Assembly (NCBI GenBank): GCA_947034885.2
Contig: OX344751.2
Coordinates: 7,936,001-8,000,000 of the forward strand
From: Thuidium tamariscinum
Taxonomy: Eukaryota; Streptophyta; Bryopsida; Hypnales; Thuidiaceae
DNA: 64,000 bases
Direction: 5' to 3'
The notes under the pieces are model-generated. The model searched no databases. It was not told where the DNA came from and worked only from the letters and a program-made list of their open reading frames with translations. The position numbers and the translations under genes are program-made. Shown here piece after piece: positions 1 through 64,000 of this stretch (within the stretch, counting starts at the first letter, position 1; each line of letters begins with the position of its first letter).

Positions 1-420
1 ATATCCAGATCAACAATCAGATCAATGGCAAGGAAAGGGATTTAATTTTGAAACCAAAATAATTAAGAGTTCCAATTATTCAAGTATGTGTATTTGGCAC
101 AGGGACATCATTTTTTCAAAAGATAGTTAGCAACAAGTAGGTAGGAGAGATCAATTTATGATTGAGCTTGGAGAATTAGGGAGCTCAATTTCAAAATTCT
201 TGCAAAAAAATAAAGATGTGCAATAGTAGTCAAAGTTGGAGATTGCAACTACAATTAAAGAGGAAAGAACACTAGAGATCCATTAGATGCCCTCAAAACA
301 AACATGTATCATAGTAGTTAAAGTTAGAGAGAAGTAGAGGTGGTATAGGAGGAGCACTAGAATGTGAAGAATTCAATAATTAGAATTGAATTGTAGTCTT
401 GCTAAACAAATTTCATTTTT
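1..420. other. AT-rich intergenic DNA, no gene seen
   Basis: No open frame, splice pattern or repeat end could be supported here. It borders the nested TIR elements that follow. Confidence 0.5.
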
Positions 421-1805
421 GGCCGATTGCAAGAAATACTTGTTGATTTTGTTGTGTTTTCATGATTTTTTTGGGAGTACTTTCAAATTAGAAAATTTAT
501 TTTAAAATTTTTTAAGAAAATATGACTACTGTATACACCTTTAAGATGAAGGTACCCAAGGAAGGAATTGCATAGAGAAATTCTCTAGGTAGGAGAACTA
601 GAAAAGTACCAAGTATCAAGAAAATACATACCTTGATGTTTTAATTTTTAAAAAATAGTAAAAAAAGTAAATAATATTTTATATGTTTCAAAATGAAATT
701 AAAAAGAACCTCACTTTGTAAACTTCCACACTACATAAAGATAACTATTTTAAATTCCTTCCATAGAGAGCTACAAGTCTACTAGAAGATGGTCTCATCC
801 AAATTTTAGCTCAAAATTTTAAAAAAGAAATTCTAAACAATACTAAAAACCTCCAAATTGGCAAGTGTGATATTGAATTGGGGTCTATTTTGGAGTGTAA
901 ACTATTTTTGAAAATTACAAAAAAATTAGGGATGATGTATGACAGTCATAAGTACCTTTTCTATATATCTTGAGTCATTTGGAGCCAAAATGTAGAAGTT
1001 ATGGGTGATTGCAAGAAAGGCCTCCCATTTTTTGTCTTGTTTTGAATAGTACTCATAATTTTTTCAGGAGTACTATTTAATTAGAAAAACAATTTTTAAA
1101 AAATGTGAAAAATAATTTTAATGAATACACCTTTAAGAAGAAGGTACCCTAGGAAGGAAAAGTTCAAGAAAATTCTCTAACTAGGAGAACTAGAAAAGTC
1201 CAAAATCTCATGAAAATTAGTACTTTCACATTTTAATTTGTAAAAAATAGGAAAAGAAATTTATAAAAGAACTAAAAATTGAAAATTTGGGAAGGATTGA
1301 TGATGATGAGATTTCACCAAAAGAATTATTTTGAAACCATTTTTGATGTTCAGAATTGTATGCACAAGGGGCCCCTATTTGCATCAATGTAGAGGACATA
1401 AAATAATGTTTAAAAAAAATATTTTTGGTCAACTCATAAATCTTTAGTGTATAAATAGACCATAAGAATTTCAAGTCTACATCATTAATTTTGGATACTC
1501 CACAGTACTAAAATCCCCTAAATTGCAAAGTGTGACAAATTAGGTAAATTAAAGTTTAATTAGAAAACGTTTTTTGGAAATTTTTGAAAAATAATGAATT
1601 TCTTTACTATCAAGTTGGCCATCTTCAATAAAAATTTCAAGTACATTGGATTAATACCCCAAAAGTTATAACCAATGGCACAAATGGCACTTCCATTGTG
1701 ACGCCAAAAAGGACAGCCTTTTCTTGCAATCACCCTTATGGCCAAAAAACAAATGAGCATGTAAGGTGTGACACAAAACAAGACAAGTGTTTTTTGCAAT
1801 CACCC
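421..1805. mobile_element. Outer TIR DNA element of the GATTGCAAGAAA family
   Basis: The left end carries GATTGCAAGAAATACTTG and the right end carries the inverse, CAAGTGTTTTTTGCAATC. The interior near 473-610 (a GGAGTACT motif, then a block with AAGGTACCC and TAGGAGAACTAGAAAAG) matches the inner element at 1067-1200, so the two are copies of one family, one inside the other. There is no coding capacity. The exact ends and target duplication of this outer copy are unclear. A third copy sits in the Copia gag at 31619-32372. Confidence 0.6.
1003..1735. mobile_element. Inner TIR element of the GGTGATTGCAAGAAA family
   Basis: This 733-bp element starts GGGTGATTGCAAGAAAGGC and ends with the inverse, GCCTTTTCTTGCAATCACCC. 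TTAT flanks both sides (999-1002 and 1736-1739), a possible short target duplication. No protein is encoded, so it is non-autonomous. The TIR plus a TTA-like target could fit PIF/Harbinger, but the superfamily is not proven. Confidence 0.7.
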
Positions 1806-2152
1806 TTTTGGTGAATTTTTGAATTCAATTTTTATGGTTTTACATAATATCTATACCTTAAAACAGATAGTTTGTTTTGTTTTGTTTGTCACGTTAAGAT
1901 CTCTTGGCCCGTGCATCTCCTAGCCGCATGCTTCGTACCGTCGAAAAGCTCTTGGTGAGGAGGGGTGCACAAGCTTGGTTTCGTGGTGTTCCAACCTACA
2001 ATGTGAAAGTTATTGAATTTCAAAGTTTCTATGATTTTCAAAAATTAGAAAATTACTTTTACTTTAGTTCTGATTGTGGCATTGAAATAAGGCACACTAG
2101 TTTTATTGAAAGCAACTCTTGATGAACATTTTTAATTCAATTGCCTAGGTAT

Positions 2153-2500
2153 GTAGGGAACATCCATATGCACATCTTTCATATTAAAAAACACCCTATT
2201 AAGTAACAAAAATATGATTTATGAAGAAATCAAAGTGAGGTGTCATATGACCAAACTTTGTAAAATAGATATTTTATATCTTAACTAGATTTTGGCAAAG
2301 TAATTGTAGCATCATATTGAAATGTAGATAATTAGTAATAGTTTGAAGGTGAAATAGCAAAATCTAGTTAAAAGATAGAAATACTTATTTTACAAAGGTT
2401 GATCATATAATGTCTTTTATTGAACTCTTAATTGGTCATATTTTTGTTACTTAAGAAGTTGTTTTTTAATATGAAAGATGTGCATATGGATGTTTCCTAC
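2153..2500. mobile_element. Foldback MITE, about 348 bp
   Basis: The two halves are inverted copies over about 170 bp. The left end begins GTAGGGAACATCCATATGCA and the right end is its near-perfect inverse. Both arms carry the same TTTGTAAAATA and AACTAGATTTTG words. GTAT flanks both ends (2149-2152 and 2501-2504), a probable 4-bp target duplication. The transcript would form a long hairpin. A second, partial copy lies at about 55369-55545, inside the giant hAT element. Confidence 0.8.
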
Positions 2501-2886
2501 GTATCCATGCAATCAAATAAAAAAAATTCATCATCTTTTTTTTTCAATAAAATATTATCCGAAACTTCAAAGGTTGACTTCAAAAATTCACCAAAAAATG
2601 ATATTTTTACTTTTTTAAAACTAAAATTTGGTATGCTTAAATTGGGATTAAGTAAGAATTGAGTGATAATTATCCAAGACAAGAAAGCCAATTTTATTCT
2701 AGAATATGTACAAATCTTTGAATGGATCTAAAACGCAGTTTGTAAGCTTTCAGTATCCGACTGTACAATCAAAACCCGCCTTGACCTTCACACACCTTTT
2801 TTCCCGTGCAAGACTCATATCAGTGACGTGTGAAAGCGGAAATTTCAAAATGGCCACGTCGGAAGCCAGATGGACATAGATACGTC

Positions 2887-3007
2887 CACGTGAGATTATT
2901 TCTGGGTCGGAGCCAATTCGAATCTCAACTTCCAACTCAAATGGGACTGGGCCAGTGTCGAGAGGAGTCCACGTGGGGATCCAGATGGACGCACGATAGG
3001 CCACGTG
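2887..3007 (+). promoter_or_regulatory. Three G-box motifs (CACGTG) upstream of the TPR gene
   Basis: CACGTG occurs at 2887-2892, 2970-2975 and 3002-3007, 170-290 bp before the putative ATG at 3177. A related CCACGTC lies near 2855. G-boxes bind bZIP and bHLH factors and are frequent in light- or ABA-controlled plant promoters. The cluster fits a plastid-protein gene, but the link to regulation is inference. Confidence 0.6.
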
Positions 3008-3176
3008 GGATTAAATCGGGTCTGCATCGGGGTCCGAAGGAGGAGGTCCAATCATCTGAAGCGGGAAAAAGGTGTCAAGGTCTGGCAAGGGGACTTGTGA
3101 GCGTGGTTTGCAGGACGAAGTGCAGCCACAGAAGACCAAGTAGAAGAAGAAGAAAAGGCCTCGACGGGGGTCGGCT

Positions 3177-5791
3177 ATGGCGCCTTCCGGTTTGCTCTCC
3201 TTGCCTACGCCCTTCACTGGTGCGGCTTTTGTTGCGGAGTCGCGAGCCTGTTCCGGTCGAGCTGCGGAGGAGAAGCGGTCCGTGCGGTTCGAGCGGCAGC
3301 TTGGGCTGCGCTCCAGGAGCAAGTCACTGGTATGTTCTTTTGGTTGCATTTTTGCTGCTTAGATTGCTCAGTTTTGGATGGAATTTTGGATGAGGGGCCT
3401 TTCCCGAATTGCTCAGTGTGCAATTTTGGTGATAGTTCTATCATTTGTCAAGTAAGAGTGTAACAAGGATTGGAATTCAAACCTCACGCTTATCGGAGTA
3501 GTTTTCCGGTGTTTACAGAATTTCTTGATGACAAGAAGCTGTGAGTCGAATGCTCTTTACTGTTACTATTATTCGATTTGATGGATCCACGTCAAGAAAT
3601 GCAAACACTTTTTCGATCCTGAAATTGATAGAACCTCTAGTGTTTCTTTTTATCTGCCGCATTGCTCCATGAATCACTCATCTGTTTCAGAAAATGGAAT
3701 TTTATTCACGTCAGCCTGGATTTGTCTTTTCTCTTTAAGAATTGCTCTGTGCCTTTCTAACTCATGGTCAGTGCTTGTGGTGCTCCTGCAAGGAAGTTGA
3801 GAGCATGTATTGTTTTAGAGGAGCGTGAACCTGGTTATGGACCGTTACTCTTGTCCTCATCGTCTACAAATCAAGTCTCTGACAATGGAGAGGAAGAACT
3901 TGATAAGGTATGTGACTTTCTTACTAACATGATTCGGAAGGGCAGTGCAGCAGTTTCTTTTTAAACTACATTATTTGGACTCTTTGTCTTAATTTTGTCT
4001 TGAAGTCAATGTCCGCGACGAGGGGAATGTCGTGCAATCTCCTGCTTGAGGATACCTTCTCTCTCCAAATGTAGAGTGATCTATCCAAATGCATGGATGC
4101 ACAGGCGGAGATTGGAGTGCCTTACCCTTCTGTGTTAAAAGTTGCGAGACTATAAATACGAATTCGGGGCAATCCATAAACCGTTTTTCTGCCTTGCTTG
4201 AGGTCAATGAAAATGGAGATCTTACAGAAAGAATTGTCGCACAGGCAGAAAGACCACCTGATTCATCAGAAGTGGGCAACGAAGTAAAACCCCTCATGTC
4301 AGAGGAGGAACGGCTTGCGGAGGAGCAATCTAGAAGAAGGCTGGAGGAGTTGACACGAGTGAGTGCTCGAGACACAGTGTTCTTAAGTAAATGTTGATCA
4401 AATGTTTTCTAATCACGTACTACTTTTCCACTTTAAGATAAGGAATTTTTTTGCAAGCATGTATCTGTGAATAAGCCTGCCGTAGTGCAGCTACTCTGAT
4501 CAAAGACGTTGCCACTGCATGATCTGCATCAAGCAATATAGTTGGAGTTTGGCAAAAATCATTGCTATTGCCTTTCAAACTTGGAATTTGACATAAGCCC
4601 ATTCTATGTCTCTGGAATAGCAAGCGATGGAAGAAGCTAGGATCAAGAAAGAAGCAGAATTTTTATTTCAGATGAGCCAGCGAGCTTATGGGCGTGGTGT
4701 ATATGACAAGAGTGTAGAAATGCTGGAAGCTGCTCTTACCAGAGTCCCAGGTGCTTCCAATCTTGGTGGGGAGGTAAGATTATGACACAGAATAATGCTG
4801 CCCAGTAATATGATGGTTTAGGTCTGAACTTTTCCAGGAAGATGCAATCACGTCTTTCAAGTGAGGCAGCAGAATAGTACAGTTGAATTTTTTTGTGCAT
4901 CAATAGGTTCTATCAAGCTGTTGATCATTGAGTTTTTAAGGTTTCTTGTAGTGTGCCATCGTACTTCTAGAAACATGAATTGATTACTTGCTGTTGGCCA
5001 TGCTCTACTAGAATTAGAAGTGTGTCCACTCGTCTCGAACGGAGACGTTCTTCCCAAAGATCGTAACATGTCAGCTTTAGTATAGCTAAAATATCTTGCT
5101 TTCTGTGTCGTAGATGGTGAGGAAACGCATTTTCATGACACTATACCTGTGTGTCTTTGATGGAGATAATCAGATCCAGATTTGGCTGGCTATGGCATAT
5201 GATGCAGTTGGTCGACATGCGGATTGTATTGCTCTGTACAAGCGTTTAGAAGGCTCTCATCCTAATAAGATCCTTCGGAAGCAGGCTGCTGATTTACGAT
5301 ACATTTTAGAGGCTCCCAAACTCAAAATCTCAAGAGATGAAATGGTCAAAATACCTCTAATAGAAAAGGACTACGATAGGTAAACATTCGATATCAGCTT
5401 TCATTTTTTGTATCACATTCCAAGGAATTTGCACTTATATGGCTTCCAATAAAACACCTGGACCGGTAATAGTTAGTGCTTTAATATATGCGAGTTTTCC
5501 AGGTGGGACAAGTCAGTAAGGCTCATCAGGAGCATGTTCGTTGTCTATCAGGACCAAGATTCACTAGAAGGCTGACAGATTTATAATTGCCCTGCTTGCA
5601 GGAAAGCTAAGACATGGAGTCAGATGGTGAAAGAAAAAAGAAGAAAGCCTTTGAAAAAAACAGCGCAAAGTAGAGATTATCTAGAAGATTGGTTAGTGTG
5701 GAAGCCTCCCCGTTGGGAAAAGAGTCCGTACTTTTGGGTGGCACTAACAATATGGCTTACTTTAGTCGGTGTTTCCGTTTTCCAAAACTGA
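3177..5791 (+). CDS. Chloroplast-type TPR-like membrane protein
   Basis: Multi-exon gene. Well supported exons are the 4204-4358 region, 4621-4773, 5174-5379 and 5602-5791 (stop TGA at 5789-5791). Phases agree from 4358 onward. Exon 1 (3177-3329) encodes an Arg/Ser/Ala-rich N-terminus that looks like a plastid transit peptide. Exon 2 ends at a donor after 3907. The link between exons 1 and 2 is unsure: a 35-nt exon ending at about 3450 would fix the phase. The core 'QRAYGRGVYDKSVEMLEAAL' followed by 'WLAMAYDAVGRHADCIALYK' reads as TPR-type helical pairs. The last exon has an Arg/Lys-rich stretch, a Trp-rich segment and one membrane helix ('YFWVALTIWLTLVGVSVFQ') at the extreme C-terminus. Organisation resembles the plant plastid TPR-like family that includes Arabidopsis At2g37400 and At5g02590 (recalled, not searched). 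It is convergent with the Ohr gene. The biochemical role is unknown. Confidence 0.75.
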
Positions 5792-6218
5792 TTCTTTTGT
5801 ATAGCATCTTACATTTATTAGCCTTTTCACACATCTCTGATTTTTAAGACAAATGAAGTCCCATCAAGGAGGTTGTTCATTATGTATCTGTCTCAAGATT
5901 GGTAGAGGTTCAATTCATGGCAATTTTCAGGATGCACGAGACCTCATGATTTTGTTCAGACTCCGATTCATAAACTGTTAAGCTTCCCGCGGATTTTCCT
6001 CACAGATTTGTTGAGGTCCCATTAGGTCCATATCCTCTTTCCCGCAGGGACATTCTTACAAACAGTCGGATGACTTTGACATAAACATGTGCCGTCTTTA
6101 ATGCTCGAGTCTAATTCACAGACAACAGCACTATCCAGTCCGTGCAACATTCGAAGCACGGTGGCCACAATCTTGGAGTCAGCATAGTATTCTCACATTT
6201 AGCTTACTGCAACTGTGA

Positions 6219-7036
6219 TCACAAAACATTCCATTTAAAATCTATGTTCCCTCTCGTAGCATTGCTGTAAGGGCAAATCTGATGGGCGTCCTCGATCACC
6301 TTCTCAGCGGTCGCCTTGTCCACCCCCTCCAATTTGATATCGAACTCCACCCTGATAGTCAGTTTATCCTGGTCGTCTTGCTGCAGAGAGACATGGCTGT
6401 TGATAGCACTGCCTTTCACAGACACCTTGTTGTTTTTGGCAGCCAAGCCAATGGAGCCCTGAAAGCAAGCTGCAACATGTAATATTCCGGTTAGTAAAGG
6501 GTATCATGATTACGCATGTTATAAAAAAGACTCACAATCATCGTCAGTATGAAATCAAATCTGTGTTGTAAGGTAGAGGATTCTAAAACCATAAAGGATC
6601 AAATCAAGTCTCAAACTACTCGGCTCATGAAATTCTGCAGTCGTAAAAATTTAGTCTCGCACCCAAATATCGTTCCAACGCTCTAAAAATCTCCCGGAAA
6701 TCAAATTTCAAAATATCTTAAAATTCTCAACAGCGATGCCAACTTTACAATCCACTTATTATATCAAAATGAGCATTTTTGTTTTGCAAATGAAGAATGC
6801 ATACCTGCGTAACCAGCTGCAAACAACTGTTCGGGGTTGGTGTGTTTGCCAGGTCCTCCCATGGCTTTTGGAAGGCCAAGCGTCAGCTTTAGATTTCCGT
6901 CCTCGGAAGAGACCACTCCATCTGCTCGACCACCCTTCACCAACGCTTGTGCTGTGAAGAGTGTTTTAGTGGCATACTCACGGTTGGGAGCAGACAATAG
7001 CAAGGACGATCGGCGCAAGGCGTGTCGGAGCATCAT
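6219..7036 (-). CDS. ohr: Organic hydroperoxide resistance protein (Ohr, OsmC superfamily)
   Basis: Two coding exons, 7036-6805 and 6469-6219, joined in phase 1 (donor CAG|GTATG, acceptor TTGCAG|CT), give 160 aa. Ohr enzymes are thiol peroxidases that reduce organic and lipid hydroperoxides using two cysteines. Both are present: the peroxidatic Cys in 'GYAACFQGSIG', built across the splice junction, and the second Cys in 'CPYSNATRGN'. The family is usually about 140 aa. The extra ~20 N-terminal residues (MMLRHALRRSSLLLSAPNRE) are Arg/Leu/Ser-rich and resemble a mitochondrial presequence. The gene is common in bacteria and some eukaryotes. Its introns and presequence argue against bacterial contamination. 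Confidence 0.88.
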
Positions 7037-7052
7037 GTTCGCCTGCGAGTAA

Positions 7053-8480
7053 CTTAATTGGATTCAATGCTGCAACCAATTACCTGCACGTTCCTGTCAC
7101 TGATTTCAAATAAGACGAGGCAAGAACCCGAGCTGTTGTTTCCTTCTGCAGCAACTCCGTTCTGAAATCAGCATTCCGAAATGGCAACGTAACGCTCAGT
7201 CCATGAAATAAAGGAAAACTAAATGGCGATCAATCTCCATATAATGCGATCAATTCCTTAGGATGATAAAACATCTGAGCTTCATTACAGCAAGAATTAA
7301 AGTAAAGTGACATTATTGTTCAGCCTCTGAGTGCGGGGCAAGCATCTGTTACGACTAAACTCATTCAAAACACTGGATCGGAATTAACTCAAATGTAGGT
7401 CTACAAGCGCTTTTCCTCAAGAAATCACACGGACTCCGTAATCACTAACCACTCATTACGGACTGAGAGATCAGCCGTCATAATACTGGAAGGTGTTCCC
7501 GCTCACGAACCGAAAGAAAAAACAAAACAATAACCGATTGCGCGAATTAAAGTCAATCTGTCCATTCACACACAGTTTGACCTCAAAATTTTCACTGTCG
7601 TGACGCGGCCTAGTCACGATGAGAACAGCAATCTCAACGAATGCTCCACAAATTCGCAGGAATGACAAAATTACAATTGGAGTCACAGTAACGTTTAATT
7701 ACAAGAAAACAGAGCGTTCCGTGCTCACAATTTTTCGAATGCCTTACGCTGCCTTTTTTTCTCGATTCTACTCTTCAAATCCGTTCGAATGCTGTAAGTA
7801 CATATACAAAGATCGAAAAACGTGAAGAAGCGTTCAACTTGTTCCCGAACTCAAAACTGTAGAGCAAGAATATTCCGAATTCCGTAACGAAGCGATAATG
7901 CCATACTTGCGTATCAACTCACGCTTCATCAATTTACGACAAGACGAGGAAGGGTCTTCCAATTCCAATTAAGCGCCAAATCTGCAACTGAAATGAATGA
8001 AGTTCCAAAAAAACGTCAAGCAGCTCTGCGAGAGACGCAAACTTACCCGAGAAGTACGAAGCCTTGATATAAGCAGCGCTCTTCCTGCGACGATCGTCCT
8101 CGCCGGGTCGAAAATTGGAAGATGGAGAAGCAGCTGAAAGGGAAAACTGAAATGAAATCTTCTTCCAGTTTCTTTACGAGAGTAACTTAGTGTATTTAGT
8201 GTTTGTTGTGAGAAGGACGCCGGCTGCAGAGGTGAGATGCTTCCCACGGAACTTCCCGATTTAGCCCTAGACTTTGGATTCGGCCCAATAATTTCCTCCC
8301 GGACCAAATGCATGCACCCTCATCCTTTTGCATGTGGCGGCTTGCGAGGAGATGGGACGGCATCGGGCTTCTCAACTTTTTCTTATTTGGTGTGAATGAG
8401 AAATTATAAAATTGAGGGATTAAATATACAACAAAGGTGCTCAATGGGAGGAGAGGGCTTTGCATCACAAAAAGTTATTT
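7053..8480 (-). other. Upstream region of the Ohr gene (5' UTR and promoter)
   Basis: No protein-coding exon could be supported. Short frames here lack family features. The stretch probably holds the Ohr leader, perhaps with noncoding exons, and its promoter. Confidence 0.4.
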
Positions 8481-11311
8481 GAATAGCTACTTTAGGTTAA
8501 AAGCGAACAAATGTTATTAGGATAGATTTGCTTGTAGTGAAGTTGCTTGTTATTAATGTATGTGGAGTGAGATATAAAAGTGTGTTTATTATTTTTATAT
8601 ATAAAAAAAGATACAATAAAACTTTTATAAAGTTATAGCCCAAGGACTAAAGGAGAATATTAAATTAGAGAGGTTTTGTGGCATTAACCCTTTAGTGTCA
8701 GCAGTGCCATTCCATGGCTTTGGTTGACTTTACCAGGCCAATAGAAAGCCTCAATAGTAGTTTTTCCACCCATTTTTTTTCAATGACCTTTCATGTTGAG
8801 TTATGAAGAGTGTCCAACTAAATTCTTAGTCTAATTGACGGGTTTTTTTCATGTAGTTGAGAAGTAATTAAGAAAAACGGATGGCAAAATTTGCCATTTT
8901 AGTGTATTTTGGGAAATTGAGTAAATCTAAAATTTCTCCTTGAGACGACATTTTTTGAATTTGAGCCCAACTAATGAAATGGAGGTCCTCTACTCTAGTT
9001 TCTTCTCCAATTGGAATTTTAGAAGATACCTAAAACTGAATATTTTATTGCAATTTGAACTTTGGCTAAATTTTTAATGTCAACTACATTCTAATTATAG
9101 ATGTATATGACAAATCAATTTACACCATGATGTTTTTCACTATAATTTTCACACATGGTGAAATTCTCAAATTTTTTGAGATTATTTTCTATTTTCTATG
9201 ATTTTTTCTTTAGTTTTTCTTCAAAAAATTTCAGAAAATACAATTTTCGTCAAAAAAATCTGAAATTTTTGTGAAGTGCAGGGGACATGTAGATTCATCT
9301 TTGAAAAAAAATTCATACACATCTAGTTATAAAATGGCAACAAACTGAGTGACGGACAATGAGGTCTAAAACTAGTGGTTATAGGCCCAGCATTTCAAAG
9401 TTAAAGAAGTTTGAAGATTTTGTAAGTGGTTTGCAATTTTGAAGTGCTCTTTGACTAAAGTCGCATTCACAAAAGTGACATGTGGATTCAAAATTCAATT
9501 GAATTTTTTTTTATGAGTTTAACAAAGACTTTGTTTTGTAGTCTCATGTTAACTATTAAGTCTTAAGTACATTTTTCATTCAACAATTAAATTACTCATC
9601 ACTTAGACTTGAATTTATCGGTTGAAAAAATGGCCTCATTTTCATGGACAATGGCTTGATGCTTGGCAGAATTGGTCCTAGTGGAAATGACCCCTACCAA
9701 CGCCAATGCCAAGTCGCCAAGGATAAATTAGGTGTGGCCAGTTGAAAATTTAAGGCCGGATTTTTACAATAATTTGTCACCAATTTTTCTTTGGAGGTAC
9801 TGATTTTATCTTCCTATATATCCCTTCAAGGGAAGTTGCTTTCTAGCACAAGAAACTTTGTTTCTTTTCAATGCCATTTTGTATTGAAACAATGAAATTA
9901 AGGAACAAAACAAGGTTTGATGTTTTCTAATTGATGCTTTGAAATCATATTTGTTTTCAAAGATGTCCTAATGGAAGTAGTAGAAAATGAATCCAATAAA
10001 GCTTTAATTCATGCATGCTAAATCATATTTTGTGGTCACTATTGTTTTGTTGCAAGAGTTTGTTTATGATTTCTATGCTAATGAAGTTTATGACCGATAT
10101 TACTTTGGTGCAGTAGTTAGAAAATGAATTAGATACTAAACTGATGCTTTTCGGAAAATAAATGATAACCTACTTGGCTTCATGATTGCATATGATTATA
10201 GCTATATATGCGATTATATTCAATCTTCCTCTATTTAGGATAAGAAATTTCATTTTGAGATTACTCTTATTGATTCTGAAAAACAATTTGTTTGGATGTG
10301 ATGTGTATTTATCACAAAGTTCATATTGTCTTGACATCATGGTTAGAAAGCATGTTGAAGTTCCTTGCTCTTTTGGAGAAAGCATTTTAACCCCTAAATG
10401 GTTTAGAGTATGATTTTACCAAATATACTTTGAAATTGTCATTCTAATACAAGTATCAAATTTTAGAAAAAAAACATTTTTTAACCTATGTAACCATATG
10501 ATATTATAATATGCTGGTTTGAAAAGATTTAGAAAAAAATTCAAAATTTTCCACCATGTAGACTACAAGATATTGGCATTTGCATTGACAAAAATCATTT
10601 TTGAGGCCGTGCACTTCAAAAGGTCACATTGTATGAAAAAAAGGTCAAATTGATGGTTACTCTTTGGATTTATTCCTTAAGGCAAGTTGGCTATATGCTT
10701 GAAATTTTTTTAAATCATTTGAAATTGTACAACACATAGGAAAAAATAGTAAATAAAAATAAATAGAAAATGATTCAAAGTAATAAATAATAAACAATTT
10801 ATTAATGAAATTGAAAAATGCCAATCCCAATGGTTAAAATGTTGTAATAAACAGTTCACTCGCATTTTTTTCATTATTTTACAAAATATTTAAAACTAAA
10901 TTAAATAAAGGATTTCAAACTTTTTGTAGAAATTCTATAACTATCGGCAAACTACTCTAGACTAGAACTCCTCATAACTTTTGATTCAATGATCAAAATA
11001 GAATTATTTGTAGCTTTCCAATTAGATATAATTCTAAAATACTTATTTCAAATTTTTATTTTCTAAGAAAATAATTTTTTGAAGGATTTATTTTTGCCAC
11101 TTAGGTTGCCCGCCAAGCAATGAAAACTACATATCACACAAATAACTTTTAAACTATGTAGTAAAAAATTATGAATATTGTTGGGCTTTAAAGGTATTCC
11201 TTAGGCACATGTTGTGTGAAAACTTCAAAGAAAAATAAATAAAAACTCCATTTGCAGTAAGTTGCCTACAGTCACCATGTTGCTTAAAAAACACAATTTG
11301 GCATGTAGGGG
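8481..11311. other. AT-rich intergenic DNA, no gene seen
   Basis: Long A- and T-rich tracts and only short chance frames. TTAACCC(C/T)TTAG-like words at about 8693 and 10388 resemble the TIR of the elements at 24509 and 58671, but no matching inverted ends were found. Confidence 0.5.
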
Positions 11312-11664
11312 TTCAATTCATGCATTAGATGAAATTTGAAGCCTCGGGATGGCTACGGGTTCCCAAATTGTGGAAACACAAAAATTGCTGTAGGAATGCG
11401 TAAATAGCTGTGGGAATTCAGAATTATAGGAATCCAACGTGGCCGAGAGTCCAAGACTGTGCCACATCATCGATTTTATTTTAATTTTAAATTTCACATT
11501 TCAAGACCCCCAATTTTTTTAATTTTAGTTTTCAATTTTTTAATTTTTTTTAATTGTTGGCCACAAGCCAACAATTCGAGAATTATTTTAGGAACTATTT
11601 TGGGAATAGACTTGAAACAGCTCTCCTGAGGCCTCAAATTTCATCTAATGAGAGTGAATTGTAA
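11312..11664. mobile_element. MITE with ATTAGATGAAATTTGAAGCC ends
   Basis: The left end contains CATTAGATGAAATTTGAAGC and the right end the inverse with one mismatch. CAATTCA words further out extend the inverted match to about 37 bp. Internal DNA is about 350 bp, AT-rich and noncoding. I could not define a target duplication. Confidence 0.65.
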
Positions 11665-12659
11665 TTTATGCTAGAGAAATTATATAATGGAGGAACTCTT
11701 TTCCATGGAAGGGTTGAAAATCAAAAGACATTCATTTGTTTATGCATTTTTTTTTCTTAAGAAAAACATTCATGCTAGGAAAGCTTGTTTCTTTTCATTG
11801 TTGTTTAGGAAATACATAAAAGCCAATGTAGTTTGTTTTTTAGCTACCATTTAAGATCCAATTTCCTTTTTGGGAAAGTTAAATTTCTTGAAACAGTTTT
11901 AAGTAGATTTTATTAAGAAGTAAAATAAAATTGACATCAAACCCAAGTTGTTTCATAGTTTTTGGACCTTCACAAAATTAGTTTTGATTTTTTGAAGTTG
12001 AAACCTAGTGGTTCTTTAGAAAAAAAACCTTGGTAGGGTGTAGTGGATATGGCATGTGTAGAGGGGCTAAAACTCCAAACCCAAATCTACAAGTTAGACA
12101 CTCACGCCCTACCACCTATCTTGGTGGATGGCAAGTGGTGGGTGGAATTTTGGGATATATGTTGGCCCAAAAGCTTCTACGCATATAGAGGTACAATCTC
12201 AACCAAGATACCCTATTTTCTTCTATTTGTCATACTTTTGAAGCCAAGTCAACTTTGTTCCTTGAATCAAAGTTAGAAATTACAAGTTTTTAATTTTAAT
12301 TGATGATTTTAGGAAATCAAATATCAAAATTCAACTACAATTGACTCAAAGATTATATATAGTATTTTAGAAATGAAATGTATCTAAAGCAAAGGGAAAG
12401 AAGACTAACAAAACAAGGACAAGTTTATGTGATAGAACATTCAATGACGCTAGTAGAAGGGCCAAAAGATGGCCCAACTTGAAGCTTAGATGTAGCATTG
12501 TTGTTACAACAAAACCTCCTTAAAGCAATAACATTGGTATCGGGAGGGGCATGATCTTCATATGTGGTTAATATTGATAAGCCAAGACTAGCAATCAATG
12601 TTGTTTTTTTGACAACACTTTATTGCTTTAGAGGGAATTGCATTTGGCAGGTTCTACTG

Positions 12660-12896
12660 GTTGGACGTTAAATGATACCATCGAAAGTGGGCCCAACGGG
12701 GTAAATCTCACTTTACTAGGGGTTGACTAGGGTTTGGGGTTTATATTTGTGTTAGGTTTTTTGCTATGTTCAGGGTTCCCCAAGCTAATTTGGGATTCTG
12801 ATTCTGAATCTGAATTTGAAAAAAATAAAAAATGCAAACAATAAAAAATTTCAACGTTTTCCCTGAGGGTTTCGATGGTATCATTTAACGCGCTCC
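12660..12896. mobile_element. MULE-type MITE, 237 bp, with 9-bp target duplication
   Basis: Perfect 9-bp direct repeats GTTCTACTG flank it (12651-12659 and 12897-12905). The inverted ends share GTTAAATGATACCATCGAAA. A 9-bp duplication is typical of Mutator-like elements. No coding sequence. It sits just downstream of the possible exon at 12914-13156. Confidence 0.85.
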
Positions 12897-12913
12897 GTTC
12901 TACTGTAGCATCT

Positions 12914-13156
12914 TCACTTTTGTTTTGAGAAATTCTGTCTACCTTTCAGTGGGCTGAAATCAACATGCTGAACTTGCCTTGAACCTTGCCTTGAACCTTG
13001 TTGCAAAGCTGCAGTAAGCATTTCTAATTCTAAAATCTTGATATCTTTATGTAATTGGCATATGTCAATCATTAATTCCTTGAAAAATGGAACACCCTGC
13101 CCTTCACGTTCTAGTATCTTCAACAATTTGCATTCAAAATATTGATTACTGTGAAA
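12914..13156 (-). other. Possible orphan coding exon, product unknown
   Basis: After an acceptor-like TTTTCACAG, an open frame of about 80 codons reads with balanced, helix-forming composition ('VPFFKELMIDICQLHKDIKI') and ends in a stop. It contains a short duplication encoding GSRQ twice. It does not join the NUP214 gene, which has its own stop at 13641. It may be a terminal exon or gene relic. I do not recognise the family. Confidence 0.3.
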
Positions 13157-13640
13157 AGATTATATTAATAAGAAAAGATTTCACTCTTTCCAGGCTGAAT
13201 CATAAGTTCCCCAATTTGATTGTTTATGTCAGATTTTGTTTGAATCTCCATTCGTGCATGTAAATTTGCTGCCAAGCATGTATGGTTGTGGACTTAAATT
13301 TGTATACCTCAACGTGAAGGACCATTGAGAACAGGTAAAAATGTATACAAAGGTTACATTATCATTGCTAAGCACAATCTAACGATGTAGCGAATTCTGA
13401 ACACCATATTCGATTGCAAATCAAGTGAGCATGAAGTATTAACATTGCCCAATTGATAGTACCACATATCGAAGAAGGTGAACATCCACCTTCCTAAGTG
13501 TTTGAATATCCTCCTACTTCTTGAGAATATTCAAGCCATTTCTAATATGGATGTAAAAGAATCACAAATGCAATGCACTCGTCTGTTCCTTACAGTAACA
13601 TATCAGAAACTAAGAAATAATGAGGACGAACCACATGATG

Positions 13641-16600
13641 CTACTTTCTCATTTGGGTAAAGAGGCTTTGAACTGGAGGACTTGTGGTACCAAAAGCAGA
13701 TTGCCCTGCCCCTCCAAAACCTCCACTCCCAATTGAATTCCCTCCAAAGGCTTGAAAACCTCCACCTCCAGTGACGCCAGAAAAACCTGCAAAGCAAGGA
13801 ATCATTGACAAAAGTTGCAATTGAAATATCTAATCCTAAATACTCACATAAAAATCTAATACAGTGATATTTCTAGACTGTTTACAGCAAGTCTGACTGA
13901 AGAAAACAAGCTCAAAAATTTCGATGCACCAGACCCAAAATAGGTGTGATGGTTTCTAAGATCCACATGAAGCACTTCAGTAAAATTGAGTACGGTCTGA
14001 AGCAAGAACTAACCACCTCCTGATGCTCCCGCTGCTCCCGCAAAACCTCCCCCCGAGGCAGCACCTGCAAAACCACCTCCAGTTGAAGCACTACCAAACC
14101 CTCCTCCAGTGCCAGCACTGGCAAAACCACCTCCCATGCCAGCACTAGAGAAACCTCCTCCTGATGCAGCATTGCCGAACCCTGAACTTGGCGTGGAACC
14201 AAACGGAGTCGTCGACCCAAATCCCATTTGTCTTGTTTGACCAAATGTCCCCAGTGCACTTCCCAAGGCTTGCTGGCCAGGTCCAAGCTGAGATGGCTGC
14301 CCAAAACCACCTGCTCCAGGCTGTCCAGGACTTCCAAACGCTGGACTAGTCCCTCCAGGGGTTGGGCCGAAAGGATTGCCAGTAGAAGGATTGGCCGTAG
14401 TGCTTCCGAAGGCTGATCCAAACGGACTAGCTCCAGACTGTGACATTGAAGGGTTCCCGAAACCAAATCCTCCACTCGAATGTGCAGGTGACTGAGCAGA
14501 TGGCAAGCTGAATGACGGTGGCCTGAATAGTTGACCCTGGGGTGATGAAGTACCAAATGCTGAAGATGTTGGTTGAATACCAAACGCTGAAGAGGTTGGT
14601 TGAGTACCAAATACTGAAGAGGTTGGTTGCGTCCCAAATGCTGAAGAGGTTGGGAGAGTGCCGAATGCTGAAGAAGTTGGTGGAGTGCCGAACACTGAGG
14701 CAGTCTGTTGAGTACCAAATGCTGAAGAAGTTGATTGAGTTCCAAATGGGGCAAGATTTCCAAATAGATTGGTCTTCGGAGCTTGGGAGGGAGCAGGAGT
14801 TGATGACCCTAGCCCTAAACCTCCAAGATTAAACCCTCCTAGAGATGTTGTCCCTCCAGTCACCTGTTCTTCGTCCATGTCTTCCTCATCAGTGTCAGGA
14901 GTTGTAATCGGTGGCACACTGAAGGTAGCTGGGGTGCTTGCAGCAGGGAAAACAAACGGAGTCTGGGAACTTGAAGAAGGGTTTGTATTAGGCGAGGAAG
15001 TTGGTGCGAACAGCATACTTCCCACAGGCGCTGATGTGGGCTTGAGGTTCGGAGTGGAAGCAGATACATTCAGCGATGATGGTGGCTGACCACCTTGAGC
15101 TTGAGATACCAACAGATTTGATGGTGCGGCCCCAGTAGTACTTGCCTGAGTGCCAAATAATGTAGACTTCGCTGCAGAGGAAGGTGCAACTGAAGATGAA
15201 GTGGGAATTGTTTGGCTTACAGTCGTACTAAAAGAAAGTTCTGGATTACCAGTTGCCTTGCCTACAGTACTCTGATTGGAAATACTCTGAGCGGCAGGTG
15301 TGAGTGGCAGAGTCTGCTTCGCATCATTTTTATGAGAGCCAGTATCACCTTCCCGTGAACCCGGCACTCTAGTCGTGGGAGTACTAAGGGTGAAGGAATT
15401 TGAGGATGTAGTTGCATCTTGAATTGGCCCAGTCGATGACGATCGAGAAAATGAGCTGGAAGAAAAGGAGGGAGTGCCAAATGAAGGGGTTCCGAATGAG
15501 GCAGTCTTGAATCCAAAACCAGGTCTCTCATCCTTCCCACTGTCCGCTGAGAACTTCGAATTGGGATCGACGCCGAACTTTGTACTCTCAGTGGCCAGTT
15601 TTGTGGTAGACATACTTCCACTCATAGTAGTAGACCCAGCAGAGCCGAAAACAGAGCTTGGGGAACTTGAAAATTTTGTACTTGAACCCGCAATTGAAGT
15701 CTCTGTTATACCCATGTTGCTTGCAGGCTTTCCTGAAGGTTCTGACGGAACAGCCGGCTTTGCCACTGATGGTGTAGCAAAAGAGAATGACGATGCAGCG
15801 TTGGGAGGATTGTTGATTGTAAACTTGAATACACTCGGTGACGGAGCATTAGATGGGGAAGGACCAAATGGGGATCCACTGGCAGCATTGGAGCTTGAGC
15901 TTAGAGCGGTGGTTTGGGTTGTTGTCGTCCTTCCAGGTAGTGGTCCAAACCTAGAGGCCATTGCTGGTACAGACTTCTCAGCAAACGATGATGCATTCCT
16001 TGGAGCTGCCAGGTTAAGAAAAAAAATTATATAAGTACTATTATCTTGAATACGCGAATACAAAAGAGCAGAACAAACAGGAGGGAGATTCCGCAATCCA
16101 GATAGGCTGAATGAGAAACACACTACCTCATTCCGCCCTAAAAAAATATAATAACGGCTCCACATAAACTTCATGTCATAAAGTAAAGAACAAACTCCCA
16201 ATCGAACAGCAACGTTTCTGCAGAAACTTGCCTGCCTACAAACAAAAGAACATTTCTGAATTCTAAAAAGTATTTCACTCATTTCAGGAATTAGATCTTA
16301 CATGCTCTCTTTGAATCAGGTCGGCCGTCTCCCGACTGTTGTTCAAATAAGGTAGCAGATGACTGAGACCCCGGTAGACTTGAGATGGCCGAATTTGCTG
16401 AGAATCCACTAGAAACGGAAGGGCCCTTATTTTCAGGAGTAGATGTGGACGGAGCAGGACTCGAAGTAGCTGAGCGTGTCTGACTTGATAAAACCCGCCT
16501 CACGTGTCGAGGAGGGGCGGCACTCTCTTCGGAGGACTCCTACTTGCAGAAATAAAATAGGATGTTCACAATTTATTATCCAAACTATCTCACTTTAATC

Positions 16601-19600
16601 ATAACATAACACAAGGAAAGCACGCAAAAGAAATTGATCTTGTCAAGCTTGACTGCGGAACTTGAATGGAAACGAATATCTATTTGAGAAGCAACTAATT
16701 CAACGAAGACGTAGATTCCACTACTATCATTGAAAACCGGAGAGCAATGCAAAAAGGGATTAAGACATACTCGCTCCAACAGCCCCTAGTAGGAGGTCAT
16801 AGAACTTGGAAAAAGTTTCAAAACGCACCTGAAAAGACCTTTGACGGATATGTTTGACGAGCATATTGCTTGAAGTACTTGAAGGCTTTGGCTGCTGAGA
16901 GGGAGTGTGGTATGAGACTCGTTCAATCGTTGTCTTTGGAGAGGCTCCTCCTGCTAATGCTAAGGCTTTTTGAACCTGTCAGAGTACACATAGGTGAGAA
17001 TCTCTCAAAAAAAGAAAGAAATTTTTGAAGAATGACGTACAACTGAAAATTCAAGCCACCTGAGATCAGCATACGATCATAAATACACGAGCATCCACCA
17101 AGGGTTGCCAGTCACTGATTTCAGCGTACCGCAAAGAAGAAATAGCATACCACAAGGTCAAAGAGATGGGTATCATAGGGCAAGACCGAGTACTAATAAC
17201 AAGCCCATAGTCAATTATAGATTTTTCAATTGAAAGCTAGACTCCGACTCGAGGTTGCAAAACACAGTACCCCATCCATAGAGTCTCTTCTCCTTCTGGT
17301 AACTGATGGAGCTCCAACTCCAGAGTCAGAGGGCATGGTTCGTCTTGGTGGAGTAGTGTGAATAGGCAGCCCCAACTCGGCCTTTAAAGCTGGAGAGTGG
17401 ATTGATTGTTGACGAGAAAGAGGGCTAGCGGCTGCTCTGCTGAAAGATGGTCGGCTTTGCATATGGAGGGTATCTTCCGAAGACAGACCAACAGATTTCA
17501 TTATTTTTTGGGATGTTTGTGGTTGTGCCGATATATTCAACGCCTCCATTTGCTGAAACACCTGTTGAGAAAGACGATCTGCCGAGGAAAGAAGTCCGTT
17601 TACTGTGCTGTAAAGATTTTGTATAGACTGACTCCGCCTGTTCATGAACCAAAAATTGGTGAATCTCTGGCAGACGATGGGGATTTTTCAAATGCTCTCG
17701 AAACTTGTATAGACGTGTGCACTAATATACTCAGTCAAATCAATAACTAATACCCTCTGCAAATGATTCAAAAGTAGAACCGAAGCCCACTGTGCAACGT
17801 CTCCATTTGCATTACAAAGCACCACAGGAGTACTAATACAAATAACGATTAGACAAATGCAAGCATAAAATGTCATGTCAAATTATCTATTGCATCAGAG
17901 ATTTGTTTGAAGGTGACATATACAACAAGTTCAAGAAATTCACTCTCCTGCTAGCCAAAGGAATCATAGTAACCTCAAGGCGTAGATTGGCACATCCATA
18001 CTTTGTGTCCATCACAGTGGTGATTTACAGTGAAGCAGCATACGTCATCGACACACAGTGAGCATACGTACCCCGTGCTTGATTGGCGGTTGAGGTTATT
18101 CTTTTCATCCTTCAGACTAACAACTCGCTTTCTGTTATCAAGTTCAAGGTGGTGAACATGCTCTTCCAATGCCGCAATTTGCTGCTTCAAAGCCTGCAGC
18201 ACACCAAACGAAGACATGATTAACTGTAAATTTCAGTCGAATTCATTGAAGTTCATGATAACTAGATGATTATAGTTGGAGACATCAACAAATACCGATC
18301 TGCAAGCACTTTTTAATTGCTTGTGATGGGCAGTATCTCTTGAAACTTGAGGAGGTAGTTAGCAGGAAATACTTGGTACTCAATTAAAAATTACCTGCTC
18401 TGATTTTGTTACGCGTTTTCGTTTGACGGCCAGATCTGGTGTCAACTTGCGTCGACTCCAGAGCTCTTGGTGTCGATTTTCTGCAGCTTGTTCTGCTAAG
18501 CTTTGCACATAGAGTCGCCATGCATCGACTGCTCGGTCATTCCAACATTACCCGGTGGTTGTGAATTTCCCATAACTGCTTGCTAATTTAATATCATAAG
18601 AACCCAGAGTATAAAAAAGACGATCTGTACTACCTTACTACAGGCTTAGAGCAAGTATGCAATAAATGAACATTCTCCAGTCTGAAATTTTTAATTTGAA
18701 ACAACCCTCGTAGTCCTAAGTGCTTAATGAAAAGAAATAACTTGAACGGAACGGATGAAGAACATGAAAGATTCGACCAAGTCACGGAATTTAACCTTGC
18801 AAATTTTCATCACGCAGATTGTTGAGACTGTGTCTTTCTTCTTCGACCCGTTCCTACAGCAAGATAAGAAGAAAGTAAACGAGGAATACAAATTCACTTA
18901 TTTCCAAATAAAACAAGTAACATCCTTTGGCAGATTCATAGACTATCTCCTCCAAGCCGGAAGGGCCAATAATAAGACCTACAAAATCTTTGTGATTTCA
19001 AAGGAGAAGCAATAGTGGAATACTCAACCTGAGGATTGGTGACTCTAAACAATGACTCAAAAAGTTAGATGTTAAAATTTGACAAAACAGACCTTGACAG
19101 TCTTGCAGTTATCAGCAAGAGTCCGGATCCCCAACTCAAGCTCGTTAAGAGACTGCTTTGTAAAGCAAGGAGGTTGATTGGACGCAGTCCTCTGACCCCT
19201 TCCTTCAATGTAAGCCATTAGGTTGTCCACTTCATCAGCCATTTTTTTAATCTACAAAATAGAATATACGCGGAAGTGAGTATCGAGTAAAGCTTTCGGA
19301 TTTAACAAATAGAATCAGAGAGTTGTTCCAAGCCATAGATGTCTGCATAACTTTCATTCAGGATTTTGGTAGGACGCGATTTGTGCCAAACAACTTTACC
19401 ATGAAAGGATTTCGCAAAGAGATGCACATGGATCCCAGAACGACGAGGATCGACACGAGAGTGGAAAATGACTCACAATACTAGAATCAAACCTTACCTT
19501 CTCCAACTCAACAATGAAAGCTTGTTCTGGTTCGGATACACCAGATTGCCTCGCTGAGGTAACTGCAAGCGTTCTAGCCCCGCTAGCAGGTATCTTCTGC

Positions 19601-22600
19601 GGTCCTGTCTGAGAACCTCGTTCCAGAGGAGATGGTTTTGGGGTTGAGGTCGGTGCTCTCGTACCTTTGTCATGGCCTGCTTTGGCTATGAGTTTGTCAA
19701 AGCCAAAGCCAGATGATTGTTGAGGTTTAAGACTACCGGAGGATAGAGAGGCAGGAGTACCCACTGGCAGGAAGGAAGAGGAAGATTGACTGCTGGTACC
19801 TTTGTCATTTGCTGCTTGACCAAATAAACCAAAGCCAGATGATTGTGGAGATCTAAGACTGCCAGATGATAGAGCAGATGATAGAGAGGAAGATGAAGAG
19901 GGCTGAAAGGATGCGGTAAATTGACGACTGCCTTTGTCATTTCCTGCCTGACCAAAAAGGCTCGGGCCTGAAGACTGTGAATGTTTGAGACTTCCAGACG
20001 ATTGAGAGGGAAAAGGAGTGCTCTGGGGAAATGTTGTTGTTTGACTGCTAGGAGATTGCACTTGAGATACACTCCTGTTCAAAGTCACAGGAAGTTGGGG
20101 TGTAGATCCTGTTTGCTGTACTTGATCGAGGCCAGATGGAGCGCTCTTTGCTGTGCTCAGAGAGTTGATGTTGCTGGATCCAGTTGATGCAAGACTACTC
20201 AAAGCTGAAGCACCTGGCGTTTGCAAACTGGACACGGGTGAGGTATCTTTAGCCGATACAAAGCTGCTATCCTTCATTGATAAACTTTTCCCTTGAGCCT
20301 CCAACAATGATCCAGACCTGCCTGTTGCAAGAAGAGTACGCTTGAAATTAAACGAATGGGCAGTAATCATTTTGACTGCATTGTCTCACAAAAGACTTGA
20401 TTTCGAACTCCCTGTAATACCCTAAAAATGTGCAGCTGAGAAACTAAAACAAAATGATGGGTAGGACTTGTAAAGCACAGAAATCAAATATTGCGACGAT
20501 CCATTCTCGTCAATCAACTTGTAAAGAAAAGAAAGAAGAAAACAACCTTGAGATGGAAAGCGAGGGAGGACTTCATCGTTGAGATTACTGTCATTCTCTC
20601 TATCTGTTTCACTTCCAGAAGATAATGACCTTTCGTCTTCAATTCGCTCCTCGGCCTGTTTAATTCTCGCGTCTTGTAACCCAGGCGATTCTTTGTCGAT
20701 AAGAACTGCTTGAGGAGCCTTTGCAAGCATGTCCACAGATGTATTTGATTTGACATCTGCACGATTACTCTCTGGAAGGTTTGAAGGAGGAGATACCAAA
20801 GTTGCAGCAGATGCACTCTCGTCAAGCCTGCTATACGCTACTATTCATCAATAAGATGGGCCACTTTTCCACACAAAAAATATAAAGAAATAAAAGCGAT
20901 ATTTCCCATTTGGATAAACTCAGCAATTGCAAATGTTCGAGATGAGCAACAATAAATTCTGCGCAATCCGCTCACAAACGAAACGACATTCGAACTATCA
21001 CACGGCAAACTCCAAATGGAAACGACGTCGTTCATAAGCAACATCAATGCTCAGAATAGGAAAGGAACCCACCTAGCCACCGAAAAAAGACTAAGCTTCC
21101 CTCCAAGCGATAAGCACATCAAGACTGGGCATGCAGGGAGATTCGTGTCTCCACTGTCATCACGTGGGTCCGTAACATGTAGTTCAGTAGTGGTCATACC
21201 GACAGCAAGCCCAAGTATAATATCGTCATCCCCATTCTCTGTACTTGTAGACACCCATGAACTTGATTAGTATAAGGCAGGAGTTTTGCAGCAAACATCG
21301 ACTCATCTTGACATCTCCAACTGATACAAAAACTCATACGACTCAAAGTTTATCACCTTGGAGTTCTATGCGAGGAAGCCAAGTGTCATCTATAATGTCA
21401 ATGATGAGAGCTTCATGTTTCTTTTCCTCCGAAAACCATCCCAAAATGACTATGTGATCATCCACACTACGCCTGCTTGCCGCGATCGCCATCTCCCTAA
21501 AACAAAAATAAATCCCACTTGAAGATTTATGGTGCAGACACATAAAATATGGAAACTTAATATATATACACACGTACTACAGCCAAAGTATAGATGCTTA
21601 TCATGGCAGATGCATCCGCAGCAATCAAATAATGAGTCAAAGAGAGCTTCAGCCAAAAATCTAACCAATAAGCTACAACGTAAGCAATTTGATGAACACA
21701 CAGACCTGTTCTAGAAGAAGTTTTGACATCTCAGACAAATTCCATCCACTCACCAAGGTTTTATGTACTCAGCAAGCATGTAGGGGCCACTTCCTGCCGG
21801 GATAATCCTAGAATCAATAGACGGGAAGGTATTATCGAAAACAACTCCTGTGATTGTCCCACCTTCCTGCGAGCAAAATTCGGATATGATTTAGGTCAAG
21901 ACTAGGCAATCTGACATCTTACATTTCAAGCAGCCGTCTACAATATAGCTCTACATGCTTTTGTTTAAAAGGAAGAACTGAAGCAAGCTTCACCTTTGCA
22001 AGATCTCCATCCCTGGAAGTCACTAGGATGAGAGGACACTCTTCCTCCTCTCCCTCCTCATTGGTTTGAGTATATGCGACCAGCATAGCATCAGGGCGAA
22101 TCCATTGCAAGCTTTCCCCTGTCAAGAAGAGAAAAATCCAGTCAAAGGACGAAGGACGAAGGATTAATGAAGAGTGACGTCACACTCCCATCTCAATCAC
22201 ACTGGCTCTTAGTAATAGCATGAGAGAAACCCTCTAAGCAATGACTTCAGCACCATTTTCGAGCTGTTAATTCTTTCCATGTCGTAATGTAAACGACCTG
22301 CACGCTGCAGAAAACTCAAGACTTCCTTTAGGGATGAGCATATTGTGAATCCATAAAACAAAGGCTGTCACCTCAATACACATAAATATTAAATTGTAAA
22401 TCCTTTCTAATCCTGAGATTGACATGACGTACTCAACCTTGAAACTACATCCTATCTGTAAACTGGGTTTGTGTGGGGAAATTAGTCACCAGAGAAGGGA
22501 AACATAGAAGTTTCCATTAGTAATCAATAGGTAAGTCTTATCTTTCAGCAATCCTCATTAGCTTATGAAAAGGATATCTCACGTTTTCAACTTTAAGTTA

Positions 22601-24249
22601 CCTTGTAAATTCTCGGTTACATCACCAATTTCAGCAGGAAGGTTGAAGGTGAACTGTGATTCGAACTTGGAATTGCATACACAGACAGCAAGCTCACTAG
22701 TTAAATATGATATGTGCTTTCCATCTGGACTCCATGACGCTGCATCACAAAGCAAAGCACACCACTTAAGCTCACTATCTTCCCTCGAATTCAGGTAGAG
22801 TGAGACTTTGAGCAAAACAAATAGCCAATTCAAAATATAACATCCACTAAAATAAAAAGGCATGTGGATAAATGACCAATTAGATATGGTAGATGTCTAT
22901 CACTCAAACAACAAATCATTCCAAGGCCAATGCACGTACAATACCTGCAATAACACCTTTGTCCACAACATGCGAAGGTGCTTGCCCAACACGTCCTGAA
23001 AAGAGATGGCCCTCTCTGGACAATAGGACATAGATTTCGTCATCGGCAGGACTCCATCTGAAATCTTTCACACTGCCTTCAGAAATATCCCTAGACTCCA
23101 ATGGAGTTTTGTCCAACTGCATCATACAAAAGATTCATCGAGTATTGAGTGTACTTCTTTGCAATACTGAACTTCTTCAAATGCATGAAGACTATTATCT
23201 AGACAATATGCTTTGACTATTTTATGCTGTTCTACTTTGATCCGATATAAGGAGAATATCCATGCAGAATGCACAAGTTAAATTCTCGCAACGCCGTCAC
23301 AGACATCAGGGTGAGGTCATGCAAAGATTACCTTGTGGATGAGAGAAGGAACATCATAGAGGTGAACAGCCCGATCCCCGACACATGCGGCCAAAGTGAA
23401 CTCATCACTCGAAAGGTCCAAAATACGAACGCCAGATATTGGGACATTTAAGTAACAACCCTGTTGCGCTGTTTTACCATCAGAGCTATCCTTCGCTTGC
23501 TGTGCCACTTCAACGAGGCTCGATGTTCGCGTGACCACAAAACCTGCACAGAGAATTATTGTCAGCCGATTGATATTCAAGACAAATTTTCTGATACATG
23601 TGCGCAGAGACAAATTGGAAACAGGTAGTGCTCATCAGGCCTATAAAGTAAGAAAAGATTGAGCAATGAGCCTCAATAATATAGATCAGACAGCTCCAAG
23701 ATGCGCACTGTAGAATGCCACTACAATCACCCTAATAAATATGCTGTACGTGCTACAAGATCAAAAGGGAAAAAATTAAATGAAGTAGCAATAAGACACG
23801 GCGCCTAGGTACTGTCAAAGGTTCAGAAGTGAAGAGCGCTACTGCAATTCAACTTTCCCGCCTTCGCGAGGCCATGCACAACTAAAGATGAAGTTGCCAA
23901 AATCGAGCACTCAGACAATCAATTTTTCGCTCATGAGAAGCGACTTCAGAAAAATTCAACGACAACGGGCGGAAAAATGCCACCAAAAACGCAGACGCAA
24001 AATTCAAAATCAGAATCAATCATGAGAAATCACAGAAATCGCATCGCGCTTCTCCCAATGGACAAGCAATGATCTCTCACCAGCCGAGTGCACGAAGAAA
24101 GAAATGCCAAAGCGATTGGAGACCGCCAGCCCTCGGACAGGCGCATTTGCATCGGTGAAAGCTTCCGATCCCTCGCTCAAAGGCAGGTCCACGCCAATCC
24201 GACGAAACAGGATGTCCTTCGCCTCCCGTCTGGCTTCCGTCGTCTCCAT
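13641..24249 (-). CDS. NUP214: Nucleoporin NUP214 (nuclear pore, cytoplasmic side)
   Basis: Twenty exons with consistent GT-AG phases: 24249-24081, 23543-23332, 23116-22945, 22805-22602, 22118-21994, 21866-21754, 21496-21357, 21238-21073, 20827-20547, 20321-19498, 19251-19093, 18853-18796, 18528-18395, 18193-18072, 17832-17754, 17666-17271, 16975-16829, 16539-16302, 16005-14014 and 13786-13641. They total 5877 nt (1958 aa). Exons 1-8 encode a beta-propeller-like N-terminal domain ('[16 protein letters not shown]', '[19 protein letters not shown]', '[11 protein letters not shown]'). Exons 9-10 are Ser-rich with 'GFGLFGQ' FG motifs. Exons 11-16 are helical and coiled coil ('[19 protein letters not shown]'). 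Exon 19 is a long FG-repeat domain, and the protein ends 'SLFTQMRK'. NUP214 (LNO1 in Arabidopsis) anchors the mRNA-export helicase at the cytoplasmic pore face. The start ATG at 24249 was chosen because upstream in-frame codons lack ATG. Confidence 0.93.
14551..14748 (-). repeat. 27-bp tandem repeat coding FG units in NUP214 exon 19
   Basis: About eight copies of a 27-bp unit encode nonapeptides of the type SAFGTQPTS, with variants SVFGTPPTS and SAFGIQPTS. The unit keeps the frame and adds FG motifs, so the array can change the number of FG sites by unequal exchange or slippage. Confidence 0.85.
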
Positions 24250-24508
24250 GGCGCTCGTTGCCGCCACCTGCAAAGCCTCACACTGCTCTGCCGTCCGTAA
24301 TCGGCCTCAGCATCTCCCCTCTCTGGTCAGCCAACAACCAAGGGCTGAATGAATCTCTCGTCTGGATCAAAGCAGCGAAGGACCTCGGAGGACTGCAAAC
24401 GGAGCCAGGCGATGGCGAGGGAGGAGAAGGGTTTTAGCATTCAAGACTCAGCCGTCGGTGTGAACGGCGTCCTTGGCAAGCTTGTTGGTTCTCCCTAAAA
24501 CCCATTGC

Positions 24509-25135
24509 TTAACCCCTAAATGCCCAAGGCCTGTTTTGAGCTTCTTGGAATTTGCTCTGAATTGAAAAAAAATCCAACATTTGATAAGGTGAATCAATTT
24601 CTTTTGAATTGTAACTGTATAAATTCAAAGTAGACATGTTAGAAATGACATAAGAAAAAAATAATAATAATAATCACTTATGGATTGAAAGATTATAATG
24701 TTTGATCATGAGAGTGTAAAAACTATGAAAATCTTTGAGCTCTCTTTTTGCATGTCAAATCTAAAAAGTTGGTCACCAAAAAAATATGAGGTTGAAGGGC
24801 CTAACAAGCATAACTCCAATAAATTTATGGCTTTTCAAAATCTACTTTACAATTTTTTCAAATGAATTTTTAGTGTGATTTTTTCTTTAAGATCTAGTGT
24901 ATTTGAAACTCATTTCCAAGAGTCCTTGACACTACGGAATGTCAAGATTGCAGTGGGTTCCCTTGCACTAAATCTTGAATAGAAAAATCATAATCATTCA
25001 TTTTCAAAATTGGATTATTGATGCTAAAATTAGACTTCAAATAGAATCTTCTAAAAATAGAAATTTGGTAAGATTTTATTTAACTTCAAAGTTTCTTCAA
25101 CACTACATTTGGATGCCTTAGGCATTTAGGGGTTA
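24509..25135. mobile_element. TIR element of the TTAACCCCTAAA family, 627 bp
   Basis: It begins TTAACCCCTAAATGCCCAAG and ends with the inverse, GCCTTAGGCATTTAGGGGTTAA. It is noncoding and AT-rich inside, and lies about 260 bp upstream of the NUP214 ATG, so it may border that promoter. No clear target duplication was found. A related element lies at 58671-59597. Confidence 0.7.
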
Positions 25136-25886
25136 ATCGCATTCACACTTGCACTGGCTGTCCTGAATAGCATAAATTTTCTTCAGGAATTTTTTTTTTA
25201 ACCAAATGGGAAATTTCCAAGGAATTTATTTTTCAAGTCTTGTTGAGAAAGGTGCAAATTTCCCCCATTCCGTGCTTGTAGAAGGAATGAACAGCAAGAT
25301 ATACAAGGGCCTGACCCCAAATTTTGATTTGAGATGCTTCAATATTTATATGGTCAATGTTATTTTAAAAAGATTTAAATTATGTATTTATTTTATCATT
25401 ATACTAGTACGCTATGTGCTATTTCCATGGTTTAATAAAATAAATAGAAGTAAAAGTAATTTTCTAAATTTTTAATTCATAAAAATTTGGAAATTCAAGA
25501 ACTTTTTTCCAATGAGTTGAAACTGTATGAAACAAAGTCTTTGCACCTCTCTAGCAAAGAAATTTCTAACAATATCAAGAGCATGATCACAGGATGCAGG
25601 ATTCCATAAATCTCACCACAACAAACAAAACAAACAAACATAGCAAAACACAAATAGTAAGCCTAATTTAATATATGGATGTATGGCCAAGTATGTCCTA
25701 TACCATTGCCACAATATAATAATATAAAATTTAATTAATTAATTTTTTAGTTCTATAACTCATAAAAAATTTGAAATTTAACATCTTTTCTATCATGGGT
25801 TAAGAAGTCATGAAACAAAGTCCATGCATCCCTCTTTGCAAAGAACTTGCCAACAAGGCCAAGAACCTAATTTAAAGATACATGGT
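25136..25886. other. AT-rich intergenic DNA, no gene seen
   Basis: Contains one 89-codon frame at 25206-25475 without family features. The 3' end holds the left copy of the LINE target duplication. Confidence 0.45.
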
Positions 25887-26754
25887 ATGGGGCACCGTAT
25901 GGGCCCCAGAGAGGATTAGCAAGGAAGTTGGCTTATTATGGTTAATATGGCATCGCGCTGTGACTGTGAATGAGTGAAGAGGGCGCATAAATGAAGATAT
26001 TGATACAAGTTATCTTGTCTGCCCGAGAGGAGCCACCAAATCAATCTTGTATAGATTTTTGGAGTGCATCTACGCTCAAATCGCCTGGCAATGGATCATC
26101 CACATAATGAACGCGTTGCTCATAGGTGACCAAGCTTAGGGTCCTTGGAGACCTCTAAACTAGAGACAAGGGATTTTCTCGTTGGCCATTCCCCGCCACT
26201 TCAACACGTTTAAGTACATTTGGCTTGAAGCTTCGGCTACAACAATGTGGTCTCTTTGGATTCAAAAGAACGGTAAGGTATTCAATGACAAGTTGTAGAA
26301 TCTAGACCAGCTCTTGAGCTACATCTAGAACAGCCTCATTAATTACAGTAGACACGAATGGGCTAATGTCAATTGCAACAACATTTGCTCAATGGAAACG
26401 CAAAGTAAACTCCTCAACGCTTTCACTAAAAGAAAATGTAAGTTCAACCTCTTCACCAACATGGAGAATGGTCAAACCCGATGGTCGCCTTTTGGTTCAA
26501 GGGGTAGCTTCGTCTTTGAACCACCTTGAATCTCGACGGACACAACAAGGCTCCGCCCTACGGCCGGCCGCGATGGGCCAAGCCCACCTAATGCGCTCAT
26601 GCCCTTAGTTGCAAGTTTAATTCTAGTCAGTCAATCCCCGTTGTCCGTCTTGTTTGAGCCGTCCTCTCTATCTGTCCTCCACCAGGCCACTTGGGGCTGG
26701 TGGCTTTGTATTTTTTCCTCGTGCAATGAAATTTAATTTAATTTGCTTAAAAAA
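25887..26754 (+). mobile_element. 5'-truncated L1-type LINE with 13-bp target duplication and poly(A)
   Basis: Direct repeats AAAGATACATGGT flank it at 25874-25886 and 26755-26767, and it ends in a short A-run. Translation with several stops reads like the C-terminal end of plant LINE ORF2, after the reverse transcriptase: 'CPRGATKSILYRFLECIYAQ', then a Trp-rich stretch with 'QKNGKVFNDK'. This matches the RT zinc-binding/C-terminal region. Only the last 0.87 kb was inserted, as is usual for target-primed reverse transcription. Confidence 0.88.
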
Positions 26755-26852
26755 AAAGATACATGGTTCTAAAATCTCAGTGCAATATACAAAACAAACA
26801 AACTCATTTATAGTATAGATTCATTGCAGCACATATCTAAAATTAATGAAAT

Positions 26853-27212
26853 CACTAGAAGAAAACTACACTATTCATGCCAAAAACTGCGCTTAATTTG
26901 CCAAACCTGCGTTCTACTTAATAAAGACTACATTGGGACTGCGTTGCGTTCAACGTAACGTGTGGAGTAGATTGTGTGGAGTTCTCCCTTTATAACGTAG
27001 AATTCTGTGTTTCAACATGTCAATACAAAATTAAACAAGGAAAACGCAAAATTCAACAAGGAAAATGTAGAATTTTGCATTAGAATGAAAAACTCCGCAT
27101 GACAAAGCAAAACTTCAACACAATCCACTCCACACGTTATGTTGAATGCAACATAGTTTCAACATAGTTTCAACACAGTTTCTGTCAAATACAACGTAGT
27201 TTTCTTCTAGTG
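26853..27212. mobile_element. CACTA-type MITE, 360 bp, with AAT target duplication
   Basis: It starts CACTAGAAGAAAACTAC and ends with the exact inverse, GTAGTTTTCTTCTAGTG. The 3-bp direct repeat AAT flanks it (26850-26852 and 27213-27215). Inside are inverted subterminal blocks around GTGTGGAGTAGATTGTGT and its inverse. It encodes no protein, so it would need a CACTA transposase in trans. Confidence 0.88.
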
Positions 27213-27215
27213 AAT

Positions 27216-29683
27216 GAAATGAAATGAAACTCATCAAATGGCTAGTTTCTTCTCAAATTTGGAAAATCTTAAAATTCAATGTTGCAAGGAGGGAATATCC
27301 AACACCATTAGTTGAAAATGCATTTAAATATATTAATTTTTCTAGAATATAGAATTTGAAATCTTTAATTTAATTTAATTTTTAATATTTTTGAAAAAAA
27401 ATTAAAACATTGGGTGAAGATTGTTTATTAAAATATTACGACCATTGGAATTGTCATTTTTCATTTCCATCAAATGGCTAGTTTACAATTTAGTATTTTA
27501 AATCATTTTCTACTTCTTTCTACTTACCAATTTTTTCCTACACATTGTACAATTCCAATTGATTTGAAATTTTTTGAGCATGTAGCCAACTTGCATTGAA
27601 AGATGAATTCAAAGAGTAGCCACCATTTTGAACATTTTTTCATACAAATCTGACCTTGCAAAGTGTAGCTACCTGGATTTTTGCAGAGAATGATAAAAAA
27701 AGGATTCTTGTCAATTCAAATGTTAACATCTTGCAATCTACATAGAGGAAATTTCTGAAATTTTTCCCACATCTTTTCAAACTAGTTTACTAAAGATCCT
27801 ATAGTTATATTTGTCAAAAAAAAAATTAAATTTTGCACTTGTATTAGAAATCACAATTTTAGAGTGTTTTTGGTGAAAACATAGTTGAAAGCCTTTAGGG
27901 GATAAAATTATTAAAGGAATAGTAAATGCCTTTCAAGGCAATTCAAGGTTATTTACCCCTAAAACAATGACAATAGAGGCTTTTGAAGCCTAAGCAAGCC
28001 CATAAGTTCCCCTGAGTTCTTCGATTGTCGTAAATATAGGAACACTCATGAAATGAACAAGCTCATGTAGTTAGGAGACTACTGCAATAGATAATATTAA
28101 TTCATTATTATTATTTAAATTTTTTTTTTAAATTAAAAATTAAAAATTAAATTATAATAAAATTTTAATTATAATAAAATTTTAATTATTTAATATTCTA
28201 ACAATGCAATGGTTTACAATAAGGGAAACAGCCTTAAAACAATCTTCCAAAGGCCTCAAAAAACATCTTAGTAACTACAAGGTTGAAAGTCAAAATCTTT
28301 AAATTTTGTATCCTTCCATTTTTGACCTATTTATACTTGAAATTTTTATATTTAGTTTTCAAAAATAAAATATTTGTCTTCTATTAGTAAAAAAAATTTA
28401 TAAAAAGTTTCAAATGATTTTAGCTTTAAAAAATATATTTATATTTATATCTAATACAAAATATGCTATAAAAATTTGAAAAATTCAACATAGGTGAAAT
28501 TAAGAGTATTGAATATCATGAAGTAGAAATAATTATTGCACTAATTTATTATTTTTTAATGAAAATTTTCAATTTGAACTTAAATTTTGGTTTTTAAATA
28601 TCAAATCTAGATAGTCATTTGGTTTTCCAGTTCAAATTGCAATAAATAATTAAATTCTATAAGTTTTTTCAAATTTTTCAAGTTGGAGTTGAAACTACTC
28701 TTCATTCACTAAGAGAGTTTTTGGCCCTCCAAGAGACTATTTAAAAACATTTCCTACAAAATAGCCCCTACTAGTTTAAATTTTTGAACTTCAAATTTTT
28801 TTTATTAAATTTTTTTAGAATTTATTAAAAAGTAAAAAAACGATTTTTAAAATTATAATTTTTTCCTTAAATGTTTAAAATTTTTAAATAATTAGTTGAA
28901 ATAATTCATTAATTAAAATTATTTGACATGACAATGTCCAGACTATGTCAAATTGCTAGTGTGACATTGTTTCCACCATTCCCATAACACTTTCAACATT
29001 TGGAAACTTTGAGTCTTCCAAAGGCGCAAATTTTGCCTAATGCAATTCATTAGCTATACTTGTATTCTAAGAAGATCAATTAATGATTCAAATTCACATC
29101 AAGAGTAGTGATTGATTTGAAGTTGCCAAATATTCATGGTACACACCAAGCATCTTTTCACTTAGGAAAGTCAAAATAAACCATAATAACAATGAGGTGG
29201 AATATTCAAATTTATTCAAATAAAATGCATTCAAGCAACATCTTCCAAAACAATTGAATAGTTGTTTTTTATACTAGAGGTTTCTTTAAAATCATCCAAA
29301 AGACATAGAATTCATGTCTTTAGATTAATACAGAGAATAGGGGTCAAAACTTAATTTATATACAAACTAAGTGTAAAAATGTCACATCCTATTTTTTTGA
29401 AGTTTGCACATTAATCCAAAATATTGAAAAAGAAAAAAAGAATCTAATTAATGAATTTAAGAAAAAAATAGAATGCATCAACACATCCTACAATGTGACT
29501 AGAATTTTCCTAATTGTCTCAACTATAAGCCTTGATTAAGGAAAAAAAATGTTATTTATAATTCATCTAAAATTTTCAAATATGAAAAATCTTAGTAGCT
29601 ATTTGAGAAATTATTTCATCAATATATTTTCTTGAAAAATTAAAAAAATTACAATATTATTAGTAGTACTTAAGTAAGTTGTG
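27216..29683. other. AT-rich intergenic DNA, no gene seen
   Basis: Very A/T-rich with an AATTTTAATTATAATAAA-type simple stretch at about 28110-28195. No coding, RNA or transposon ends could be supported. Confidence 0.5.
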
Positions 29684-29688
29684 AAAAT

Positions 29689-29914
29689 TGTTGAGAATAC
29701 ATTCCTCTACTCTTCTATATTTAGATTTATCTCAGTATACTTAGTTAGTTACGTAGTTGTAGTTACAATCATTAGGTTAGTTACTTACAGGTTCTTTCAA
29801 TTCCCTAGCTTCCCGGTTCCACATATATGTAGGTTCTCTCCTTGTATGTGGTGGAAACTCCAGTAGCATATTAGTGCCTTCATTGCCTTGTACTTTATTT
29901 TATGAATTACAACA
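29689..29914 (+). repeat. 5' LTR of the Ty1/copia element
   Basis: About 226 bp, starting TGTTGAG and ending AACA. It shares TTAGTTAGTTACGTAGTTGT and CCACATATATGTAGGTTCTC with the 3' LTR. Small indels and substitutions separate the two, so the insertion is not recent. Confidence 0.9.
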
Positions 29915-30790
29915 TAATATTAGAGCCCTAAGGGGACAATCTTCGACTTCATTGAGAGTGTTCACGATTTCGATTTCTTTTGTTGTTCATTGGAGATAGT
30001 TAATTATGTAGATTGTGATGAGATTCACCAATCACGCTATGTGCAAGTAGAATTTGAGATAGGAAAGATCATAATTAGCATAGAGAAGATATTGCAAAAA
30101 TCAGCATGTCAAGTATACAAATGTAATTTACAAAGTGCTTTTGTTCAAGTCACTACAGAAATCAATAGTTTAAGAATTGAAGAAAACAAACAAACAGTAG
30201 AGGTACAGATAAAGAGGGCGTTTCAATACAATCCTTGAGATAATCAATCGATCTTCCAAGTAGTTAGTCCAAAACGATGTCCACATCCAATGTGTTACCC
30301 GATGCACAGAAGCTCACTGTAGAAAATTACCAAACGTAGAAGACTTGTTGTAAATTGTTGTTGATGAAAAAAACACTTGGAAGTATGCAGATCCATCTAG
30401 AACCAATCGACCAGTGGTGAACAAGCCTGAGGAGATGTCGCGAGGAAGAGCCAAGGCCCTATACTAGATTAATATATCGTGTTGTGAATCAATATTTAAT
30501 GAATTATCTGAGGTCTCTGACCTAAGAGTTGCATGGATCACTTTGAGAGATCGCTTTGAAAGAATCAACAACGGTTCAAGACTAATGTTACTTGACAAAT
30601 TGCACTCTATCAGGCTATTAGAAGGAGGTTCCATCAGAGAATACATCTACAAATTACAAGAAATTAAGCTGCAGTTCAAAAGTGTCGGCTATACAATTTC
30701 AAAAACCGACTAGGTGGAGCAAATGATCAACACCTTGCCACCCAACTATGAAGCAGTGTGCAATCAAGTAAACTCGTTAATGACCATACC

Positions 30791-31371
30791 CGGGGAGATA
30801 ACTTAGTGTATGAAAACAAACTACGTGTGTTAAAGTGATTTTTCAACCCCCTATATACTTTTTTATAAACTATGATTTCATCCTATAATTTTGAGATGTA
30901 CTTAACAATGACTATAGGCTTCTATTGCCAAAAAATTTGAATTCAAATAACATATGAAATGATTATTAGAGTAGGTTGAAAAATGAACTAAACTGCCATG
31001 TTTTTCAACTCAAATATTTATAGAGAATGCATTGAAATGAGTATGACATCAATATTCAAGATAAATAAACTTTCAATGAAAAACTATTTTTGACAATTTT
31101 TTGTTCATTTTTTAGACAATTTTTTCTTATATAAAATAGGGGTGTGAAAATTATTTTCAGCTCTACAGTGTATTTTTTTACTTCAAAAATTTGTAACTAA
31201 TTATAATCAACAAATAAAAATATCAATAATTCAAGTTATAAACTTTCAAAGTAGGAGAATATTCTCATATTTTTTTCTTTTCTTTTTATTTAAATTTTAG
31301 GACATAAAATAGGGGGTCCAAAATATTCTCACACGTGGTGTCTAAAGGTTACTCTAAGTTATCTCCCTAGG
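30791..31371. mobile_element. MULE-type MITE inside copia gag, 10-bp target duplication
   Basis: Direct repeats TGACCATACC flank it at 30781-30790 and 31372-31381. The inverted ends share GGGAGATAACTTAG. It is 581 bp and noncoding. Removing it and one repeat joins the gag frame as 'NSLMTIPTFETSTTLL', which confirms the boundaries. A 9-10-bp duplication is typical of Mutator-like elements. Confidence 0.92.
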
Positions 31372-31618
31372 TGACCATACCAACATTTGAAACCTCGACT
31401 ACTTTACTTCAACAACATGAGCAGTGTATACACTTTCGATAGTCGATCAAGACAGCACCACCGCATGTAAATGCTCTAGTTGTGCGGTTTCAACATCTTG
31501 CATATCTGCAACCGAGAAGACCACCACAATTTTGTCCATCCTATTCACCTCCAAGACAACCACCACCAACTTCATTTCGACCACCACATCACTACGGTGC
31601 AATGGGGCCTTGCATTTA

Positions 31619-32372
31619 GGTGATTGCAAGAAACACTTCACATTTTTGGCTCAAAATGTTGTTTTTGGCATATTACTGGTAGTACTACGCAATCCTAACA
31701 GTACATCGCATTTGATGCGCACCTGCAAATCTCAACTGTCGATTTCGGGCACTTGCAAATCTGGGCCGTCAATGTAGTACTATGCAGTATTATACAGTAC
31801 TATGGACTACTACAAGTACTTCACAAGCCACAAGAAGCAGAAATTAGCAAAAAAAGGGTTTGTGGACCTTTTTATTTTTAATAATTCAAAAGAAAATCAA
31901 AAAATTATTTTAAAAAAATATGTTTTTCTAAACAAAATTGTACACAATTGCAAGAAAAAATTCCTCTAAAAAAGTTTTTCCCTCTTTGTAGAGTTTGTAC
32001 AAAAGAAGGTCACTTTGACCCCATGTGGACAATAGACATTTTACTATTTTTATAAAAACTCACTGTCAATCCTTGAAATGTTAGTAGAACTCCAACTTAT
32101 CCAATTTGTGGCTTCAAATTCGGATTTTTGAATCAAAAATAGGACTAAAACCCTCCAAAATGGCCAAGGTAGACAGCCAATCGGGGGCAGTTTAAAATTA
32201 GTAAAATAATTCTTTTTAAATTGAAAAAATTACACAACATATAAAACTTTTGTGTGCACCTTCGTTATAAATTTCAAATTAATAGGGCAAACTATACAAA
32301 AGTTATGAGCAAAAAACTACATGTTGGAGGTCAAGGGGACAAAAAATAGGACAAGTGTTTCTTGCAATCACC
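31619..32372. mobile_element. GGTGATTGCAAGAAA-family element inside copia gag
   Basis: It starts GGTGATTGCAAGAAACACTT and ends with the exact inverse AAGTGTTTCTTGCAATCACC. It is 754 bp and noncoding. It separates the Pro/His-rich part of gag from its zinc knuckle. TA flanks both ends, perhaps part of a TTA target. This is the same family as the elements at 421-1805 and 1003-1735. Confidence 0.88.
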
Positions 32373-33822
32373 TATCTGCACTTGGTGCGGCAAAGAAGGC
32401 CACAACTTGGACAATTGCTATGCCTTTGCTCGGGAACTCTCTAGGCGTGTTCAAACTTGACAAACCAATAATCCGGGACTTGGTAGGAACTTTGCCCCTA
32501 CGTTCCATGTCAACATACTTGTTGCTGACGAAGAAGGCCCATCACAAGCTTGGAAGAACCAGACCATGACTAAGACATGGGACTTCTCGAACAGCACCTC
32601 ATACACAAGTTTTGCGTCAATATGGAACCAGCTTGACTACGACAGCCTAAGAGCAAACCACAACACTCAATAATTGATGGCCCCTGATGGTGTATGGATT
32701 ATCAACTCAAGATGTTCATAGTATGTCAACGGCGATGCTAGCCAATTTTCAAAACTAGAGCTAGCTCCAAGTTCAACGATGGTACAAACCGTTGGCAAAC
32801 AAATGCTCCTAGTAGAAGGGAAGGAAAGTGTCAATCTTGATAACAGTGAAATAAAAATCCATGACGTTTACTTTGTGCCTGGGCTTTCATTTAACCTCCT
32901 TTCAGTAGGAGCCATAACCGATTTGGGATTAACGGTTGTATTTGATAATACGGAATGCATCGTGTATCATGGAACCAATAACATTGTGGGTCGTGGAAGG
33001 TATGATCCAAAAACAAGGCTCTATCGATACATCATGCTAGATCCCAAATTCAAAGTACGTACCGTTACTACACCTTCAGTTGCATCACTTTGGCATCAAC
33101 GTTTGGGGCATATCAACTTCCACAATCTTTGTTCTATAGGGACTCACAAAATTACAAAAGGGGTCCCTCTCATTACAACCAACCTCGAACTTTGTGATAG
33201 CTGTGCAATAGGCAAACAGACCCAATATCCAGCACCAAAGGAAGCCTCCAGACCACGAGCCCAGTCCCCGCTATAACTCATTTACTTTGATTTATGCAAA
33301 CCATTGTGACCTCCATCACTTGGTGGTAGTGCTTACATTGTCACGTTTACATATTACTTCTCTCGCTATACATGGCTATATTTTGTATGACAAAAATCTC
33401 AAACCATCCAATTTTCAGACAGTTTAAGGCCACCATCAAACTTGCATTTGGATTGAAGATACAAACGCTTTGCACTGACTGCAAAGGAAAATATATGTCT
33501 CACAAATTTCAGCAACTACTTCAAGAGACAGGGGTCCACCATGAAATGACACAAGCATACAGTCCTCACTAAAACGGAATAAGCGAATCCAAAAATTGAA
33601 CCCTGTTGGAGAAAACATGAGCCATGATTATTGACGCACGCACACCACTACACTTGTGGTCTGAAGCTGTAGCAACTGCCAATTATTTGACGAACAAATC
33701 ACCTACTCAAGCTAACTCAGGAGTAAGTCCTTTGCAAGTGCTATATCAAACGACAACCCAACTCCAACATTTGCAAGTTTTTGGATGTTTCGCTTTTGTA
33801 CATGTTCCAACAGAGAAAAGAA

Positions 33823-33890
33823 TGAAGCTTGAAGATCGAGGAATGAAGCTTGAAGATCGAGGAATGAAGCTTGAAGATCGAGGTATGAAG
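33823..33890 (+). repeat. 21-bp tandem triplication in copia integrase region
   Basis: Three copies of a 21-bp unit (AATGAAGCTTGAAGATCGAGG) encode MKLEDRG three times in frame, just before KCIFVGYSEY. Related elements normally have this motif once, so this copy has expanded without a frame break. Confidence 0.85.
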
Positions 33891-36189
33891 TGCATTTTTG
33901 TTGGGTATTCGGAGTATACAAATGGATATCGGTTTTACCATCCCAGCTCACGCACAATGATCATCAGTAAAGATGCATAGTTTGCGGAAATAAGATTTTG
34001 GCATTCTCTCGATGATCTAAATTGACCTCACAACGTCTCACTCGAAGCCCTCCCCAATAACTCAGCCATTCTTGAGGTCCTCAACCATGTTCCACTCATG
34101 CCTCTTTCAACACCTCAAGTTCTTGTAGATTGTGGGTCTCTCCTACCTAAGAGTTCAACCTCTCTCACTGTGGCCGAACCACCCAATATTGAATCTCCAC
34201 CACACGATCTCAACGTCCTGCACCATGATGCATCTCTACCGCCGAATCAAGGGGGAAATCACCTCCCATCTGAAGGTGCTTTGGCAAACCTTGACCACTC
34301 AGCTTCATTGCAAATTGCAGAGATTCCTCCCTCCGATGTGCAGATTGAGCCTTTGGGATCCACCCCAGCCACGTTGCATCACTCCTCGCGACAACAATTT
34401 TCCAATTGTAGGCTCATCGAATATGCTGCTCACATTGATTTTCTTGACGATCTGCAAGCTTGTTTACTGGCCTTCATTGAGACAATCTATTTAGAGGCTT
34501 GTGTTACGGCATTTGAGGAATCCATCTTTTACAAGGACGCTGCTGCAGATCCTTGTTGGATGGCCGCAATGGAGCAAGAGATTGTTTTTATCAAAGCCAA
34601 TCACACTTGGTAATTGGTGGAATTGCCGTGAGGACACAAAGCCATTGCGGTGAAATGGACGTACAAATTAAAGTCTGGCACTACTTCCACTGACCCAAAG
34701 TACAAAACTCGCTTGGTGGCACGAGGTGACCAACAACATTCCGGTTTTGATTACCAAGGAACTTTTTTACCAGTTGTTAAATGGTCCACAATGCGCACTC
34801 TTATATGCACCGTTGCAATGAAAGGTTGGCCCCTTCTTCACCTCGATGTTAAGACCACTTTCTTGAACAATAATATCACTGACACAGTGTTTATTAAGCA
34901 ACCTCCTGGCTTCATACAACCTGGGCAAGAACAATTGGTATGTCGTCTCTACAAAGCCTTGTATAGACTAAAACAATCTTCTTGAGCATGGCATGAACGA
35001 ATTGAGACATACCTTCTATCTATTGACTTGCATCCATATTTCGCTGATCCAAGCCTATATGTATACCATGAAGGAGAATCAATTGTCTTGTTCATTATTT
35101 ACGTTAACGACCTCATGTTGACAAGGAACCAATAGCGAAAAATTGCTCTCATACAAGAACAATTGTACCAAGAATTTGCCATGACAATACTTGGTTCCCT
35201 TTCATTATATTTAGGCGTGGATTTTCACTATAGTCCTGATGGGATCCTTATATCCCATCACTGATACATTCTCAAATGCCTTAATGATATGGAAGTCACC
35301 AATTGCCTTCTTGCTCCTACTCCTATGGAAACAAACCTTTACGACACCTTATCAGCAAACATGAATTCTCTTCCGCTTGATGAGATCAGCACCACATATT
35401 ACCGTATAAGTGTTGGCGAATTGCTCCATGTGATGAATACGTGCCCAAACATTGTTTTTTGCAATTGCCAGGATCGTGACACAGTTTACATCTACTCTGA
35501 AAGAAGCTCACCTTTAAACTCTTCTCCATATTTTTTTGACACCTTAAAGGAATAGTTGATCTAGCAATTTACTATCCGCGAGGGAGAGCAATTACACCAT
35601 TTGGATACTCGGATAGCAATTATTTGGAAGATCTCAATGAACGACGTTCCACTTTTGGTTATCTGATGAGCATTCGAACTTCACCAATCTTATGGAAAAG
35701 TAAGTTACAAAATGAAGTTGCCCAATCAAGCTCACAGGCAGAATATAGAGCATTGGCAGAAGTGACAAAAGAAGCTATGTGGATTCACAATTTATTTGAA
35801 GAGATTTACTTTCCAATACTGCGTCCCATAACCATCTTCAGCGACAATTAGAGTTGTATTAAAATGGCGATGAATCTGGTGTTCCAAGGTCGCACTAAGC
35901 ACATCAAAAAGACTTGCCATTTCATCCAAGATTATGTTCAAAAACGAAGAATTTCTTTTGAATTCGTGCAATCTCAACAATAAGCTGCAACATATTTACC
36001 AAGCCTTTGAGCAAAGTGCAGTTCATTGAGATGCAATTACAACTCATTACACCAGGGGAATTTAAAGGGTTAACATAGGAATTGAAGTTCAATCAAACAC
36101 AATCATTCACATCAAGCTCCCATTCTGTCCTTCTAGTCTTTTTCAAATAACGACCATTTTGAATCTCCGAGTAGTGGACTAAAGGGGAG

Positions 36190-36411
36190 TGTTGAGAACA
36201 CATTCCTCTATTCCTCTGTATTTAGATTTATTTTAGCAAACTTAGTTAGTTACGTAGTTGTAGTTACAATCATTAGGTTACTTAGTTACAGCTCTTTCCC
36301 CTGCTTCCCGGTGCCACATATATGTAGGTTCTCTCCCTGTAAACCGCACTTGTGTGGTAGAAACTCCAATAGCATATTAGTGCCTTATACTTTGCTTTAT
36401 GAATTACAATA
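36190..36411 (+). repeat. 3' LTR of the Ty1/copia element
   Basis: About 222 bp, starting TGTTGAGAACACATTCCTCT directly after the purine tract. It matches the 5' LTR with scattered differences, and an extra AACCGCACTTGTG segment lies near 36342. Confidence 0.9.
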
Positions 36412-36416
36412 GAAAT

Positions 36417-37245
36417 ATAATCTAAAATTTTGAAGTAATTACCTTCTTGATCAAAAGGGGATGATATGCATACATGTTTTTTATTTGGTGGGTTCAATGT
36501 ACTAAACTTGTTTATACAAGGAAATGTTTTGACTAAAGATATATTTTAAACTTAAGTTATTTCTTTCTACTATAAAATATAATATATGACAACAAGAGTC
36601 CAACAATATTATTTTAAGTGCCTTTTTGTGTATTTTGCAAAGTCCATTTCGAACTTTTCAAGAGATTCTAATTGGATGAAACTTTATTTGAAGATAATGA
36701 ATGCTAAATTCAACAATAGCATTGGGCAATAAAAGTCTGAATAATGTTATAGCATCACTAATCCTATAAGACCTCAAAGGGCCTATCTCAAGCATATACA
36801 TACATGTTATGTGTTTTGGTTGATTTCTTCATTTAAAAAATAATAACAACATTTAAATGTTGTAATTAAGATTGATCAAGCCATAGAAGGGGCAATCTAT
36901 AAATCAAAGTGTCATAATTTATATTTTAGGATCAATTAAATCATTTTTTTGTCACAATGCAAAACAAATCTTCATAGTGAACCCTAAGCACATTCACAAG
37001 TTATTTGAATATTTAATCCACTAAATTTTTTTAATTTCTTAAAACTAATATTTGGAGACAAAATTATATAAAAATATATTTTATGAACTACTAAGCTAAT
37101 TATTAATATACTAATTTTGATGAAGAAACAATAAAAGTTTGAAACTCGGAATTATTGAAGTGTATTCTAAAATACTTTGATAGAATTAATATTTTGATAG
37201 GACTAACCAATGATGAATTTTGAGTGAATTAGTAATATATAGCAT
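36417..37245. other. AT-rich intergenic DNA, no gene seen
   Basis: No supported coding or repeat feature. The right side probably holds the promoter of the Dpy-30-motif gene. Confidence 0.45.
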
Positions 37246-38993
37246 ATGGCACCAAAAAAAGAAGAGAAGAAAAACAAAAAGAGAGATACTACACAAGGTA
37301 GTAAAAGTGAAGGTAATAAGAATAAGTTAACTATTTTGCTAAAATATATGATAAAATTATCATTTAAATTCAATAATGGTTTTTAAAATCTATGTGCTAA
37401 AGTTATTTTGTGAAACAACATTCTTGAATATATTAAAACATTATATAGCAAATTTGTAAACATTAGTCTTTTTGTTTTTTTGTAGAAGGAAAGCATTCTA
37501 AAATTTGATATTTTTAATGAAGACTTTCTTATTGATTGTGCATGCACATTATTGGAGATGATGAATACTAAATAGAGGTGATTCTAATTTTTTTTCAATT
37601 TATATATATGTAATAAGATAGTGACAATTTATTAAATTGATTGATTTATATTTTAAATTTTAGATTTAATATAATGATATATAAATATATTATAAATATA
37701 TTTTATTGCATTTTTTATCATTAAAAAATTCATTGAAATTCAATTATTCAAAAGTAAAAATTTGAATAAAATTTTGAACATCAAACGACAATAGAAAAAT
37801 TATTCAATAGTATAAATAAATTAAACATTTTAGAATAATTTCATCAATACCAATTTAAATATATGAAAAATTCTACAAAATTGACATCTACATAAAAGAA
37901 TCATTTAGGCTAGTTGCATTGATGATGGAATGATCAAATATGATCATTTGCAAGAATCATCCTATAGTATTTAAATCTAATTGGTTGACAAATATTGTTA
38001 CTAGTTATAGATCATCAATGTAACAACATTCTATAGTCAATAAATATTAATGACAAATATTTTGTTTTGATATTAAAGTTTCTATAGTTAAAAGTAAATC
38101 AATTATAGTTTTTAATATTGGATATTAAAACTTAAAATCACACTTTAAATGTATTTTTAGAATTATTTGATGATATACTTTAAAAATATGAAAATATTAT
38201 GTATAGATATTCTTGACTCCAATTTATTTTATAGTGATGGTTTCCAAATAGGGTGAAGAGCCACAAGAAGAACCTCTACCTCTTTTAGATGTCAAAGATA
38301 GGCATGTTCAAGATTATTTGGTATAAATTTCTACAATTTTGAAACATAATAATAATAATATTTATTACATAAATAAGTGCAATAATTCTTGTATATATTC
38401 ATAGATTGAATTTTATAAAAAATAATTTTTTTTTTCATTGCATACCTCTCGGGACATTTCAATTTCAGAATTCAATGAGAATTATAGAATATTACTTTGC
38501 ACTGTTTGCAGGATAAATCATTGGTACCTCTTCTTGAAAAGGGTTGCCGAATGATTGTTGAACAAAGGTTGTATACTAGAAACTTTACAATTTAATTTAT
38601 AAAGCAATAATCTTACATCATATGAGCATAATATTTTGATTTTCTTAATATATCCATAGCTTGTAAATTACTAAAGAATTTAGTGTATAAAAATTCAAGA
38701 CAATGAATTCTAATTTATATATTTGTTTATTTCCTTCAATCCTTTATTTAGTCTACATATTTAAATAATTCTCACATACATGAATATAATATAGGAAAGA
38801 TGATCCAATAGAAGAGTTGGCAAATTTCTTGTTACTCAATGATCCCCAAAGTCCTAGAAATATCAAAAGATTTGCTGAAGAAGCAATTGCAAAAGAGTTA
38901 GCAGATGCTGAAGCTATTGCATTAGAAGAAGCTGAAAGAAAATCAATGAGAAAAAAATCAAGTATGAAGGACACAAAAACAAAGAAAAAATAG
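37246..38993 (+). CDS. Small Dpy-30-motif protein, possibly axonemal
   Basis: Short exons were read by eye. A Lys-rich start (37246-37312, 'MAPKKEEKKNKKRDTTQG') is followed by exons at 38252-38320, 38512-38567 and 38795-38993 (stop TAG). The last three join in phase to give 'VQDYL' + 'DKSLVPLLEKGCRMIVEQR' + 'KDDPIEELANFLLLND'. This matches the Dpy-30 motif (a Y-L start, then an amphipathic helix, then the DPIEELANFLL-type second helix), a dimerisation motif found in COMPASS subunit DPY30 and in several flagellar proteins. A Lys/Glu-rich helical tail follows. The joint between the first exon and 38252 is unresolved: phases do not match and a further exon may lie near 37490. Low-complexity basic ends suit an axonemal protein, but this is inference. 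Confidence 0.68.
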
Positions 38994-40559
38994 TTTGGTT
39001 CTAAAAAAATCACTTTACAAAATTAATTTATATACTACAAAATTAATGGAAAAATTGACACATCATGCAAAGCGAACAAAGTAAATCACATCCTTTTTGT
39101 TGTATATTATAGGTTGCCAAAGTAGACTTAAAAACTCTATTCATCAATTAAATACACTTTTGAATTTTTTTTGTAAGACTCAATGAAACAATTAATATTT
39201 TTTTGATGTTGTCATTTTCAATCTACAATTTAAAAATTGGCATTAATTCAACTAATTTATTAGATTTATGAGCACAACAATCTATCATATGAATATCTAT
39301 TAATGAAAGCATCAAATGCACAATTTTTAAAAATCCATTGATATTGTTAAGAGAATGGAGTGAAGTAGAGTGGTTGACTATCTTCAAAAATTTATAAAAA
39401 TCACTTAATCAAAGCATATGAAAAATTACTAAAATATATTTAATATTGGGTTATTAGCCAAGGTTTGAAAGAATTGAAAGTCTCATTTATACTAGCTTTG
39501 ACTTTTTGGTCAATACTCACAACATTAAATGGAAATGGCAAATTTCAACCCTTGTATTCATTTTAATCATTAGATACCATGTTCAAAGTTGTTACTTTCT
39601 ATAATATAGAGACTATATGTACAAATTGGCATGTTATTCATTGAGGTTGGAATTTATATCCATTGATTGCTTAAAGTCATACTAGATTAGTTTCTTGAAG
39701 CATGTAGTGTTTAATATTTGAATTTGAGAAGTTTGATCCAAAAGATCCCTTCTCCAGATGATACTAATCACAATTTGTAAAACAAAATTTGAAGCCATAT
39801 AATAGTAAATTCATATTAGGTGTTTGGTAATCCATAGTGCATTACATTAGCTATCAATTGAACTCACTTCTTTACATTAAGAATCTATTGAAATGCTAAT
39901 TGACTTTTATTTCTAAAAACTATTTCTAAGAATTCCAAACACCAAGACAAAATAACATTAAGAGAAATTGAATCCAAAAATATAGTATTAGATTTTTTTC
40001 CAAGAATTCCAAGTAAATTAATTAGGAAATCAATTGCCTATGACTTTCAAGTATTTTTTTAAAATTTGGAATCTTCTTAAAAAAGATGAAATTTTCAAAA
40101 ATAGTATTGGAGTTAGATTTCATATCTTTCTGTTTCAAAACTCCATACCTACCCACAAACTAAAAATCCTCTTAACTTTCAGTTCATAAGTCCAAATGGA
40201 ATAATTCAAAGCTTCACATGTATATAAAACTTCAAAGAATCTGTTCCAAATTTCAAAAAAAGTAATTTTTGGGTTTAGGCAATGGTGAGGGCCGGAGCAA
40301 TGTGGCGGTGCCGCAACTCTGTTTTGAACCATATCTACACCGTGATACATCATCGTTGAAGCCTTAGTTTGATCAAATCTCTACGTTTGCGTTCATATTT
40401 TAGTATGCGATTGATAATCTTGTTTAGGCTCAAATATCTAAACCTAATTCTTGAACCTCTTAGTTTAACCTAAACTTTTCAATATGTCAGCTATGAACTA
40501 TGCTATCGTACTATGCTAGGATAGCAATGTCGTCAGATCTCAATTTTCTTCTCAACCTG
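38994..40559. other. AT-rich intergenic DNA, no gene seen
   Basis: No supported exon. The part after about 40260 becomes less AT-rich and may be the 5' region of the LINE that follows. Confidence 0.4.
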
Positions 40560-43500
40560 GCACCTCTTCTAAAAGTAGGAAATGTGTTATAGCGGCAGAT
40601 CTAGTTGGCTTGAATCTGCCAAACCAACAAGGCGACAATTATAGATACAAAGATGCGAATCTTCCTACTGGTGTCACCAAGAACCCTAACGGTTACCTTG
40701 TGTGGGAGTGCATTGTCATTCCTACGTCGGAGCTCAATATGATGGAGCTACGAAGAGAAGCAACATATTCAAAGCAACACGTTATCATCATGAGGTTTGT
40801 TATTGATCTCTTTCTTTCTAGCAGTCATGATACGTAGATTAGGGAGTTGGACCCTCTGATAAACTCCAAAGTCCCTCTACATCGTGAAGCGGGGGGTGGC
40901 TTCTATTTTATTAAACTAGGTTCTATTGACTTAGTTCATCAAGTTTTGGATTTATCCCCCTGTTGTCTCAAATCGGATATTGCGGTGTTCCAACAGTAGA
41001 TTTCGGCATTTAATCCTTATCAAACCTTAGATTTGGGCGTACCATGCTAGATTAACCTTAAGAACCTCCCTCTTGAGTTCCACTATCCTGAAGCCAAACA
41101 TTTGGCGAGTATTGTTGGGACTGTGCTGAAAGAAGATCGAAAAGCGGCATCCATGGCAGATCTAAGGTTTTGCATATCTATAGATCCCGCTAAAGGTTAT
41201 GTTTCAACGTTGTCCATAGTGAACGTGACAAGGTAATTCTTGAAAATCACTATCGAATACGAAGTGATTGAAAACTCATGTCACAGATGCCCAAATTCCG
41301 CCTACAACGAAACTAACTACCCCAATCAAGGGTTATTAGCTACGCCACCCTCACATTCCCGACGATTAGTGTCTGATCGGGCTAGAGCCTTCTTTCCAAA
41401 ATCTAGACATTCTTAGCATTTGGATAGACTTAGTCACCTGAATAGAGGTGATTTTAAACATGACTCATCCCCCCACCATACCTCCATTGATGACGATGGG
41501 TTCACTCTTGTGTCACACTGAGCTCGCAAGAACAAATTGAAACCAAATCCATAGAAGACGTGGCAGGTTAAACTACCGTCTATTGCGTCGGTTGAAATGG
41601 AGTGTATTAGTCCCACTGCCATGGAAATCGAATCGCCCCGTAGTCCCGGGAAGATCACTCCTTGTAATTTTAAGCATACACCTGAGTTAAGAGAGTATTT
41701 AACATAGGGCTATTTACCTTCATTTTAGTAATTAAAATGACCGTATTTTTACATATAAATTCAATCATTTGATTTTTATAGTTAGGCTATCTTATATACA
41801 AAATTTATATGTCTAATTTTTTCATATCCATTTACAACACACTATAAAAGTAGTGTCTTACATATCCACTATTTTTTAAATATATACACTACTTGTATTG
41901 TAATACAATTTCAAATGACAAATAAAAATGTAAAATGCAACAATAGTTTTAAATATTCTAAATTCTATGCCATGTATTCTAAACAATCTAGTATGGTGAA
42001 TAATAAACATCATAAATTTATTAAATATAGTTATAATATTAAAACTAAGAAAAACACCAATACTAGTAATATAACATGAAGAACATGAGAAATTGACACT
42101 CTAAAAACATTGTAGATTAATCCAAGAATATGACCTCTATTTTAATATAGAGACTATATATTTTATTTTTATATATGCATTTATAATGGTTTTGAATTTA
42201 GAATCAAAAAATAAAAGAATTTTTATTAAACACTAGTAAAAAGAAGATGATTCTAAACATTTACAAGTATATGTTCAAGTAATTGAGGCAAATCTAGAGT
42301 TTGTAGTGTCGAAGTATAGAAAAGATTGCATGCAAATGTTGCACACTCTACATTAATTTCTTAATGGGTACTTTGTGTAAATACAAATCTCCATAGTACA
42401 ACCTCATTGTAAATTTACAGCTCAATTCTTTTATCTTGAAACAATAGATTCTTACATGATGTTATATAATTGGTATACTCAAGGAAAGATTTGTATGTAT
42501 AGGCTAGAATTTTTTGATGATAACAACAAATCTCTTGAAAAACATCTTTAGATTTACTAAATTGTGTAAGTTTTATCATTCAATTAAAAAAGTTGGTTTA
42601 CATCTATACTCATTGTACTACTAACTTTTTATATGAATCCTATTTGTAAAGGCTAATTTATTAATAAAAATTTCTACTAAATGATGTTTATACATAGCCT
42701 AATTTATATATAATAGGATATGTGACATTTCAAAAACCCTATAGTAGTTCTACATAAATATAAAATTTATCCCCTTTGAATTAAATAGACCCTATCTTTT
42801 AACTCACGTAGTTTTCTAAAAATCGCGAGTAATCTCCCCGGGCCCGTAGTCTTCCGCATAATGAGGTCCAAACCAACAGTGTCTAGGATCCTTTGAGTGT
42901 TACGGTAATTCCAACCTTGCAAATACCCAACTTCCTGATTCAACTTTCTCAAGTCCCCAACTCATCCCCTCAGCATTCTAGGCCCCCCATCTACCTTTTG
43001 AACCCAATGCTGAAGTGATCCTTCCGCTAGCTCCACCTCTAGCTTAGTCCGACAATCCAATCTACATATCAGATATTACAAACAAACCCAATCTACTCGA
43101 TGCTATTGATATGGCACTTGAGGCGGAGATCGAACAATATATGCTTCATTTCGCCAAAAAACAAGATGTCATCTAAGCTACTCATGTCGAAGATGAGACT
43201 TTAGTGGCATCTTCTCCTCCAACGTTCGGCCGACCTTCATTTATCCCTGGTACTGCCATATGCCACGACCTTGAAGTAATATTTGCATCATCATCAGCCT
43301 CCATCCCTTTGGTTGTTCAAAGAACCACCGAGCATGATCCTAAAGCCTCCCTAACTTGCCCAGGTACATTAGAACCTGCTAGCATTATGTTAGAGCTCTT
43401 TGGGATCGATATCAATAACGGTAAAATGTTTGCTTTCTTTGACAACTCAGATGATATCAATATTCCAGATCAAACAAGGGGTATGTCCCCTAATGAGGAC

Positions 43501-44712
43501 AATGGCCCATCTCCACATGAGGAAGAGGTATTTGAGGATGCATAGAGCAAGTAGTTTTCCCTAGTCCAATTGGGAAATAAGAGCCCAAAATCAAACCAAG
43601 CACCTCACCTCCTACCTAGAGTTATCAGTTTTGATCCCTTCGCTAATCTTGACCCTAGTTAGTCCAAGCGGGTGGAATCTATCAGACATGTCCCGCGTAT
43701 AAACAAAGCTGAAACTTGTGATAATGAAAGAGCCTATAAGGCAGTTGAAAAACTCATGGTTGATAGACCTTGTTCGACCTTGACCCCACAATAGAGCTCT
43801 TGTCCCTCACCTAGCTTGGCACTTACTTCGCCGACTCTTGTGGCAAAGCTGATTCACTCTATCATAAATGCTCGAGTTGTGGCTTGTGCTATCAAGTCAT
43901 CTCCTAATACCCCCCCTCAGTCCCTTCTCTACTAGGACAATTAGACAGATGGAGGTACATGGATGGTAAAACTCATCATCGCGTAGAAGACTCTGCACTT
44001 AGAGCTTCTTCCTCAAAATCTCGTCAATGATTGTACAACTTCTTTCTTTCAACGTTCAAGGACTCAACGATAAATCCTCAATCTTTCTTCTGCAAAATTA
44101 TCTCCAAATCTTTCCTTCTCTAGATATTGTGCTTATTCAAGAGCACAAATTGAAGAATATTGATGCTTCTAACCTTAGTAAATCTATTTGGCCTCAAGCC
44201 GTTGCTTGGGTTGTTGTTGCTAGTACAGGTTATAACAATAGCCCAACAGGACTTAGGGCTCGTAAGGGAAGGATTATTACATTGGTCTCTCCCAGATTCT
44301 TGCACATAGTCACTCGAACAGGCAACATCATGAATAATAGAGCACTATGGATTATGTTGCAAGGGTTGCTTGGAAGGGATGTTGGAATTGTTAATATCTA
44401 CACTCTAAATGACTTATACTCACGTTGTCTTCTTTAGGAAGCTTTGATCAAGGATCTGCCAGTTGGCTATAGATGGATCATAGGGGGCAATTTCAACATG
44501 GTTGAAATATGTAAAGGCAAAACTAATCCTTGTGGCCATATTATCTCAATCACCAAACAAGATTTGTTTTCAAATCTCAAGCAGCACTTACAAGTAGAAG
44601 ATAATCCACGTTCACCTAATAGCCTTCCATTTTTATAGGATAATTTCAGGAATGATGGCAATTGAATCATGGGCCAACTTGATCGCTTCTATATTTTCAA
44701 AAATGGTGCTAG
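40560..44712 (+). mobile_element. Degenerate L1-type LINE (ORF1 and endonuclease part of ORF2)
   Basis: Broken frames from about 40610 to 41420 resemble the ORF1/DUF4283-type protein of plant LINEs ('INLKNLPLEFHYPEAKHLAS', then a Cys-rich 'NSCHRCPNS'). At 44027-44437 the ORF2 endonuclease starts ('SFNVQGLNDKS', 'LIQEHKL'). It continues at 44444-44712 with 'WIIGGNFNMVE' and 'LDRFYIFKNGAS'. The usual GGDFN catalytic motif is GGNFN, and stops are present, so it is dead. It is cut at 44712 by a CACTA element. The RT should lie beyond the CACTA right end, outside this window. The 5' limit is uncertain. Confidence 0.75.
41682..42815. mobile_element. Possible AT-rich insertion within the LINE
   Basis: A sharply AT-rich, noncoding stretch of about 1.1 kb separates LINE ORF1 sequence from its continuation. 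Its edges show a weak inverted match (TGAGTTAAGAGAG...ATAGGGCTATTTA against its inverse near 42775-42812). No target duplication was found, so the boundaries are approximate. Confidence 0.35.
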
Positions 44713-45516
44713 CACTATAAGAAACCTCCGTTTTAGGTGGTGTTTTGTGGGAACATACCTAGTTCTATTGAAAGATGGAACATCCCCAAGAAAAAGGCGT
44801 TCGGAATAGAAATTACTCATGATGTTCATTTTAACTAAGTAACATAAAGGATTAACAATAGTTCTATTAATTCAAACACTTCTGTTATTCTGTACATCGA
44901 TTTGTACAGAAGCTAGTTTTGGTCTCTTGTTAAAGGAAAAGCGCGACTATTTAACATGGAACTACAGATAATTACTACGTTTTGATTGCAAGGCAATTGA
45001 AAACAACCATACATCACAGAGGATGTTCTTCACGACATTGTTGTTTTACAGAATTTCATAGTTGCTTTTTTTTGGAATTGCTAACTCTTCAATCCATAGT
45101 TCGCCAACTTGGGGATCAACAAAAAATTCTGATATAATTATAGAGGAACATGAAAGAAGTTCAAATTCAAAAATGGTACTGAAAACTATATTTTGTACTC
45201 TAATTGACGACTAGCCAAACAAAATTCACTTCTGCGAAAGACTTCTTCTAGTCAAATTTATTTTCCTATTACTATGTTCTGTTGACCATTATTGAATTAA
45301 AATAAATATAAATAGAACCTTTTCACAAACATTGATGAAGTTGCCGTACATGTATGTACAGGTGAATGCCTTTCCAGACATTTTCAATTGTACATAACAA
45401 TGTAGCACTTTCTTGTACGAAACATTTTATGAACTACTCAGACATTTTGTACAACTTCTACAACTCATCTCATCAAAGTATCACGTACACCGTTTTACTG
45501 ATACCTTCATAAGCTA

Positions 45517-47061
45517 CTATGACTGCCCGGCCTCTTCTAATACGGATGTTTGCCCTGATGTTCTAATGTGCACACCGCGAACATTACTTGGAACTGCACA
45601 TTCTTCAGCCTGCACCACCGATGGTTGCAAACCGATGAAGTGAGCATCATTTCCCACTTCAAGAACAGTGGAACCAGTTGGTGCAAACAACGGATCACAA
45701 CATCTACTGCGAACATCTGTTTGACACACTACCTTCCAACCATTCTTGTGTATGTCGTCTGAGAAAAACACCTGCTGACAATGTAATGGAAACGCAAATG
45801 AATTTGCATGCACTTTGCCATCCATGCGGTTGAAGTTTGCCAATGTGAAGCCGTACTTGTCTCGCACAATATTTGAAGACCGTAAATCTTGTGACGCTCT
45901 AACCCAGTCACACACTAGAACTGTGGTGCAATGATTTCTATAATCCAATTCCAAAATCTCTTCAATGTATCCCACATAATCGTTTGTCGTCTCCGTAGGC
46001 CTTCCATTCACTGTACCCCACTGTAATTCTCTTGTAAATGATGCCACAACACAAGAATCCCTTGTCACTAAAGCTGCTTCAGAACTTCGGACACGGAAAT
46101 GAATACCGAAGCAATACATCTGACGATGTGAGTTTGCATACCGCTCAGGTGGTTCAGTATACTGTAGAACATCTGATTCTATGTCTTCACCTTCATTATA
46201 AGCTTCTGTTACTTGCTCACGAAACCAGTCAATAAAGGACGGCATTTCCACCAAATGTATTGGATAACGTACAGCTCGAGATCCATGTTGACGTCTACAT
46301 TCCAAGCGAAACAACTCGCGGGCTTCCCATCTCAGTGCCTTCGCTGTGGCGTATTGTCTGCGTACCACATTTCTATGAGCACTTCACCTTAAAATAAGTC
46401 ACCCCCTTCAACTTATGAACACACCGAACCTAATACATAGAACTCTTCATTACCAATTCTATTCAAGGTATAAATAACAAGGCCTAAAACATGGAACTTT
46501 GCTTGAATGTCGCACTTCTCTTCTTTCCATACACTGAACCTTGCAGTCACTGTTCCATCTCTTGAACCATACAGACACTAATACATCCTCATCAATTTAA
46601 AATACTTCTATTAATTCCTCATTTGCAATAACTTACTCCTATTGCATTGGACTGTAACACTATTGTTAGCAGTTTCAACATTGATACAAAACAGCACTTA
46701 CTCACGCCAAGCTTGCAAAGATGCAGCATTCTCGAGAACAAATGCGTGTGCCCAGCTACGCATCTCTTGGGACATTTTCCTCTTCTTTGATTCATGTTGT
46801 GGTAGAATCTCATCATTCATAATGGCATCTTCAGTGGCATCCCAAATGCGTTGACTGGTCCCTCTATACTGCTTCATGTATTCCGTACAAAACCCTAACG
46901 TGTCGTCCACTCTATATCCTTCGGCAATACTTCCTTCTGGATGTGCATACGTGCGGACATAATCTTTCAAGGTCTTCATGTACCTCTCAATTGGATACAT
47001 CCAACGACAATGCACTGGACCACATATGAATAATTGTTGGACAAGATGCACGGGGAGATGT
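45517..47061 (-). pseudogene. CACTA transposase-associated protein, C-terminal part (DUF4218 end and DUF4216)
   Basis: Two exons: 47061-46702 and 46372-45517 (donor GTGA|GTAAGTG, acceptor CATAG|AAATGTGG). The first reads 'HLPVHLVQQLFICGPVHCRW' and 'YPIERYMKTLKDYVR', the core of DUF4218. The second carries DUF4216 ('FFSDDIHKNGWKVV') and an 'LVCDW' segment. It ends at a normal stop about 0.8 kb from the CACTA terminus. The sequence is well preserved, but it is cut off from its N-terminal part at 63751-63944 by the 16.7-kb hAT insertion, so I call it disrupted. Confidence 0.88.
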
Positions 47062-47069
47062 GTCATGAC
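47062..47069. repeat. Left 8-bp target duplication of the giant hAT
   Basis: GTCATGAC, identical to 63751-63758 and itself a palindrome. It encodes part of V-M-T in DUF4218. Confidence 0.93.
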
Positions 47070-47089
47070 CAGGGTTGCTTCCGTCGCGT

Positions 47090-47560
47090 CACGTCCGTCC
47101 GTCAAGATGTCCGTCCGTTGACGTGACGGGGAGCCGAGCGTCCGTCAGGATGAAATTCACGACAGAATCCGCGACAGAGGATGAAAAATCGTGACAGCGG
47201 TCGTGGACGACCTCCGTGGACGGCCTGGAAGGACGTGCTCGGTGGACAGTTCCGATGGACGGTCCTGGCTGACTGGACGGCTTGGATGGACACTCTGGGT
47301 TCTGCGGACGGTCCGGATCCGGTGGACGGTTTTAGGGGACGGCCCCGCTCGCGGGGTATGGACGGCCTCGATGGACAGGACGTCCAGTGGACGGCCTGGA
47401 CGGACGCCTCCAGATCGACGGTCTGGGTACGGTCTACGCTTGGGAAGGACGGCTTGGATTGAGAGGAAGGTTGGACGGCCTGGGTTCGATGGACGGCCTG
47501 GCCGTGCCGTCGACGGTCAGGATGGACGGCCTGGGCTCCGTGGACTGGAACTCTTTATTT
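47090..47560. repeat. Left subterminal GC-rich GACGG repeat array
   Basis: Dense imperfect copies of GGACGGCCTGG, TGGACGGTC and GGACGGCTTGG, CpG-rich against an AT-rich background. hAT elements carry subterminal repeats bound by transposase, and the place and density here suit that role. The chance frames through it are not genes. Confidence 0.8.
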
Positions 47561-47699
47561 GTAAGACTTAAAAGTCTGAGTTCATATTCGCAATCAAAAT
47601 TTTCTCATTAGTCTATGAGGTTTAACCATCTCTCAAAAAATAATTTCCCATGGTTTTGTATTTTAGGCCTTCCATAGTCTAAATATAATGTATATTCTG

Positions 47700-48960
47700 T
47701 ATTTTAAAAAAAGGTTTTGGTGGTTTGAATCAAAAAAAAGGAAATGGTTTGAATGAAAATAACGTTAATGGTTTGGAATTGTGAATAAAAAAAAATGTAA
47801 AACTGGTTTTGAAAAAAAATGTGTTAATTGTTCGAATAAAAAAATTATGGAAATGGTTTGAATAAAAAAAACGTTAATGGTTTGAAATGTTGAATGAAAA
47901 AAAAATATAGAAAGGGTTTGGAAAAAAATGTGTTAATGGCTCGACCAAAAAAATTTGGAAATGGGTTGGGAAAAAAATGTGATTAGGGTTTGACTAAAAG
48001 AAATATGGAAATGGGTTGAAATGTTGGAAAAACAAATTTAGAAATGGTTTGGAGAAAAAATGTGTTAATTGTTTGACTAGAATAAATATGGAAATGGTTT
48101 AGGGTAAAAAAATGGCCAAGTTTTGAGTAAAGAAAAACGGTAATGGTATAGGGTGTTAGAAAGAAAAATATAGAAATGGTTTGGAAAAAAGATGGGTTAA
48201 TGGTTCGACTAAAAAAAATATGGAAATGGTTTGAATCAAAAAAAAAGAAAAAGGAAATGCTTTGAATTAAAAAAAAGTTAATAATTTGAAATGTTGAATA
48301 CAAAAAAATATAGAAACGGTTTGGAAAAAAAATGTGTTCATGTTTCGACTAAAAAATATATGAAAATGCTTCGAATAAAAAAAATATGGAAATGGGTTGA
48401 ATAAAAAAAAAGGCAATGGTTTGAAAGGTTGGAAAAAAACTTATAGAAAGGGTCGTGAAAAAAAATGTGTTAATGGTTTGACTAAAAAAAATATGGAAAT
48501 AAGTTGGAAAGAAAATGTGTTCAGGGTTTGATTAAAAATAATATGGAAATGGTTTGAAAAAAACAACTTTCATGGTTTGAAATGTTGAATAAAAAACATT
48601 TAGAAATGGTTTGGAAAAAAAATGTTAATGCCTTAATGGTTAAGGCTCAAATTGGAAATAGTTTGAATCAATAAAATGGGAATGCTTTGAATAAAAAAGA
48701 ACGTTGATGGTTTGAAATGTGGACGACAAAAAAATATAGAAATGGTTAAAAAAAATGTGTTCATGGTTCGACTAATAAAAATATGGAAATGGGTTCAATC
48801 TAAAATATGGAAAGGGTTTGAATCTAACAAATGGAAATGGGTTAGGGTAAAAAAATGGTTATGGTTTGACATGTGGAAAAAAAAAATGTGGAAAAATGCG
48901 GTGGGAAAAACTTGGGTTAATGGTTTGATTAAAAAAATTCGAAATGGTGGGAATCAAAAA
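47700..48960 (+). repeat. AT-rich degenerate minisatellite (AATGGTTTGAATAAAAAAA type)
   Basis: About 1.25 kb of imperfect units built from GGAAATGGTTTGA, ATGTGTTAATGGTTCGACT and A-runs. Units vary in length, so it is not a strict satellite. An inverted version lies at 54282-54720, so the RING gene lies between oppositely oriented arrays. Confidence 0.85.
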
Positions 48961-49320
48961 CAAAAGCATATATACTTGTGGCATATGTAAAAAATAGAAT
49001 TTTGGCAATTTTTAAAAGTGAACTTACAAAATCTACTTTAAGTGAAAGTATGGCATTGGATTTAAATGAACTTGTTGCACATACATTTCAAGCAAACGTA
49101 TTGAGTATTCTTTTCATTTGTTCATGGTTAAGTTTTCAGTTTAAGTGTTTAACAGACAATACAGTTGTACGAGAAAAATGAAAATGCTTCATTGCCCAAA
49201 AAATGTACTTTTGCAACATGAGCAACAAACGCTCGTAAATGGTCGTCATAGCCAAATACTATTTACAATACTAATATACTATACATCCGTCTAATGGCCT
49301 AACTCATCACCAGAAGGTAT

Positions 49321-51684
49321 TCAACCTTGTTCTGGTTCTACAATGCCTCTGCCTATACTATTTCTCAAAAAATCTTGCAATCCTTCTCTAGATTGCAAAC
49401 TGTTCAACATAGCCACTACGGTCCGATCATATCGATCGTGCAAGTAGGAAGAAATGGTTGACAACATTTGCACCTCATTGAACGTAGTGTCTTCGATGAA
49501 CCTCATTTGTGCCTCATGATCCATGTCTTGGAGTATTCTGATAGGATTTCCACTGGAGTCAAAAACCACATTCTCTGGATGTGGTCGGCGCACGAACTCC
49601 TGTCGGTCCAAGTCCCAATGGCCACCAGCAAGTTGGCCAAAAAATACTCGCCGCCCTAGATCGCCCGCACTAATCAGCTTCTTGCACACCTCCGTAATCT
49701 CCGCATCATCGTTCCACGGAATGTCTTGCACGCTGCGCACGACGAGGTGTCTACTGTCATGGCCCCACTTCCACATCCATATCATGTCATTACCCCAACT
49801 CCCTCTATTCTCATCGCCAGGCAAGTTCTCTTCGTTCAACTCGAAGTGTGGGGGCATGTAATCCTCCAACCCAAATTGGACGTACAACCGCCGGTGCAAA
49901 GGAGCCTTGCATTGTGCGCACCGCTTTCTTGTGACCATGTGCGGAATGAGACATCCGGGGTGGTACATATGTCCACACGTTCCAAGGCAAAATCCACCCT
50001 CGGGTCCAAACGGTTCCATGCAAATCGTGCACGTCGTTCCATCCTTCACAAACTCGGGAACTATGGGCCACAGTAAGGGGGCATTGCCTTCTCTATCCAC
50101 GGGCCCGTATCGATATCTCGCGGTGTTGAATTGGAAGTCTAGATGCGGATGCCCGTCCCAATCAATGCTTGCATTATCGCGATTTTGGGGCAATGTAACT
50201 GGAAACATATCCTCCAGTCGGGCCCACGATGTCAAGCCAAAATAACGTTGGCTACCATCTCTAAATTGTGCAGCTATTCTCCTGACTTCACGCTGCAGTT
50301 GTGCGACCTCGTTCATAGCCAAAGTGCATGCCAATCTCATGTTGCTCATGGCAAGCAACTTTTGCTCCCTCGTAGTTGACGTTTGTTGCAACAATCTATC
50401 CTTCATGGCATTTACAAATGCCAACTCGTCTTGTAGTCCCTCCAAAGCCACTGATACAGTCTCCATGTTGGCCTTGGCCTCATTGCACTCGCCCTCTACA
50501 CGCTCCGCTCGTGCCACAAGGGCATCGTATGCCACGCGCTCAACGCTTATGAACTCTTGGCCCAATGCATCTGTTGATTGGGTTGCCGCATTTGAACTCT
50601 CACCACGAAAATGTGGTGTTGGGAATATACCATGAGGCCGCACCCGGCGCACCGTCAATGGGTCAGCTGGCTCAATTAGACCATATGTGGCCCGCTCCAC
50701 GACCTCATCCAATGGTGGAGTGCCATCCGTGCTTTGGCGACGTTCACGTTCAAGCAAGTCAATGTTACTTGCTAGTAACTTAGCATTCGTTTCCTCCAAA
50801 GCCTTCACTCGTGCGTTGTGGGCTTGTACCTCCATCTTGTGCCTTCGCTCAGCTTCTGCACCATCCTCACGCAGCTTAATCACCAATGCACGTAATGCCT
50901 CTAATTCCCCATTTGCTCCAAATACTTCATTAATTGTCATGGACGGGGGAATTGGGTGAATGGCGAGTGGCATGGGCTCGCTTGGACCGGCAATGGGCGC
51001 GTCCAATTCGGGAGCCACCGGATTTTGTTCGTTGGCGCCTTGAGGTGCATTGTCGACCTCCATGGGGTCCGTGGCCGTCGCTTCGTCCCCTTGTGCCCCA
51101 GCCACTCCTTCGCCCTCCAATTGCACTTCAGGATTTGGTGGAATTCTACGGCTTTTAGCAGGGAAACGGCCGCCCCGTTGTTTTGCCGGATACGTGTTCC
51201 AATCCACGTCCTTGCCCAAAAAAACCTCCGCATACGCCATTTGACACAATGCGAGGGTCCCATCCTTCTTCGAGAGGGTCCCCCAAAGTGCCAATGCCAC
51301 CTCGGTCAACCGCTTCTTGAACGTTGGGTGTACGCAATACTTGATCAATGCAACGCCAGATCGCACTTGCGTCTCATTTCTCTCTCGTGGAAAATGGCGG
51401 TTGATGTGGGCCCAGTCCACGTATCTCTGACATGTGGTGCGGGTCCATGGCTGAAGCGCCTGTTCCCACCCGTGTCCGGCCAAAACTTCTCCAGTGTTGA
51501 AAGTCGCCCAGTCTACAATGCTCCTGTTCCCACGACGCCTCCTGTGTGGATGTTCACCTTCATGGGTTACCATCTCTTGGTTTTCTACCACTGGGGGATG
51601 ATTTCCAGCAATTACCACCTCCTGGTTCTCTGCCATGGGGGGGTTCTCTACATGTAGTACCATCTCTCCAGGGTTTAAGGCCAT
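49321..51684 (-). CDS. RING-H2 coiled-coil protein carried by the hAT element (787 aa)
   Basis: Start ATG at 51684, 5 nt after an acceptor-like TGTGCAG, so a 5' leader intron is likely; the upstream in-frame start is a GTG within that intron. Stop TGA at 49321. Order: a short Glu/Pro leader; an unknown Trp-rich domain of about 110 aa ('GHGWEQALQPWTRTTCQRY'); an acidic linker; two coiled-coil stretches ('LREDGAEAERRHKMEVQAH', 'YDALVARAERVEGECNEAK'); then RING-H2 at about 50032-49905. The RING ligands are C-x2-C (CTIC), C-x-H, H-x2-C (TCGHMYHPGC) and C-x2-C (CAQC), the arrangement of E3 ubiquitin ligases. A Trp-rich C-terminal domain follows. It may act as an E3 ligase. The frame is intact over 2.4 kb, which implies recent selection. 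I do not recognise the N-terminal domain. Confidence 0.85.
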   Translation of the reverse strand: MALNPGEMVLHVENPPMAENQEVVIAGNHPPVVENQEMVTHEGEHPHRRRRGNRSIVDWATFNTGEVLAGHGWEQALQPWTRTTCQRYVDWAHINRHFPRERNETQVRSGVALIKYCVHPTFKKRLTEVALALWGTLSKKDGTLALCQMAYAEVFLGKDVDWNTYPAKQRGGRFPAKSRRIPPNPEVQLEGEGVAGAQGDEATATDPMEVDNAPQGANEQNPVAPELDAPIAGPSEPMPLAIHPIPPSMTINEVFGANGELEALRALVIKLREDGAEAERRHKMEVQAHNARVKALEETNAKLLASNIDLLERERRQSTDGTPPLDEVVERATYGLIEPADPLTVRRVRPHGIFPTPHFRGESSNAATQSTDALGQEFISVERVAYDALVARAERVEGECNEAKANMETVSVALEGLQDELAFVNAMKDRLLQQTSTTREQKLLAMSNMRLACTLAMNEVAQLQREVRRIAAQFRDGSQRYFGLTSWARLEDMFPVTLPQNRDNASIDWDGHPHLDFQFNTARYRYGPVDREGNAPLLWPIVPEFVKDGTTCTICMEPFGPEGGFCLGTCGHMYHPGCLIPHMVTRKRCAQCKAPLHRRLYVQFGLEDYMPPHFELNEENLPGDENRGSWGNDMIWMWKWGHDSRHLVVRSVQDIPWNDDAEITEVCKKLISAGDLGRRVFFGQLAGGHWDLDRQEFVRRPHPENVVFDSSGNPIRILQDMDHEAQMRFIEDTTFNEVQMLSTISSYLHDRYDRTVVAMLNSLQSREGLQDFLRNSIGRGIVEPEQG

Positions 51685-51884
51685 AGTACCTGCACACAAT
51701 GCCACAACACGGTATGTATGTACAGATGACTATGCTCTGCCTCTTGTTGCATGAGGGCAACTGGAATGTGGCAAAGCAATAGCCAAATGCTTGACTTCCT
51801 CCCGAATTGCAATGCAAAGCTTTTTTCAAGCTAGGACAGAGCAACTCAAGAGAGAAAGCAAGGTTAATTGTGGCTGAATTTGGG

Positions 51885-51891
51885 ATTTATA
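51885..51891 (-). promoter_or_regulatory. TATA box of the RING-H2 gene
   Basis: TATAAAT on the minus strand, about 200 bp before the ATG and directly next to the GC array that starts near 51930. The spacing matches that of the kinase-like and transposase genes. Confidence 0.6.
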
Positions 51892-51929
51892 CTCCCCATT
51901 ACCAAGCCTCGTTAGGAGTGTTAATTTGT

Positions 51930-52349
51930 GTCTAATCACATCGCCATGCACCACCTGGAGCCGTTGATGCGGACGGCCATCGACGGCTGGGGCGTCCAGA
52001 GAGCGTCGACGGAGGTTCGGGAGGCCGTCGACAGCTTCGGGATGACGTCACAGAGGCCGTCCACAGGTCCGGCGCCGTCAACGAGTTCGAAAACACTCAT
52101 GAGTTCGAAAATCCATAATTACTCCGCCGAATTGCAAATTCGATGGCCAAAAATGGCTCTTCGTGACGACTTGCCCGTGGTCTTGGACGACCACTGTCCC
52201 GCTGTGGACAGCCTGCCCGGACAGGTCGATGCTTCGGCCCGCAGCCAAATTCGTTGCGGACGGCCTGCCTAGGTCCTGGACGGGCCCGTGTTGCTGGACG
52301 GTTTTCTGGACGCCCTCCGTTCCCGTGACGGCCTGCCCAGGTCCTCGAC
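51930..52349. repeat. GC-rich GACGG array upstream of the RING-H2 gene
   Basis: Contains GCGGACGGCCATCGACGG, CTGGACGGTTTTCTGGACG and similar words, of the same type as the subterminal arrays. It is split from its continuation (52596-52680) by a MITE. The block around GTGACGGCCTGCCCAGGTCC is nearly repeated on the other side. Confidence 0.78.
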
Positions 52350-52586
52350 GGCCAGGGAGGACTGACCCCTCTATTGCCCCTCCGGAGGGTAAATGTAAAA
52401 AATTCCCCCCTAATTTGTGCCGATTAAATTTTAGATTTCAACACGTCCCCCAACTAAATCGAGGTCTCTGATTCCAAATAAGAATTCAGAATTTGCAAAA
52501 AAGAATTTGTGTGAAAAATAAAAGAAATTCCAGGGTTTTCTGCAAGGGTAAAAAAGGGGCAATAGAGGGGTTAGTCCTCCCTGGCC
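52350..52586. mobile_element. MULE-type MITE inside the GC array, 237 bp
   Basis: The inverted ends match over about 32 bp with one mismatch, starting GGCCAGGGAGGACT and reading on through CCCCTCTATTGCCCC. GTCCTCGAC flanks it on both sides (52341-52349 and 52587-52595), a 9-bp duplication. It is noncoding and younger than the hAT array it splits. Confidence 0.82.
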
Positions 52587-52595
52587 GTCCTCGAC

Positions 52596-52795
52596 AGGCC
52601 CGTCTTCCTGGACGGTTTTAGGAACGCCCTCCGTCCCCGTGACAGCCTGCCCAGGTCCTGGACGGGCCCAATAGGTGGGCCCAATATATACTGAATTTCA
52701 ATTAGGCAGGTGGAATCCAATTAGACAGCCAGGATCCAATTACGCAATTGGTATTCATTTAGGCAGTTGAGATGCAATAAGCTGTAAGACAACAG
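52596..52795. repeat. GC array continuation and a short 22-bp-type tandem repeat
   Basis: The GACGG array continues to about 52680. After it, four imperfect copies of a CAATTAGGCAGGTGGAATC-like unit of about 22 bp run from about 52700 to 52790. Confidence 0.55.
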
Positions 52796-52799
52796 AATT

Positions 52800-54281
52800 T
52801 TAATGTGGGTGAACTGGTGAAGATTGCCAATGTAGTACCTGTATACTGTAATTTTTATTGGAGCTCAGTGAGTTAACATTCATAGCTTGCATTTCTTTTA
52901 AAAAAAATTTGGGATTCATTCATGGTTGTGACAAGTGTGTGACTCATTCAGATCTTGTATTTCTTTTTAAATTTTTTTGGGATTCATGATTGTGACAAGT
53001 GTGTTAGCCATGTATGCATGGTAGGAGGCAAAGATTGCACTTATTTAAATTAAGAGTTGATTTGCCTTTTTCGTGTATGTCTTTAGATGAAAATATTTTT
53101 AGTTTTTTTTTCAGTCAAGGAGAAATAGATGAGGAATCTAATACAAGTTGTTTCATATTTTTTGGAAGAAAAATTGAATTAATTATTAATTTTCAAACAC
53201 AATTTGTCATAGGACCCTATTTGTGATCAGTAAGCCTTGAAAATCTATACATGCACAGTTTCTAAAAGAATCTGGTTTGGTGAATAAACTAGTAATGCAA
53301 CATGTAAAAAATGGTTTGAAATGGTTTCTAAATGTTTCCCTTTCAAAAACTGAAATGAATTCTTCAATTAATCATTATTTCAAAACAATTTCACATTTGA
53401 AAGAAGGTAGTTTAACAACCATTTTTTATTTTGAATAAAATTAGTAGACACCTATAAGTACACTTAGTTACGATTGAATCCATTGTAACTCTAAAACCAT
53501 CCATTCATATAGTGAAAATCAAATCTTAGCATGCTTCAATATAATCCACAATTAGTTTCCTCACAATGAGCTTTCCAATTCAGATTTCAGACCCTCCTAT
53601 AGTCCTATTAAGCAGATAAAAAAGCCTGCATAGTTTATTAACCTCCGTGTGAGCTTCCTACCATAATAGTTGATTTGAGAGCAAGAGGTCCTTGAACTTC
53701 TTCATTTTAGATGTTAGAATGGATTTGCAGACTTACTGATACTTGTGTTTTTAAACACAATCGGCTTATTAAATTCCCTAAGTTTTCCTTATTATATAAA
53801 TGAATGTGAATATGCTCTTGTGCCTTTAAATTGGTTTTAAATATTGCATTAATTAGGATTGTATACTATAGTTTAATTTCTCTATTGTGTGCTTTGTTTT
53901 CTTATAAATGGTGAAATATAAATAGTTGTAGCTTTGATTTTTGATTTTCAAACTCTTTAGTGGCATATAGATAGCATATGCTGTGCGTTTCACCATGTTC
54001 TTAGTTCATCAAAATCCTTGAAGCTCACATGTTTCCTTGTATACAATGTTTTTGATCTTCTCAATATTTTGTAATTATGAAATGTAGAAAAAAAATAGGG
54101 TGTTCAAAAATAGTCCTTCAAAGAATTTACAAAAGAAAATAGGGTACTCTAAAATACACTCCGGTAGCTTTATTTCTACTAATAGGGAGGGAAAAAAACA
54201 TGAGAAGGACATAAATACCCCCCCATTAAATACCCCATTATCGCACGTGGTTACCAAAAGATAAAGGGGGTGAACCCCCGA
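52800..54281. other. AT-rich spacer within the hAT, no gene seen
   Basis: A 70-codon frame at 53014-53226 has no family features or splice context. Nothing else could be supported. Confidence 0.45.
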
Positions 54282-54720
54282 GTCTGTTATTCAAACCATT
54301 CCCATTTTTTTAATTCAAACCTTTCCCATTTTTTTAATTCAAACCATTCCCATTTTTTTTATTCGAACCATTTCCACATTTTTTTCCAAACCGAATCATT
54401 TCCATATTTTTTTAGTCGATCCATTAACCCATTTTTTGGTCCAAATCCCTTCTATATATTTTTGCCCAACACCCGAAACCATTAACATTTTGCTTTATTC
54501 ACACCACTTCCATTTTGGGGATTCAAACCTTTTCCCTATTTTTTTTAATTGAACCATTAACACATTTTTTTCCAACCCATTTCCACATTTTTTTTATTCG
54601 AACAGGGCTCGACAATTTCTTTCCAAACCCTTTCTATATTTTTTTGGGGTAACTTTTTTAACCCTTTGACGTGTTTTTTTGGTTCAAACCATTAACACAC
54701 TTGCGGAATTCTAACTCTTT
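54282..54720 (-). repeat. AT-rich minisatellite, inverted relative to 47700-48960
   Basis: Tandem imperfect units of TTCAAACCATTCCCATTTTT, the reverse complement of the AATGGTTTGAA array on the left. Confidence 0.82.
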
Positions 54721-55368
54721 CTTCTAGGGTTTATCATACACTTCGGCAAAGAGAGGATTAGAGCGGTTTAGGGTTCCGCAGAAGAGTCTGAATTCTGAAA
54801 ATTGGTTGGTGCCCACTAACGGAGTCTTGCTTGCCAATGCCCCCGTCCTAAACTCCTAATTAGTGCTCGCCATTCACTTATACTTTCATAACTCATAGTT
54901 TCATAACTCATAAGTAGAGTACATGACTACATGACTAGAATATTATGCAATATAGTAATATACTAATATGTACATGTAGTACTAATCTAATTTCCTAAAA
55001 AATACATGCCTAGTCGGATGGCTCCCGAATTTAAAATTGAGAAGTTTAAATCCCTACATATCCGTAGGGCAACTTCTAAAATTTAGGGTCCATCACTTCA
55101 GCCATTCTCGATATGAGATGAAGCACTGGAAGGCAATGTAAAATTTTAGCCGTGTACATTATACACTACCCACCAACAAGTTTAGGATCATCCAATTCTG
55201 CCATTGAAACGAATTTTGCATAATATAATCAAGCATACCAAATGTGGATTTCACATAAGTCAAATTCAGTATTTGGTGAATTGTTTCATTCAAAACTCAT
55301 GGTTTAGCATGATAATTGATTATAAAACATTGGTGATGAATTAGCATTAATTTGCAAAGAGGAGATAT

Positions 55369-55545
55369 GTAGGAAACATCCATATGCACATCTTTCATAC
55401 CAAAAAACATCCTAGATTCCTAGTAAGTTACAACAATATAATTGGGTTGAAGAATTCAATTAGGCATTTTATATGACCCCATTTTGTAAAATAGATGTAT
55501 GTACGCTTGAATTAGATTTAGGCAAAGTCATTGTACGGAAATGAT
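55369..55545. mobile_element. Partial copy of the foldback MITE
   Basis: It begins TATGTAGGAAACATCCATAT and keeps the words GCACATCTTTCATA, TTTTGTAAAATAGAT and TTAGGCAAAGTCATTGTA in the order of the copy at 2153-2500. The right arm is missing or decayed. Confidence 0.7.
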
Positions 55546-55920
55546 TTAAGTTCCTCAAGGAGTTATAGTGTGACCATCAAATAGCAAATGCTAATTAAGC
55601 TGGATTAAATTATTAAAATTAGCTCCTATTTCCTAAATTTACGGGGGAGAATGAAATTAGATGGAAAGGGAGGAAGTAGAGCTTTTTGACGACACAACTG
55701 AGAACGGATACGCATCAACCGAAGAAGTATGTGTTTAGACTAGAACCAATAAGTTTAATCATTTCATGTTATTTCTTTTAATTACTTCAAAATTTGCAAA
55801 ATTAGATTGACGCTAGGAAAATAAAGATCAATTACCGAATACAAATTATAATGCACTTCTTAAGTTATTAAATTACTAAACTAGACATTTTACCCTCATT
55901 TACGCAAAAGTAAAAAGGAA

Positions 55921-55965
55921 CTTAAACCCTAAACCCTAAACCCTAAATCCTAAATCCTAAAACCT
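55921..55965 (+). repeat. Short telomere-like CCCTAAA array (telo-boxes)
   Basis: Three perfect AACCCTA units followed by variant AATCCTA units, about 870 bp upstream of the kinase-like ATG. A single AAACCCTAAA also lies upstream of the transposase gene at about 63535. Telo-boxes are common plant promoter elements. Confidence 0.65.
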
Positions 55966-56149
55966 TCGGTTGGGCAAGGGCTTTAGGCTGGGTTTTTGAC
56001 CTTCTCAAAATTCAGTGTCAGCCCTTAGATGGGCGGTTTCTGGCCTGTTACCTTATTACCTTGTAGAGGAATTTCAGTTGCACGAGGCTTGCCATTAAGT
56101 CTTCGCTGGCATCTTCACCGCCGTGTGCTTCCCCGACGATCCCCTTAAT

Positions 56150-56590
56150 GGTTCAGAATTCCCGGGACGCCCTGTGGGGTCGCGTGGACGGCCTCGTTCC
56201 ACGACGGACCCCCGAATTCCCAAGACAGCTTGTGCGTCCTGTCGACGGTCTCGCAGTTCCTCGACGGTTTCCTGGACGGCTTCGAAATTCCCGGGACGGA
56301 TGGGTGCGTCCCGTCGACGGCCTCATCGTCCTCGACATTCCCCTCGACGGCTTCCCAATTCTGAGGACGGCGAGTGCGTCCCCTCGACGGTCTCGCAGTT
56401 CCTCGACGGTCCCCACGACGGCTTCGAAATTCCCGGGACGGATGGGTGCGTCCCGTCGACGGCCTCATCGTCCTCGACATTCCCCTCGACGGCTTCAGCG
56501 CGTCCCCTCGACGGTCTCGGAGTTCCCGACACCCCTCGACGGCTTTCGAGTTCCTTGGACGGATCGGCCGTCCATGTGACGGCTCGCCAA
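56150..56590. repeat. GC-rich GACGG array with about 141-bp tandem units, upstream of the kinase-like gene
   Basis: Dense GACGGCTTC, GTCGACGGTC and CCTCGACGGT words. A unit starting near 56233 (TGCGTCC..TCGACGGTCTCGCAGTT) recurs near 56374, about 141 bp on, and a partial third copy starts near 56499. It is the same motif class as the subterminal arrays. Its several open frames are low-complexity artefacts. Confidence 0.82.
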
Positions 56591-56594
56591 CGAC

Positions 56595-56601
56595 TATATA
56601 A
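56595..56601 (+). promoter_or_regulatory. TATA box of the kinase-like gene
   Basis: TATATAA directly after the GC array, 196 bp before the ATG at 56797. A short 5' leader intron (GT at 56744, AG at 56795) ends 1 nt before the ATG. Confidence 0.7.
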
Positions 56602-56796
56602 GGTGGGCCAGGTCCCCCACTCTGCACAAGTCTCTCCTGCTCTGACGGTGCTCTCTTGCCTTGGATTGGTTGCAGTCCTTGCTTGGGAGCGCGGGTGCTT
56701 GCGAGGAGGCTCGGCTGAGGAAGGGGGGATAGTTTTCACATTTGTGAGTACTGAACCCTAATTCCTTGGTTTTACCATCGCATATTTTTTTTCAGA

Positions 56797-58458
56797 ATGG
56801 ACGGGCGAGGTGCGTCGAAGCGCAAGGTTGATGAGTGGTTTTCAGGCATCGGAGATCTTGTTGGTGAGCAGTCTCCAGAATCCATTGACTGCGTATCAGA
56901 GGCAGTATTGGCCGGAGAAGGGGTCGGTGGTGCGGTTGGAGGAGAATCTTCGGGGGCCAAGAAAAAAAAGAGCAGGCGGAGGCACAAGGCTATGAATACA
57001 GACGACTGGCCAAGGAAGGCTGCGACCAGGAAAGTGCAGGAAGTGGCATTGGATTTTTTGGAGCAATATACGATTGCTCAATTGAATATGACCTACGTCT
57101 CGCGTGGATTGCAAGGGGTGGAGACAATTAAAAAAAAATTCACCCACATGTTTTGGACAACAATGGGTGAGGATGAGTGGCTTGAAGATCGCACAAAGGA
57201 ACACTTCCGTTGTTGGCTTGACGAACAAGTGCAAACTTGTGTTTTCAACATCGCCCAAGTCGCCGCATCGGTAAAGGGCTTCAAACGAGATGTAGCGCTG
57301 AAGCAACAAGCATTGCATTTGTTGCACAAAAAGGTGTATTGGTGGCATGACGCAATGCGAGCGCTGTCTTCCAGCAATATCCGCTCTGCCCCATGGTTTC
57401 AGCAGAGCCAAAGCTTGTCCTTAGGCCAAGCGGGTGCGGGAGGAGTGGTATTTCTTGAACGAGGAGTGGTGGTGGTTCCATTGTCAGGCCACAACAAATA
57501 AGGGGGGCACGGGAGGGTGCATAAAGTGAGCCTCCAAAATTCAAGGCACATTCCCCCCATGATGGAATTGGCGGGCAAGACAGCCCTATATGTGGATCAA
57601 TTGAAGAAGTCGCGGGAGAAGTTGTCCATCGAGGCTTTGGTTTGTCCATGTAATCATCCAGGGGTCATAAAAATTTTTGCTATAAATGACATGACCATGG
57701 AGTGTTATTCTCAATGGTGGAATGGAGGAACATTGGGAGCCATGTTCGCATTGGACCAGAAAAACCGAGATTATGCTGAGATCGGGGAGCTTGCCTACCA
57801 TGCAACTCCACAGACGATGCAAGAAGCCAAAAGACTCTTGGCTTATCGTAGAAACCGCACCGAGCTTGCATGGGCGTTAATTTGCATCGTGGATGCAGTG
57901 CAACAATCTTCGGTGCTCCACAACGACATCACGCCAGAAAACATCATGTTGCATTTTCCGAATGATGATGGGCGAACAGTGTGGATTGGGCTATGTGATT
58001 GGGGAATGGCTAGTCGTATCAATGAAGAAACCCATTCTTTGTACCAGTTTCAATGTGCAAGCCAAATGCGGGCTACACGTCAGAAACGTTGGTGGGTGGC
58101 CCCTGAATTGATGTATGTTCCTGGAGAGGCGGGCACTTCGGTATCCCCCACTCGTGCAGATGGGGCACCGTGTGTTAGTATACATACAGACGGATATGCT
58201 GTTGGGAAGCTTGCGGAGAAGATATGGAAGAAAGACCGCGAAAATACGCAAATGCTTCCCGACTATACAGCGTTTGGTACATTTCAAGCCACATTGGGCG
58301 AATTGTGCAAAGAGGACCCACTACAACGAAGCACGGTAACGTACGCCATGGGACGAATTAGTGGCGCCCCCTTATTTTGGACTCCACCCGTGGATTGCTA
58401 CCGCGAGGCCCGCAAGGAGCAAGCACTTCTACAAGAACAAGCAAGGAATGAAGATTAG
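56797..58458 (+). CDS. Protein-kinase-like protein carried by the hAT element
   Basis: The frame is open from ATG 56797 to the stop at 58456-58458 except for one TAA at 57499-57501. A 69-nt GT-AG intron at 57434-57502 would remove it, keep the frame and create 'LGQAGGHGRVHKV', a good glycine-rich loop; the product is then 530 aa. N-terminal domain (about residues 1-210): basic 'KKKKSRRRHK' nuclear-signal-like motif, then unknown helical sequence with many Trp. Kinase part: Lys in 'ELAGK', Glu in 'SIEALV' then 'NHPGVIKIF', catalytic 'HNDITPENIM' (HRD with Arg replaced by Asn), 'CDWG' for DFG, 'WWVAPELM' for APE, and Asp in 'TDGYAVGKL'. Key catalytic residues are kept, so activity is possible. 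It is the only plus-strand gene of the element. Without splicing it would be a broken gene. Confidence 0.8.
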
Positions 58459-58670
58459 AGAATAGTATTTTAGTGGCAATGTAATCGTAGACGTACCTTA
58501 GTACTTGCTTTTACCACAGTATAGTCCACGAACTTTGCGTCACTGAATTTTGTACTAACTCCTTTTTGAAATAAATATATGTAAATATTTTTGTTCCATT
58601 CGAGTATGATTCCGGTGAGTGGATTTGTGAGTAGTTCTGTCCCTTCGTAAATTTTGGACTTAATGCCATG

Positions 58671-59597
58671 TTAGCTCCTAAAGGACCACGGCCGTTTTTC
58701 AACCCAAAACCACTCAAAACTGCCATTTTTGTTCCATTCATCTATGAAAAACAAAAAAACTAAATTTTTAGAATCTAACCATAGGATCTTGAACTTTACT
58801 TAACTAAGATGATGTGGTGAAAATTTCATGAAGTTTGACCGTATAGATAGGAAGATATGAGCATTCAAAGTTGGAAAACAAAGTTTTCTTAAACACTAGT
58901 TTGCAACTTCAAATGACTTTGTCCTCCATTTATGTAATCTTTTTGCACTACAGACCTTGAATTAAAATTTTTTTATTGAGAAATTGAGCTAAGAGCTTAG
59001 GAAAAAAAATTCACAAAATAAAGACTTTTTGTCATTCTTTAAAAAATTGTCAAGTAGATGTAGGTCCAAGATTGAAAGAAAAACTAAATTGCAAATATCT
59101 CATAGTTGGAATTGAAACACAATAATCCCAATGGTGAGATTGTTCTAGAAAACAAAATCAACCTTGTCCAACAATTTTTTTTTTTAAATTGTGGAAATTG
59201 CATTCACAAATGAATCCTAGAAGTTATTTTTTCAAGAAGCTGCTTAGATTGCCCGAAAAACAAGATTGTTCATAACTTTCACATTACTAATCCAAATGGA
59301 ATGAATCAAAGCTTTACTTGTAGACAAAAATATAATCTATAAGAAAAAAAAATTATTTTTTTAATTTTGAAGTTTCTGTAGATTTTTTTTCTGCCCGGCA
59401 ACATAAAAATAATGTTTATGATGGCATAACTTTTGCTCCCGGTCACCAATTGAAAAAAAATGAATATTTCCACGGAGCTAATCAGTTTTTTTATCTTATG
59501 TGAAAATTTCAATAAAATTCATTAAAAATTGAAGTCACAAGTACTTGCCCTAATTCTTAAAGTTCCCCGAGGGGACTCTTGGTCCTTTAGGGGTTAA
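58671..59597. mobile_element. TIR element of the TTAACCCCTAAA family inside the hAT, 927 bp
   Basis: The left end TTAGCTCCTAAAGGACCACG and the right end, inverse of TTAACCCCTAAAGGACCAAG, match with few differences. The interior is AT-rich and noncoding. It is related to 24509-25135. No clear target duplication. Confidence 0.62.
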
Positions 59598-59978
59598 TTC
59601 AGTACTTTCAATCATTTTCTCCATATTCCAGATTACATTTGTTTTCTTGTACATGGCAAAATCCATAATGATCTCAAAATATCCAAGCATGTAGGTAACC
59701 AGCTTCAAAGAATGAATCCAAATTTAAGAGTATAGAACACATGGCAAACGACAAAGCAAATATTTCCATTTCTTGGGACAAATATCCATAAATGGATCCG
59801 TTGTTGCGTTGTAGAATTTGTGACATGTGAAGATAAAAAATTTCTACCCATGCGCCCTACATGAGCACAGGAAGCATGTGTAGTATTTATAATTAATGCC
59901 GAATTTCACATGCAAGGTATTCAGCCTTACACAATATTACATAAGATGACATAGAGACATTTTTTTCCCTAGATGCTC

Positions 59979-62900
59979 TCAACGTCTTGCACGTGTACGA
60001 TTAAGAGCCATGCTCCTTGCAGCAGCCTCTCGCGTGGTTGCTTGATTGTCTTGAGGTGCAGGTGGAGGACCTCTACGAGTCCCTCTATAATCACTATCTC
60101 CCGGAACTTCACCATCTTCACCTATACTAGGACCCATGGATTCATCATCATGATTGGACGTTGCCCTACCGACTTCGCTTGGTGAGTTGTCAGGGCTGTC
60201 TGAGCCTTCACCTACTATAGAAGCCAATCTGCGGATTGTTCGCCCTCCTACTCCATCTCCAGCGGTATCCACATTGGGCCCCGTTGGTCCAGGGAGAAGA
60301 CCTTCGCGGAGAAATGGTATACTCGCCGCTTCTTCCCTTCTTAGCCTTCTACGTGTTCTTCTACTCACTCGTTCATTGGTAGGGCCTTCTTCACGTGGCC
60401 GCGGGCGTCGATTAGTAGTGCGTGTAGGCGGTGCAACGGGTTGTTCTGAGGATGGAGGTGCATTCCTTCGCTCGGTCATATTTAGAGTTGGGAAGAGACC
60501 GGCCAATCGTGTACCGACTGATGGAGTTTCTTGGTTGGGGCGGACTCTAGAAGATGAAGGCCGTGCTGAAATTTGGACGGGTGGATCATCCAAGCTAGGC
60601 GCTTGTGGTCGCACGCCGATCGTGTCTCGACGCAATGTGCGAAAGTCTATCTCGACACCAATGGGGGATCTGTGGCTACGAGTGTTTCGCGCCACTGGGG
60701 GATCTGTGGCAACGACCTCATCTTCGCCTTGTCTTTCTACCACAACGACATGTTCATGTCTCCGGGTACGCATTTCTTCTTCAATCGGCCCTATAACCGG
60801 CGAAGGTGGGGCTTCAACCCCTTCGTTTTGATTTCCACCACTTGACCCCGCAATCGATGTACGTGGCATCCATGACGGACTGCCATCATTTCCCCCGTTG
60901 TCATTTCCATCATTATCCGCGCCATCAAAGTCAAATACGGACTCGTCAATTAGGGGACCCCTTTCTTGTCTTTCATCCAAAGGCCGAAATGGTGGATCAT
61001 CATCGCCATTGGAACTGTCATCTGAGTCATCGTTGTTAGCGTCTGACATAACCGAACCACGATCCAAGCCATCTGATTCGGTTGTCATGGAATCTTCGGA
61101 CAACATGTTCTCAGTGTACCATCGTGCTGCATCCGCCGCACCCCTTTCCCTGAGAGTCCTCGAATTGGTATAAATGTAAACCAATTCCTCCGCGCGCTCA
61201 GATGTCAATCTGTTGCGAGACTTGCTGTGGACAAATGAATACATGCTCCAATTGCGTTCGCATGATGATGCGGAACATACTTGTGCGAGGATCCTTCTTG
61301 CAATAGGTGCAAGCGTATGAGCACCGGCTCCGAGAAGATCCCACCATTCATGCGGCTCCAAATTCAAAGTATTCACATCGGGAAGTCCAGCGAACATGCC
61401 TCGGCGGTCTCGAAAGGATTGGTACTCAAACAAAGCGGCTGCATATCCCAACCCTCCAACTGCCAATTTGCGTAGTACTCTAAGAATGGCCTCCTTTGCC
61501 TCGTTATCGTCTATTAGTATAATTTCATCAAGGAAGAATGGATTGAGCAAGGCAGCTGCGTAGTGCAAATCGGTCTTCATCAAATCCCATCGTTCGTAAA
61601 ACGCGTATTCAGCACGGTCCGCATAATTTGCCTCCAATGAAAATGGTCGATTCCTCAAAGCCAAAACATGCTTTTCTAGCTTCTTCATCACGATCCATGC
61701 TTTGCCCATGACCGGATGTTTTCCATCAAACTCTCGAAGAGCCACCAACACAGGCTCTACCATATGCACAAAGTTGAGACACCTCCTCCAGAACTCGTCC
61801 TTTCGAACCCTACGTCGAACCTTTTCTGCCTTATTGTGTATTGCAGCGTTCGAGGACCTCACATATTCGTTCCACTGCGGATCATGGACTGTAGATTCCA
61901 CGGCTTCCTTGACCTCGGCCAAACGCTCGATCATGAGGAACATGGTCGCAAAACGTGTCTCAATGGGATTCTTCAACATGAGGTTAGGAGAATGTCGTCG
62001 GAAAATGGCGAGTGGCATGTGATGCGTGCGAATGAATTTCACGATTGATTTTGCTTTCTTCACCATTTTGACCACCCAAAGTTGCTTGCCCCAATCTTCA
62101 AGTAGAAGGTCAAGTGCATGCGCGGAACAACCTTGGAAATATAGGTGAGGGAATTCGCGAGTAATTTGAGTACCAGCCAAACGCATGTTTGGCGCATTGT
62201 CCGTACAAACTTGCACCACATTCTGTCCCCCCACCGCGTCAATGTAATCGATCATGCGATTAGCCACATAAACAGCGTCTTTGCTTTCGCCTGTAGTGTC
62301 CACCGATCCCAAAAATACTTCTCCACTCGTGCACGACAACATTACATTGATCAATGGCCGATGGCTGACATTGTCCCATCCGTCAGAACATATAGTGACA
62401 CCGTACTTGTGGATAGGCCCCCTTGTCTTCTCCGCTACCAGTGCAGCCACTTCCTCCTTTGTTGATGTCATGAGCTTCGTACGTATGGCATTGTAAGGTG
62501 GAGGTTTGTAAAGAACTCTGGACTCGGAGGTTGATTTCACGGCATCCACAAAAGCGGGGTGTCTCACCACATTGAATGGGATATTTGCTTCGTAGAAAAA
62601 CTTTGCCCACTTCTTGTCTAGTACTTGCTTTTTGGATGTGTCCATCCCTTCTTGTACGGATAATTGCCTCAGCGGTCGACTATGGGTCGAAGAAGGGATA
62701 GGCGCCTCTGATGATCGAACTTGAGAATTTTGGCCCAAAGTATTTCCTCCCCCTCCACTAATTGAGATTGAAGCATTGGGTAATTCTTGATCACGTACCA
62801 CCCTCGTTGGATTCGATGACGGTGATGTCACTTCCACATCATGTTCCTCTTCGTCTTCGGAGACCGTAGGAACATTCCCCCCACAATTGAAAAACATAGC

Positions 62901-63086
62901 CTTCACTGCTGCACTGGCCTTGTTGCACATTCTCACTCCGGGGAGGGTGTCATTTCGTCTATAACCCAAGTGGAAAAGCAAGTGATCCTTGCGGTAACTA
63001 ATCTTCGTTTTGCAGAACTTGCATTCCACTTTCCCATCCTCTTGTAGCCTGTACCAGGGTTCCCATTGTGTCCTCCCCCCTCCCAT
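59979..63086 (-). CDS. hAT-family transposase with long C-terminal tail (1035 aa)
   Basis: ATG at 63086 ('MGGGRTQWEPWYRLQEDGK'), 27 nt after the acceptor of a 58-nt leader intron (63170-63113). The frame further upstream runs only through that intron from a GTG. Domains: BED-type zinc finger (CKFC then H-x3-H in 'HLLFH'); DUF659-like region; RNase-H-like core with Asp in 'CSDGWDNVSH', Asp in 'VCTDNAPNM' and the hAT 'CSAHALDLLL' motif; hAT dimerisation region ('HEWWDLL') holding the Glu of 'SASSCERNWS'. All three DDE positions look intact. After the domain ends ('AEELVYIYTNS') comes a tail of nearly 400 residues, acidic first and then Arg-rich and disordered; usual hAT transposases stop near the dimerisation domain. 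It lies next to the right terminus and is the likely mobiliser. Confidence 0.92.
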   Translation of the reverse strand: MGGGRTQWEPWYRLQEDGKVECKFCKTKISYRKDHLLFHLGYRRNDTLPGVRMCNKASAAVKAMFFNCGGNVPTVSEDEEEHDVEVTSPSSNPTRVVRDQELPNASISISGGGGNTLGQNSQVRSSEAPIPSSTHSRPLRQLSVQEGMDTSKKQVLDKKWAKFFYEANIPFNVVRHPAFVDAVKSTSESRVLYKPPPYNAIRTKLMTSTKEEVAALVAEKTRGPIHKYGVTICSDGWDNVSHRPLINVMLSCTSGEVFLGSVDTTGESKDAVYVANRMIDYIDAVGGQNVVQVCTDNAPNMRLAGTQITREFPHLYFQGCSAHALDLLLEDWGKQLWVVKMVKKAKSIVKFIRTHHMPLAIFRRHSPNLMLKNPIETRFATMFLMIERLAEVKEAVESTVHDPQWNEYVRSSNAAIHNKAEKVRRRVRKDEFWRRCLNFVHMVEPVLVALREFDGKHPVMGKAWIVMKKLEKHVLALRNRPFSLEANYADRAEYAFYERWDLMKTDLHYAAALLNPFFLDEIILIDDNEAKEAILRVLRKLAVGGLGYAAALFEYQSFRDRRGMFAGLPDVNTLNLEPHEWWDLLGAGAHTLAPIARRILAQVCSASSCERNWSMYSFVHSKSRNRLTSERAEELVYIYTNSRTLRERGAADAARWYTENMLSEDSMTTESDGLDRGSVMSDANNDDSDDSSNGDDDPPFRPLDERQERGPLIDESVFDFDGADNDGNDNGGNDGSPSWMPRTSIAGSSGGNQNEGVEAPPSPVIGPIEEEMRTRRHEHVVVVERQGEDEVVATDPPVARNTRSHRSPIGVEIDFRTLRRDTIGVRPQAPSLDDPPVQISARPSSSRVRPNQETPSVGTRLAGLFPTLNMTERRNAPPSSEQPVAPPTRTTNRRPRPREEGPTNERVSRRTRRRLRREEAASIPFLREGLLPGPTGPNVDTAGDGVGGRTIRRLASIVGEGSDSPDNSPSEVGRATSNHDDESMGPSIGEDGEVPGDSDYRGTRRGPPPAPQDNQATTREAAARSMALNRTRARR

Positions 63087-63300
63087 TGCTCCCACTGGTT
63101 CTTCACTTGAAACTGCACAAACAAAACAGGTTAGTATTCTGTTTGGATGTGATGTGGAAATAACACTTACTGCTTTCACAGCAAGTGTTCCTCCCACACA
63201 CTCTTCTTGGACTTCACTCTAGTGCAATGGCTGTGTGCCAACCAGGTCATAAGAGCAAAGATCAGCAAGGAAAAGTGACCTTCAAATACACGGCTTGTGC

Positions 63301-63306
63301 TATATA
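63301..63306 (-). promoter_or_regulatory. TATA box of the hAT transposase gene
   Basis: TATATA on the minus strand, about 215 bp before the ATG and next to the right GC array. Confidence 0.65.
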
Positions 63307-63314
63307 CTGTGAAC

Positions 63315-63690
63315 GCCTGGCAGCAGTCGTCCAGTCGACGGCCTGGCCGTTGGCGCACTGTGGACAGCCGCGGACGGGACGTCGTGGCCGTCCCTGCAGA
63401 CGCTCTGGCCGTCCAGCGGACGTCCCACTGTCCAGACGACGGCCTGGCCGTCCCCGCAGCGTGGACGGACTCTGGACGCCGTGACCGTCCGCTGAACAGA
63501 AAACTGTCGAGGCGACGGCCTGGCCGTCACGCCTAAACCCTAAAGCCGCGGACGCTCTGTCCGTCCACGCGACGGCCAGTCGTCGAGGCGGCCGACAGGC
63601 CGTCTGCGCGCTGTCGACGGACTTCATCCGCGCTGTCGACGACGCCGTCAGCATTCGGGACGGCCTCTAACGCGTCCTGCCGCGTCACGA
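63315..63690. repeat. Right subterminal GC-rich GACGG repeat array
   Basis: GTCGACGGCCTGGCCGT, GACGACGGCCTGGCCGTC and TGGACGGACTCTGGACG words in both orientations, ending about 60 bp from the right TIR. It is both the subterminal region and the immediate upstream region of the transposase gene. Confidence 0.82.
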
Positions 63691-63750
63691 CTGACGCGTC
63701 ATGACATCCCGACGGGAAAAGCCCACGTCACGTCAGGATAGACAACCCTG

Positions 63751-63758
63751 GTCATGAC
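63751..63758. repeat. Right 8-bp target duplication of the giant hAT
   Basis: GTCATGAC, identical to 47062-47069. Confidence 0.93.
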
Positions 63759-63944
63759 ATTCAAAAAGGTGGGCGGAAACTCCTTCTCGAACATGCAAGT
63801 TGCCATTACAACGTCATTCATCATGTCTTCCTCATCGCTCATACATATCTGTTTTGCACAAATCCGTTGGAATATGCGACTCATCTTGATGATTGCTGAA
63901 CGAACTTCCTCATCTAGTACATTACGAATAGCTACAGGAAGTAC
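63751..63944 (-). pseudogene. CACTA transposase-associated protein, N-terminal part of DUF4218
   Basis: After an acceptor-like GTGGCAG, the frame reads 'VLPVAIRNVLDEEVRSAI' and 'SRIFQRICAKQI', the start of DUF4218, and runs to 'FLNVMT', where the hAT begins. The rest of the domain is at 47061-46702. Upstream exons lie outside the window. Confidence 0.82.
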
Positions 63945-64000
63945 CTGCCACATTTTCAAATGCCTTCACAATGATTTCCTAGTAATTCGGGAGAAACATG

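Follow-up and report, generated by a model that had tools for sequence, protein, structure and literature searches.

hAT elements are textbook single-gene transposons. The window (the whole 64,000-nt stretch of DNA analysed here) contains a much longer insertion with hAT-like ends and three genes, and the question that it raises is whether this is one transposon, and whether the two genes that accompany the transposase belong to it.

The element proper extends from position 47070 to 63750 of the window (16,681 bp) and is flanked on both sides by perfect 8-bp duplications, GTCATGAC. Its parts, together with the adjoining frames of the element in which it is inserted, are listed below in window coordinates; E1, E2 and E3 are three further full copies, described later.

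45520..46383, minus strand: DUF4216 of a host CACTA-like element (30.1 bits, just under the cut-off of 30.6)
46701..47069, minus strand: DUF4218 frame (Pfam profile), split by the insertion and resuming at 63759
47062..47069, no strand: left copy of the target-site duplication, 8 bp, GTCATGAC, as read in the sequence
47070..47077, plus strand: left terminal inverted repeat, CAGGGTTG, with an identical end in E1–E3
47219..47532, plus strand: left subterminal array with six GACGGCCT
49324..51729, minus strand: frame of the RING-H2 protein, 802 codons from stop to stop, with a predicted helical N-terminal part, coiled coils, RING and C-terminal domain
52022..52334, no strand: array upstream of the RING gene with four GACGGCCT
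56187..56465, plus strand: array upstream of the kinase gene with three GACGGCCT
56797..58458, plus strand: kinase gene from its likely ATG, a single frame in E2 and E3, with a stop at 57499-57501 in the window copy
59979..63218, minus strand: frame of the hAT transposase (DUF659, Dimer_Tnp_hAT), 1079 codons from stop to stop, with the likely start at about codon 45
63337..63666, plus strand: right subterminal array, upstream of the transposase gene, with five GACGGCCT
63743..63750, plus strand: right terminal inverted repeat, CAACCCTG
63751..63758, no strand: right copy of the target-site duplication, 8 bp, GTCATGAC

When the flanks are joined in a script a single open frame runs across the site, matching DUF4218 with 117.5 bits (profile positions 1-108), compared with 89.6 bits (positions 36-108) for the interrupted frame alone. 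The initial annotation had proposed one precise insertion whose removal restores the DUF4218 frame, and this is borne out. The duplication and the inverted repeats CAGGGTTG and CAACCCTG are likewise located where it had placed them, the perfection of the repeats being limited to 8 bp. The duplicated sequence GTCATGAC is a palindrome by chance; those of E1–E3 are non-palindromic. To the left of the element the minus strand contains further frames of 762, 298 (overlapping) and 329 codons (window 13915-16297 and 19399-20385). Within the element are about six TAAACCC units, a plant-type telomere repeat (window 55923-55965), and two AT-rich arrays with a unit of ∼24 bp resembling TGGTTTGAATAAAAAAAATATGGAAA. 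The arrays are located at 47706-48990 and 54265-54702, are inverted relative to each other, and flank the RING half of the element. The TAAACCC units and the CACTA-type neighbours with DUF4216 and DUF4218 suggest that the host is a plant or a close relative of plants.

The transposase matches DUF659 with 124 bits and the hAT dimerisation domain (PF05699) with 38.1 bits (cut-off 21.4) in Pfam, and on comparison with solved structures gives a weak match to the Hermes transposase (E = 0.00049). For each protein query the homologue search scored only the ∼8000 candidates sharing most words with it, among which were 65 transposase, 39 kinase and 4 RING homologues, the last with 42-51% identity. D279, D340 and E654 are invariant in 17 aligned rows (the window frame and 16 of the 65 homologues), and we take these to be the catalytic triad D, D, E of this transposase. 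No BED finger is found in Pfam at E = 0.1; inspection by eye shows a C-x2-C ... H-x3-H pattern. Most of the listed genomic matches to the transposase contain a single TGA, which in E1–E3, judging from the lengths of the frames, would precede the likely start (near codon 45) and be part of the leader. A terminal inverted repeat starting CAGGG is typical of the hAT superfamily. The element has such a terminus in CAGGGTTG, in addition to the dimerisation domain, the 8-bp duplication and the catalytic residues, and it is on these features that its membership of the superfamily is based.

The second gene encodes a protein with a C3H2C3 RING, in which all eight zinc ligands are invariant across six aligned sequences. 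The Pfam score for RING is 26.9 bits in the window frame, just below the cut-off of 27.3; that of a distant relative, the contig L045 discussed below, is 36.9 bits and above it. Compared with solved structures, the RING stretch matches RING finger protein 24 (E = 9.7e-05). The protein is probably a ubiquitin ligase. A low-confidence structural model (mean pLDDT 45.8) suggests coiled coils before the RING and a conserved domain after it.

The third gene encodes a kinase-like protein. A likely intron acceptor was read by eye directly before its ATG. In an alignment of 38 of the 39 homologues, from which the 39th and the element's own kinase were left out, K260 is invariant and H374-N375-D376, N381 and D400 are nearly so (≥90%). 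The kinase motifs are HND for HRD and DWG for DFG, and inspection of the element's own sequence by eye gives AGK, HND and DWG. A search of the PDB with the kinase gave no match at 0.001. One of the relatives, P0088 (34% identity), has 73 member sequences, the longest contig being 717 kb. The kinase frame is open over 567 codons in E2 and E3, and E1 has two stops at places other than that of the window copy. The initial annotation had described three genes with an intact transposase. Transposase, RING-H2 and kinase genes are indeed all present, but in the window copy the kinase frame is interrupted by its stop at 57499-57501.

The number of related copies was estimated within the assembly that contains the window (363.2 Mb in 19 contigs), to which all the family counts apply. 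Using the left 300 bp as query there were 40 matches among the best 40 of 312 candidates. The RING frame found a match in all 56 of the best places (of 1325 candidates) with 97-98% identity, the window's own excepted. The best 77 of 635 candidates were scored with the kinase, with 98-100% identity, and the transposase gave 44 matches from the best 43 of 773 candidates (97-99% identity, again excepting the window's own), one copy being split into two matches. The best-scoring matches of the four queries were positioned along one shared map of the element, allowing deviations of 1,500 bp, and after merging represent at least 100 distinct element sites. Two or more parts with the order, orientation and spacing expected of the element are present at 71 of the 100 merged sites, and a single listed part at the other 29. 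In at least 19 elements the RING, kinase and transposase are all among the listed matches, correctly ordered and oriented. The window copy is outside these 19 because its kinase is not among the 77 best matches.

The right terminal 29-mer, allowing up to three mismatches, occurs 357 times in the assembly (171 forward and 186 reverse), compared with 0 occurrences of the reversed control pattern. These counts, together with the separate duplications of E1–E3, exclude a chance origin of the inverted repeats and duplication. Among the first 100 right ends listed, all of them exact, 63 are located 15.8-17.3 kb from a listed element part and 37 are not. E1, E2 and E3 are 16,713, 16,872 and 16,978 bp in length, flanked by GTGAATGG, GTCCAGTG and TCGATGGT respectively. 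They are colinear with the window copy, to which they are 98.8-98.9% identical, and 99.05-99.45% identical to each other. All three genes are present in each of the four copies read whole, some with stops. The second copy with the same genes between such ends that the initial annotation had looked to for confirmation is thus found in E1–E3, and also in the 19 or more elements noted above, which may include these three. Perfect 8-bp duplications flank 12 of 14 large copies, four read whole and ten by their ends. Of these ten, eight have perfect duplications, one has a right flank that ends after three agreeing bases, and one has none.

The RING gene was compared in 30 copies, the best-scoring of the 56. 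With the window copy excluded, the mean difference among the remaining 29 is 0.81% (range 0.21-1.58%), and among all 30 the largest mean distance is that of the window copy (1.36%, the next being 1.34%). The genomic copies accordingly point to a family that is large and young, known from recent insertions and moving as a single unit with 8-bp duplications. Stop-free frames were found for the RING in 43 of the best 56 copies (with stops in 13) and for the kinase in 48 of the best 77 (with stops in 29), shares that are taken from the best-scoring copies so that the true ones may be lower. RING variants that recur in at least two copies comprise 18 nonsynonymous, 17 synonymous and 1 stop, where 23.8, 10.6 and 1.6 are expected, so that the ratio of nonsynonymous to synonymous changes is 0.47 of expectation, on small numbers. 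The singletons (117 nonsynonymous, 62 synonymous and 3 stop, with 118.4, 54.8 and 8.8 expected) have a ratio 0.87 of neutral. These variant counts weakly suggest constraint on the RING gene within the burst. C to T or G to A changes make up 174 of the 218 RING variants in the 30 copies (L009–L038), a pattern of the kind expected from methylated cytosine.

Four arrays within the element share one motif. GACGGCCT was selected, after the counts had been seen, as the top over-represented 8-mer with at least half G+C in the window element. It or its complement occurs 18 times in the element, all 18 inside the four arrays, with none in the other 14,127 bp of the element and none in window positions 1-47069. 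The number expected per array is 0.02-0.04, with a maximum of 1 in 500 runs of a first-order chain simulated from each array stretch; as the motif was chosen post hoc these figures are not a preset test, and it is the clustering in four places that is the observation. E1–E3 contain 19, 21 and 20 occurrences, in the same four places. The 7-base core GACGGCC occurs 29 times, once within the RING frame (element position 4004).

The same motif is found in small relatives of the element. Four of the 37 listed right ends that lack a listed partner were sampled. One belongs to a further large copy (98.8% identical over the 7,008 bp read) and three to small elements, L068, L069 and L071, with lengths of 872, 872 and 767 bp, each with its own perfect duplication. 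They carry 14, 15 and 11 GACGGCCT respectively. These small non-autonomous elements have ends of ∼140 bp, with 93-96% identity to those of the large element, and a repeat-rich middle. As small and large elements have both ends and GACGGCCT in common, the comparison supports the identification of GACGGCCT as a putative binding site used in trans.

The age of the association between the genes can be judged from a distant relative. L045 is a contig of 6,291 bp that is filed under a cyanobacterial metagenome-assembled genome, in which it is presumably a eukaryotic contaminant. It begins inside a transposase, the C-terminal part of which is 51.6% identical to that of the window over 246 residues, and 48% identical to the relative P0017 over 677. 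After the transposase, on the same strand, follows a RING protein of 875 codons (30.7% identity over 362 residues, E = 7e-39). The window element, on its minus strand, has its transposase and RING genes in the same order, with the kinase located between the two on the opposite strand. Within its 6.3 kb L045 contains neither the kinase nor an array of GACGGCCT. The end of the contig after the RING gene (L045:5396-6291) comprises a different G+C-rich tandem repeat, similar to CCCGTTCCCTCCCC, which is possibly L045's own subterminal array. The presence of the same transposase–RING pair in so distant a contig indicates an old pairing. A hint of the same exists for the kinase, in that transposase and kinase relatives have equally long longest contigs in two cases, P0008/P0073 (6480) and P0017/P0089 (15563). 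A Pack-type element would carry host gene fragments that differ between copies; here the same three genes are present in the four whole copies, and the RING pairing recurs in L045.

Two other loci, L046 and L047, have short matches to the transposase only; the queries with the RING and kinase gave no match in them. Viral contigs scanned with alignments of the kinase, RING and transposase contained no relatives, nor did genome contigs in a first scan with the kinase. A fused RING-DUF659 protein of Scenedesmus (P0055) was rejected as a relative. Its RING shares an N-terminal stretch with an IQ motif, and the name of the record is RNF32; the protein is more likely a host gene or a fusion of gene models.

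VANDAL21/VANC (a MULE) and TnpA of En/Spm provide known examples of a protein made by the element that binds to short repeats, at the ends as well as at the promoter. They belong to other superfamilies, and for the present family binding of the motif is only inferred. A DNA-binding protein encoded by the element, most likely the transposase, would bind GACGGCCT to assemble the ends, and the same protein would control all three promoters. Binding at both ends and promoters might then couple element dosage to expression. The RING protein and kinase could act by modification of the transposase or of host proteins, the likeliest effect being to raise transposition or weaken silencing, and would be accessory genes of the transposon rather than host genes captured by chance. 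We consider it probable that this is an autonomous-type cut-and-paste hAT family of ∼16.7-17.3 kb that has its own three genes, for the transposase, the RING-H2 protein and the kinase, and that the explanation holds as a whole, including the roles suggested for motif binding and the accessory proteins.

The family shares with the Ac/Tam3-like hATs that have a DUF659 transposase the Dimer_Tnp_hAT and DUF659 domains, the CAGGG-type inverted repeat, the 8-bp duplication, subterminal repeats and small non-autonomous relatives. It differs from them in its length of ∼17 kb rather than a few kb (Ac is 4.6 kb, according to an abstract), in the two conserved extra genes and in having motif arrays ahead of each gene. 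A precedent for hATs with an accessory gene is provided by fungal hAT7 families, which encode a TET/JBP dioxygenase thought to serve the element (Kojima 2025, PMC12730594). Those families are fungal and have 7-bp duplications and a different accessory enzyme, and the abstract and two sections of that paper mention neither RING nor kinase. Large elements with accessory frames are also the subject of a 2019 review of giant eukaryotic transposons (PMC6431247), which considers elements >20 kb; its text contains no occurrence of hAT. The initial annotation knew of no described hAT with this cargo. Nothing in the open PMC literature matches listed contradicts this, no RING- or kinase-bearing hAT having been recognised among them.

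Other origins of the two genes have to be weighed against this explanation. They could be passengers, two host genes that were captured by an ancestral hAT and are carried by all copies through recent amplification. With RING copies so little diverged a recent burst alone would keep the frames open, and the RING singletons look nearly neutral. However, the RING gene of L045 adjoins a transposase of the same kind at ∼30% (RING) and 50% (transposase) identity, which is far older than the burst, and the arrays before the genes use the motif of the termini. Such co-occurrence in a divergent family is met once for the RING, that of the kinase resting on the equal longest contigs. We regard the capture of passengers as unlikely.

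RING proteins and kinases both act in plant signalling, and the two genes might therefore benefit the plant itself, perhaps under stress or in immunity, in the manner of giant elements that carry cargo. Yet most of the homologues, 4 for the RING protein and 39 for the kinase, are metagenome proteins without a name, and none is a named plant protein; the copies are many, and the GACGGCCT motif is common to the transposase side. Moreover, the fungal transposon-borne TET genes are argued, in the parts of the paper cited, to favour the element over the host (Kojima 2025, PMC12730594). A benefit to the host is thus very unlikely as the explanation. It is more improbable still that the whole is a composite, in which a hAT and other elements became nested by chance and were then copied as one. 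The AT-rich arrays around the RING half (at 47.7-49.0 kb and, inverted, at 54.3-54.7 kb) could be seen in this way, but the four GACGGCCT arrays link both halves to the ends, and the adjacency of transposase and RING recurs in L045.

Returning to the three-gene hAT family, a wider reading can be put forward tentatively, as possible rather than probable. The family may belong to an old and distinct clade of large hATs with three co-inherited genes, under the post-translational control of their own ubiquitin ligase and kinase, with a regulon based upon a single motif, through which one DNA-binding protein of the element would serve the ends and all promoters alike, and with a function of RING protein and kinase in counter-silencing or tuning of the transposase. 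If this reading is true, the RING protein and kinase would be a protein-level counterpart of transposon-encoded demethylation. As a natural test bed the family offers ends in the hundreds, small (0.8-kb) relatives by which the requirements in cis are narrowed down, and many copies with open frames. A high-copy, 17-kb hAT unit of three genes, with repeats matched between its ends and the stretches before its genes, poses the question of why a DNA transposon should carry a kinase and a RING protein.
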